A DNA stretch of 64,000 bases, from NCBI GenBank assembly GCA_947172415.1, contig OX359190.1, positions 7,564,001 through 7,628,000 of the forward strand, in the 5' to 3' direction. A program made the translations under genes and the position numbers. The notes beneath the pieces are model-generated. The model was not told where the DNA came from, ran no database searches, and saw only the letters and a list, made by a program, of their open reading frames with translations. Source of the DNA: Chondrosia reniformis. Taxonomy: Eukaryota > Porifera > Demospongiae > Chondrillida > Chondrillidae. Below, piece by piece: positions 1-64,000 of this stretch (position 1 is the first letter of the stretch; each line of letters opens with the position of its first letter).

Positions 1-212
1 GTGTATAGTACATGCTTACCAGGTTCTCTGTATCCTATATATCAGTTTGCTATTTGGCTATGAAACTGTACAGTTCCTAGTAGCTATGGATACACACATT
101 TGGGGGAGTGGTTACAGTTCTGGCCATCAGAGGTGTAAATAAGTAAATTGTCTAAATGTGCTTACATTGTACTTTTTGTTTATTTCTTTACCTAGCCTAC
201 CTTAATTGCTAA

Positions 213-581
213 AGGTATATCAATAGAAAAGTCTCCATAACAACCAGGTGCAGTTCCCCGGCAACCATTCAATTGGAAATACAAAGTTGTTTAGTTCCAA
301 GTAACAAGAAGGACTTAGTGGTTAATTGGCTTCAGGTGGGAAAAGAAAGTATTGGATTTAGTTCCCTTCTTGTTCACTTTAAGGTACATATGTGTATCAT
401 ACTCCCAGCTTTGTATGTGATTGTTTGTCTTGCCATATGTTGACAATTTGATTGTTTTTCCTTTTAAACTCAGAGCACTCGTCAGAATGTACTGGACATT
501 ATCTCAGACGACAAGTTTGACAGAGAAATTGACAGCTACCTAGAAGTTGATGGGAGATGTTACATGCACTGTGAGACTGCA
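213..581 (+). CDS. Two candidate exons of an unrecognised gene (copy 1)
   Basis: An open stretch at 213-383 ends at a donor (AAG, then GTACAT). After a short intron, the segment 474-581 follows an AG acceptor and ends at a GTAAGT donor. Both boundaries are phase 0, so the segments join in frame. The second exon is exactly 36 codons and reads like real protein, for example DDKFDREIDSYLEVDGRCYM, with two cysteines. I do not recognise the family, and the start of the first exon is not fixed. Its downstream phase does not match the receptor-like gene's first possible acceptor near 2812, so it is probably the remains or the 3' part of a different gene. Copy 2 keeps it unchanged. Confidence 0.35.
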
Positions 582-2228
582 GTAAGTTTTTAGTATGTAA
601 ATTAAAAATGGCAGCAAATGTTTGTAAACCCAGTTAGCACTTGCAAGGTACATCTGTAGTCTTTAATTGATTAAAATTAATAGATTATAGCCATTGCTAT
701 TGCAATGTTGTTATTTGGGAGTTGCCATGGTAACTTGCTTGATAGGTATTTGAACTTAATTGTTCTCAGGCAAGCTAGAATCATTTGAATTGTTTTTTGA
801 AATGTATTATTGTACATTTGTATTTTGTAGTCTCCTTTTACAAGTTTCAATTCTTTTCTATTTAGCTATACATTTGAAGTTTTGTTTCTTTAAAATGATT
901 AAGGAAAGTTTTGGTATACGTTATAACTAAACTTGTGTTTTTCCTCTTTAACTTTAACTTTCAGTTAAAATTCTTTAGCTAAACTGGAAATGTGGCATTA
1001 CTCAACTGGAGAGCTACATAGTCCCTTTACAAGCCATTTATGAAGGTCAATTCTCAATTGTTCTAGTGCCTCAATGTCCTGGAGCAAGATATCTGCTTCT
1101 TTTTAGCAAATTTGGGCTTCATAGTAACCTAGCTACCATATTCAAAGTTTTATATTGTCAGTTGTTTGAATTTAAACTGGATGAATGTACAGTTCAAAAG
1201 TCAAAATGTTTTAAAATTAAGTATTGCATGTCAGTTTGTATTATCACTAACAAATTCAGAGTTTTAGTATGTCATGTGTTTGCTAAAGTGCTTAATTAGA
1301 GAGGTTCGTTAGAATGTTCTAGTCAGTTGTAATTACAATTGTATTAATACAATCAAAAAAGTTGTTGTGTAGACAATAGCAAAGATCAATAGCATGGTAA
1401 GGCTGTAAACAACTGAATAACAATTCTTTTTGACAGGAAATGATAGTTATTACCATGGCGACAAATCAATACCAATTTTCTTGGACCATACCAACCAAGT
1501 ACATCTGCCATGGTAACAGCAATAGGGCTGTTTCTAAACATTAGCTCACTGTAAATTGTCATTGTTACAGTTATGATTGCCAAAGGAGACCTAATGCCTT
1601 CTTCTGAATGAGACTTTACTCTTGATTATCCTTCTAGAGTAGTTTTTTTTCAAGAACCACAGAATTTGTCATTTTGGTCTCTACTTGTGCATTATCCAAA
1701 AATATGCTTGTCCCATATTGTCTACCATCCCTACTTTTAAGTTCATTTTGAAAACATTTAATACAGGCAATTCCTGTGTTATGCAGCTGTATCACATCAT
1801 ATTATATCCAATTCTGTCAGGAAGCTTTTCAAAGCTATTCAAAGCTGTTTTCAAAGTTCAAATAATAACTGATAATCACCTAAAGATCAGTGGAGTGTTT
1901 AAAAATTGTTTTACAACCTCAAAACTAAAGCAATGTACGTACGTACTAATTGTGAAATGGAGATCTGTCGGACACTTTGGCTTTCTTACTCAAGGTGAGT
2001 TAGATTTGTCATCATCAGAGGGAGCCCTAGCTGTTCTCATCTTGTGTCTTCTGAGGGAGCCCTAGATGTTCTCATCTTGTGTCTCCTGCTCTGATCCCTT
2101 TGATCAGGAGCATTGTCTTTGTATTCATTCAGTGAGGCTGCACAGGAGAGAGAAGAGAAGACTTGTAAACTTGTACAACATGCACATTATATGTTGTTAA
2201 AATGTAAAATGAAAATAATGAAAGAAAA
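582..2228. other. Non-coding block; about 1245-2227 belongs to the part specific to copy 1
   Basis: No coherent gene is visible here. Reading frames of up to about 126 codons have no family signature and no splice-site support. From about 1245 onward the sequence has no counterpart in copy 2. It includes a short direct repeat around 2018-2078 (a GAGGGAGCCCTAG motif twice). Confidence 0.5.
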
Positions 2229-2851
2229 ATAGACCTTCCTTGCATGTGGATCATAATATATTGAACCTAAAATTAAAAGCATACATCAATATATAGAACT
2301 ATAATGTAAGTAGATATAGAATCCTTTGCTTTATATAATGATTATTGTTTAGTTGAATAGTCATTATTTTGTAAATGACTGTTGTTATTATTTTGAAAGC
2401 TTTGCAAACAATAGCAAGTCCTTCAGCTAGTGTGTTCAAAATTATGCATTTATATGATATAACTATATAGATAATTTATAAGTAAGATTAACAGCATGAG
2501 ATGACTGTACAGGAGTTTAAGACAGAGGTGTATGTACCTGTTAACTGTACCTTGTGGCTTGCATCCTGTGTACTTATATAGAAGAGATGCACATGCTTTA
2601 GTATAATATATACATCAACAAGTATATAAATGCATAATTTTGAACACACTAGCTGAAGGACTTGCTATTGTTTGCAAAGCTTTCAAAATAATAACAACAG
2701 TCATTTACAAAATAATGACTATTCAACTAAACAATAATACATTATATAAAGCAAAGGATTCTATATCTACTTACATTATAGTTCTATATATTGATGTATG
2801 CTTTTAATTTTAGGTTCAATATATTATGATCCACATGCAAGGAAGGTCTAT
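2229..2851. repeat. Near-perfect 226-bp inverted repeat around the receptor gene's 5' flank
   Basis: The left arm 2229-2454 is the reverse complement of the right arm 2625-2851, with a single 1-bp indel seen in about 226 bp. The spacer, 2455-2624, is 170 bp. The right arm is the ancestral 5' flank of the receptor gene, because copy 2 has it too (about 9330-9560). The left arm and spacer exist only in copy 1. A transcript crossing both arms could fold into a long hairpin. Confidence 0.93.
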
Positions 2852-2950
2852 ATAGTATGTACATATGTATACACTGTACTCAGATTGAATTCTCTATATA
2901 TACCTATGTATATAAGACTTGGATCACTATTCAGTTCCTCCCAAAATATA

Positions 2951-5900
2951 ATGCCTATTTTAATAATTATTATCTTCATTCTTCAGTTCAGTGCTCATGG
3001 AAGAGTTTATGAAGTTGCTATAAGCAAAGACCTTTGCCAAGAACCTCATGAGTACTGCAACACCTGGGAATACTATCAAAAGAATCAGACCCTAATATCT
3101 CAGTCAAATACAGAGTGGAAATTTATGCCAGGTATACATCACGCTAAGAGCGGCATTACTGCATTTCAGAAGGTCAGAAATGTAACAATTAGAGGTGTCA
3201 GTGCTAACTGTACCTTGTTCTGTAATGGCAGTAATTTGTGTCAGTTGCTATTTGTTAATTCATCAGATGTGCAGATCAGTAATATCAATGTTATCTATCC
3301 CAATAGATTTCTTATGACTAATAAATCTGCATTTAATACTACCTTTCGTAACAGCAATGACATATGCTTTGACTATAAAACCTCCCAATATTACAACAAT
3401 CCATTTGCTTATGACCATTGTATCTACAACAGGGCCTGGATATTTGTGAATGTAGCCAATGTAAATATTGAAAATATTACCTTTGAAGGATATCATACTC
3501 ATTGGGCAATTATTTATTCACAAAGAAATGGGTTTTGGAATGTGAAGAATATAAATTTTACTAAAATGTCTCCAGGGTCTGCGAGGATACCCAGTAAAGG
3601 TACAAATGAATCTAACCAACATGTTACAGTAATTGTGCACCCTAGGAAGTGGCATTCAATTAAGCTGTTACTCTTCTTTGATAAAATTTCATTTTTTGGA
3701 TCTAACGAAGCATTTACAGAAAAGGCTATACCTGTAGCTAGTTCAATACACATCATCTGCGACAATTACTGGGAAAAGGAAGGCCGGGTGAACATAACAA
3801 TGAATAATATAAAGTGTGTAAACGTCCCATTATTACAAATTAATTCAATTAACAACCCTGGTCTAAGCATTGTACTTAAGAACAGCTTTGCAAGCATAAA
3901 TAGAGGACTACTTGATGATACAAATAATCTGATGTCCCCTGCCTTGAGTATCCTTCTGAGTGATAAGTCTACATGTGGAAATAAATTTAACAAGTCTGGA
4001 AACAGTATTCAGATCAAAGGAGTTGTAATAACTGGTTTTGTTGGCAAGTTTGGATGTGGAATTCTTCATGTAGTAGAAAATTATTGCAACTCTTCTTTTA
4101 AGGGAGTACTTCTACTGAAAGAAAACCGGTTCTTTAATAACACTGGTTTAGATTTTGATGGAATATTTCACGCTGAATATAATAGGTACAATAAGAATAA
4201 TCAGGAAGACTTGAGTAATTACGAAATCATAATAACACACAACAACTTCACTAATAACACTCTTAATCATAAGGACTGTAGACATGCTACTTATTACCCG
4301 AACATTTCACTTTTTCATGGCAGACAACACTGCCAGGTTACATATAGCAACTTCCTTAATGGATATTATCCTGATCAAAGGAAAATTAGCAAGGGAGTAG
4401 TACATTTGAGTGGATTTATGAGCTATGGAAGAATTATCTACCAAGCTAATGTTATAATGAGAAATACAGGAAATGCAATAAGTTTGAATAATACCGACTT
4501 ACAGTTACAAATGCCTGGTGAATATTCTAATTTTTACAATAACAAAGAGGCACACATTGACATTTTAGAAAATGAAGGAGGTTTATTTGGTGGTGGTTTG
4601 TTTTTAGGAGGTAATTCGAAGCTTTTACTGACAAATAATTTGACTTTCCAAATCAGTAGTAACTCTGTGTTTAACTCAGGAGGTGGAATATATGTACAGG
4701 GTAATTTTGGAAATGGGACTACATTATCCCCATGTTTTTACCAGTTTGTGGATGAATATGGCAACTTCCTTAAGAATACATCTATCGAGGATGTAAATGT
4801 TACAGTAGCATTTCAGCATAATAATGCTAAAGCAGGGAATGAAGTGTTTGCTCCTCATTTGGATTCATGTCACTTACATACAGTGTTTGATGCTAACACC
4901 TCAGATGTCTTCAATAAAACATTTTCCTTTCCACATGTTTCTAATTTCACTCGTCACATTTTACTATCAAATCCAAGACACATTTACACATGTAAATACC
5001 CAACTGATGAAATTGAGATATCAATAAAGGAACATCCTAAAATACAGCTTTATCCAGGTCAGGATTTGAAACTAGATATTATTGTTGTAGCTGATAGAGT
5101 CATACGACTGGCTCTTCCATTGTCAATTGTATGCTACAGGGAGATTTTTGAAAATACATCTAGCTTACCATATTATCATCCTCGTCAAAGTATGTTTTTG
5201 AAACCTTCATGTAATACAGTTGTGATGCCATTTTCAGAATTAAATGAAATTAGAAATTCTTCAAAACTTTTCTTACTTTTTAATGTGCCATTGATGTATC
5301 AAGATTTCATGGAGTCAAACCTGTACTACCACTCAGAAAGGCTAGATGTTGAATTCTTATCATCTTGTCCTCCAGGCTTTACTTTAATTGACAAGGAATG
5401 TCAATGTCAAACTTCTCTACGAAATATTAATGTACTCTGTATCATCAACAATAATAATATATCATTTGTTTTACCCACTCTGACCTGGATAGGCATAAGT
5501 GGTACTGTTTCAGATAACAAAAAGATTGGTCTACAGTACAGTAAAAGTTGTCCAAAAAGATACTGTAACCAGAGCTCCAATGTGGTTAATGTGACTCTAG
5601 ATCTAAAGGATTTTAACCAACAATGCAATCAAGGAAGAGTAGATGTTCTGTGTAGCAAATGTTCAAGTGGACAAGGTGAGAACTTTGGAGGCACACCTGC
5701 GTGTACAGAATGTTCTTATGCTGCATTACTATACATTGTCCCCTACATTCTCCTCAACCTACTCTTAGTTATAGTAATCTGCACCTTCAACCTCACAATA
5801 TCTACCAGAAGTATTAATGGAATTCTATTCTACCTCCATGTCTTAAGTATTAATAGGGATATATTACCCAAACCTGATGCAAGTAGCCCATTTATGGCTA

Positions 5901-7147
5901 TAGCAGCAATTGTTGACATGCTTTCACTTAATAATCCGGGAGTTAAGATGTGTTTTTATCCAGGAATGGACAGTTTTGCTGTCGTAATGTTCTCTCTAAT
6001 AGGGCCAATTACGTTTTTAGTAATTGTTGGAAGTGCTTTTTTTCTACCAAAAGTGAGATGCATCAACATTCACAAAGTTCACATGACTGTTGGTCCGAGG
6101 ATTACACCAGTACTGGCTACAATGATCATACTTTCATTTACAAAATTTTTTGATATTGTTCTTTTTAGTCTTCTCTATACCGATTTGTGTGATGTATCCA
6201 CACAGAAGTGCTGGACAGTGTGGTATTTTGATGGAACCTTGAAGTACTTTAGCAGTCTTAAACACATTGTTCTCGGTGTAATATCTCTAGCAATTCTGCT
6301 CTTTTTCTTAATTCCAGTGATGACTACAATCATCTTTGGTGATCTCTTAAAAAGGTGCATTAGAAAACAATGGTATTGGAATTTCATAGACACATTTTAC
6401 TGTTCCTTCAAGTTCCGTTTTGGATTTTGGATTGGCATTCGTCTTCTATTTCGTATAATACTCATGACTAAAATATTATTGACAGATAGCGAATCAATTC
6501 TCCTCACCATTTGCATTGCTCACTTCATTATTTTCTTTCAAATGCTATTTACACCATTCAGGCATCTCCGATTTGAAAGGTGCCTGCCAAGGAGATTGAG
6601 GGAGAAGTACTTCACTGAAGAGTTCAGTAGGTTTGTAGCAAACATGAATGACAACATCTTCATGATTAATATTGCAGTTCTCTTCACATTTCTACTTTAC
6701 GAACTTAAACCTGACAACATTCAATGGATAGTGCTACTGTCAGAAATGGCCGCTCTCTTACAGTTCAGTATCATCTTGATTTACCACACTTTCGAATACT
6801 CACCATTTGGGCCAAAGATTGTTCAATGTTTCAAGTATACTTTTCATTTCTTCCAAACTAGGAAGATATTTCTTCTTAAAAAAGCATCTCAGCAGGATAG
6901 TCATAATAGTCAATTATCATCACATGAACTTAATATTCCTCAGATAAACCTAGTTCTCAGACCATTAAATGAACAAAGGGACAGTAGCAGAGAGACTAGT
7001 GAAGAATCTGAAGTGGAGATAACGGTATTCGAAGGTCAAATATCAGAAGAGGAGGAAGCGTGTGATGATAGAGAAGGGGTTGAAGTCAACATGAATACTC
7101 TAACAACACCTTTGCTGGTGGAAAAGAAAGAAGAAAAGGGCCTATGA
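2951..7147 (+). CDS. Large receptor-like membrane protein, Asn-rich ectodomain plus about 8 C-terminal TM segments
   Basis: The gene is a single long exon of 1,398 codons from the ATG at 2951. I chose this start over the in-frame ATG at 2798 because it opens directly into a signal peptide (MPILIIIIFILQFSAHG). The ectodomain of about 900 residues is rich in Asn and N-glycosylation sequons, with repeated short IxGV/NNTF-like strands suggesting a right-handed beta-helix. Near the membrane is a Cys-rich segment (CPPGFTLIDKECQC, later CSSGQGENFGG and CTEC). Then come about eight hydrophobic segments and an acidic cytoplasmic tail (EESEVEITVFEG, ISEEEEACDD). I know this layout as a type of uncharacterised protein common in sponges; ligand and function are unknown. 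A 3' splice-like site near 2812 leaves an upstream non-coding exon possible. Confidence 0.85.
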   Translation: MPILIIIIFILQFSAHGRVYEVAISKDLCQEPHEYCNTWEYYQKNQTLISQSNTEWKFMPGIHHAKSGITAFQKVRNVTIRGVSANCTLFCNGSNLCQLLFVNSSDVQISNINVIYPNRFLMTNKSAFNTTFRNSNDICFDYKTSQYYNNPFAYDHCIYNRAWIFVNVANVNIENITFEGYHTHWAIIYSQRNGFWNVKNINFTKMSPGSARIPSKGTNESNQHVTVIVHPRKWHSIKLLLFFDKISFFGSNEAFTEKAIPVASSIHIICDNYWEKEGRVNITMNNIKCVNVPLLQINSINNPGLSIVLKNSFASINRGLLDDTNNLMSPALSILLSDKSTCGNKFNKSGNSIQIKGVVITGFVGKFGCGILHVVENYCNSSFKGVLLLKENRFFNNTGLDFDGIFHAEYNRYNKNNQEDLSNYEIIITHNNFTNNTLNHKDCRHATYYPNISLFHGRQHCQVTYSNFLNGYYPDQRKISKGVVHLSGFMSYGRIIYQANVIMRNTGNAISLNNTDLQLQMPGEYSNFYNNKEAHIDILENEGGLFGGGLFLGGNSKLLLTNNLTFQISSNSVFNSGGGIYVQGNFGNGTTLSPCFYQFVDEYGNFLKNTSIEDVNVTVAFQHNNAKAGNEVFAPHLDSCHLHTVFDANTSDVFNKTFSFPHVSNFTRHILLSNPRHIYTCKYPTDEIEISIKEHPKIQLYPGQDLKLDIIVVADRVIRLALPLSIVCYREIFENTSSLPYYHPRQSMFLKPSCNTVVMPFSELNEIRNSSKLFLLFNVPLMYQDFMESNLYYHSERLDVEFLSSCPPGFTLIDKECQCQTSLRNINVLCIINNNNISFVLPTLTWIGISGTVSDNKKIGLQYSKSCPKRYCNQSSNVVNVTLDLKDFNQQCNQGRVDVLCSKCSSGQGENFGGTPACTECSYAALLYIVPYILLNLLLVIVICTFNLTISTRSINGILFYLHVLSINRDILPKPDASSPFMAIAAIVDMLSLNNPGVKMCFYPGMDSFAVVMFSLIGPITFLVIVGSAFFLPKVRCINIHKVHMTVGPRITPVLATMIILSFTKFFDIVLFSLLYTDLCDVSTQKCWTVWYFDGTLKYFSSLKHIVLGVISLAILLFFLIPVMTTIIFGDLLKRCIRKQWYWNFIDTFYCSFKFRFGFWIGIRLLFRIILMTKILLTDSESILLTICIAHFIIFFQMLFTPFRHLRFERCLPRRLREKYFTEEFSRFVANMNDNIFMINIAVLFTFLLYELKPDNIQWIVLLSEMAALLQFSIILIYHTFEYSPFGPKIVQCFKYTFHFFQTRKIFLLKKASQQDSHNSQLSSHELNIPQINLVLRPLNEQRDSSRETSEESEVEITVFEGQISEEEEACDDREGVEVNMNTLTTPLLVEKKEEKGL

Positions 7148-8086
7148 ACTGTGAAAATTATAATTAATAATAACATTGATTACATAATACGTACTAGCTT
7201 GCAATGTAGTTAGAATTCATAATACAGTTAGTTGCTGTACATGTACACATATTGATTATTTGTAACTATATACAAGTCATTATCTGCAACAAATACAATA
7301 TAACTCCGAATGCATACGGGTTATTGGCTTATATATAGGAATGTGTGTAATTTTATCATTTAATATAATATTTATTGATATAAATTCCTTTGATGGTGTT
7401 AGGGTAGTTGGATGGATTATAAGGGATATCATATACCTTTTGATACGACATGATATGATATGATATTGATATTTAGACAGGGAATACTCATCAGCTCTGC
7501 AAATAGCTGGTCTACCTCGGTGTCCTGTATTTACATTACATAGAAAGTAAGAAAACAAAAACGAAAATTAGTCATCTGGGTTGCTTAAAAATGAATAAAT
7601 GAATGAAAGTTAAAATTAGAACAATCAGAAAACTAATCAGTGACACAGTCTCTTGAGGAAGTTAGTCGGCCATTTTAGTAGTAACGTGATTCTTTCACTT
7701 TTAACTCTATAGACAACATCATATCTTTGTTTTCTCCATGCAACTTTCAAATCATTATACGCATGTCGGCCATTTTCAATCACATGGTCACTGACTCATG
7801 ATCAAAACTATTAGTGTCAATATTATTCATTCATACTTTTTAAACATAGACATATATGTAACACTGGGAGATATTACGCTACTAAATGACCAAAGGCTTA
7901 TCTTGGTTGGGAGACCAAAGTCCTATTAAATGGCAACCCGTTGTTGCATTATTATGAAACCACAAGTGTTTCACTTGCAATTGTGGAGGGATTAATAAGT
8001 TGAAGGCCAACCCATACCAGAAGTGAACCAAACTAAGTAACTAGTAACTAGTAACTCCTAGCTATACCATAGTTTAGTTGGGGGAG
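7148..8086. other. 3' flank of the receptor gene and duplication junction
   Basis: No gene is visible. The segment contains a simple GATAT-rich patch (about 7440-7470) and, at about 7870-8034, a dispersed repeat (ATGACCAAAGGC motif) that recurs at 14580-14744 and, more distantly, at 52100-52390 and 56820-57000. The 52-bp junction 8035-8086 has AAGTAACTAGTAACTAGTAA-type short direct repeats. Both features are plausible places for unequal exchange. Confidence 0.5.
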
Positions 8087-8298
8087 GTGTATAGTACATG
8101 CTTACCAGGTTCTCTGTATCCTATATATCAGTTTGCTATTTGGCTATGAAACTGTACAGTTCCTAGTAGCTATGGATACACACATTTGGGGGAGTGGTTA
8201 CAGTTCTGGCCATCAGAGGTGTAAATAAGTAAATTGTCTAAATGTGCTTACATTGTACTTTTTGTTTATTTCTTTACCTAGCCTACCTTAATTGCTAA

Positions 8299-8667
8299 AG
8301 GTATATCAATAGAAAAGTCTCCATAACAACCAGGTGCAGTTCCCCGGCAACCATTCAATTGGAAATACAAAGTTGTTTAGTTCCAAGTAACAAGAAGGAC
8401 TTAGTGGTTAATTGGCTTCAGGTGGGAAAAGAAAGTATTGGATTTAGTTCCCTTCTTGTTCACTTTAAGGTACATATGTGTATCATACTCCCAGCTTTGT
8501 ATGTGATTGTTTGTCTTGCCATATGTTGACAATTTGATTGTTTTTCCTTTTAAACTCAGAGCACTCGTCAGAATGTACTGGACATTATCTCAGACGACAA
8601 GTTTGACAGAGAAATTGACAGCTACCTAGAAGTTGATGGGAGATGTTACATGCACTGTGAGACTGCA
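8299..8667 (+). CDS. Two candidate exons of an unrecognised gene (copy 2)
   Basis: This is the copy-2 counterpart of the pair at 213-581, offset by 8086: exon-like segments 8299-8469 and 8560-8667, with the same donors and acceptor. I see no change in the coding text. Preservation of both segments is expected from the recent duplication and so is weak evidence for selection. No product is recognised. Confidence 0.35.
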
Positions 8668-9657
8668 GTAAGTTTTTAGTATGTAAATTAAAAATGGCAG
8701 CAAATGTTTGTAAACCCAGTTAGCACTTGCAAGGTACATCTGTAGTCTTGAATTGATTAAAATTAATAGATTATAGCCATTGCTATTGCAATGTTGTTAT
8801 TTGGGAGTTGCCATGGTAACTTGCTTGATAGGTATTTGAACTTAATTTTTCTCAGGCAAGCTAGAATCATTTGAATTGTTTTTTGAAATGTATTATTGTA
8901 CATTTGTATTTTGTAGTCTCCTTTTACAAGTTTCAATTCTTTTCTATTTAGCTATACATTTGAAGTTTTGTTTCTTTAAAATGATTAAGGAAAGTTTTGG
9001 TATACGTTATAACTAAACTTGTGTTTTTCCTGTTTAACTTTCAGTTAAAATTCTTTAGCTAAACTGGAAATGTGGCATTACTCAACTGGAGAGCTACATA
9101 GTCCCTTTACAAGCCATTTATGTAGGTCAATTCTCAATTGTTCTAGTGCCTCAATGTCCTGGAGCAAGATATCTGCTTCTTTTTAGCAAATTTGGGCTTC
9201 ATAGTAACCTAGCTACCATATTCAAAGTTTTATATTGTCAGTTGTTTGAATTAAACTGGATGAATGTACAGTTCAAAAGTCAAAATGCTTTAAAATTAAG
9301 TATTGCATGTCAGTTTGTATTATCATGCAAATGCATAATTTTGAACACACTAGCTGAAAATTAAGGACTTGCTATTGTTTGCAAAGCTTTCAAAATAATA
9401 ACAACAGTCATTTACAAAATAATGACTATTCAACTAAACAATAATACATTATATAAAGCAAAGGATTCTATATCTACTTACATTATAGTTCTATATATTG
9501 ATGTATGCTTTTAATTTTAGGTTCAATATATTATGATCCACATGCAAGGAAGGTCTATATAGTATGTACATATGTATACACTGTACTCAGATTGAATTCT
9601 CTATATATACCTATGTATATAAGACTTGGATCACTATTCAGTTCCTCCCAAAATATA

Positions 9658-12600
9658 ATGCCTATTTTAATAATTATTATCTTCATTCTTCAGTTCAGTG
9701 CTCATGGAAGAGTTTATGAAGTTGCTATAAGCAAAGACCTTTGCCAAGAACCTCATGAGTACTGCAACACCTGGGAATACTATCAAAAGAATCAGACCCT
9801 AATATCTCAGTCAAATACAGAGTGGAAATTTATGCCAGGTATACATCACGCTAAGAGCGGCATTACTGCATTTCAGAAGGTCAGAAATGTAACAATTAGA
9901 GGTGTCAGTGCTAACTGTACCTTGTTCTGTAATGGCAGTAATTTGTGTCAGTTGCTATTTGTTAATTCATCAGATGTGCAGATCAGTAATATCAATGTTA
10001 TCTATCCCAATAGATTTCTTAGGACTAATAAATCTGCATTTAATACTACCTTTCGTAACAGCAATGACATATGCTTTGACTATAAAACCTCCCAATATTA
10101 CAACAATCCATTTGCTTATGACCATTGTATCTACAACAGGGCCTGGATATTTGTGAATGTAGCCAATGTAAATATTGAAAATATTACCTTTGAAGGATAT
10201 CATACTCATTGGGCAATTATTTATTCACAAAGAAATGGGTTTTGGAATGTGAAGAATATAAATTTTACTAAAATGTCTCCAGGGTCTGCGAGGATACCCA
10301 GTAAAGGTACAAATGAATCTAACCAACATGTTACAGTAATTGTGCACCCTAGGAAGTGGCATTCAATTAAGCTGTTACTCTTCTTTGATAAAATTTCATT
10401 TTTTGGATCTAACGAAGCATTTACAGAAAAGGCTATACCTGTAGCTAGTTCAATACACATCATCTGCGACAATTACTGGAAAAAGGAAGGCCAGGTGAAC
10501 ATAACAATGAATAATATAAAGTGTGTAAACATCCCATTATTACAAATTAATTCAATTAACAACCCTGGTCTAAGCATTGTACTTAAGAACAGCTTTGCAA
10601 GCATAAATAGAGGACTACTTGATGATACAAATAATCTGATGTCCCCTGCCTTGAGTATCCTTCTGAGTGATAAGTCTACATGTGGAAATAAATTTAACAA
10701 GTCTGGAAACAGTATTCAGATCGAAGGAGTTGTAATAACTGGTTTTGTTGGCAAGTTTGGATGTGGAATTCTTCATGTAGTAGAAAATTATTGCAACTCT
10801 TCTTTTAAGGGAGTACTTCTACTGAAAGAAAACCAATTCTTTAATAACACTTGTTTAGATTTTGATGGAATATTTCACGCTGAATATAATAGGTACAATA
10901 AGAATAATCAGGAAGACTTGAGTAATTACGAAATCATAATAACACACAACAACTTCACTAATAACACTCTTAATCATAAGGACTGTAGACATGCTACTTA
11001 TTACCCGAACATTTCACTTTTTCATGGCAGACAACACTGCCAGGTTACATATAGCAACTTCCTTAATGGATATTATCCTGATCAAAGGAAAATTAGCAAG
11101 GGAGTAGTACATTTGAGTGGATTTATGAGCTATGGAAGAATTATCTACCAAGCTAATGTTATAATGAGAAATACAGGAAATGCAATAAGTTTGAATAATA
11201 CCGACTTACAGTTACAAATGCCTGGTGAATATTCTAATTTTTACAATAACAAAGAGGCACACATTGACATTTTAGAAAATGAAGGAGGTTTATTTGGTGG
11301 TGGTTTGTTTTTAGGAGGTAATTCGAAGCTTTTACTGACAAATAATTTGACTTTCCAAATCAGTAATAACTCTGTGTTTAACTCAGGAGGTGGAATATAT
11401 GTACAGGGTAATTTTGGAAGTGGGACTACATTATCCCCATGTTTTTACCAGTTTGTGGATGAATATGGCAACTTCCTTAAGAATACATCTATCGAGGATG
11501 TAAATGTTACAGTAGCATTTCAGCATAATAATGCTAAAGCAGGGAATGAAGTGTTTGCTCCTCATTTGGATTCATGTCACTTACATACAGTGTTTGATGC
11601 TAACACCTCAGGTGTCTTCAATAAAACATTTTCCTTTCCACATGTTTCTAATTTCACTCGTCACATTTTACTATCAAATCCAAGACACATTTACACATGT
11701 AACTACCTAACTGATGAAATTGAGATATCAATAAAGGAACATCCTAAAATACAGCTTTATCCAGGTCAGGATTTGAAACTAGATATTAAAGTAGTAGCTG
11801 ATAGAGTCATACCACTGGCTCTTCCATTGTCAATTGTATGCTACAGGGAGATTTTTGAAAATACATCTAGCTTACCATATTATCATCCTCGTCAAAGTAT
11901 GTTTTTGAAACCTTCATGTAATACAGTTGTGATACCATTTTCAGAATTAAATGTAATTAAAAATTCTTCAAAACTTTTCTTACTTTTTAATGTGCCATTG
12001 ATGTATCAAGATTTCATGGAGTCAAACCTGTACTACCACTCAGAAAGGCTAGATGTTGAATTCTTATCATCTTGTCCTCCAGGCTTTACTTTAATTGACA
12101 AGGAATGTCAATGTCAAACGTCTCTACGAAATATTAATGTACTCTGTATCATCAACAATAATAATAATATATCATTTGTTTTACCCACTCTGACCTGGAT
12201 AGGCATAAGCGGTACTGTTTCAGATATCAAAAAGACTGGTCTACAGTACAGTAAAAGTTGTCCAAAAAAATACTGTAACCAGAGCTCCAATGTGGTTAAT
12301 GTGACTCTAGATCTAAAGGATTTTAACCAACAATGCAATCAAGGAAGAGTAGATGTTCTGTGTAGCAAATGTTCAAGTGGACAAGGTGAGAACTTTGGAG
12401 GCACATTTGCGTGTACAGAATGTTCTTATGCTGCATTACTATACATTGTCCTCTACATTCTCCTCAACCTACTCTAAGTTATAGTAATCTGCACCTTCAA
12501 CCTCACAATATCTACCAGAAGTATTAATGGAATTCTATTCTACCTCCATGTCTTAAGTATTAATAGGGATATATTACCCAAACCTGATGCAAGTAGCCCA

Positions 12601-13857
12601 TTTATGGCTATAGCAGCAATTGTTGACATGCTTTCACTTAATAATCCGGGAGTTAAGATGTGTTTTTATCCAGGAATGGACAGTTTTGCTGTCGTAATGT
12701 TCTCTCTAATAGGGCCAATTACGTTTTTAGTAATTGTTGGAAGTGCTTTTTTTCTACCAAAAGTGAGATGCATCAACATTCACAAAGTTCACATGACTGT
12801 TGGTCCGAGGATTACACCAGTACTGGCTACATTGATTATGTTTTCATTTACAAAATTTTTTGATGTTGTTCTTTTTAGTCTTCTCTATACCGATTTGTGT
12901 GATGTATCCACACAGAAGTGCTGGACAGTGTGGTATTTTGATGGAACCTTGAAGTACTTTAGCAGTCCTAAACACATTGTTCTCGGTGTAATATCTCTAG
13001 CTATTCTGCTCTTTTTCTTAATTCCAGTGATGACTACAATCATCTTTGGTGATCTCTTAAAAAGGTGCATTAGAAAACAATGGTATTGGAATTTCATAGA
13101 CACATTTTACTGTTCCTTTAAGTTCCGTTTTGGATTTTGGATTGGCATTCGTCTTCTATTTCGTATAATACTCATGACTAAAATATTATTGACGGATAGC
13201 GAATCAATTCTCCTCACCATTTGCATTGCTCACTTCATTATTTTCTTTCAAATGTTATTTACACCATTCAGGCATCTCCGATTTGAAAGGTGCCTGCCAA
13301 GGAGATTGAGGGAGAAGTACTTCACTGAAGAGTTCAGTAAGTTTGTAGCAAACATGAATGACAACATTTTCATGATTAATATTGCAGTTCTCTTCACATT
13401 TCTACTTTACGAACTTAAACCTGAAAACATTCAATGGATAGTGCTACTGTCAGAAATGGCCGCTCTCTTACAGTTCAGTATCATCTTGATTTACCACACT
13501 TTCGAATACTCACCATTTGGGCCAAAGATTGTTCAATGTTTCAAGTATACTTTTCATTTCTTCCAAACTAGGAAGATATTTCTTCTTAAAAAAGCATCTC
13601 AGCAGGATAGTCATAATAGTCAATTATCATCACATGAACTTAATATTCCTCAGATAAACCTAGTTCTCAGACCATTAAATGAACAAAGGGACAGTAGCAG
13701 AGAGACTAGTGAAGAATCTGAAGTGGAGACAACGGTATTCGAAGGTCAAATATCAGAAGAGGAGGAAGCGTGTGATGATAGAGAAGGGGTTGAAGTCAAC
13801 ATGAATACTCTAACAACACCTTTGCTGGTGGAAAAGAAAGAAGAAAAGGGCCTATGA
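9658..13857 (+). pseudogene. Second receptor-like copy with a nonsense codon in TM1
   Basis: This is nearly identical to the gene at 2951-7147 and has the same signal-peptide start. A single TTA to TAA change at 12475-12477 (TTA at 5765-5767 in copy 1) ends translation after 939 residues, inside the first membrane helix (ending LLYIVLYILLNLL). Beyond it the frame stays open to 13857, with one extra Asn codon near 12160 and only scattered changes such as LIMF for MIIL. No frameshift is seen, so the lesion looks young. It may be a pseudogene, a null allele, or a gene for a truncated ectodomain; the remaining hydrophobic stub could act as an anchor or be too short to hold. Confidence 0.85.
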
Positions 13858-15499
13858 ACTGTGAAAATTATAATTAATAATAACATTGATTACATAATAC
13901 GTACTAGCTTGCAATGTAGTTAGAATTCATAATACAGTTAGTTGCTGTACATGTACACATATTGATTATTTGTAACTATATACAAGTCATTATCTGCAAC
14001 AAATACAATATAACTCCGAATGCATACGGGTTATTGGCTTATATATAGGAATGTGTGTAATTTTATCATTTAATGTAATATTTATTGATATAAATTCCTT
14101 TGATGGTGTTAGGGTAGTTGGATGGATTATAAGGGATATCATATACCTTTTGATATGACATGATATGATATGATATTGATATTTAGACAGGGAATACTCA
14201 TCAGCTCTGCAAATAGCTGGTCTACCTCGGTGTCCTGTATTTACATTACATAGAAAGTAAGAAAACAAAAACGAAAAGTAGTCATCTGGGTTGCTTAAAA
14301 ATGAATAAATGAATGAAAGTTAAAATTAGAACAATCAGAAAACTAATCAGTGACACAGTCTCTTGAGGAAGTTAGTCGGCCATTTTAGTAGTAACGTGAT
14401 TCTCTCACTTTTAACTCTATAGACAACATCATATCTTTGTTTTCTCCATGCAACTTTCAAATCATTATACGCATGTCGGCCATTTTCAATCACATGGTCA
14501 CTGACTCATGATCAAAACTATTAGTGTCAATATTATTCATTCATACTTTTTAAACATAGACATATATGTAACACTGGGAGATATTACGCTACTAAATGAC
14601 CAAAGGCTTATCTTGGTTGGGAGACCAAAGTCCTATTAAATGGCAACCCGTTGTTGCATTATTATGAAACCACAAGTGTTTCACTTGCAATTGTGGAGGG
14701 ATTAATAAGTTGAAGGCCAACCCATACCAGAAGTGAACCAAACTGATTAGCCTAAGGAAGGCAGAACAGCTGTATGTGGTTCTTTTGCTGACCTTTGTCC
14801 TCTTGGAGGTGATCACTAGTTAGTTAGTAGGACTTTAGTATAGATCAGACTTCAGTCACTTGGTCAGACATGCCTCCCAGTGCTTATGTTTGTATGTTAT
14901 CATAATAGCCTTTACACTGGATTAATTAACTCCTTTGCACATTAAAAACATGCATATCCGCACATATTCAATAAAAACCTCCATAAAAAGAACATCTCAT
15001 ACTCTTTCATTGATATCATTAAAAATAGGCTGTAGGAAAGTGACTAGAATTACCATTACTATGCTGGGCTTGCAGATATAGTTGAAAATGAGGACAGTCG
15101 AAGTTGAAACAGTTCCTTGGGTTCCACTAGGTGGATTATTGGGTTAAAAAGACAGGGGACACAGTCGCCTCGATCAGTCCTGTGTTTATGCTTAGGAGCT
15201 GTGTTTAATAGCCTATTACTCTAGCGTATTCTTATTAGGCTAGATTGCAGATTCAGGAGCTAGGGTTATGCTTTCGCGATCGCCGCTGTTATGACCATTG
15301 ATAATTGTTGCATGGCTTGAAGAATGCTATAACACATCATGAACACATCTGTGGACTCCACAAGAGCCCTGGGCGGAATTCTTTAATTGCGTAACAACGC
15401 CCTTGAAAATGTCAAATCCCTGGAATAGCTACTCACGTGTACTTCCGTACCGCAAGGTTATTTTTCAAGCTCACGTGAGTGTCTTCTGCCAAAGGAACC
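13858..15499. other. Intergenic: copy-2 3' flank, repeat fragment, upstream of dispanin gene
   Basis: Bases 13858-14744 match 7148-8034. From 14745 the text is unique except for a fragment at about 14755-14830 whose AACAGCTGT and TGTGGTTC pieces match the hammerhead-bearing repeat at 56820-57000, with the cleavage triplet changed to GTA. Bases 14830-15499 show no gene; the last 100 bp before 15500 presumably include the dispanin promoter, but I see no clear TATA box. Confidence 0.5.
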
Positions 15500-18218
15500 A
15501 TGAGCAAGTACAACGAAGCGAATGCGCCTCTCCTGGGAAACCGTAAGTCATAGCCGATGAATGAAATAAGTTTATTTGTACCATGTAAAAGGGAGTGGTG
15601 TTTTTATAACCTTACAACTAGATTCTCTTGCTAATTGTCTTGAATCATTAAGTTCGATCTGCTAGTAATTTAAAACGAAGTCACTAAACCATCTTGGGTT
15701 ATTATTTTCTGAGAAGGGACCGCTTATAACAATAGTAATATTCCATACCAAGAATTTGAAAGAACACTGTAACCCAAACTCATTAGGTTTCAAGTCACAG
15801 TTCCGGTGAGTGTATAGCTATATATGAAACCTTATGTAGATTAATAAGGATGGACAAATGATTCATGTATGTTTGATGTGCGTGGAATACGTAAATGTGA
15901 TCACATACATGAAGATGATAAATTGAAGATGAAGGGACCTTCAAACATAGAATGATTACATCTTATATCAGTTGAACTAGGGCAGATGATCAAAGGTGGC
16001 TGTTGGATGGGTCTTATGAGCCAAAGTGGGGCACAATAATTCATAGTGATCTCTCTCTCTCTCTCTCTCCCTCTCTCTCGTGTGTGTGCAGAGCATACTA
16101 TGTTATGTACTCTAGCTAGGAACATGAAAACTCTAATACACCATTTTCCTACATGCTATGCCTACTCTGTAAAAAAAACTATAGGGAAACTAAACCTGGA
16201 GAGAGCTTTGGATGAAGATACAGGAGTCTCTTCTTTCTTCTTATGCTCCACTGAGCCACATACGTACATAATTACATACATGTATAATATATTTCATGCA
16301 TATGATACTGATTTAAAATGGAATTGTTACTTGCCAAAATGGCTGTTTGATCAAAGAGAAAGTCAATATTATTTTTTGACCCCTACATGGTAAACTTAGG
16401 ATGGGTTCCCATGCAAAGTGGACACTAACAGTAAGATGTATCAGTTTGAGAGATCCAGTTAAGCAACTCGCCTATAAATAGCTATACCAAAAACTACTAT
16501 ACGTACCTAGCAAGAATCCTTTTACAAAAGTTTTGTAGTATTTATTAATTCGTGCGTCCACACTAAAACCAGTCAGTTGTCAATCAATTGTTTTCAGCTG
16601 TCAATGTAAACAGAAGATAATAGTGTGATATGATGAAAAATCTAAGATACCATTTTCCTACATGCTATGCCTATTCTGTAAAAAGCCTATATGGGAACTA
16701 AACCTGAAGAGAGCTTTGGATGAAGATACAGGAGTCTTTTCTTTCTTCTTTTCCTTTCTTTCATCTTCTTCTCCACTGGGTCAGACAGCCGTTTCTGGGA
16801 ATTCCACCCTTCATCAGTGATCCTTGGGAGTCTTTGTCTTTTTCTTTATCTTGATCTTCTGTGAATCCTTGCATGCAATTTGCAATTTAATGATTATAAG
16901 TCGTGCTGAGACGTTTTGCAGTCTCTTTGAAGACTAGCACTTGTTAATGTTAATGTAGAGCCACCTCCCGTTAATCCTGGCTTTGGTCCACCTCAAGGCT
17001 ACCAGCAGCCGCCACCTCAAGGCTACCAGCAACCGCCAGCCCCGCCCCCTTATGCTGCAGGACCACCTCCCCCTCAGCCTAACTATGGTTATGGAGCCAC
17101 AACTGCTACTGCAACCAACACGGTAAGTTCACCAGTGTGGTCTCATGTTGTTTGTATTGTGTTTGTTGTGTTGTGTTACTTGCTTCTTTTTCCTTCTATT
17201 TCTAGAATGTGGTTGTGGTCAACCAGCAGCCAACTCCTCGTTCAGCAGTGGTGGTAGCAGGGCCTAGAGCACCAGACTATATGGGTCTGTCTGTGTTTAT
17301 GTTGATCTTCTGCCTTATTTGTGGCTCCCCTCTGGCTCTAATTTGTACCATACCAGCTGTTGTATTTGCCAACATGGTAAGTTTGTAGTCATAGACTTTC
17401 CTTTCTTTCAAATTGTATGATAGTTCATGTCACTCTACTGTCTGCTAGAGTAGGTGAAGTGTAAAATTGTAAAGGCAAAGCATCTTGAGTTGCTTTTATG
17501 GTCATTAGTGTCTGATGGTTCCTCTTGTGGAAGCCTAATGATGCATCTCTGAGAGGTGTTCTATAAAGACCTTCTCTTGTATTTAACCCTGAAGGCCATA
17601 GAATTGACTAGATGTAGGTAAAATTATTTAATTGCGTTATGGTTATAATGGAGGACTATTGTGAAAAATAGCTTTCCATAGGCAGGTTTTAGATGTCAGC
17701 AAAACAGCTATCTGACATATCAATCCTTGGTCACATGTACGTGGTTGCATGTACTAGTAAAGCATGCAAGGATGGCACTACGACAGAGTCACATTAGTGC
17801 ATAAAGACTTCTATTACATCATCAGTTTTGCACTTTAATCCCCGAAGTAGAGGTGATGCTAGAGTATTAGTCATGTTAAGTACATATGTACCTAATGAAC
17901 ACTGTCAACATTATTAATGCATTATGATTACTTCTCATCTTTTATTTTCAAAGTGTAATCCAAACCACCTTCCCTACTGCTTTAATTTATCGTTTAGCCT
18001 ACTTTCAATGAAATGGTGCATTGTTATCTATTCCTCAGGCAAAGGAAGATAATGCAAATGGTGATGTGGAATCTGCAAGGAGGCATGCCAGGATTGCCCT
18101 CTTCCTGAACCTTGGAACAGTTGGATATGCAGTCATTGCTTATGTAGTGCTAATTATTGCTGTAGTTGCAGTCAACACTGCTTCAGCTAATAGTAGCTAC
18201 AACAACAATTATAATTAA
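15500..18218 (+). CDS. CD225/dispanin family small membrane protein (IFITM/PRRT-like)
   Basis: Four exons with GT/AG borders, 15500-15542, 16959-17122, 17206-17376 and 18039-18218, chain in phase to 185 residues. The N-terminus (MSKYNEANAPLLGN) leads into a Pro/Gln-rich cytoplasmic part with two PPQGYQQPP-like repeats. A CD225 domain follows: a first hydrophobic segment (SVFMLIFCLICGSPLALIC), the typical loop with GDVESARRHARIAL (the GD...A...A pattern of the family), and a second membrane helix (VGYAVIAYVVLIIAVVAV). Dispanins include the IFITM proteins, which restrict entry of enveloped viruses, and several trafficking proteins. Which role applies here cannot be told. Introns 1 and 3 carry repeats. 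The exon 2-4 block is duplicated downstream. Confidence 0.88.
16140..16262. repeat. Dispersed repeat fragment (no ribozyme part)
   Basis: The segment shares CCTACATGCTATGCCTACTC-like text, the GAGAGCTTTGGATGAAGATA block and the T/C-rich tail with the fuller copies at 16646-16882 and 53957-54188. It stops before the region that forms the hammerhead fold in those copies. It lies in dispanin intron 1, next to a CT microsatellite (about 16051-16079). Confidence 0.6.
16646..16882 (-). mobile_element. Dispersed non-autonomous element carrying a hammerhead ribozyme
   Basis: This is one of at least six related copies in the window (others near 16140, 19373, 23395, 29326 and 53957). All share the CATGCTATGCCTATTCTGTA block, the GAGAGCTTTGGATGAAGATA block and a CTTCTTCTCCACTGGG block. 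The minus strand holds a hammerhead fold at 16778-16823. Hammerheads of this small type I kind are known from Penelope-like elements and retrozymes; no reverse transcriptase is visible in this copy, so the family is inferred. Confidence 0.6.
16778..16823 (-). ncRNA. Type I hammerhead ribozyme (near-complete)
   Basis: On the minus strand the order is stem I 5' arm GGATCA, CTGATGA core, a stem II hairpin (GGG with CCC), GAAA core, CGGCTG stem III, cleavage triplet GTC, and stem I 3' arm TGACCC. Stem I pairs at five of six positions. It differs in sequence from the copy at 25669 yet keeps complementarity. Stem II is imperfect, so activity is uncertain. Confidence 0.6.
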
Positions 18219-19208
18219 GTAACCAGTAATTATAAACTGAGGGACCCATGCAGGGTTACTTGCTCTCTTTTTCTGCAGTTTTATACATCAATTTTGTAGC
18301 TTTAGGTCTTTGCTCAATTTTCTAATACATCAATTGGTCAGCAAACATTATCCTCTAAGACAGTGTTCAGTTAACTGTTTTGGTTATAATATGCACTTGA
18401 ACTGAATTTCTAGTACGTTATGCTTATAAAATGTAACGTTGAAATCATTTCTTGCGTGCGTGTAATGAAAGTACAGTTAGACCTTGCTTTTAACAGCACA
18501 CATTTGTTTGTGGAATTATCGAAGTTTCTCTTCAGAAAGATCTCTCTTAGTCCTATGAATAAAATAATGAACTCTGAACTTGAAATTTATAGAAAAATAT
18601 TGACATGACCATAAAAGGTGCATTAAGTACATTGTATATGCTAGTATTATTTTTTATCCATGTATTTTTATGTATCAATTCATATCATCTTATTAGCTCT
18701 GCACAATGTCTGTTAACAGGTGTGCAGTTCTCACCAAATTGTGGTTCTTTCATGATATTGTATTTTTGCAATATAATTGTAAAATGTTAATTTGCATGTT
18801 ATGCTTTATAGAGATTTGGTAATACATATACTTTTACTTTATCAAATAGTGTTGCACGAATATTTTGTATACTATACGTAGCTAGCTTCAAAAATGTCTT
18901 GGCACAACTTATTAAATTGCATCAAATCGTCAATATTGAAATCGCACTTTTATCAATAGCTGCATTTACATATACCACTGAAAACACAGTTTTATGACAA
19001 CTGACTAGTTTCAGTGTGGACACAGGCAGTGAATTAATATTTCAAGATATTTGCAGACGTACATATATCTTGCTAGGTACAGGTCCTTCCATATTCACTG
19101 TGTGTAGGATTCTTAGATTGCCTTCTAGACATGAGACTATTGAAAAGATATTAGTGTAAGCGGTCCCTTCTTGGCCTACTTTTCATTTTGTTCACAACAT
19201 TAATGTAG
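18219..19208. other. Spacer between the dispanin gene and its partial copy
   Basis: No gene is seen. The short frames here have no family signature. I looked for an exon resembling the dispanin first exon (15500-15542) and found none. The acceptor before 19209 keeps the same TTAATGTAG sequence as the acceptor before 16959. Confidence 0.5.
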
Positions 19209-20102
19209 AGCCGCCTCCTGTTAATCCTGGCTTTGGTCCACCTCAAGGCTACCAGCAACCGCCAGCCCCACCCCCTTATGCTGCAGGACCACCTCCCCCT
19301 CAGCCTAACTATGGTTATGGAGCCACAACTGCTACTACAACCAACACAGTATGTTTGTCTCATGAATAATCAATACACCATTTTCTTACATGCTATACTT
19401 TTAAAGGGCTATATAATAGGAAACTAATCCTAGTGAGAGCTTTGGAAGATGATAAAAAAAAGTGATCTCCTATTCTCTTCTTCACTGGGCCAGATAACTT
19501 TCTGGCAATTCCACCCTTCATCAGTTACCATGCGAATCTTTGTCTTTTACTTGATCTTTTGTGTTTGTTGTGTTGTGTTACTTGCTTCTTTTTCCTTCTA
19601 TTTTTAGAATGTGGTTGTGGTCAACCAGCAGCCAACTCGTTCAGCAGTGGTGGTAGCAGGGCCTAGAGCACCAGACTATATGGGTCTGTCTGTGTTTATG
19701 TTGATCTTCTGCCTTATTTGTGGCTCCCCTCTGGCTCTAATTTGTACCATACCAGCTGTTGTATTTGCCAACATGGTAAGTTTGTAGTCATAGAATTTCC
19801 TTTCTTTCAAATTTCATGATGGTTCATGTTACTCTACTGTCTGCTAGAGTGAGTAAAGTGAACAGTAAAGACTAAATCTAAACTACTGTAATGGTCATTT
19901 TCTAAGCCCAATTTTAGCCTACTTTCAATGAAATGGTGCATTGTTATCTATTCCTCAGGCAAAGGAAGATAATGCTAATGGTGATGTGGAATCTGCAAGG
20001 AGGCATGCCAGAATTGCCCTCTTCCTGAACCTTGGAACAGTTGGATATGCAGTCATTGCTTACATAGCACTAATTATTGCTGTAGTTGCAATCTCAGTTT
20101 AA
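19209..20102 (+). CDS. Second dispanin exon set (exons 2-4), no first exon found
   Basis: Exons 19209-19348, 19608-19775 and 19959-20102 repeat exons 2-4 of the upstream gene with splice sites and phases intact. Exon 2' lacks one eight-residue Pro/Gln repeat, exon 3' lacks one codon, and exon 4' ends earlier (AVVAISV then stop, no Asn-rich tail). All length changes are multiples of three, which suggests the reading frame has been kept. Spliced to exon 1 at 15500-15542 it would give a protein of 166 residues. It could be an alternative 3' exon set of one gene, a separate gene with a divergent first exon, or a young pseudogene. Confidence 0.7.
19373..19563 (-). mobile_element. Degenerate copy of the hammerhead-bearing dispersed repeat
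   Basis: It is related to 16646-16882. The minus strand keeps CTGATGAAGGG and GCCAGAAA, but the next bases and the cleavage triplet are changed (AGTTATC), so the hammerhead is broken. It lies in the intron between dispanin exons 2' and 3'. The upstream gene has no element at that intron position, so the insertion followed the exon duplication. Confidence 0.55.
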
Positions 20103-20367
20103 CCCATAGTTACAACAACTGTTGTTATTGTTATTATTATTAGGTAACCAGTTAGTATTCTTTAACTGAGGGATTTCTATACACTTGTTTGCTGTCTTTT
20201 CAGCACCTTTATATGTTTATTTGTAGCTTTAATATAAGTCCTTGCTTCAATTTCTTGCTTCAATGTTATCAGAAAACATTTATCCTAAGATCAATGTACA
20301 TTGGGAGTTGCCAGGGCCTTCAAACTGCTGATTGGGCAAGCTGCACATGCAGGAGGCAGTTAACCTG

Positions 20368-20815
20368 TTTTTTAGGGGCTGCCGCAGGCAGCCCCTTATA
20401 TTGTTTTCATTTGCCGATTACGTTGTACGGCTTCATGTTACGGAAAGATATATATATAGATATATATATATATATCTATATATATAATACGGGTTCATAC
20501 GCAACTGTTATAACACTTTATTTATACGTCGATATATATTTAATACAGGTTCATATATACGCAACTATTATAATACTTTATAATACTTAATTTATACATC
20601 AATACATCGTTTTGCAAATGGCGGCGTTCAGGAAGCTTTAGTTAACGAAGCTTTTCTGTCGCTATTTATAGTGTTCAGGACACTTAAGCGTCTTCAATCG
20701 TTAGTATTACGAATATATATATTAAATGCCAACGATACGGCCAAGTAGTTCGAGTTGATTCGGGGGGCGGCAGCCCCACGAGTTTTTAAACTCGAAATAC
20801 TTGTTTTTTTTTGGG
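20368..20815. mobile_element. MITE-like element with AGGGGCTGCC hairpin
   Basis: At 20374-20396 AGGGGCTGCC and GGCAGCCCCT form a 10-bp hairpin around GCA. Near the other end (about 20764-20810) are GGCGGCAGCCCC and a T-run preceded by AAACTCGAAATACTTG. Fragments of the same family are at 43385-43420 and, inverted, at 50795-50850; the last shares CAGCCCCTTATATTG with this copy. It includes an AT microsatellite (about 20450-20488). There is no coding capacity. Confidence 0.5.
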
Positions 20816-20877
20816 AGAGAATATGCACTTAAAGTACATTAATTTTTTTTGAAACCATTACGTTATTTAGCAAGTGG

Positions 20878-22660
20878 ATAATAATAATAATAATAATAAT
20901 GATTTTTATTAATGTGACATGCTATTCTGAAAAAAAGATCAGTCAGAAATAGCCCAACCCATGGTGGGTTTACAAGTCACTGGGTATACATTTCCAGGGC
21001 CATGCAGGGAGGGTGTGTGTATTACAAAACCTTTATGGAACAAAAATTAGTGAGAATGAGTGAGAGATTTACGATGAATGTACATACTGTAAATATAATT
21101 TGAGATCTTTTGGTTTGGGTATGTTAGGATGAAGTGTTTTTTTTGGATACTTGGGTAAGAGTAGAAGTTAGGGGATAAAAGTGAGCATTCAGCAAAAAGA
21201 TTACATCTTATATGATTGAAAGCTGGACAGGTTGTAATAAAATGAGTGGAGTCCTCTATTGCACCACAGTTACACAGCTGGCAAATCCTGCTCTCCAGAT
21301 CAACCTTAGGGTGTCTCAATCTGCCCTTCTCAATTTCGAGAGGGAGGCACCCACACCTCAGGGCTGCCAGGACTCTCCTTTTATCAAAATTACCAGTCCT
21401 TATATAGTCATCAGTTGAGGGCGTTCTCTTAATGAGCCTGTAGTCAGCTAACCTGCCCCCAGATCTACTATTTTTGTCTATAGTGTCTAGTCTTAAGGTC
21501 CAATCTTGTAAGGCTAATTTATTTATAAGTTGCATTGTATAACTGAGGAAGTGTGATCTATCATACATGATGGTGTTCATGAAATTACTGGGGTTAGAAA
21601 TAGCAGGATAAGGAGCATCATTGGGGGTAATTAATTTAGAGATTACATCCATAACATTGCTATACCATATATCTTTGAGGTTAAGTTTGGCTAAAAACAA
21701 TAATACCTTCTTGGGCATGCATTTAATAGGGAGACCACAAAGGTGATGCCAGAATTTAATGGTGGTAAATTTAGTATGCCAGTGTAATGGCTTCCAGTTC
21801 AGTTCACCCATGAGTCCGACAAGAGGAGCAGTCTTACCAAGGCCTATAAATGATCTCATGACATTGTTTTGTACCAATTCAAGGGCCTGATATTCTTTTG
21901 CACCCCAGACATGTGAGCTATAACTAATTATACGGACTAGTGTTCGGTATAGATGACTAAAGACATTATAATGGAAGTTACCATACGCTCTAGATTTAGC
22001 TGTTAAGAGGTTGGCAGCTTTGGAGGCTTTCTTGGATATTAATGCAATGGAATTGCTCCAGGTTAAATGTTCATTTAGTGATAAACCTAAGTAATTATAA
22101 TCTTTGGTGTATTCTATGTGAGAGGAGCCTATATGAAATTTGAACTGTGATAGTTTGTGTTGAGTCGGGCGGAAATGAATGACCTTAGTCTTATTGGTGT
22201 TAATTTGGAGTTGTCATTTAGCACACCAAACATGAAGTATATCTAGTAAATGTTGTAAATCATTTACTGATTCGGCACAGGTTGCAATATCATCTGCATA
22301 GAGAAGGCAACTTAATTTATCATTATATATATTGAGGCCAAGCTGGCACTTTTTGAGGTCTATGGCTAAGTCATTAATGTAAATATTGAAAAGTGTAGGG
22401 GAGAGGGGGCATCCTTGTTTTACACCCTGATCTACCTTAAAGTATTCTGTAAAGGTATCGTTAAGCTTTATTGTGTAGTGGACATTAGAGTACATACTTT
22501 GAATAACCTTAAGTAATTTGCCTCTTACACCAATCCTCTGTAGTTTATCCCAGAGATGATTTCTAGGGATAGAGTCGAAGGCTTTCCTAAAGTCAATAAA
22601 GCAGACAAAGGTGTCTAATTTCATTTTCATTCTAGCTTCAGTTACAATGACAATATTGGA
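20878..22660 (-). mobile_element. 5'-truncated non-LTR retrotransposon (LINE)
   Basis: The minus strand encodes the second half of a LINE reverse transcriptase and the C-terminal region. On the minus strand the element ends in an ATT microsatellite tail (plus-strand ATA repeats at 20878-20900), typical of CR1/RTE/I-like LINEs. The 5' end is lost within the RT domain, near 22640-22660. It lies between the dispanin exons and the CatSper gene. Confidence 0.85.
21047..22630 (-). pseudogene. LINE reverse transcriptase fragment with internal stop
   Basis: The frame starts at 22630 inside RT with FVCFIDFRKAFDSIPRNHLW, then QGVKQGCPLSPTLFNIYIND, then the catalytic LLYADD motif. A stop at about 22214-22216, after LLDILHVWCAK, is followed in the same frame by typical thumb and C-terminal sequence down to 21047. 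That part includes a zinc-knuckle pattern (CQLCNCGAIEDSTHFITTC). No endonuclease is present. With one nonsense codon and a missing 5' end it cannot be autonomous. Confidence 0.85.
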
Positions 22661-23177
22661 CGTATACGTATATTAAGCAGAGTCAGAGGCAGATGACTGA
22701 AAATGCCAACTTCATGATCAAAGGCGACATACGAAACTCTATATATACAAGAATACAGTTTCTTCTATATAATTGATCATGAATTGTAAGCATGCAGGTG
22801 CAGTTTCGTGTATTCGTGTGTACATAAGGGTCCCATGAAGTGCTCCGGAAGAAAATTCTCAAGCAAGCCTCAAGTTTGCAGTCTGTATAGTTTCCGAAGC
22901 AAATTTTCAAGAAGTGCATAGTAAGTGGACATATAGGCCTATATATAGTAGCTGGCAGGTGCTTCGTGCATTTGTTGCAGCTGCTTGTCCAGGTAACTCG
23001 TATAGACGTCGATAATTATATCTCTCTCTTATTCGTGATCTAGCTCGTTTCATAACTGAAGGTAAACCAACAGATATTGTTGCATGAGCGTTAATTTATT
23101 GTAACCGACGTCGTCTTCATCATTGCCAACGTATACCTCTGCACTCCTTGTATATAGTTTAACTACTAAACACTACA
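22661..23177. other. 5' flank of the CatSper-like gene
   Basis: No gene is seen here. The region lies between the broken 5' end of the LINE and the CatSper start codon and presumably holds the promoter and 5' UTR. I could not identify a specific regulatory site. Confidence 0.4.
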
Positions 23178-26100
23178 ATGGAAAAAGCGGAGAATAAATA
23201 TGGAGACATTACTGTTGAGATTAGAAATAGCAAGCTTATATTCAATGCTAAGGTAAGAGGTATAGCATAGACTCTCACTGTCATATAGCTACGTGTCTGT
23301 TCGCCTTCAGAGTCTGTAGGCTTTTTCGGTCGTGTAGCAATACATACATGAGTATAATATTTAAACTACACACTATAAGGCCTAGACATTACTCTACATT
23401 CACTCTACAATAAAACTATACGTAGGGAACTAATTAAAGGATATATACAAGAGTCTTCTCTGTTATTCTCTGCTCCACTAAGCTATGCAGACAGTTGTAT
23501 CAGGGAATTAATCCCAACCTTTATATCATTTACTAAACAGCTGTCTATGACTCAACCATCTTTTTGAGTGGCTAAGGGAGACTCCATTAAGTAAACTTCG
23601 GTTCCATCTACTATATTAGCTCATTGAGTTCCTCAGGGGACATGAGTGGATGTGGTAAATCCAGAGTTCAATGATGATGACATATGTATGTATAATAATG
23701 TATTTTGTCTACAGAACCGTAATGACAGTAATTATGGTATACTCAAATTCACGGATGTGGTAGATGAAGACTTAGCTCATGTTGAGGAGAGAATTTCTTC
23801 ACAATTACTAGGAAGACTTTTGGAATCTCTACCGTTTCGTATAGTGATGCTGTTTTTCATTGTTTTGAATTGTGTTATCATAGGCATTCAAACAGACCAA
23901 TACATTGTGAGTAAATAGCATTCTTATACAGTATGCATGGCTATCTTATTATCACAATATTCCTTCTTCCTTCTCTCTTGCTGCCGTTACACGGCCATGC
24001 GACCCCTTGATGGAGGGAGCAAAATGATAGAGACATGATTTTCAGTGCATCATTGAGGGGTTGGTACATGTCTATGGATAGCCCTTCCGCCACGGCTACG
24101 GAACCATCAATTAAATGTTGGGCATTGAGTTGACCCACGCTGTTGGTTAACAGGTTTCTGTCTTTCAGAGATGCATTTGTGTCTTTTCCGATCCCCCTCT
24201 CTCCTGAACTGTCTGAGACACTGCTCACATCACAATATATGCACATATGCACTCTGTTGCTGGGACAACCAAGGCAAATTATATTCCATGCACAACTGGT
24301 GTATAAGAGGCACTTTTGCCTCCTATTATAGTTATACAATATTGCGATATCCCACTGATAACTCAATAAATGCCTATAAGCTTGTGTTATCCCAGGCGGA
24401 GTGTGTAACTATTACAAATATATACACAATGTGGCCATGGATGACTTATATGTAAATTCTGTATAATATTTATATTGTTTAATGTGTATATATACGTACG
24501 TAGGAAAGAAAATATGGTGCAGTCTTATATGCTATAGACCACATCTGCTTGACTGTCTTTGTAATTGAGATATTGCTAAAGTGGTATCACGACTTTTTTG
24601 CATTTTGGAAGAGTGGTTGGAATGTATTGGATTTTGTAATTGTTGCGGCAGCTATATTAGGGCCAAGTGAGTTTATATACATATATTACATACATTAACC
24701 TAACGATATCAGCTGACACAGTAGCAATCTATGTTAGCCTATTATGTGATTGTACATACATAACTGGTTGTATGGAGATTTATAATCACAAATGACTATA
24801 TAGCTATAGGTTAGGTACGTATTAACTGGTACTGCAAGGACTATCTTTATATAATGTTTTAATCTATACTTGTACATAACAGACCTTTCTCTGATGAACA
24901 GTGGTAGTCGTGTACTCAAAAGCTTAAGGGTATTTCGTGCTCTAAGAAGCTTAAGAAGCATCAGTGTATTGGAGGGATTGCAAGTGAGCCATTCTATGAA
25001 TTCCTCAAAATTATTCATCAAAGAATTGCCATTTAAACAGATGCATTATTGTCTCTTTTAGGTGATAGTTCAGACAATTGTCTTATCTCTACCAGACATG
25101 GCCAATATTGTGTCACTAATGGTCATCATAATGTTTGTTTTCTCTGTTCTTGGTGTATCCTTCTTTTCTGAAAGCTGCCCAAACAGTTTTGGATCATTGG
25201 GAAAAAGTAGGCCAAGCTGATAGCAGGAATTTGCCATACATTTTTAAGTACTGTATGTATATAAGCAGCTATGTACCTTTCATATATATGATATACGTAT
25301 ATTATCCAAGCTTAATCAATCATGATAGTATATTATATGTATAAAACACAGAAAATCATGAAAGACTCGTATATATATATATATATATATACAGTCCTAT
25401 TACTTACATGGTATAATTAATAACCCTTGCAAAGGATTTTTGTATATAAATATATAATTCTCCCTTAACATGTTTACATATCCATTGCTTTTACTAATTT
25501 GTTGATTGAATTCTTTTCTTAGCAATGTTTTCCTTGTTTGTCTGTGTCACGCAAGATGGATGGATGGGAATCAATGACGAATTGGAGGTATATAGGATTA
25601 CTAATACATGTATAAGGTATATATATAGATATTATCATCATTGAACTCTGGACAAACTTCCATCGTATGCCATACTGATGAGTCCTAATAAGGACGAAAC
25701 AGCTGTCTATGGCTTGAACATCTTTTGAGTGGCTAGGGGGAGACTCTGGTTCCCATCAAGCGAACTTCAGTTCCTCCCTTTAGCTCATTGTGCTCCTCAG
25801 GAGACATGAGTGGGTAGTGGTAATATATATCCAGATTGAGTTCAATGATGATGATATCGATACTTTAAGATCGGCTTTATTATATATCTTAAAGTTTCCC
25901 TATTTTTCAATATTTTAAGTATATATATATAGATCAGAATTTTAAAATCCCATTGGAAATGTTTCACATACAGTAAAGCAATATAGTAAAAGGCTAAATA
26001 TTCATAATTTACAGTCATAAACACATGTATATGTATATACATACATTTTATTCTTGTCTTTATATACGTATATTTAGGCTTGTGGCTATGCAATACTAGG

Positions 26101-29100
26101 AGCCATATACCTTATAGTCTTCATAACAATTGGTGCATTTGTTTTTGCCAATTTAGTCGTGGCGGATGTTGTTGCTAATTTGGTAAGTACATAGCTTGAC
26201 TTTTAAATGATTATTAAAAATATAAACATACAGATATGGGATATGTTAACAAAGAAGGGAAGTACAGTGTAACTTGGATAATCCGCCACAATTCGTGTAA
26301 GCACTTTTTGGCGGAATATTGATTAACCAAATATCATGGAAAATGGATATTATTCAATAATATTTATAGCCAGCTAAATTGAGTGATAAACATATTTTTC
26401 GCTCCTGCGGCACCGTCAAATTCTTACTCTTATATAGTCACATATTATTTTCTTCTGGGAAATTTTCAAGTCTGTTCTGGAATGCTTATAGAGGCCATCT
26501 CTTAGATCTATCTTGTATAATTAAAATCTTGACGAAAGTGGCGGATTACAAAGATGGAAAACACCTTTAAATGTGAGGCAAGAAAATAATGGTGGATGGC
26601 GGATTTGGTTGTTGGCGGATTACATAGATACTTCTAGTATGTACATTGTATATATCCACTAGATGCAGTGTAAAAATATTAAACACAGTACTGTATGGTA
26701 AAGGGTAACATGTACATATATTCATTCATTTCATTGCATCATATAAGAATGTTTGTCCCCAAAAAAACAAAATGGGTGGGACATGTTAGCTGGCAAAATA
26801 AATAACTGTTTAAAATGTCAGAATTGGTCTCTCCACCTCTTCCTGGGTCTCCCCTTAGGTATTTTTCATTCCATCACTCCTGCCATGGCCAATACCTTTT
26901 CTATTTACCAAACATCCCAACTACTTCATTACAGTTACCCTCCAATTCATGCACTCTTCTCTGCTTCATAATCTTTTATGATACTGGTAACATCCTCATA
27001 TATATGTGTATATATGCATATACATGCAGGAATTAGCTATCTCTGAACAGCATAAGGAAAAACAAAAGAAACTAGATCATGACAAGGCAGCTTCTAAGGT
27101 TGAGGTATTTGATTCCACACCTTTGTTGCTGGAAACTGGATATCAACAAGATCCCCTTGAGATACCAGTATGTCTATTTGTCCAATTATACACATGTATG
27201 TATTTGGAAATTACATGTGGATCTATTTAACTAAAATGTGAAAGATCATACATACGTATATACAGAAAATAGAGTAAGGATTTCTTGTAACTGCGTTAAA
27301 CTTATCTTTTAGATGGTACATCAGCGGCTGATGAAGACCCTCGAGCTCAGGGTCGAAACGTTCAACTAAAAGATTTATCAAGCCAAGCTGTGTTTTTAGA
27401 CACTCAAAGAATCGAAAGATGTACCATCTTAAAGATATCATATGGAAATTATTACAAATCACAACTATTGATGATGTCCTTTGCGTTACATTTTATATTC
27501 CTTTTCCCATTTCCATTTTAAGGATTTTAACATGAAAACCCAATCCTTAGAAACCTATTTTACCATTCTGGCTGCCATTGAGGATAATTTGGTTGAATTT
27601 CATCAAATAAAGGAACAGTTGATCCAAATTGTGCAAGATATCAAAGCATTGGCTAATGCGGATGAACTGAGTGATGATGATATCTTTGAATTTAGTACTA
27701 TGGCAACAGGTGGGAGACATACTATATACATAGACAATCATGTGTGGCATTCACAGGATCAAATCTCAGGTTTCAGAAGTCATGAAACCTATTTGAAACT
27801 CATTGAACAGCCAAATAGGTTTCATGCCATATATGAAACCTGAGATTTGATCCTGTGATTGTTCATGATCATTTATGTACGTATACGATCTTCACATATA
27901 TCTATATATATACGTAGTTCTTGTTGTTGATAAATATATATGGAATAAAATAAATACACTTAATACACTTAATACAAATATTGATTTAAGGTGATCGTGG
28001 TGAAAGTGTGTCCCAAAGTAGCCTACCTCCAGAGGAGACTGCAGCAGTAAAATCTACTTCCAAACCACCAACCAGAAGGGTTTCCATTGTGAGTAACATC
28101 CTTTAGCATGTATACTGTGTATATATAACAAATAAATTCTATTTCTAGGCCACCGATGCTCTAAGTGGTTTGATACTTCGGGGGCAAAAGAGGGGAGTCA
28201 CTTCTATGAATTCAAATTCACTTCATCAATATATGCTAAACCTGAGGTTAGATGCTGTGATTCAATATTAAACATATTCATACACTGTTTGTCTGTGTAC
28301 ATGTATGTGTTTAAGTGTACCTCAAAAGTATGCTTTAGATAGGTATAGTAAGGAGGCATAAAATTTCAAGATAAATGAAACTTGATACTATAGAGGTTCA
28401 TTGCTGCGTAGTTATGTTGAAGAATAGGGGGTGATTATTGGAGCCTTATCACTGCAGGAAAGCTTTCAATTTAAAATTACAAGACGTTTTGATCCGTAGA
28501 TCTTCATCAGTTGTATACAAAATATATAGGGAAGCACAACTGTTTTATACAAGAAGTAGTTGCACATGTGAAATTAAATGACGTATTAAAGGGGCTTAGT
28601 GATGTAATAAGGTTGTAAGTCACAGTAAGATAGGAACAAAGGGGGGGGGGGTGATAATAATACTAAGTCATGGTGGGTCAGGAGGGGGAACCAAACCAGG
28701 CTCGTAGAGTGTGGGATCTGGTGAATGTGCAGGGCTTCCATTATCTCCTCCTGTTTGTGAGGTTGGATTCAACTGCCTTTATTGCTGCCAAAGAAGCTTA
28801 TTTTCCTAGTAATTATGTTCATATACACTAAGGGTATGGTGTACCTTCTGCATGATCACCTCCTTCACACTATTCACTGATATTTTGTAAATAATGCATA
28901 CATTTGTATAGGAAGGATTTTCAGTGAAGACAAGTTGAATCATTCTATTAATAACTAAGTGTTCAACTTGCTAATTCTCAACCAAAACAATCACCTTAGT
29001 AACACTGTTTTATCCTTTAGGTCAACACGTTCATGGCACTCTCTGCCGAGATCTGCTAGTAGTTTTGGATCAACTGCTGTGTCACCTCATCCAGAGGAGA

Positions 29101-29111
29101 AGCATGATTAA
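23178..29111 (+). CDS. CATSPER4: CatSper-family sperm cation channel subunit, CatSper4-like
   Basis: Twelve exons chain in phase to 485 residues: 23178-23252, 23715-23906, 24504-24666, 24883-24983, 25062-25206, 25523-25587, 26078-26182, 27030-27167, 27523-27709, 27991-28088, 28149-28246, 29021-29111. The product has one six-TM ion-transport domain. S1 is PFRIVMLFFIVLNCVIIGI; S3 is WNVLDFVIVAAAIL; S4 has spaced basics (SRVLKSLRVFRALRSLRSI); the pore helix and filter is LFVCVTQDGW, matching the CatSper T-x-D-x-W filter; S6 is IYLIVFITIGAFVFANLVV. A helical, charged C-terminus follows. CatSper channels carry alkalisation-activated calcium entry in sperm flagella. The TQDGW filter and FITIGAF in S6 resemble CatSper4 from memory, and the length is near the vertebrate protein's. 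Paralogue assignment needs a tree. Introns are rich in mobile elements. Confidence 0.85.
23395..23690 (+). repeat. Degraded repeats in CatSper intron 1, including the 3' half of a hammerhead
   Basis: Bases 23395-23520 resemble the GAGAGCTTTGG-type dispersed repeat. Bases 23540-23690 resemble 25700-25850: AAACAGCTGTCTATG, then a GAGTGGCTA block, a TCATTGAGTTCCTCAGG block and GTTCAATGATGATGA. The 5' half of the hammerhead is unrecognisable here, so it is a dead relative of the intact one at 25669. Confidence 0.6.
24240..24370. repeat. Dispersed repeat, inverted relative to 40165-40300
   Basis: The text around CAAGGCAAATTATATTCCA and the GAGGCACTTTTGCCTC hairpin followed by TATTATAGTTATACAAT recurs inverted at 40165-40300 in the helicase gene. 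It lies in CatSper intron 2. It has no coding capacity and is probably a MITE-like element. Confidence 0.55.
25660..25860 (+). mobile_element. Element remnant with hammerhead ribozyme, CatSper intron 6
   Basis: The block begins with the hammerhead at 25669-25713 and continues with text shared with 23540-23690 up to GTTCAATGATGATGA. It is plausibly the terminal part of a Penelope-like or other hammerhead-bearing retroelement. No protein-coding part is attached. Confidence 0.6.
25669..25713 (+). ncRNA. Type I hammerhead ribozyme (complete)
   Basis: Stem I GCCATA (25669-25674) pairs perfectly with TATGGC (25708-25713). Between them are the CTGATGA core (25675-25681), stem II GTCC/GGAC with a TAATAA loop, the GAAA core (25696-25699), a minimal palindromic stem III CAGCTG (25700-25705), and the cleavage triplet GTC ending at 25707. 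Every conserved core base of a hammerhead is present. The tiny stem III is the kind seen in retroelement hammerheads, which often act as dimers. It sits in CatSper intron 6 in sense orientation. Confidence 0.88.
26262..26640. mobile_element. Possible pogo-like MITE in CatSper intron 7
   Basis: The left end reads ACAGTGTAACTTGGATAATC then CGCCA, the look of pogo/Tigger-type termini. On the right, GGCGGATTACATAGATA gives a partial inverted match, and GGCGGATTACAAAGATGG occurs internally. The terminal repeats are imperfect and I see no transposase. Confidence 0.4.
27303..27437 (+). repeat. Foldback element with hammerhead-like core (CatSper intron 8)
   Basis: Arms 27303-27322 and 27418-27437 are inverted copies (20 bp, one mismatch). 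Just inside the left arm is CTGATGA (27328-27334), a perfect stem GACCCT/AGGGTC, then GAAAC (27355-27359), the layout of a hammerhead core. I could not assign stem III or a cleavage triplet, so ribozyme activity is unproven. Related cores are at 43976-44000, 28486-28510 and 60538 onward. Confidence 0.6.
28486..28510 (-). repeat. Hammerhead-like core of the foldback family, mutated
   Basis: The minus strand reads CTGATGA, then GATC paired with GATC, then AAAAC in place of GAAAC. It lies in CatSper intron 11 within a repeat that shares AAAGCTTTCAATTTAAAATT-like text with the region near 43960. Confidence 0.4.
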
Positions 29112-29794
29112 TGTGTACACGTATATTATGTAGTGTATGCACACCTGCCTGTCAATCACATGACTATATGAACAGCTGCAGGCTATTTGGTATTTCTTTC
29201 TTGTTATCTCCTTACATCATACAATACATATTTGTATGTGTATGTGTACGTATATACGTATATATATATAGACTTGCAAAGTTGTTATGAAGACAACTGC
29301 AACTTTACATGAGTAATCTAAAAACCACTTTCCTACATACGTGCATAATACATCTTTCTATACAGTAAAAAGCCTATAGGGAACTAAACCTATAGCTAGT
29401 GAGAGCTTTGGATGAGGATATATCTTTTTTATTATTCTGCTCCACTCTCCACTAAGCTACGTTCATATATATGTACCATATTGCACCAATGACGACAACT
29501 AAATGAAATTAGTCATGTAACTGACTTAAAATTAAGTTAGTGTATTCATTCAATAAAGTAACAACAAATTAATTCATGCAAAATACAAAAATCGTGGAAT
29601 ACGTACAGCACTTTAATTAAGTTAAAACAAAATGTTAGCACACTGTATAATGCATGCAGAAACAACTTATTATAAGTATATACCAAAATTGTTTATTATA
29701 TACATGCATTTAATGCATGTGTTGTAATAGTCATTCTAGGATAAATGGATAAACTATATATAGCTACTGCAATACCAGTTCAATGGACACCTTT
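29112..29794. other. Convergent spacer between CatSper and the helicase gene
   Basis: The two genes end tail to tail 683 bp apart. The spacer contains a fragment of the GAGAGCTTTGG dispersed repeat (about 29326-29470) and AT-rich simple sequence. No gene is seen. Confidence 0.55.
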
Positions 29795-32700
29795 TTAAAG
29801 GCAGTACTGTAAGTAATCTTTCCATATTCTATTGCACCTCAAGATATTCTCATTACCTGTAATTTTAAATTATGAAAAGTAAATCAGTTACAGTAACTGT
29901 GAATACATTACATGTATTATTTATATGTCTAGTCCATATAAATTAAGTAATTGGTGCATATATACATATACTTATTCTGTATACACATACCGACAACAAC
30001 AACACCACTTCTGGCTCTAGTTAGTGCAACACAGACATGATTTTCATTATCAACAATTCCAATATTCTCTCTTCTCCATGACAGATCAACCTTAATTTTT
30101 TGCAATTCTTCTGAAGGTACTGATCTTACAGTTGATATTATAACATAATCAAATTCTGTTCCTGTTTAAATATAATCATATCAATTTGTTATAATAACAG
30201 TCTCTAAATTTGCATTTAGCAAATATATGCATACACAAAATGTTATATATATGACTAGTAAATAACCTTGACTGGAATCAACTGTTTTCACTTTGTAAGT
30301 ATTAGTAGGTAAGTCCAAGCATTTCAACTTTTTCTCAATAAGTTGTTTCTGTTCTTGATAGAAAGTCAAAATACCTACATTTTGTTGGCATCTTGTACTA
30401 GATTGCTGTTTTAATTGCTTTTGTATTCCTCCCATCTGCTTTACCTAAAATTTATACACAAGTCAAAACTTTCCAACCTATCATGTACCCTATAAGTACC
30501 CAGTTTGCATGACCTACGTACATATACTATATATACATAGCTTCTAGAGTATATTCTGATCCTGTTTGTAGCTTAATTTAAGAATTATTTGTATTCTTAC
30601 AATGAATTCAGCTTCTTCCTCATTTGAGTAGGACTTATGAGATTCAACACAATTTCCTTCAATACGATGAAATAGAAAACCGGCTTTAGAGTCTATATCA
30701 ATGGATAGGTTTAGTAAACAAACAATATTAGAAACATTTCATGTATATATAATTATACTACAAATAAATATTAGAGGGGATGGTAGTATGCTAGTATATA
30801 CGTACGTATAGTGGGGACGGCCCAACATAATAGATGCCTTATTCAATCTATTATCAGATATCACCTCATAAATCAACACTGTAAAGATTTTGGTTTCATA
30901 TTTGATGTTATTCACTGGCCTACTCTCCTTGAACTGTCAAGTCCGTGTTCCAATGTGGTATATATTTCCATTATGGACACAATTTTTTGCTGTTAAACAA
31001 ATTAGCACAAACATGCAAAATTATGTGGATGCATACAACCTGGTAATCATTATTTCAGGACTGAAGCTCACAGGTTTAATTCCCACATGCTGAAACATTT
31101 TTTTAATCAGGATGCTTTCTCCTATGTAGACTAACTAGGCTAGCCTAAGGTTAATATTTGGTCACCAAAGGGTCTGAGCTAGGGGGAGAGATTCATTTCA
31201 CAGTGGTGGTTGTACTATGGTGATCACTATTTTGTTTACCTAGTTTCCCAGATGTACATATGTACGTATATATTAGTCACTGTTGGAAACACTGATTTTC
31301 CTACTTCTATATATCCTTAAATTTAAATATATATTTTTTATTTTAAAATAAGAGTCATTAGGTCAAGTAACATGTACACATATTATACCTTTCAGCAATT
31401 TGCTATATAAGGCAGAGGGAACATGTGCAATCTTCTTTGAGTCAGATTTTAGATTTCCGCCATAAAACCATTTTGAAGCAAACCGACAGATGCCCTCTCT
31501 CTAGTATATAAAAAACAGATCTTAATACCAAGTAAATACAGTTGAACCTGCTAAATTAAGTCAACTATGGGATATGATGGACGAACAGACTACATGTTTC
31601 ATATATGAACTGGGACTACTTTAAACAAGTGACTATTATATAAGAGAGGTTACCATTCTCACATGCAGGTTTCACTGTATATATAATTAAACACAAATGT
31701 TAGTGTTAATTATAAGCATTAAACTGTCACTGTATATAATACTGACCATTCTGTATTGGGTTTGCAACTGAAAAAACATGCTTCTATAATCTGCTGTAAG
31801 CAAAGTGGCATAACGCTCAAAAAGGGACCTCTTCAACTTGTCTTCCACTTTCTTACTGTGAACAGTAGGTCCCAATTGCTTATGATCACCCAGTAGGACA
31901 ACCTGCTGTGATATACTAATGGGAGCCATAGTTTCAGGCTCTGTACATCTGGAGGCCTCGTCAATTATACATTGCTCTGGTTTAAAGTATTTTCTAACTC
32001 GGTCACCAGCAGCCTCATTACAAGTGCAGAGAACTATGTCAAACTCTCCTTCCCTGACACAATCAGCCTCTGTAGCATAGACTAGCTTGTGATACAAAAG
32101 CCTTCTTTGACCTGAAGGTACTTCATTCCTCTCTTCACATTTAATAAATTCTTCATCAAGCTTTTTTAACTTGCTTGCATTTTTAGAGAACTGATTACGA
32201 ATAATGCAATGGAGTGAAATGTCTTCTAGATTTTTCTTTGGCTCTTTTCCTGATACAACATCTTCAAACACATGTTTATAGGCAGAAGGACCAGGATATA
32301 TCCTCCTTTCAATTCCCCTACTATAGATACGTAAAAGGCGTAACTTCTCTTTTCTAAAACTGAGCAGCATTTCTATATAGTATCAAAGATGTGGTAATTA
32401 AAAAGGTACAAAAGAAATTATTACAAAAGATACCTTTTATGTATGTAACAACCATTTGGCAGCAATGTTTACTGTATGCACATTTCCTTAAAGTTCTATT
32501 GACAAATAAAGCATTTTACTCTGAATCTAGTTGGCATTTGGAAGGCAGTAGTCGTTTTAATTTCACTTACCAGCCACAGCATCAACTGCATCATTAGTTG
32601 GTGCACAGTAAAGGACACATCTACAGGCTGTAGTTTTTGAAGACGTTTTAATCACATTCTGTCTATTCAGTAAACTAAAAGCATATGCAATATGTGCACC

Positions 32701-35700
32701 TGTAAGGCTTTTACCACAACCTATATATAAAAAAAGACAGTTGATAACGACAGGGTTTTATCATTATAAATGACATTAACAAAAGTAAACATTAAAGTTT
32801 CATGGGTATTATACAATATCACAGAGAAATATGACAAATTCAAAGATCATGTACAGATATTAAAACATTACTCGAAATTTACCTGGAGGTCCTTGAATTA
32901 CCAGAAACTTATTTTGCAAGGCTAAATATAATGCTTGGTGTTGGTCTTTACTCAAAGAGAGAAAACATGATCTTGGTGTGTCCCACATCATTTCATGGAA
33001 TGTATAATTATTCTTAAATTGGGTAATATCCCTTCTTCCTACATTATTTTAAAATTAAAAATTACACTATATACGTACATTCAAAATACTATAGTATGTG
33101 CCTAATAAAAATGTACTTTACTGGGTGTATATTTAGTAAAAGGGAGCAAACTGGGTGCATTAATAGCATATTTATGTTAACTGCAAATGTTTACTTCCAA
33201 ATTTTATCAATTAACTAGTGCATACATTCAAAATCTCACTGTTCACAACAAACATAGAGTATGCACGGGAACAGAGCACATGCAAGCAGGCAAAGATGTA
33301 TTTTTTGATAAATGTACACTTTGCCGTACTGCTGATGAAGAACATTTAGCTACTGGTTGTGTTGTGCACACTGCTCTCTTCAAGAAGAAGGTGTCTTTTC
33401 TTTCTGTGATTAGCCGCTTTCTCCTTCTCCTGCTGCTCTACAGAGGCTTTGCCCTTTGTAAGTACTTTTAAACATGTTCTTGTGGATTTATGTACATAAG
33501 CCTAGCTAATGATCATTTGCTATGTATATACGTACGTACATATATATTACTAGAAAATAAGTGTAAATAAGCCTAAATTTGTATATATAGTATACGTAGT
33601 TGTGGTGGATCTCTGGCCTTTAATAAGGCCATTGAATGGTTAGGCATAATGTTTTGTATCAGATAAGTTACAATTTCCCCCAGAAAACGGACTAGCTATA
33701 TGTAACTTACTATTTCTTTGCTGAATTGAATTAAGGTCTTTAAGATTTTCCAATTTCCCTAGTGCTATGGAATTAGCCAGATCTAGAGGATTCCTATTAT
33801 CTTTCTCCATCCTTTTAAGTGATTGATACACTCTCCTATTTTATAGATTAAAAATTTAAAAAAATCTTTTGGTATGTCACTTCTTAGCAAAATACAATAT
33901 TTGACTCACTTTACGGGGAGGTTAAGTGGTATTAATTGAATTTCACAGGTATACTTATTCTTTTTGGAAGATAATAGGTCCTTCATTAGTGGTGATATCC
34001 TAGCATTGTGTTCACCAAGGATCATAAATGAGACCTACGTATGGAATGCATTTACAGAATTATAAGTCAGCATGATCACTATATGAAAGCCTTCTAGCCT
34101 GTGAATTACGTACGTTTGCTGACACTTAAAATTAATTATATAGTAAGGAGTGCTACATATATAGAACGGTAGTGCTGTCTTTGTATTATAATACAATGTA
34201 TGTACATATAAAAATTCCCTATATAAATGTGTAAAAGCAATATCTACTGTATTTGTCTGAATAGAAGCCCCAGCTCCTATTTTGTTCCAGTCATTTTTGA
34301 CCAGCTTCAATTCAAGCTGGGCTTCTATATAATATTGGTGTTGGTATAGATATTCGCAGCACACTCCACAGTCTTCAACTCGACCGGTGTGTCGAATGGA
34401 GTGATTCTGCTGCTATTCAAGAGATTGGCTTCTATTCGAGCCCGGCTTCTATTCAAGACCCATCTTCTATTTTAAAAATAGCCTGGCTGACTCTCTGCCT
34501 CTAAACGAGACCCGGCCTTTATTTGAACCTGGCCTCTATACGGACAAAATTACAGTATGCTGATCGATATTCTTAGTTTAATAGTATACAGCATATGCAC
34601 TATGTACGTATGTATATGAGTCACACAACCTTTTATCAATACACATATACCTTAAGATCTTCATTTACTCTGTAAGGTATGGGATCCTCTGGAAGTAATT
34701 CATCAAGGGAATCTGATTCATCAGAATCAACTCCATCTTCACTTTTGCTCCTTCTTCGAATTGTTTGGACATTCTTCACTACCATGTGAAATACTGCCCT
34801 GGCATAGCCATCAATATCATGAGTTTCTAATAGTTTCTTATACTTTTTGTAAACAGTAGGCTCTTCTCTTTCAGAAACTTGAATTTCATATCTAGCACAA
34901 ATAAGGGTGCCTTTTTCAAAAGGAAAAAATTCTTGTTTTGTTAGTACAAATTCCCTTGGAAGCACTGTTGTAATATCACCAACAGGCTCATATATTTCTT
35001 CCGAAAGACATGCTCTAGGAATTTGGAATTCCTCAAATTCTAGCAAAACATCTGTAAGACATAAAAACTTATTGTCTTTAGAATCAGGTGCTAACTCAGT
35101 TTTTCGAATACTGCTAGCAGCAGCCTCTGATAGCACTACATCTTGCCAAAAGCTATGATACTCTCCTATTAAAGACCATTTGTCTTTTGCCTCTAATGAT
35201 GTAACCCCAGAAGTAAAAGATACCTCTGGATTCAGGTGATGCTGAAGGCATAGTCTAAGATTTGGTGTTAGCTCAACCAACTGTACTTTTGGAGTAAGAA
35301 TGTATCCTGTAGGATCAGCTGTTATCCAGACTGTTACATTAGAGGGTGACTGCAAAAATATCTTGCTTCGCAACATTATTAAAGGTGCCTGCTGAAAGTC
35401 TTTAGGATCTTTTAGTAAGTGCCCATCTTGGCCAAGTTCTGAGGTATACTTTCTAGAGGGTAATTCATCCTGAATTTCAGACCATTTGGAACTAATTGGT
35501 AGCCTAGGCTTATGGCCAGGTCTAGTGGACAAAACATCTGACAGCTGCTTTTCCAAACTAACAGCACCTTCATTTGATTCACTTGTAGAAAAAGCTACAG
35601 CCTGTTTCCAAGTATCTGCAGAGATATTTGTGGTGCTACAAAAATAGGTGATTGGCCATTCCAATTTATGCAATGTATCATGTTCATCTGGTGCAAAGAC

Positions 35701-38700
35701 AGCTACAGACATGTCTTTCTTTCCTGCTTTTACTTTCTGCCCCTTAGCCATGAACTGCATATCAGTAAGAACACGACAAGCACCCCTTATAGAAGTTACC
35801 TTTGCACAATGCCAAAGCTCAGGTGAAACATTTTGTCCAATTTCATAATGCTTAATTTTCTCCACAGGAATATCATAGTACTTCTTAATGGCAAAGCTAA
35901 TTTCAATGGAAGCATTTTCTCCAGATCTTACCAAATAAATCATAGCCTTAGTAGCAACTGAAGACTCCTGCACTTTGCAGGCAAGTTCAACCAATGATAA
36001 ATCTTCTTCATATTTCTTTGATCGTTGATTAGCATTTTTACAGTTGTGGCAGAATTTTTTCAGCCTAAGGGATCTGTCAAGGGCTCCATGTTCAACTTTA
36101 TTGTATATAGTTTTCAAAAGAAATTTCTGAACAAGAATATCAAATACTGATTCAAATGGGCTAGTAAAGGAAGTCAATGTACTTTGAAGCCTATGATGAC
36201 AGGGATGCAATCGTTTAAGTGACTCCAAAATTTTTTTCTCAGAAGCTTCAGTTTCATGCTTGATGTTAGCAAGCTTAACAGTCACATATTCCTCATCAAA
36301 AGATTCCCTATGTAGAATATTAAAAAATGCACCCACTTCAGCAAAGTGCTTAGTTGACAGCAGTGTATTTTTGGCATCCCTAAAATTCTGGTTCCTCAGA
36401 CATTTTAGAAGCTGCTGAAGGATCTGTGTATCTATTAAAAGACCACCCATATTGTCAGTGATATGCTCTGGTTCACAATGTAGCCAAGAAAACTGTGGCA
36501 ACACAGTTAGATTAGGGAACAAGTACTTGACTTTGTTAAGTACTGCCTTTTTAGGGGGACGTTCAATCTTCAATAATACTTGTCTTGGGCTAGACAAAGC
36601 TATCTTTTTAGCAGCCTCTGAGTTAGCAAGCAACAAAAATTCTTGGAAAATCAAAAAAGCTTTCTGATGAACAGTAGTTGTAATTGTAGTTGTATCATAA
36701 ATTTTGTCTTCTACACGCTGTTGTTTTAGGTTTTTAGCCATCAAGTAAAGCTTTCTGAGCATATCAGCAACACTAGTACTGTCTTTGTGCTTTCTTGTAT
36801 TAGAGTTATCTAATATATTTTCTACTTCTATCATGGAAAGTTGCTCTTGGCACTGAAAATTTGATTCCATAAAATTTGTACTCTCAGGTAAGATTTTGTC
36901 ATTTTCTGAAAAGGAAGCAGAAAAGGTTATAACTCTACTATTGCACTTTTTTGAAAATGAAAGTTTTTTCACAACCTCAACTGGCAATACTGGATAATAT
37001 ATCTTTTCATTGGTCAGTGTTTTAGAGGAAATAACTCTAAAGCTTGTCCAAAGGTCAAATTTATCAAGGTCCTCTGAGCAAGTAATGGCTGATGCTGCAT
37101 TGGTTATATGAATTTGGACTCTATTGAAACCATCTTTCTTGGTTAATGAAAAGCCACAGCTAGAATATCCTTCCTTAGATCTAATGGCAATGCCACTGGT
37201 CTGAAAGCTTTTGGGAGCTGGATCAACATGCACCATATCAAAGGCAGCTTCTTTATTAGGTACCATGTACTGTATGTTTAAAATGTATCTAGCACGTTTT
37301 AAGGAAGTTCCTCTGGGTAATATCCCAACAACAGCGCCAACTGGAAAATTCTCTTCTCTAGGCCAATAAAATGGTTTAACCACAAACAAGAGGTCTTTAG
37401 CAAATTCTAGGAGGAGGGTGTTAATAATTTTTGGAACTTGGTTACTTCCAAGAGAGTTGATGTCAAAACAAACCACATCTTTCCGTGGCTTTTGGAGATA
37501 TTTTTTTAAATTATCAGGATTGCTTTGCATACCTCCTCCACCCCTATTTTCAAGCAAGTACTCTGCTATATGTGGTAAATTAACTATTCTTGGACTTTTA
37601 CCATCAACTGGTATCAACCAATTTCCGTTCTTTATATCTGCCGTACATATCTGTGGAAGCAATTCTCCCTGATTCTCTACATCAGAGACATAGAACCTCC
37701 TTCCTAATTTGCTTGAAGTTCTCTCAGCAACTTTTACTAATGCGCCATCAAAGGCTCCCCTTCTATTAGAAACTCCATAGATATCATACGTATTTTGAAT
37801 AAATACTCTTTTAGGGCCTTTATTTTCACACCTTTTGGCCTCAACTGGAAAGGCAAGACAATGATTTAGTGCTACCTGCTCTAGGTAGCATAAGAAACCA
37901 TCTTGAGAGTCTTCTTTTCGCTCTGATTCACCTTTGGGGATGGGTGAACTGACAGACCAGCCCCTATCATTACCTAGTTCATCCAGTCCTAGCTTAATGT
38001 TTTTGTCCTTCAAAGCCTCATTATAACCAGCCAGTATGCTATCTTCATCATCAATCACTTTGAAATTGTCCCGATGTTGTATCAGTTTTTCTTTCAGGTC
38101 AATTGTATCAAATATATCTTCTTCCAATTTTAATGTTATTTCCCTGAGCTTATCAGAATTACGTTTCTTGTTCACTGGGTCTGCAAGGACAACTGACTTA
38201 GTTTCCCAACAACGATGCAAGTATGCAAGCCAGCACCGTTTAAGCTGATTTCCTTCAATTTTTCTCTTTTCAATTTCCATTAACCTAAAAGGGTTCCCAA
38301 CTGCAACAATCAAGCTAGATGATCTTGTAATAACTGTGTCAAACACTGCTGGATCACATAAACTTTTTGTTACATCAATTTCTTGAAAATTCTTATCAAC
38401 TGGTCCACTTGTACAAATAAATATTGCTTTGTATTCACGTCCTAGAAAAATGATTTATGGTACACATGATTTATGGTACACATGATTTATGGTACGGTGC
38501 CTAAGATTGATCTAAAAACATACACATATGCAAACTTAAGTACTCATTGTAGAATGTAAAACAAATAATCCTTTGATGAAGATGATAAAGACACATTTTA
38601 ACTTCTCTTACTTTATTGGCACAAGGCCATACATTTCAAAGAGCTATAAAACTCTGTAACAATAATTCAAAATGGTTTAAATTTAAAGTCGGATTTATGG

Positions 38701-41700
38701 AGTGCATCGTTAACCTACAAGATTAAAGAGTGCTTGTAAGCACTTGTGGTGTATATACAGTACATAAAATTAGTAGTGTTAATTATTAATCCCTTACACT
38801 AACACAAGTTCTTTTTCCTACTTAGTGGCTGTGGTAGTAGGTTGTACACTAGCCCAGGGCTGATCTAAAGGCCATGTACAATAAATAATGTGGCAAGAAT
38901 CACAGAGCAGAAAGACAGGAGTGGTGTATAAGATCACCTGTAATGTTTATCTATAGAAGTTTATGTGGGAGAGAGACTGAGAGGACATTGAACCAGCATA
39001 GGAAGCCCATGCAACCACAGTATATATTAACTTGGAAGGTACTACAGAAGAGAAACATGGTTCTGAAAGTGAAGAACTTTGACATCCAGAATGGAAAGAC
39101 ATGAACCCTCTCCCCCATGGTCTGGAACTCCTTCCTAAAGCCACTTTACTTATAGCCACAAAACCTATAACATTATTTGTTACCCACTATCATTCAACTA
39201 CACAATAATATTTATCACCTCATTTAAGCAATCATACATTGTCCATCTTTGCTGTATATGGTCTGTCTCACATGTATTAAAGACATATATGAGGTGGAAC
39301 ATCCTACAATTGATTTTTGACTGATTCTTTATGTGATCAGTGTTGATTGATTTTCGTATAAATTAACTCAATACTAACCTACCTTTATGTACATGTGCAT
39401 ACATGTATAAACACAAAACAAAAGTGACATTACATAGTCAATAAAACTTTTAAATTTGAAAGTGAGTCTAAATTATATATACATATATGCATGTCAACAT
39501 ATGTACACACCTTGGATATCGTAGGCTGGAACAATTGTTACATTCTTTAACTCTGGAAACCTTTTAAATACTAATTGCTGCCACATTTTTTTCTAAAATG
39601 TCAGGAGGTATGTATGTACTTATTATTCAAGATATACGTACGTACATGTACTAAAATTTAGTACTTTTCTAAATTAAATAGTAACTTTAAAATTAAATAG
39701 TTAATAATCCCATAAACCCATCAATATATATGTACTATACAAATTGTAATTACAAACTCACCTGAAGCTTAGTTGGAAATATTACACATAAAGAACTATC
39801 ATTATGCCTGCCCCACTCAATTGTTGGCCACTGATTTCGACAAAATTTAACTAGCTGTATCACAATGTGAAGTTCTTTCCAGGCCTCCATCATAAATATT
39901 TTATCTGCATGCCAAGAGCACACTGGAACTTCATCCAAAGAGGAGGCAATAAAATGAAGTGGCTGTTTCAAAGTTGGATGAAGTAAAGCTTTTGATTTAG
40001 CCTGTAGAAAAAAAGAAATGATAGTATGTATATACACATTATATAATTAATACATGCACAATTATAAACGTATACATTCATATATGTTAAGATACAAGTG
40101 CATACTGGATACTGCAAGAATATGTAATAATTATATATATACTCTGCCCCTAGGCTTTTCAGCGTTTACTGAGTTATCAGCGGATATCGCATTGTATAAC
40201 TATAATAAGAGGCCAAAGTGCCTCTTGTTATAGTTATACAACGGATGTGGAATATAATTTGCCTTGGTTGCCCCAGCAACGGAGTGTATGACTATAATTG
40301 TATAACCAAAATGATAATTGCCTACCAATGAGGACATGTTACATGTGCTAGAGAATGTCAGAATGCACACTCAACTCGAAGATACATAAGTCACATACGT
40401 AGCTCTACGTACATATACGTATATATGACATTTCTGCTTTGGCATGATGGACTATTCCACTGATGTAAATCTATGTGTTTTGACTTACAAAATGATTGCC
40501 CATTGCCATACATGTCTATATATATAATATGCACACTATAGGGTTTATTTGTTCACTAGGTTAAGTATGAAACATTCACCTCTAGAGTATTGTCATAGAA
40601 AAGACTGCTAGGAAGTCTCAGTACTCCAGGATGTGACCTATAATTAGTGAGCAATACTGCTTTAGCACTCTCAAAAGACTTCTTTCCCTTATATGTCTCC
40701 ATGAGACGTTCCAGAAGGGAAATTGACAAGCCCATTTTTCTGGGAGTATCACCAAGTACTGTTGTCCTAGGACCAACCTAACAGAAACATATAAATGTAA
40801 AGTCAGTAACTATCTGTTAATTAGATTATGGTATGCACAGTAAACTATATGTATGTACGTATAAGCTTCCTGACATGCATATAATGATCTTTCAACAAAT
40901 AATGTATATCCATCCGTTTAACACATGTATATAAGCTGTACTAAACCACTAAAATAAATGACCTGATATATATATATATACCAAACTTCTTGATCAGTGT
41001 AGTTAAGAAACACTAATTGGGTCATTGGGCAATCGTCTATGATACAATAATAGTATCTAATGCAAAACAATTCCAATTTTATTCATTCTAAAATATAGTC
41101 CAATTACGTACTTGAAAATCATGCATTTTCTAAAAAGGAAATTTAAAGTGGATCTGTTTGTTTTTACTTACAGATTAGCTGTCATACCTGCATATGATCC
41201 CCAGCAATTACAAACTTTGTTTCTTCAGCAGCTAATAAGAAGGCAGCTACATTTTCTGGTTCACGTGTTTGAGCCCCTTCATCAATCAAAACATATTTAA
41301 AATGACCAGGCTGCATAGCAACAGTGGTAGCCAATTTAAGAAAGGTTAAAAATGTAGTTATCATCAAACGACATTTATTCAAACTTTCTGTCCCAATCTG
41401 AAAATCATTGACAAATGCCTCAAATTTTCTCTTATGGCTTGTAATTATATTAAAACTTGAAATTAATCTAATTATAGCATCTTCTTTCAAACCAAACAGT
41501 TTATTCTCCTCGAGCCTCTGAATGTATTCATCTGCTGTTTGCCTGTGGTGTGTAATAATCAAAACACGAGCTTTCTGATAAAACTGTAATATATGATAAG
41601 CAGCAGAGGCAAGCAATCTGGTTTTTCCTGTCCCAAAAGGACCAGTAATTAGAAAGGGTAAGGTGCATGGATTTGAGAATAGCTTTTCTAATGCTGGAAG

Positions 41701-44700
41701 TTGATATTCTTCATCAGGTTTTAGATTATCTGGAAATTGTTTTTGGTTCAATCGAATATTACCACGTTTTACACTAGCCTCTTTCTCACCAGGCAACAGT
41801 TTCTTAAGAGCTATTTCAGGTAGTTTTTCAATTGACTTCCGAAGACTCTGAAAATATGAAATTTTCAAGATAAATTTTGCTTTTACCGTAAGTGTCTGCT
41901 GCAATGACTTCGACACAGCATACCACCTATTAAACCCAATGAGGACCTTTGTAGTTTCTTTGTCTCCATGTGGTACAGGCATTGAAAATATGTTACCCCG
42001 ACAAGTTCCAAGTTTTTCAAATTCCAAAATTACTGCAGAAGCAGCTTGCCTTACAAAGTCTCCAGCTGCTGGTTGCATTTCTAAATATCCAAACCAGTCA
42101 TGGTTACTAGGTTTATTTTCATATTCATACTTGGTGAACTTGTAGCTCTTGTTATTTCTAAGCAATACAGACAACAGTAAATGTAACAGAAAGCATGTAA
42201 TAGTACATAGTCAATTTAAATAATCAAATAAAATCTATGAAAGATAAATTACTTTGTTAGCCTACTGCAATGTTCTTCTTCTTCTAAATCAATCATTTTA
42301 AGAAACATTTCCCTATAATTTTCCCTAGTTAAGGTGACTTTGGGTATATTGCTTTCTTTTATCTCTTTCTGTGAAATTAAAAGTGAAAGTAACGAATCAT
42401 GATCATATACGTATATGTACGTACCTGCATGTACTCTATATGTTTCAATAGAAAATTTACATGCATTACCTTGTATGAGAGCCTACTGTCCTTGTATGAT
42501 AAAACTGCTTTAGTTTTTCTTAACAGTGCAACCTAAGAATAGAATTATCAGATTTGACATTCAGAAACAAGATTACATTTATTGTTGTCCTTCATATCAT
42601 TGAATGAAAATGATGAATGATGATGTGATGAAAATCTAATATACATGAGGCAAGTCATATACATACGTATGTACGTACGTACATACGTATGTACATGCAT
42701 GTATACTGTAAGTCTTAGAAAGCCATTTTGATGAGACTTTAGTCTCCCAACGAAGAAAATACTTTATTCAATTGGTTAATTAATGAGGCATAACACATAG
42801 CCTTTACTAGCCATTGTGCAATAAAGTATATTCTGTTATTAATAAAATTGTGGGCTATATACGTATATTTACTACTTAACACCTCTTAATGTTAACATTG
42901 ACATGAAGCATTCTTACTGGTTTACAATTTGCAGAGAGCATTCCACTTCTAATCCACAAGTCCCAAAGTTCCTCTTCTTCCTTTGAATGGGGAGAAGTAC
43001 AGAAGGATGCTGAGGTACAGTCCAGAACAGAGTGCATTGCCATCACTTGTGTATCTTCAGCTTTAGGTATCCTGATTGTTACCAAATCCTTATTTATATA
43101 ATCAATACAAACAATTTTCTCAAGAAAATGATTTCCCTCGAGGCACCTCTTCTTGAAGAGCTCTTTCAAACCTATCCATCTGCAATCAATGCAATAGGGT
43201 CGAATCTCCTCCCTATACTTCCCTATGTAAAAATGTGTACAATTCTTCATGTAAATCATTATCAGGAATATTTCTTGTAAAATAGGACCAAATTATGATG
43301 CATATAATACATATAGGGGCCAGATCTCATCTAGAGGTTGGTATACGTACATACATTTATAGTCATCGTCCTTATTATTTTCTTTGACTTCAGAGAGGGG
43401 CTGCCTATAGCAGCCCTTAAACAAATTACATATATGTACGTATGTACAACTAAGATTTACTGTGGTTAAGGGGGTTAATTAGCTGATTTAGTGAAGGTAT
43501 ATGATATGATAAAATATGGAAAATCACTGGAATTAGTATTATACCAAACCTATTTATCAATACACGTATGCCTTTGCACAGGCATTGTGTAATTAATATA
43601 TCTAACTCTCTTTTTTCATTGTGGGCACTCATAGGACCGTAACCTCCACCTTCACTTGTTATAAAACCGCAATTATTTCACTTGTTGCGGATTATGAAGC
43701 TCGCTAAAAGTGTACCACACTTGTGAGCCCTTCCTACAGCTCTTCATTGATTTTTACCGTTTTGAATGACTGGTAGCCACATCAATAAGGACTTTGGTAT
43801 CCCACACAAGATTAAACCTTGTTTGCTTCAATGGTAATAGAATTCTAGTCATATTATAAGATTTAATACACTTATTTGGCTGAAATATTAATGATATGGA
43901 GTAGTTGTTGGGATCACATTTAGTTAATTGATGATTATTGAGCTGTAGCAACAGGAATATTCTTTAAAATTGAAAGTTTCGACCCTAAGGTCTTCATCAG
44001 CAATAAAAAATAACTTATTTGACTATACAGGAATTTCAATTTTGCAATAAATACAGTGGTGATTAAAGATACGTAGCCATAGTATGTGCAGATATCTGAT
44101 TAATTTTGAAAAAATATACGTACGTACGTAAGTACACATTAACTTACCTGACCAAAAGTGATATTCAACAAGTGTATGTGGAAAATTACACAAGGAACCA
44201 TCAGGACAGTTAGGATGGACACAGAGTGTTGATAGCATTTGCACAGCTGGCTTCATTCTTGCAGGAAAATAAGCATTATTCCACTTTATGACCTTCAAGT
44301 AAACAGTATCCAGTGATCAGATAAGGTGTAATATGCAAAACTAGCTACCAAAATCTTTATTTATACCTATGAAGCAGTCACCCATGGGAGCTAGGATAAC
44401 AGTAGTTGTCACTGCTAAACTTAGCAATAACAGACTGTTTTCCTTGTAAGCCAATGATTTTGTTAATTTTTGTGGTCCTTAGGTGGACAAGTGTTGTTAA
44501 ATGCCATGGTGACTGCCTCCAAAATTTAAAGATTAATTGATTGAGTTTTGAGGCTAGCAAACTAAATCTTTACCAATCTTAAGGACAAGAAAGATGCTAA
44601 ATATATGAGAACAGGCAGTTTTGATCCTATATCTACTACTAAATACTAATGCAATTAATTAGGTATACTGTACATGTATGTTAATGACAAATGTATCAAA

Positions 44701-47700
44701 GTAAAGCCATTAATTTTGCAAGAAAAAAGGGGACTTAAATCCAGAGTCCACTGAATTTTTCATTTTAGTACAAGTCATAGGATCAGTTAGTAGTTCTGGG
44801 CTTTTAGTACATGAAAATGTCATGGCCATGTTGCAATATATAGTAACAGGTTATACACTTGCATTTTATTAACTAGTTCTTATGTGTATGCTCTTACCAC
44901 TCCACTTAAGTGTTTTCCATTGCTGCACCTTTCATTATTATTCCACAAATAATTCATGGATAGTTTCTGGAAGCATTGTGAACAAACTATACCCAAATTT
45001 TCTAAAAATAAAAATAAAAATCCATGTGAAAGGTACAATTGCAGCTCTATATATGTAGATTCTACTAACCAATATCAAAAGAATCGTCCAAATCCTTTCC
45101 AGGAACATCAGCATCATTATATATAAAACTATCGGGATCACTTGGAAAGTTCAATTCAATTTCATCTACATCTGGCTCTTGAAGTTGAAGTTGCATATTG
45201 GAATAACTCTGATCAAAATCCATTATCTCACTGATTGAATCAGTTTCAGGGAATGCAGTATCTGAGAGCGCAAGATTTTCATCATCCTAAATATTCATAA
45301 AATATACATTTGTGTATGTGTATGTATACTTATGTACCAGTACATTGCCAAAATTAGATTATTAAAGAAACAGAATTAACAGTAATTAATCCTGCTAGAG
45401 CATAAAAGGAAGGAGCAAGTGAATGATCAAGATAGTGCAGACATTATTTTTATAACATTAACAGCTTGACTAACCATAATTTATATCTACAGTGGTTTCC
45501 TACAGTCTGTACGCATAGGCAAATCAATTAATGGATATCCTTTTTAAAATGAATGAAGTTGTGTCTATGGTTTATTTACTATATACAGTAGTTTAAATGA
45601 GTAATATATTCAATGTAAACATATACGTATGCGTGTGTGTTTGTTTGTAGAAAATTATTATAATATATGTATGCATACCATGTGAATGCATGTGCATGTA
45701 TTCATATACATATTAAAGTATTGAATGACAGTTGACATAAAATGTTACTGTAACTATAGTACATAGACATAGATCCTAGCTTATTTATTCATCAAGACAG
45801 ACAATTTACCATTTTCTGAAATCCTGAATTTGAACATATCGCCAATGTAGGTGTTACCTCTGGTAAAGGCATCTCCTGAGTTGTTAAAATTGAATGGGCC
45901 TCTGGCAGAGCAGATAAAAATGGGCTAACTATTTGTGAAGTTATAGAGAATGGTGTACCCATTTCAGGAGCAGTAAACAGTGGAGGTTCAATTTCTGGAA
46001 CTGAAAGTGGAGCACTAATGGGTAATGTTGGTGTTCCATTGATTGTGTTAGCAACTGACATTGAGGTAACCCTTGCAGCAGGTGACAGGGTGGTAACCCT
46101 TGCCGTAGCAGGTGACAGGGTGGTAACCCTTGCCGTAGCAGGTGACAGGGTGGTAACCCTTGCCGTAGCAGGTGACAGGGTGGTAACCCTTGCCGTAGCA
46201 GGTGACAGGGTGGTAACCCTTGCCGGAACAGATGACAGGGTGGTAACCCTTGCCGTAGCAGGTGACAGGGTGGTAACCCTTGCCGTAGCAGGTGACAGGG
46301 TGGTAACCCTTGCCGTAGCAGGTGACAGGGTGGTAACCCTTGCCGTAGCAGGTGACAGGGTGGTAACCCTTGCCGTAGCAGGTGACAGGGTGGTAACCCT
46401 TGCCGTAGCAGGTGACAGGGTGGTAACCCTTGCCGTAGCAGGTGACAGGGTGGTAACCCTTGCCGTAGCAGGTGACAGGGTGGTAACCCTTGCCGTAGCA
46501 GGTGACAGGGTGGTAATCCTTGCCGTAGCAGGTGACAGGGTGGTAATCCTTGCCGTAGCAGGTGACAGGGTGGTAACCCTTGCCGTAGCAGGTGACAGGG
46601 TGGTAACCCTTGCCGTAGCAGGTGACAGGGTGGTAACCCTTGCTGGAGCAGGTGACAGTGCCATTTTTGGAATAGCTGAGATTTCCATAACCTGTAATTT
46701 AAGGTTGATAAAACCGGGATAGTCATTACATAAGACACTTCAATGTTAACAATGCTTACCTGACTACTTTCTAATTCAATTTTTTTGTTACGAGGCACTT
46801 CTATAAATATCACAAACAGGTTTATATATCAAATCTTTAAGTATGTTGCATGTCTACATGCATACATCTTCACCAAAAATGTGTTCAAATTTGGTAAACT
46901 TAACACATTACATTTATAGTAAGAGTTACAATTGATAAGACTACTTATACAATGTAATATTTCCATGTTTCATATAAGTTCTATGTGAGCAGGTTATCAG
47001 CACATTACAAGTTATGTATCTACACTGCTCAAAGAAGGATGACTATCCAGCCATCACGTAAATCCTCCCCCACAGACCAAATGGTCACAGAAAGTCTAGG
47101 GCAACCAAACCTAGCCTAGCCTAGTTAGTCCATAAGGGAGAAAACAGCCTGAGGAAAAGTGGACTTCTGCGGGATTTCCATGCTGCCTGGTTCCTCACCT
47201 AATGGCTTTCCAACTTTAAAAAATGGATCAGCAGATTCTTTTTTCCAAAGAGAATATGTGCTATTTTCATAATCCTGCATGTCATTTAACATGAAGTCAT
47301 GAATTTACATATATCAGTCCCCTATACTCTAAAATGTACATAGCACCTTAATATATTAAATATTTCTACACACACTTCAACACCTTACTTCTAGCAGTCC
47401 AGGATCAACTAATGAAATCAGTTGCTTGCTAGGAGCCTGCAGGAAAAGATCACAGACTAAGGATTGTTAAGTGTTACATTAAACTCTATTAATATAACAA
47501 TTGCAATCAATTTGAAAGTTAAAGAATTAAGAATATATATACATATTCAAAAGGAGTTCAAAAGGTTAGTTATTATGATAGAAATCAAACTAACCTTGAA
47601 ACACAAAAGACGATTTTGTTCTTGCAAGGAGTTACGAATAAAAGCTTTAATGGAGTCTCCTTGAAGTGAAAGTTTAAAGTAATCATCTATTTGAATACTT

Positions 47701-50700
47701 ATGATTCCATTCTCAAATAACATCCAAAACTGGTTTGGACACTGGTTGACAATTTTGACAGCTTCACCACTTGAAATACTCCAAGTAAGAGTTGTATTTG
47801 ATGCATGATTAAAATGCAGTGATTCATAATCTATGCAAAATTCTGTGCCAAGTAAACTCTCTATTTCCTTAAATCCAGTAAGTGTGACTGTAAAATTACA
47901 TGTGATTTTAAGAATACTATCATCCAATAACCAATCGCTCTGAGTTTTAAGAGGAAAAAAGGAAGAATTAGTATGCTTCAGCAGACTATTTTTCCAGCTG
48001 AAAAATGCATTTAAGCATTTCTGATAACGGCACATTGAAAGATGAATTTCATTCAGCAGCAGTGGCTCTAAAATTTGATCAACCTGCTTAAGTATTTGTG
48101 ACAAAAGATTACAATCCTGCCATCTCTTTGCAACCATTTCACTTCCTAGAATACTAATTATACTTTCAAGTTTTTTTCCATCAATAACTCCTAAAAGAGA
48201 ATAAATATTGTATTATAGATATTTAATCTTAATTACTTCATTTAAAAGTACTTACTTAAGGTCTTCTTTATTGCATCTAGAGTGCAGTTATACATCTGAA
48301 TAATAGTAGCACCTGGATTTGATGAATGTTGAAGTTGTAATAACCATTTTCTGATGCTAGAATCAGCCTTATCCAGTAGCAGGACCTGTACTGTTGTAGG
48401 CTCAAGAGACATGTTTCTCCCAACATACTTGTTTGCTTCATTGGCCTATATAAATCAAGAACTACTGTCAAATTAATTTTTATATATGAACACACTATTA
48501 ACTACAAAATATAATTATTTGACATGTCATAATATTTAGTAAGATCAAACCAATTTTCTTTGGACAAATAATGCATGTCAAGACAAAATTAAAAGTTGCA
48601 AAATTTTACCCGCCTGGAAATTACGAGGAAATCATGTGCATTCTACAAAGCTTAGCTTATTACATCAATGAGAAACATGCCAGTAGGAAACGTATGCAGA
48701 GAGAAGGAAAAACTAAAGCAGATTCATGAAGCATTTGTACTGGCTTAACTACCTTTCACTTTAAGATACATAGGTTTAGATCTACTGTATATAAACATCT
48801 CCTTTTCTTCAATAAAGTAAATATATGTCTATATATGTCTACATGAGAGGATAATATCAATTTAGATATATTACGTATATATGAGATAGTAATTGAATCC
48901 ATTATGAGATATTCTGATGAGCCAACTAAATTAGTCTTTGAATGGTTATTTTTTACTATCAATCTAACAGGGTTTTATGTCATATTTTTGTAGAGTGATT
49001 TCCTGATGAAGTCAATGTGGGGGGCAAGACATTGCAGCTAATCATTTGATTCTTGCCTTGAGGTGCATTCTTTGTCCAAAAAAAGATGGCACTTACACTA
49101 TTAACATACCGTGTCAGTTTGACACTTGATTGGTTGCCTAACTAAAATGGATGAGCCATGGCCATATTCTGCAGGAAAAAATCTACACATTAAATTAAGT
49201 CTAAGCATACATATATATACTAAATATACTGTCACCTAGCAATTATACCATGTATAAAAATAACCTTTCTTTGTGTGAAGAAAGTGGATGGCTTGCAAAA
49301 CACTCTGATTGCTGACTTCCTTAGGATGTACGAATGGCTGTATACATGTATACGTATATATATATATGTATATATAAGTATATTCAAATATACAGCTATT
49401 TTATAGAGGAGCTAGTCAATTAAATTCTGGAAACTTCAGTTGCAGGAAGAATGTATGTGTCTCTAAAATATTCAGTATACAATTATCTAAAATTCCACAT
49501 TTAAAGATATATATATATACTGCACATCTATGTGACTGAAAATTTGCAATATACGTAAATAACAATCTATGTTTATACTACTTGTATAAACCATCCATAA
49601 AAGTCTTAAATGAAATACTTGATGCCTCCTCCCCATTCACATACATGTATAATACAACTATAAACTTACAATGTCAATCAAAGCATTGTAGCTCAAAGAT
49701 AGATTCTAAGGTGCAGAAATGACAGAAGAAAATATATATCGATAGTTATATGTTTACATATAGCCATTCTTATATGTCCACTTTAAAATATAGATACAGA
49801 AGAAAAAAACACTTTGAATCTATGTACCTCTGAAACCTTGAGATGAATTCCAGTCAGAAGGGCATCTTTAATATACTGTGAAGCATTTTTCCAGTTAATA
49901 TCCGCTTGTATTACTCCTGGGATTTCAATTCTAATGACTCGCAGATGCAACATCACCCAAAAGCTGCGAGGTTTGAATATCCAATCCGTCAGAAATTTTA
50001 TATATATCTTTTTAATGTAGAAGGTGATTGTGGTACTGCGAGTAGACCTAGCACTTCCCCAATGAATTGATTCTCTTGGTATGCCTGCACCTTCTACAAG
50101 AATATCCCTCCATAGATCCATACAACCCTTGCAGGTAAGCTCATTAATACTGTCGGTAACTGTTATATTAACAGCAACAGCATCAAAAGAAGCAATTTGA
50201 GAATTATTAGCTCGCAAAGATTCTAGCTTTTTCTTTGTGCTGATTACAAGACGGTAATCATGTAAATGAGCTTCATAATGTAGCAGTATGGACTTAAATT
50301 GGACATATGCCTGGGATTTTGAATCTAGGGAATTCAGCATATTATTTAAGCATGATGTGTTATCCCAAGAGGTATGTATACGTAAATACTTGCAAAGTTC
50401 ATCAACAGACTGCTTAGCTTCAACTTCCTTATGTTTTATATCATCTTCAATTAAATTATTGTCAAAGAGCAAGCCAATACTTGACTTAATTTGTGGAAGG
50501 TATGACTTGATCACTTGAAGTATTTGTTGGTATGTAGATAAATATAGCATCTTTAAAATTGCTTTGGCATCTTTTCTTTCTAAATGTCCATGTAATCCAC
50601 AACTGTAGCTGTCATGTAAATCATAACTTTGCATATTAGAAGCTATAGCCTCATTAGGTTCTTGGAAACGTAGTCCTGCATGTGTTAATAGACAAAATGT

Positions 50701-51753
50701 ATATCTTGGACATTTGAAACAACTGCAATAAATCATACGTACATATACAGTGAAAATCAATGTATGTATATCTTTCCGTATACAACAGAATCAGCAAATG
50801 AAAACAATATAAGGGGCTGCCCCTAAAAAAAACAAATATTTCATCACTAACTACTCAGTTAGAGTATCTAGTTTTACATACTGTATATATACATTTGTTA
50901 TATCTTATATACAACAGCATCATGCTGTACGTACTAGTTGATGCTGTAGTAAGAACTGCCTAGCCTATATAAATGGATTGATTGATAAATTGATTCACTC
51001 AGGTATGCACACCGTGACAGATGCAACCAGGGGGGTATGAGAGTATGCCACCCCACGGGGAATGCCGCCACTATTGGACATTTATTAAAAATGGTGGAAA
51101 CGGTCTTGTTAGTTAAAATATTTTGATTTTTACCTCGTGAGAACACCATACCCTTACTCCTAAGAATCTAAGTGCCTTATTATCATGTATTCCATATTGT
51201 TAACGTAATGGCATAGTACTGCTACAGAACGTTGGGGGGCTTCATAAATTCATAAATATTGAGGGAGCAAGTGCCCCCACTGCCCCCCCACCTGGTTCCG
51301 CCACCTATCTATGTACTGTACATGTAGGAACATACGTATATACCTGTTTAGTAGTATTTAAATTATATATATAAGTGCATGTGTATGCACTGAATATACA
51401 ACAAAATTAATTACATAAATGTGAATACCTAAAGAAGATTGAAGTGGGTGTTCTGGTAACAAATTGGCCTGGATATGCCTTAAAACATCCATGTGCTTAG
51501 GACACTCAGACAAAGTATTTTCCATAAGCTTAAAAATTGACTTCAGGACTTCCATAGTTCCAGTTTTAATAATATGAAGTAGAAAGACTTTGTTTGCTGC
51601 CTTTGTTGAAGGACTAGCATCAATCTCTTCCATAACTTCAAGATTAATGACTTCATCACTGAAGAGGTCTGATGAAATGGACTTCACATTCAAATTTTTT
51701 TCTAAATATGCAAAGTGAGCTTGCATTAAACTTTTGAAGTCCTTGTGTGCCAT
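29795..51753 (-). CDS. Giant CARD - zinc finger - helicase - RNB - helicase protein, HELZ2-like
   Basis: Twenty-nine exons chain in phase to about 3,694 residues. In transcript order: 51429-51753, 49828-50675, 48256-48445, 47595-48190, 47389-47436, 47199-47274, 46760-46800, 45810-46691, 45070-45286, 44898-45001, 44148-44292, 42918-43273, 42470-42532, 42253-42368, 41188-42157, 40580-40777, 39762-40001, 39511-39592, 34651-38441, 33910-34034, 33711-33835, 32883-33038, 32571-32720, 31747-32372, 31389-31500, 30601-30692, 30267-30444, 29991-30161, 29795-29856. Residues 1-108 look like a CARD (YLEKNLNVKSISSDLF, KVFLLHIIKTGTMEVL). Next come helical modules, a 10-residue repeat (about 720-920), and C/H clusters (CVHPNCPDGSLCNFPH, CTSASFCTSPH). 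Helicase 1 has GPFGTGKT, IDEGAQ and AGDHMQ. RNB-like part about 2040-2760. Helicase 2 has GPPGCGKS, IDEAS, GDHKQLGP and VALTRARS. The order matches HELZ2; the CARD is extra. Likely cytoplasmic RNA helicase; immune role inferred. Confidence 0.88.
33187..33471 (+). CDS. Unrecognised coding-like fragment inside a helicase-gene intron
   Basis: This plus-strand frame lies in the intron 33039-33710 of the minus-strand helicase gene. It has a Cys-containing stretch (DKCTLCRTADEEHLATGC) followed by a hydrophobic run, and a GTGTCT donor-like site after KKK. The opposite strand also has a tidy charged frame (EQQEKEKAANHRKKRHLLL) ending in a stop. Either could be an old exon or transposon coding remnant; I cannot name a family or choose a strand firmly. 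Confidence 0.2.
   Translation: MFTSKFYQLTSAYIQNLTVHNKHRVCTGTEHMQAGKDVFFDKCTLCRTADEEHLATGCVVHTALFKKKVSFLSVISRFLLLLLLYRGFALCKYF
34245..34557. mobile_element. MITE with TACTGTA termini
   Basis: Left end TACTGTATTTGTCTG and right end CGGACAAAATTACAGTA are inverted and nearly complementary. The inside holds many degenerate TTCTATTCGAGCCCGGC-like short repeats and no coding sequence. It sits in the intron after the giant exon of the helicase gene (34035-34650). Confidence 0.65.
40193..40240. repeat. Palindromic MITE-like hairpin
   Basis: Arms 40193-40213 and 40220-40240 pair at 20 of 21 positions around a 6-base loop. The surrounding 40165-40300 is an inverted relative of 24240-24370. It is intronic in the helicase gene. 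Confidence 0.65.
42687..42790. repeat. 104-bp repeat identical to 54191-54294
   Basis: The segment from GTATGTACATGCATG to AATTAATGAGGCA is identical, base for base by my reading, to 54191-54294 in the DDB2 gene. It lies in an intron of the helicase gene. It includes a GAGACTTTAGTCTC palindrome. The identity implies a recent copying event. Confidence 0.8.
43385..43420. repeat. Fragment of the AGGGGCTGCC MITE family
   Basis: The segment reads AGAGGGGCTGCC, a short loop, then AGCAGCCCTT, the same type of hairpin as at 20374-20396. It is short and intronic in the helicase gene. Confidence 0.45.
43976..44000 (-). repeat. Hammerhead-like core of the foldback family
   Basis: The minus strand reads CTGATGA, a GACC/GGTC stem with a short loop, then GAAAC. 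It is the same core as 27328-27359. No cleavage site could be assigned. It is intronic in the helicase gene. Confidence 0.5.
46066..46650 (-). repeat. Coding minisatellite, 30 bp x about 19, in the helicase gene
   Basis: A 30-bp unit (GGTGACAGGGTGGTAACCCT plus TGCCGTAGCA on the plus strand) repeats from 46081 to 46650 with only a few changed units, for example near 46230 and 46510-46550. In the gene's frame it encodes PATARVTTLS about 19 times. The unit is a multiple of three without stops, so other frames on both strands stay open as well. The near-identity suggests recent expansion and probable length variation among individuals. Thr/Ser/Pro-rich spacers of this kind are usually flexible linkers. 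Confidence 0.95.
50795..50850 (-). repeat. Fragment of the AGGGGCTGCC MITE family
   Basis: The reverse complement shares TTTTTTAGGGG, CAGCCCCTTATATTG and the following TTTTCATTTGC with 20368-20420. It is intronic, between helicase-gene exons 1 and 2. Confidence 0.5.
50990..51310. repeat. Probable transposon remnant in helicase-gene intron 1
   Basis: The two ends are GC-richer than the surroundings, with CAACCAGGGGGGTATGAGAG near the left and CCCCCCACCTGGTTCCGCC near the right. These form a partial inverted pair (CCAGG...CCTGG). It has no coding capacity. Confidence 0.35.
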
Positions 51754-52868
51754 CTAAATACATATACGTATATAAATATGAATTAATACACATAATATTA
51801 TATAAAAATATCTGTGCAAAGGTTATAATGTACTATATATTAAATATATTACGCGAAACCAGCCTAGGGACCAATTAAGGTTTCACCTTGGCTGGGGGAC
51901 TGTGACAGCAAAATCAGACTGTACCAAAAACGGACTCCCTGGGGGTGTGTTTTTGGTAGTCCAGGGGGTCTGATTTTGGCCAAGAAGGTGTAAGGCCAAA
52001 AAGGGACCCTGCCACAAGTGGGTCAAAGGGGTGCATTTTAGGTCAGAGGGGGTCTTGTTTTTTGCCTAGCGCGCAGGGTGGGTGTCCGTTTTTGGAGGGG
52101 GTGGGAATTTTGCATTACAGGACCAAAGTCTGTAGTAAAATGGCAAACAGTGACTGTCTCCTGATCATCCAAAGATGGCATCATTAGGGCTCATCAGTGT
52201 GGTATACTTCTGATGGTGAATTTGGACAACTGTATTAAATTTCTTACACTTGTGGTTTCATAACAAGTGAAGATGGCAAGACTGAGCGCTCACAGTAAAC
52301 ACATGCCTACTATATACTCCTTCATGAACATTAGAAATTATAAAAACAGTACATTGGAGAGGCCTTTGGTCCATTTACTACTCTATATAAAGGTACCCAG
52401 TAATAAATGGGTGGAGGGGGTGGGATGAGAATATGAACTACGTATCAAAAATTATAGGCATTTGAAAAACCAGTGTCACGGTATCTTTTGTCGGTTTATT
52501 CTTTCCTAGGTAGGATAGTATAGAATATGGGGTGATTTATACTATAGTTTATCCTATATCTTTTAAGTTATACATTTTACTATTGATATACTGAGTTGAA
52601 TATGCAGCTTCGTACAATTCGACTTAAATGTTTCGTATACTATAGCTATATACAGTCTAGCGCTTTGCATCTTTCCTCCGACAGCACTTCTCATAAAATA
52701 ACCGATTATAGCTTTAAGTCTTCCTACGAAGTCAAAGAAGATTCTATTTCAAGCTACAAAACTTATTATTAACCTTCTAGGGCAGGATATTTTCCCAGCG
52801 TAGGATAAAATATACCGTGTTCGATTGCGAATACTTTAAACTGTCACACCGGCTTGGTTATATAAACC
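51754..52868. promoter_or_regulatory. Divergent intergenic region between the helicase gene and DDB2
   Basis: The helicase gene starts leftward at 51753 and DDB2 rightward at 52869 or later, so about 1.1 kb could hold two promoters. Much of it is repeat: an imperfect inverted pair around 51920-51980 (AATCAGACTGTACCAAAAAC against GTTTTTGGTAGTCC...GTCTGATTTT) and a block at 52100-52390 related to 56820-57000. No TATA box or named factor site can be defended. Confidence 0.4.
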
Positions 52869-55800
52869 ATGTCTACTTTGGAAGTGAATTCGCCGCTTGT
52901 AACTTCTTCGTCACCAACCTTTGGTCGTAATAAAATCAGGTAGCCAACTTATGTTTTTCTTTTCAAAATAACTTTACAAAAAGATGTAGCTATTCTATAC
53001 CAATCGATCAACCAACCAATCAATCATTTTACAGCACCCTAAGGCGCTAGGACACAGAAAAAGGGGGTCCAATGTAGCACTAGTATATCATAAATAAAAA
53101 GTTAAACCATAATACTTAATAAGTTTAAAACGTATATTGGGGAATAAAAAAACTCGAACTACGTATTAATTCGATAATGAGATATCTGATCCCAAAACTG
53201 GCCTGGTCGACAATAAAATAGTTTAACAACTTATAGTGGGTCCCACTGTATAGGGAGTGTGAAAAAACGTTACTTATTATCTTCTCTTACATCCAAATTA
53301 ACTTACTTAATACACAAGTCACTTACTATTTCACACTAAGGTGTGAAGCAGGATGTCGAACCAAGACCCTGTCTATATTTTTGTCAAATTAAAAATATAC
53401 TAGACATTCACAAGGGTTCAAAGTAAACGGCTTAAACTTTAATGATGTCATAAGGATAAAAGTTAATAGTGACTACCGGAAGTAAGAATGAAAGCTAAAA
53501 AATGGCGAAGCTCAAACTGGAACTCGTCACTAAACGGGAACACATGCTATTCCGTACTGGTAATCACAACCGACTCTCAAACGTTGGTATTTCGGTTAAG
53601 TTAGATATATATGGGTTTATTTCCATGGTTTTTCATTCTGTTTTCATTGCCCTCATACAATGAATTCCTCTTTGCAGGATTTTAGTGATTACTTTATTGA
53701 GCAGGCTCCCCAATGGACTGTGCACGAGAGAATAGCTCCGTTCTCACGTCGCACCACCTGCATAGACTGGCACCCGACCTACATGGATGTTCTTGCAGTC
53801 AGCTCGCATGGAGGAGACATATATGTTTGGAACCTGCATGACAAACTCAAGGAAATTATGCACCAAGGAGTGAGGTGGAACTTGTTATATTGTTGTGATT
53901 TTGGAAACCTATGCACAAGCATAGATCTTATATACTTATGTAGCATGAGTATATAGGAAAATCTAAGATACCATTAAAGATTTTCCTACATGCTATGCCT
54001 ATTCTGTAAAAGAGCCTATAGGGGAACTAAACCTGAAGAGAGCTTTGGATGAAGATACAGGAGTCTTTTCTTCCTTCTTTTCCCTTCTTTCATCTTCTTC
54101 TCCACTGGGCCAGACAGCTGTTTCCACCCTTCATCAGTGATCCTGGGAGTCTTTGTCTTTTTCTTTATCTTGATCTTCTGTGAATCCTTGGTATGTACAT
54201 GCATGTATACTGTAAGTCTTAGAAAGCCATTTTGATGAGACTTTAGTCTCCCAACGAAGAAAATACTTTATTCAATTGGTTAATTAATGAGGCAATCATC
54301 AATCAATCATCCTATATGTAAGATCTATGGTACAAGTGCCATGCACAGAAAAATATATATACTACATGCACAATCAGTCAAATCTGATGACCATTTTATT
54401 ATGCTATAATTTCTCCAGAAAAGAGAAGTAACATTATGAAAGGGGGATGATTTTGTCATACTGAAAACCTAATAGATGCTGTATAAAGGGATATTTGTAA
54501 CTTGTTACATTGTTATAATTAATGACTATGCTCTAGTAGTACTGCAGTAAATGTGGAGAAATACTTTATAGTCTGGTTTGTCAGACTAGAGACACTACTG
54601 AAAGTAATATTCACTTGGATTCAAGTGTGTTTATGGAATTGCATACACATTTGTGGTCTACAGATACAATATAGCACATACATATGTAATCTATTGGTAT
54701 ACATTCAGAAATATGTAATCCTAATCTAGCTGATTTTGTTTGATATTGTAGCAAGGACCCGGTGGCTCAATCACTGAAATGAAGTTTCACCCTTGCATGC
54801 CAAACTCTATATATGCCACATCTGTAAATGGAACATTTTGTCTTTATGATCTGGAAGGTAGACACTCTCAAGTCTTTCTTGATACTCTGGATTGGAGGTT
54901 AGCTGGACATTATTTTTAAACAGTCCAATGTATTTGTGTCAAACTTCAAGGATAGGTAATGTTACCTTTTTCAATTTTTTTCCATAATATTATGAATGTT
55001 AGATTTTGGTATTGCACTTTGAGTATATCACAAAGCCACCATTTCATGTTTGCTGGTACAAGTTATGGAGATGGCACACTCCTAGACAAGCATGGTGCTA
55101 AGGTTAGGACTTTTGTATTCAGAGGACATGCAGGCAATCTAGGCAGTGTTGTAATACAATATGAAAAATATCCTTATAGCGATGATTCTTTCAATTCCAA
55201 CCAAATAGTTAGCATTCAACAATATCCTTATTAACTACACTTAATGTTTGGCATTGCACAAGTACAATTAAAACAAACATCACTTTATATATATACGTAT
55301 ATGTAGCTATTTAAGTATAATACATATATCTTACACAATATATTAAGTAGATTAGAGTACAGAATATTTCTTGTAATCAGAATGTTTAGATTATGCCAAG
55401 TGTCCATCTTATCTGACTGGATGTGCTTGACTTAGCATTTTTAGACTGATATACTAAAACTGTATATTATGTTTATACATACACGTAAGAGTGTAAGAGT
55501 GTAAGAGAGTCTCACCCAAAATGTTTGAGTTATGACAAAGCTTGTATGTTTTTCTGGATGCTATTTAGATATGTACTCATAAATTTCACAAGAATAAGAT
55601 CCAGCATGCTGAGTTTGCACCCTACTGTGAGGAACTGCTGATAACGGCTTCCAATGATAGAACCATCAAATTATGGGATATACGCACCATCAGTAGTAAC
55701 AAACTACAACCTTTAACTACTTTCCAAACTCCAGCAGTTACTAATTCAGGTCTGAAGCATCATACGTACATTTGAGATATTATATGTATATATGTATAAT

Positions 55801-57444
55801 TTTTAAAGTACATATATCATTTATCTGTAATTATAAGAACTCTATATTATACATATATGGTTATATAGATGTTATTTTTAAAGTGATATATTGAATTGGG
55901 TGGCCATATTTTTCATGCCAGCCCTACTTAAAGACGACTGCCGTACTCTCTGATATGTCTAAAATTTGTTCATTGTGTAGTTCTATATAGCCTCCGAGTT
56001 CATATGAGCACATATTTATATATGGCCAATACATGTCTTCCTTACTTAAGGGTAGTGCTGTACTAAGTTAATTGGCCCAACTATTTAATCATGGATTCCT
56101 TTGAAACATTATACATGTACAGTAAATTGAACTGCCATCAAAATTGTATTGTAAATAGCTTTACATCATTTCTACATCCAGTAATTGTATTATTTATTTA
56201 TAGCCTATTTTGATCCCTATTATGGAAGTACACTGTTAGTCACATGTCAAAACAGTCAACTGCTTTTGTACAACATCAACACTATGTCATCCGAACCGAT
56301 CTGTGTCATTAATCATCCACATAAGTTTTTCCAGCACCTCACTCCAATTAAAGCAACATGGCACCCTTTCTACTCCAACATCCTCATTTGTGGAAGGTAC
56401 AGTGGTAAAGATGGAGACCGATCTGTTGATATTATAGACTGGGTAAAGGGTGAAACAGTAGCCAAGTTTAAAGATCCACTTGCTACAGGAATAGTATCTG
56501 TGAGTAAGAACTTTCATGATGACCTCATATGACCTGTTGCATTTAATGATTGAGTTACACTATGTTTTATGAATGATCAATGGGTATTCATGCAGAATTA
56601 ATCTAAGTAGACATTGTTGATTATGTGATGTATATCTAAATCCTAATTTAGTCAGCTTCTCAAATATACGTATGTATACATAATGACAAAAGGAAGCCAA
56701 AGTGTCTTAGAGGGAGTGATATGCATGTTATTCACTAGGTGTCTTGTGTTGTCATGTCCATGGCAATGTCAATGTAAGAGTATAGCTTTGTCAGTTGACA
56801 GTATAATATAGCCAAGTGACTGAAGTCTTATCTTAATTGACTGAGGGTCCAAAGTGGGTCACCAGTAATTTCCTCCCAGTTATTGAAGTAGGAAAGTTGT
56901 CAAAGAACCACAGACAGCTGTTTTCCCGTCCTCAGGGCTCATTAGTGTGGTACATTTTGGTGGTGGCTTTGGATCAATAAGTAGTGTTGGTATAATTTGT
57001 AGTGTTTACATGTTCTCAATGGCATTGCTTAAATTGTAGATAAATGAGTTCAACAAGCACGGAGACAAACTAGCCTCAGGAATGGGTGAGATTTTGGACT
57101 TTATGTAATGTATAATGTATGGCTGTGTACGTAGTCATAGATAATCTATGATTAATCTAATATAAACTATATACATAGACTATATAATCATGTACAGTAT
57201 AGAAATGTGTTTCTGTTACTGTAAAGGAAGTAAGACTTTAGTATGGAAGCAGAATGAGTTACAGAGAGGTTTAATTGAGGCGGATACAGTTGCTGCACCA
57301 TTAACTAAGACCATGAAGAGAACCGGATCCAGTCATCAAAGAACGCAAAACTCAAAGAAAAAGGAACAGCTTCGAAGTAAAGGTCACTCTTTGAAGCAAT
57401 GTATATGCAAGTATGCATACATCTGTAGTACTTTCAATCTATAG
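52869..57444 (+). CDS. DDB2: DNA damage-binding protein 2 homologue (WD40)
   Basis: The firm exons are 53678-53869, 54752-54897, 55003-55102, 55569-55749, 56204-56499, 57040-57085 and 57227-57444, which chain in phase to 392 codons. Two upstream candidates, 52869-52939 and 53487-53586, add 57 codons in phase and give 449 residues, near the usual length; the second has a weak acceptor, and a start at the ATG at 53660 is an alternative. Recognisable DDB2 text includes RRTTCIDWHP, GGDIYVWN, GGSITEMKFHP, ASNDRTIKLWDIRT, FQHLTPIKATWHP and NEFNKHGDKLASGMG. DDB2 is the WD40 propeller that binds UV-damaged DNA with DDB1-CUL4 and starts global-genome nucleotide excision repair. The basic tail after LVWKQNE is unusual, and a GTAAAG donor-like site (57388) may mark a further splice. 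Confidence 0.9.
53957..54188 (-). mobile_element. Hammerhead-bearing dispersed repeat in the DDB2 gene
   Basis: It is very similar to 16646-16882. On the minus strand 54107-54143 has CTGATGA, a shortened stem II region (AGGGTG), GAAAC, AGCTGTC and a stem I arm TGGCCC opposite GGATCA. Loss of most of stem II probably inactivates it. The 104-bp repeat 54191-54294 follows at once. Confidence 0.6.
54191..54294. repeat. 104-bp repeat identical to 42687-42790
   Basis: This is the second copy of the repeat described at 42687. Here it abuts the end of the hammerhead-bearing repeat in a DDB2 intron. No coding content. Confidence 0.8.
56820..57000 (-). mobile_element. Repeat with decayed hammerhead in a DDB2 intron
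   Basis: The minus strand at 56907-56951 has a perfect six-pair stem I (ACCACA/TGTGGT), a CTAATGA core in place of CTGATGA, a poor stem II, AAAAC in place of GAAAC, then AGCTGTC. The stem I sequence differs from those at 25669 and 16778 but still pairs. Related text without the second half lies at 52140-52230. Confidence 0.5.
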
Positions 57445-58961
57445 TATATTTTGCTAAAGTAGCTAGAGGAATGGATTATGGATTAATCAACTCTTCTAGC
57501 TTGTATATGTGATAATTAAAGATGATTAAATTTCTAAACCATATTAAGAAGTATATACTGTAAATCCCTTTATTCAAGCGGAACCAAAAGTTAGCGAAAC
57601 TGGATTTTACCCCTACATAGCAGAATTTAAAGTTAGCAAATTACAAGATGCATGGAAGTTTTGTTAGTTAATTACAGTAATACAGTATAGTAGTAGTACT
57701 ATATTATTTAGCGAACTCTAATTTTAGTGATAAATGTCAAATTGCTAATATAGCTAAATTTAATAGCACTCTAATAAGAAGGGATTTACAGTATTTAGAA
57801 TGTATTAAAGTGAAGCCGTACCAATCTGATTTGTGGTTGCTTTCCTATCCTGTACCAACACAGTATTATGATTTCCCTCTCAACCTCTTCTTAAAGATGA
57901 TTAAATTCTCTAAACCATATTAAGAAAAGTGAAGCCATACCATGAAGCCCTTGATAATTTGTGGTTGCTTCCTAAAGCTATGTGCAGTGTACTGTATAGA
58001 AACTGTATTCAAAGATCTTCTTCCACTGGCCATTCTCAATCCATGTTTCCTCCTCTAACTGGGCCTGCTCAACACTGTTAATTGTATCAAACTTGATAGG
58101 TAGGGTTCTCCCACATAAGGAATAAAGCATTTTCAATGAATAATTTATTATCAATTGGGTTGATAGTACCATATATAATTGTATTAGTATATTCATTGTT
58201 GATTCAGGTCAAAATGACCAATTTCTGTTAATACTTGTGTTGCTGATGCTCAACCATTACAATTACCATTATTGTATGACATTGTATATGTACAGACCTG
58301 AAGCTCATCTGTCAACGCTACAAGTTTTCTAAAATGAAGCGAAATTAAGTCTTTAACGAGAAAATTACAATAAAAACCATTACCAATTGCTTATCTTTTA
58401 TTCACTGTACTTATAATACTATCCCATGTAGCTATACTGTACTGTACATATATTCATTATGTGTAACATGTGTTTCTCCAGCTTGTTACATTAATTGTGT
58501 TGTGCAAGTTAACATGATCTATTATCTGTTTGAAAAAATAATTACAATGACGATATAGAGCTTGTGTATGTTTGCGCTTTAGCTAGTGTCCTATGAATAA
58601 TCATATTCATAGGACTCATACATTAGGAAATACACAAGAAAATGAGAAAAACTGGAATAAAAGTCAAAGACATAAAAGGTGTTTCCGTCAACCATACGGA
58701 AGGGGGGAATATCAATTATTGAAGTGTGTACAATATGAAAAGTAAAAAGAAATTCGTAAGTGTAGTTTGTGCCTACGACACAGGTTAATGATATCGCGTA
58801 AATTATTTATAATGTGATAGATAATATCAGTGAATCATAAAATATGGGTGTGTCTATTTATTAAAATACCACATATAGACATATATAGACTAATTATAGA
58901 AAGACAAATATAGTGCAGTTACAGTGGCTTCCGCTAAGCTCCGATAGACTTAGTCTCTATC
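57445..58961. other. Intergenic region with a MITE and local duplications
   Basis: A MITE lies at 57556-57793 with 15-bp terminal inverted repeats (TACTGTAAATCCCTT and AAGGGATTTACAGTA) and no coding sequence. Around it AAAGATGATTAAAT and CTAAACCATATTAAGAA occur at about 57520 and 57895, and GTGAAGCC...TTTGTGGTTGCTT occurs at about 57813 and 57930, so the area was locally duplicated. A GTCCTATGAAT / ATTCATAGGAC hairpin lies near 58588-58612. No gene is seen. Confidence 0.6.
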
Positions 58962-61260
58962 ATGACCTTGAAATCTCAGCTTCAAAGAAAAAAGACTTTT
59001 TGTATTTTATTGCTTCTCTCTGGTTCGCTTGTTATAAGTGTTCGGTTGTTCCTATCGACAGATCTAGAGACCTTTTCGTCGTATCGATATCTGTACCAAG
59101 AGAACAGTGCTACTTCACAAGTAACTGGGTGGAATACCACTAATAACACACTGGCTGTTCCCTACTTGGGAGTTTCAGATCATCCGTCAAAGTCAATTTG
59201 GTCTAACATACTTGAAACGTGTCCTCACAAGCACGGATGGCTCACTACCGAGTGTACCTTATCTCAAGTAAAAGAGAAAGTGGAAGGTTGCACTCTTAGC
59301 GGCGTTAGTCTAGAAAGGCTACGTGCAGGAACCTATCTTCCCTTGGATATTGTAAACAATGTTCGTTATTTTGTAATCTTTATCGGCCATCAAAGAAGTG
59401 GTAGTAGTATAGTAGGTATGATGCTTGACTCCCATCCTCGAGTTCTTGTTTCCAATGAGTACAACATAATACATGAATTAGTGCGAAATCCTTCCATTCA
59501 TCAAAACAAATCAAAAATATTTGATGGCGTAGCTCTGCGGTCGCGAACAATGGCATATCGGTACAAGCACAGAGATAGTTCTAAAGGATACAGTCTTTAC
59601 GTCCCAGGGGGGTATAATGGCGCGTACAACGGTGGAATAGATGTGATAGGTGATAAAACTGCAGGGAGAACTGTGGGAATGTATATGGCAAAATCAGAGA
59701 AATTTGTGAAAGTCTTAGCAAAGCTTAAAAATATCCTTAAAATACCAATAAAATTTATTCAGGTAAGTGTTGTTCCCTGTAGTATCATTGTGATTGCTCT
59801 AAATGCATACGCCAGTACACTGCATGTACTGATACACTTTTTATACACTCTGCTTTGTATATGATAATGTTAGGGGTCATGTAAGATTTTGTATATAATG
59901 TGACCTTTAGGAGTCATGCATGTATAAGAGGATTTTATGGCATTTGTATTGTAATTGGATAGCTAGCTATAGAGGCTGTCAGTGAAGATCAAAGTAACTA
60001 ATATAATATAGAGTGACCTACGTAACATCTTGATGGTATCATGTTAGATTTCCATTCTATTAGCTATATAGAGTATCTATTCTCTGCCTTTAAATTAATT
60101 AGTCTCATTGATTAACCAGGACTTGCTTTGGTATGGTTCTATGGTGTTATTCATTAATCTGCATTATTTAATAATTTACTTGCACCTGATATGCACATTC
60201 ATAATTGTACTTCCCTATTATGTCAAGTGAGATACGTATATGGGTATATATATGGGGCTTGGCAGAAGGAGAGAGTCAAGATATATAACATTAACGTGTA
60301 AACTGTACATGTCATGCTAGGATTGTACAACCTGATTTTTAGGTACTTAGGTAATAATAGGTATACAGGCTTATATATATATTTATTAAATGAACACCAA
60401 TTATTATTGTTGATTTTGCATCATATACTATGTGTTGATTTATGAAGTTTATTGAGCAACAGCAACATTAAATCTTATCTTAAATAGAAGTTGTTTGGTT
60501 GTTTTAAACACCAACCTTTCCTCATTTTTTCATATTGCTGATGAAGACCTACGGGTTGAAATGTTCTATTCCAAAGATTTAAGGTTGCTGTTGCTCAATA
60601 AACTTCATATATCATCATGATCGCGACAAATAAACCCTATCACTTCATACTATATGTGTTGTACATACAGTCTATTATAAGGTGGCAGTTTATCAAGGCT
60701 TTCTAGATCCACCATCATGAAAATAACAGCACTAGTAATTTCTATGGAAATGTGCCTGTTTATTTAATGCACATACATACTAATATAACCTTTTCAACAC
60801 TTTCTTTAATTAGGTAATTCGTAATCCATTTGACAGCATCACCACTAACTACATATACAATATTGGAGGAGCAGACTTGCGGGTACAACTTATAAGCAAC
60901 AAAACCACTACTGAGAAGATTGATGTTGTGATGAACCAGTCTGATTTCTTCTGCCAGCTGGAGTGGTACTTCAGCCATTCCTATGCAGTAGAAAGTATGA
61001 TCACAAAATTGCACTTAGATGTGATACAGATTCACTTATCTGATTTGGTGTTTAACCCCAATAGAGAGCTAAACCAGCTCTGTGTTTTCCTTGGATTAAA
61101 TTGCACAAAGGATTTCATTACAAAATGTGAAAATGTACTCTTTAAGGAGCCTTCTAGGTCACGGCTCAAAATGGACTGGACACAAGAACAAATTGACATG
61201 GTAATGCAGTTAAATCAACAGGTGTCATTTTTAAAACGGTATTCATTTACTTCTCATTGA
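58962..61260 (+). CDS. Membrane-anchored (Golgi-type) sulfotransferase
   Basis: Two exons, 58962-59762 and 60814-61260, join in phase 0 to 415 residues. A short basic N-terminus and one hydrophobic span (about residues 12-31) give a type II membrane topology. The PAPS-binding loop is FIGHQRSGSSIVGMMLDSHP (GHQRSGSS at about 142-149). The 3'-phosphate-binding motif is VIRNPFDSI at about 268-276, straight after the splice junction. These are the two signatures of sulfotransferase domains that move sulfate from PAPS to carbohydrate or protein tyrosine. N-glycosylation sequons fit a luminal domain. The acceptor substrate cannot be told. The intron holds a foldback element. Confidence 0.88.
60442..60608 (+). 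repeat. Foldback element with hammerhead-like core (sulfotransferase intron)
   Basis: Arms 60442-60476 and 60574-60608 are inverted copies of 35 bp with one mismatch. Between them CTGATGA (60538-60544) is followed by GACC/GGTT pairing around TACG and then GAAA. It has the same architecture as 27303-27437, but the arm sequence is unrelated, so the arms are not simply conserved element ends. Confidence 0.6.
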
Positions 61261-62207
61261 TGTAATATAAGAATGTATATGATTAATAATTTAATGGCTA
61301 CATATATATGTAAATAATAATAATTGTATTAAAGTGACACATGCAAAAGGCCAAGTTGGGTCCCATGAATCACTATAAAATATAGTATATACTATAGATC
61401 AATCTAATATCAAGTTGAAATGTGTGAATAAAATCAGCCAAAGGCATAATATCAGACTTCTTGGAATTTAAAGCTCATTCAAGGATATAACTTCACTCTT
61501 TACCTTCCAGGCTACACCAGCTTATCCTCTGTCTTCTCTCTGATTATATACTTTGCTCATGTAAAGGAATCAACTATGAACAAATGTAACATATACTAAA
61601 TTACTGCTTTGAAACTATTGATGGTTGAAGTATACAGAGTGCTGACAACCCAGTCCATATTCCTATTGCTTAATCTATATATACTGTATATGTATAACCT
61701 GGCTTGTAAAAGCTTTTGTTTGTGTATATATATATATACTTTCCTTTTTTCATTTCATTCCATTCTTTTCTATTGATTATTGTTAAAGGCATCAGTCTCC
61801 CCATTATGTGCAAGCTTCTAGGTGTTAGTAGATAATTGGCAGATGTGCTCTAAACTATATGAGTATGATTTTTTAAGCGGCTACTCTGTAAACAAGTGTT
61901 TGCCTTCAATATCTTATAAAGCTTGCAGCAGGACTACGTATATACATTGTGTGGTGTATACACTTGACCTACGTATCTCTCACCATATACTATATATATA
62001 TTAATTTCATAGAGTAGAAATATAAAGTACATTTAGTATTAAATGGTGAGACATGTATATGAAGCTACTTGCTCTCACAGGAAATAAGGGATGTTTCAGA
62101 AACCTTGAAGAAAATTTACTAGCTTGCCCTATATCTCTCACCACGCATCAATTTCATATAATACTAGAGTTAAATGTATATTTAGTACTCACACTCTGTA
62201 TCAAATG
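61261..62207. other. 3' flank of the sulfotransferase gene
   Basis: No gene is seen. From about 62080 the text (TATCTCTCACCACGCATCAA, then TTAGTACTCACACTCTG) resembles diverged satellite sequence leading into the array. Confidence 0.5.
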
Positions 62208-64000
62208 GAGAGAGATTCATCTAGAAACCATGTTCATTCATCTCATATTGTTCATTCATCTCATATTATCTTTAAATTTAACTTTCCTTCCTACAAAGAA
62301 TGAGAAGTTAATTAGAATGCAGTACTTAATGGTCGAATTTCATTCCACTGCCCCACTTCCGCTACAAGGATATAAAATGGAAGATACATGATTTGTCTAG
62401 AAACCGTGTTCATTCCTTCCACATTATCTTTAAACTTGACTTTCCTTCCTACAAAGAATGAGAAATTAATCAAAATGTGGTACTTAATGGTCGAATTTCA
62501 TTCCACTGCCCCACTTCCGCTACAAGGATATAAAATGGAAGATACATGATTTGTCTAGAAACCATGTTCATTCCTCTCACATTATCTTTAAACTTGACTT
62601 TTCTTCCTACAAAGAATGAGAAATTAATCAAAATGTGGTATTTAATGGTCGAATTTCATTCCACTGACCCACTTCCGCTACAAGGATATGAAATGGAAGA
62701 TACATGATTTGTCTAGAAACCATGTTCATTCCTCTCACATTATCTTTAAACTTGACTTTCCTTCCTACAAAGAATGAGAAATTAATTAGAATGCAGTACT
62801 TAATGGTCGAATTTCATTCCACTGCCCCACTTCCGCTACAAGGATATAAAATGGAAGATACATGATTTGTCTAGAAACCGTGTTCATTCCTCTCACATTA
62901 TCTTTAAACTTGACTTTCCTTCCTACAAAGAATGAGAAATTAATTAGAATGCAGTACTTAATGGTCGAATTTCATTCCACTGCCCCACTTCCGCTACAAG
63001 GATATAAAATGGAAGATACATGATTTGTCTAGAAACCGTGTTCATTCCTTCCACATTATCTTTAAACTTATCTTTTCTTCCTACAAAGAATGAGAAATTA
63101 ATCAAAATGTGGTACTTAATGGTCGAATTTCATTCCACTGCCCCACTTCCGCTAAAAGGATATAAAATGGAAGATACATGATTTGTCTAGAAACCGTGTT
63201 CATTCCTCTCACATTATCTTTAAACTTGACTTTTCTTCCTACAAAGAATGAGAAATTAATCAAAATGTGGTATTTAATGGTCGAATTTCATTCCACTGAC
63301 CCACTTCCGCTACAAGGAGATAAAATGGAAGATACATGATTTGTCTAGAAACCATGTTCATTCCTCTCACATTATCTTTAAACATGACTTTCCTTCCTAC
63401 AAAGAATGAGAAATTAATCAAAATGTGGTATTTAATGGTCGAATTTCATTCCACTGACCCACTTCCGCTACAAGGAGATAAAATGGAAGATACATGATTT
63501 GTCTAGAAACCATGTTCATTACTCTCACATTATCTTTAAACTTGACTTTCCTTCCTACAAAGAATGAGAAATTAATTAGAATGCAGTACTTAATGGTCGA
63601 ATTTCATTCCACTGCCCCACTTCCGCTACAAGGATATAAAATGGAAGATACATGATTTGTCTAGAAACCGTGTTCATTCCTTCCACATTATCTTTAAACT
63701 TATCTTTTCTTCCTACAAAGAATGAGAAATTAATCAAAATGTGGTACTTAATGGTCGAATTTCATTCCACTGCCCCACTTCCGCTACAAGGATATAAAAT
63801 GGAAGATACATGATTTGTCTAGAAACCATGTTCATTCCTCTCACATTATCTTTAAACTTGACTTTTCTTCCTATAAAGAATGAGAAATTAATCAAAATGT
63901 GGTATTTAATGGTCGAATTTCATTCCACTGACCCACTTCCGCTACAAGGAGATAAAATGGAAGATACATGATTTGTCTAGAAACCATGTTCATTCCTCTC
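62208..64000. repeat. 158-bp satellite array, continues past the window
   Basis: A 158-bp unit repeats about eleven times; the motif ATTTGTCTAG recurs at 62391, 62549, 62707, 62865 and 63023, always 158 bp apart. Units differ at linked sites: AATTAGAATGCAG or AATCAAAATGTGG, CTGCCCC or CTGACCC, GGATATAAAA or GGAGATAAAA, CTCTCAC or CTTCCAC. The first unit has a small internal duplication (CATTCATCTCATATT). There is no coding potential. Confidence 0.97.

Follow-up and report, generated by a model that had tools for sequence, protein, structure and literature searches.

Introduction

CARD-helicase sensing is usually told as a single invention, namely that of the RIG-I-like receptors (RLRs), which are built on an SF2 helicase core. 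In the part of the published account of human HELZ2 drawn upon here, changes at the aspartates matching, by spacing, positions 1, 3, and 4 of the RNB motif abolished the 3'-5' RNase activity, and restriction of LINE-1 relied more heavily on the helicase function than on the RNase, the loss of which had a minor effect (PMC9839780). In the sponge Amphimedon, units composed of Death-like and TRADD-N domains with variable C-termini form an expanded theme, while another TRADD-N clade includes DDX60, Mov10, and RLR-like fusions; HELZ2 and RNB are absent from the main text of that study (Kaur et al., 2021, PMC8195603).

The gene described here lies on the minus strand of chromosome 2 of Chondrosia reniformis (51753-29795), within a window, i.e., the whole stretch of DNA analysed, of 64,000 nucleotides. 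Like HELZ2, it encodes in the same order a zinc-finger region, an SF1 helicase (helicase 1), an RNB domain and a second helicase (helicase 2), but differs by the addition of an N-terminal CARD and two TRADD-N-like modules as well as by the loss of the RNB aspartates. With the Amphimedon proteins combining Death-like and NCOA6-clade TRADD-N domains, as given in the main text of Kaur et al. (2021, PMC8195603), it shares the succession of death fold(s), TRADD-N(-like) domain and variable C-terminal module; where the latter is an ankyrin, SH3-LRR, kinase, MATH, SH2, PDZ, caspase, PNPase, or HD module in Amphimedon, it is a whole HELZ2 in the window gene. The protein has its best named relatives in Amphimedon and Dysidea, where they are HELZ2-like. 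The view of HELZ2 as a vertebrate protein, taken in a first-pass annotation of this DNA, is too narrow, such proteins being also listed in sponges, amphioxus, a hemichordate, echinoderms and a bivalve. In agreement with the same annotation, which knew of no described CARD-HELZ2 fusion, no paper describing one was found in the literature searched.

Gene Structure

The final model consists of 29 exons whose phases chain throughout, with a single terminal stop and no internal stop (Table 1). The start at 51753 and the stop at 29795 of the first-pass annotation were recovered exactly, and its number of exons agrees; its protein has 3,694 residues, against 3,661 here. All introns are GT-AG, which was imposed by the modelling method. 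The best gene-finder models comprised 21 exons in one run, 19 of the 29 final exons being exact, and 24 and 30 exons in two others, each exact for 24 of the 29. Exons 11, 25, and 26 as well as the end of exon 13 were placed manually from the sequence and the HELZ2 pattern; alternative exons at 43879, 43404, and 41129 were discarded because the HELZ2 alignment was broken or padded. The resulting domain order is CARD, twice a helical plus TRADD-N-like module, repeat linker, CCCH-type zinc fingers, helicase 1, RNB and helicase 2.

Table 1. Features of the CARD-HELZ2 gene in the window.
Feature	Position	Strand	Basis
Whole gene, 29 exons, 3,661 aa	29795..51753	-	Curated exon chain and gene-finder runs
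Exon 1, N-terminal CARD, residues 1-108	51430..51753	-	Sub-threshold Pfam match and predicted fold
Exon 2, first half, helical module	50203..50595	-	All-helical model, pLDDT about 90 over much
Exon 2, second half, TRADD-N-like alpha+beta module	49846..50193	-	
Exons 3-4, second, diverged helical + TRADD-N-like module	47595..48445	-	Exon-2 family profile
Exon 8, 30-bp tandem repeat, 19.9 copies, 97% matches	46065..46658	-	
Exon 9, acidic linker	45070..45286	-	Gene-finder and curated model
Exons 10-12, Cys/His-rich, CCCH-type zinc-finger region of HELZ2	42918..45001	-	By eye and alignment
Helicase 1, UPF1-like SF1, exon 15 to start of exon 19	38400..42157	-	AAA_11, E 2.9e-14
RNB-like domain without catalytic aspartates	36109..37143	-	PF00773, E 9.7e-16
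Helicase 2, exons 22-29	29795..33038	-	AAA_11 and AAA_12 matches

The N-Terminal CARD

The first exon, which contains both the NLNV and LLHIIKTGT stretches, had been called CARD-like, and structure prediction of residues 1-108 indeed returned a death fold of the CARD type, namely a six-helix bundle with a split first helix (pLDDT 83.4; helices at 6-12, 14-20, 23-32, 38-46, 50-64, 67-79, and 86-98), to which the closest solved folds are the CARDs of caspase-9, RIG-I, and Apaf-1. Among the 50 VIA structure rows, 47 either name CARD in their title or concern a protein that we take to be CARD-bearing, the remaining three being 7vty (designed), 6k9f ("unknow protein 4"), and 4nqk (ubiquitin complex). 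With Foldseek, the top eight rows for this model were Apaf-1, CARD-CARD disk and apoptosome entries (E 0.04-0.09), with zero rows at E ≤ 0.001. Against Pfam CARD, exon 1 scores from 20.8 (E 3.9e-4) to 21.6 bits, below the curated cut-off of 23.9, and 12 of the 13 members of the exon-1 family match at E ≤ 0.5 (best 2.1e-7). As judged from the modelled fold, exon 1 is a true CARD. When the first 708 residues were searched against 5.8 billion proteins, no match at E ≤ 1e-3 emerged. That the gene is more than a chance reading is borne out by 127 further matches of exon 1 across the Chondrosia genome at E ≤ 1e-3, together with the collinear counterparts on chromosome 9 described below.

Modules and Linkers Ahead of the HELZ2 Part

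Between the CARD and the HELZ2 part (residues ~110-650), two helical plus TRADD-N-like modules had been missed by the first-pass annotation, as had the exon 8 tandem repeat. The first half of exon 2 is weakly matched by the CARD-family profile (E 8e-4 in a 6-sequence search) and is possibly a divergent second death fold. Exon 4 and the exon-2 family profile show a match spanning positions 88-280 (E 2.1e-9, 6-sequence search). Regarding the TRADD-N part, for which a beta-alpha-beta-beta-alpha-beta RRM-like fold is typical in the NCOA6 clade, the NCOA6_TRADD-N profile gave no match to exons 2 and 4 of the window and matched 3 of 14 relatives (best 0.0043; chromosome 9 copy 0.0097), all below the cut-off. 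Over the whole exon-2 family, it matched 2 of 16 sequences (best 0.026), against 3 of 16 for each of GcnA_N (best 0.12) and DUF348 (best 0.15); DUF3336, GcnA_N, and DUF348 were put aside as sub-threshold, though GcnA_N and DUF348 matches outnumber those of NCOA6_TRADD-N. Profile searches of the PDB with the exon-2 family and with its TRADD-N part returned a single row apiece (E 0.7 and 1), neither of them informative. These modules are putatively TRADD-N-like, with scores under the threshold and other profiles matching as well. As for the repeat of exon 8, it is in frame and encodes a Ser/Thr/Pro-rich linker; the Pfam matches to NAD_binding_7, T2SS-T3SS_pil_N, Kelch_6, and Inv-AAD in this exon were rejected because they are produced by the 30-bp repeat.

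The HELZ2 Part and Its RNB Domain

The HELZ2 order proposed earlier holds for the Cys/His-rich exons 10-12, the AAA_11 helicase 1, the RNB-like exon and the AAA_11/AAA_12 helicase 2. Alignment with HELZ2-like proteins begins at residue ~1049; exon 12 has no Pfam zinc-finger match, and the CCCH type stems from inspection by eye and from the alignment. Both helicases have intact motifs, namely GPFGTGKT, DEGA, GDHMQVGP, and YDIQGREY in helicase 1, and GPPGCGKS, DEAS, GDHKQLGP, VDSSQGTEF, and VALTRA in helicase 2.

In the RNB domain, by contrast with the D-x-DD of all 16 other rows of a hand-chosen alignment, which retain the aspartates at positions 1, 3, and 4, the motif columns of the window gene read RSC-, and in a second alignment its columns likewise contain no Asp. 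The catalytic aspartates are absent from all four HELZ2 rows with an N-terminal CARD, which, at the level of sequence, is new beyond the first-pass annotation. In a pattern scan for the RNase motif, D-x7-DD was present beyond residue 600 in 97 of 112 proteins; the other 15 are 11 without PF00773 plus P0002, P0111, P0112, and P0082. Of these, P0112 gave no RNB match at all. P0082, a bivalve HELZ2 outside the clade considered below, yielded nothing on a second look either, so the pattern is missing beyond that clade too. A catalytically dead RNB, with RNase catalysis lost, is the best reading of the window gene, and because the aspartates are absent it is filed as HELZ2-derived and not as a HELZ2 exoribonuclease.

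Paralogue, Public Relatives and Phylogeny

On chromosome 9, tblastn detected collinear counterparts of exons 4, 10-12, and 14-19, that of exon 3 being recognised by eye only. This paralogue carries a one-base frame change in its CARD exon, and on its first TRADD-N-like module the family profile reaches only E 0.02. Among public sequences, two hypothetical proteins from JGI, P0002 (2,560 aa on 8,076 bp; family-profile E 1.6e-16) and P0111 (2,571 aa on 8,108 bp; E 4.7e-15), each hold an N-terminal CARD, helicase 1 and the RNB region of HELZ2 in a single ORF and have lost the RNB aspartates, but share about 28-30% identity with the window protein outside the CARD; no TRADD-N-like module was found in P0002. 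A scan for helicase-2 motif I found none in P0002 and P0111, but it is weak, because its patterns passed over motifs in P0001 as well. In P0112, helicase 1 occurs together with a CARD at the C-terminus (E 1e-5); a ZU5/FIIND-like middle part, seen by eye only and without Pfam or PDB support, was set aside. The CARD calls in these three proteins come from a profile of 13 Chondrosia sequences, Pfam CARD giving no match in them.

In a tree sampling 6 of 14 own-genome places and a selection, made by hand, from the 112 proteins, five CARD-bearing rows and two with a kinase upstream (C5a and C5b) form a clade nested among sponge sequences (support 99/97, and 95/96 before one row was added). C5b was labelled motif-lost from the near-identity of its helicase 1 to that of C5a, and not from its own RNB. 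The best tree does not unite the five CARD rows, and neither does any of its 200 bootstrap trees (0%; 8% for an earlier tree); a single CARD origin is not rejected (p-AU 0.115).

Proposed Function and Alternative Explanations

The loss of the RNB aspartates, missed by the first-pass annotation, favours a sensor or scaffold over an RNase effector. We consider it fairly probable that the gene encodes a HELZ2-derived RNA sensor in which RNase catalysis has been swapped for death-fold signalling. In this reading, ATP-dependent binding of RNA from viruses or transposons would fall to the zinc fingers together with the helicases and the dead RNB, and may cluster the protein; clustered CARDs, aided by the TRADD-N-like modules, would then recruit a caspase or another CARD adaptor and trigger a death or immune signal. 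Such an action would be that of RIG-I/MDA5 on a HELZ2 chassis devoid of RNase catalysis. The protein would work like an RLR without being one, and be convergent at most, because its helicases, matching AAA_11/AAA_12, are UPF1-like SF1 and do not have the SF2 DExD/H core.

A direct restriction factor is unlikely though worth weighing. Its helicases would strip or remodel the RNPs of viruses or transposons, and the role of the CARD and of the TRADD-N-like modules would be limited to assembly or localisation, with no death signal downstream. Both helicases retain their motifs, and human HELZ2, in the part of the account cited, limits LINE-1 mainly via its helicases (PMC9839780), but the clade is repeatedly paired with signalling domains, whether an N-terminal CARD, the C-terminal CARD of P0112 or the kinase upstream in C5a and C5b. 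A negative regulator or decoy, i.e., a dead paralogue competing for RNA with active HELZ2s or capping CARD assemblies, seems quite improbable; while the HELZ2-like copies of the same genome on C10 and C6 keep the RNB aspartates missing here, the protein still has its helicase motifs and CARD fold, and therefore nothing marks it as loss-only.

The reality of the gene itself can also be questioned. Reading exon 8 past its donor leads to a stop near 45792 with an AATAAA close behind, as would be expected if a CARD/TRADD-N gene ending near 45.8 kb had been misjoined to a HELZ2 gene starting at exon 9; the same collinear order on chromosome 9, the single ORFs of P0002 and P0111 and the in-phase intron of 68 bp between exons 9 and 10 make this very improbable, and the claim of one gene is upheld. 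We give hardly any credence to a decaying gene or pseudogene, for which the lost RNB active site and the frame change of the chromosome 9 CARD could be invoked, as against 3,661 codons without a stop, retained helicase motifs, and an RNB motif loss common to the five members of the clade for which the RNB was inspected.

Returning to the HELZ2-derived sensor, a wider and more tentative proposal, the chances of which we put slightly short of even, is that a HELZ2 branch in sponges lost its RNase site and became a platform for N- or C-terminal CARDs or kinases, as a second family of RIG-I-like RNA receptors independent of the SF2 RLRs. If true, an SF1 HELZ2 clade gaining CARDs and losing RNase would represent, in an animal of an early branch, an independent route to an RLR-type circuit, with one chain linking death-fold signalling to RNA decay and to the control of transposons. 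The association of RNB loss with CARDs provides a specific prediction across sponge genomes.

One Gene Model and Its Chromosome-9 Counterpart

The first-pass annotation had joined a CARD to a HELZ2-type protein in one gene, a reading supported by the same order of parts in a paralogue on chromosome 9 and by the presence of both in single open reading frames (ORFs) of two public proteins, namely P0002 and P0111 (JGI hypothetical proteins). The final model of the window gene likewise has 29 exons with chaining phases from 51753 to 29795 and its sole stop at the last codon, and the protein measures 3,661 residues instead of 3,694; an in-frame stop immediately precedes the start codon. GT-AG introns were a condition imposed by the modelling method, and exons 11, 25 and 26 as well as the end of exon 13 were placed by reading the sequence. 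A first gene-finder run gave 21 exons, 19 of which match exons of the final model exactly; two later runs trained on the exons of the first gave 24 and 30 exons, each reproducing 24 of the 29 exactly. The genome holding the window (C2:7564001-7628000) comprises 15 contigs (117,379,552 bases); the published Chondrosia reniformis assembly is described as 14 chromosomes plus the mitochondrion, 117.37 Mb, with a QV of 69.8 (PMC12181767).

The chromosome-9 paralogue extends from 5,310,799 onward with an identical part order. Counterparts of exon 4, exons 10-12, exon 14 and exons 15-19 were found by tblastn (28-47% identity per piece), and an exon-3-like piece together with a tandem repeat linker unlike that of the window was recognised by eye. 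Its first TRADD-N-like module is weakly matched, both by profile (E 0.02) and by Pfam NCOA6_TRADD-N (0.0097). The CARD is matched by profile in one frame (5.1e-12), with its last helix in another (1.4e-5); because no intron fits between these two reading frames (C9:5310799-5311100), the CARD of this copy may be broken. Immediately upstream, at C9:5305600-5309900, lies what looks by eye to be a gene for an SRCR-like receptor that has a membrane span.

CARD-HELZ2 Proteins in Public Data

Searching with residues 1060-2500 of the window protein returned 110 HELZ2 and HELZ homologues, only one of which, P0002, carried the CARD by profile (E 1.6e-16; runner-up 0.14). P0002 as query added P0111, 92% identical across the region, and P0112, which exhibits helicase 1 and a C-terminal CARD (profile E 1e-5). 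As such, the CARD of the window-gene family was found by profile in 3 of the 112 listed proteins; Pfam reported no CARD in these three. P0002 (2,560 aa) and P0111 (2,571 aa) are each a single ORF on a contig some 8.1 kb long, which suggests that these contigs are transcripts. The two are nearly identical from the CARD to helicase 1 and strongly diverged in the second half, as could result from paralogy, gene conversion or chimaeric assembly. No CARD-HELZ2 fusion appeared in the titles and abstract openings of the HELZ2 literature searched, a coverage mostly excluding subscription papers.

Loss of the RNB Active Site

Catalysis by RNB enzymes depends on a D-x5-D-x-D-D motif; the DIS3-like protein encoded in this genome served here to define its columns. 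In a hand-chosen alignment of 20 rows, the motif aspartates are absent from all four proteins with an N-terminal CARD (window, chromosome 9, P0002 and P0111), and positions 1, 3 and 4 are kept in the 16 others. The first-pass annotation had overlooked this loss. A second alignment is concordant, and C5a, one of two HELZ2-like copies on chromosome 5 (C5a and C5b), likewise lacks these aspartates. The D-x7-DD pattern is present in 97 of the 112 proteins scanned, the exceptions including P0082, a bivalve HELZ2 outside the clade of the window gene. Judging by spacing, positions 1, 3 and 4 would correspond to the three residues of human HELZ2 needed for RNase activity; changing them abolished the 3'-5' RNase activity, and the helicases weighed more than the RNase in LINE-1 restriction (PMC9839780).

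Architecture, motifs and loss of the active site are shown by the sequence of the window protein. Its zinc fingers would bind RNA together with both helicases and the inactive RNB, the protein would cluster, partners might be recruited via the CARD and TRADD-N-like surfaces, and the output could be a death or immune signal. In Dysidea avara, two HELZ2-annotated genes are reported to be expressed at a lower level after exposure to another sponge's symbionts than to seawater microbes (PMC11229196).

Helicase-1 Phylogeny

The helicase-1 exon tree (26 rows, including 6 of the genome's 14 HELZ2-like places) groups the window, chromosome 9, P0002, P0111, P0112, C5a and C5b (support 99/97), nested in a 100/99 clade that also takes in Amphimedon and Dysidea, a further two Chondrosia copies and two JGI proteins. 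The five CARD rows are monophyletic neither in the best tree nor in its 200 bootstrap trees; their single origin is not rejected (p-AU 0.115). Upstream of both chromosome-5 copies, on the same strand, a kinase ORF takes the place of the CARD (Pfam E 5.3e-26 for one), and its position suggests that it belongs to the same gene. The CARD profile gave no outstanding match in the 8 to 9 kb upstream of C5a and of the C13:2164294 copy, and no CARD match was listed within 190 kb of the RNB places on chromosomes 10, 6 and 5.

Other CARD Loci and Features of the Window

Dozens of CARD exons of the window-gene family cluster at 0.6-3.5 Mb of chromosome 2 (L012-L016, L018). By eye, a COR-like ORF adjoins the CARD in five of the six fetched loci (L016 excepted), and L013, the only one tested, gave a sub-threshold COR-A match (0.0033); these are perhaps CARD-Roco genes. 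At C13:5.312-5.323 Mb (L039, L010, L011), CARD and exon-2-like units are tandemly duplicated with a 630-residue ORF, multi-membrane-spanning in appearance and without Pfam match at 0.01.

Features of the window and kinase ORFs of chromosome 5
Feature	Position	Strand	Remark
Two tandem near-identical intronless ORFs	2795-7147 and 9502-13857	+	~1,450 codons each
Two adjoining ORFs like non-LTR retrotransposon reverse transcriptase pieces	21047-22672	-	YADD by eye
Beta-propeller-like exon	53600-53956	+	Pfam score under cut-off
Sulfotransfer_3-like gene	58938-61260	+	Pfam score under cut-off
Protein kinase ORF upstream of HELZ2-like copy (L057)	C5:8001499-8002338		
Protein kinase ORF upstream of HELZ2-like copy (L060)	C5:8036936-8037775		

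Neither the larger reverse-transcriptase-like piece nor the first tandem ORF has a Pfam match at 0.01. By eye, the tandem ORFs combine a long extracellular-looking part with several membrane spans, and the second is broken by a stop near 12478.
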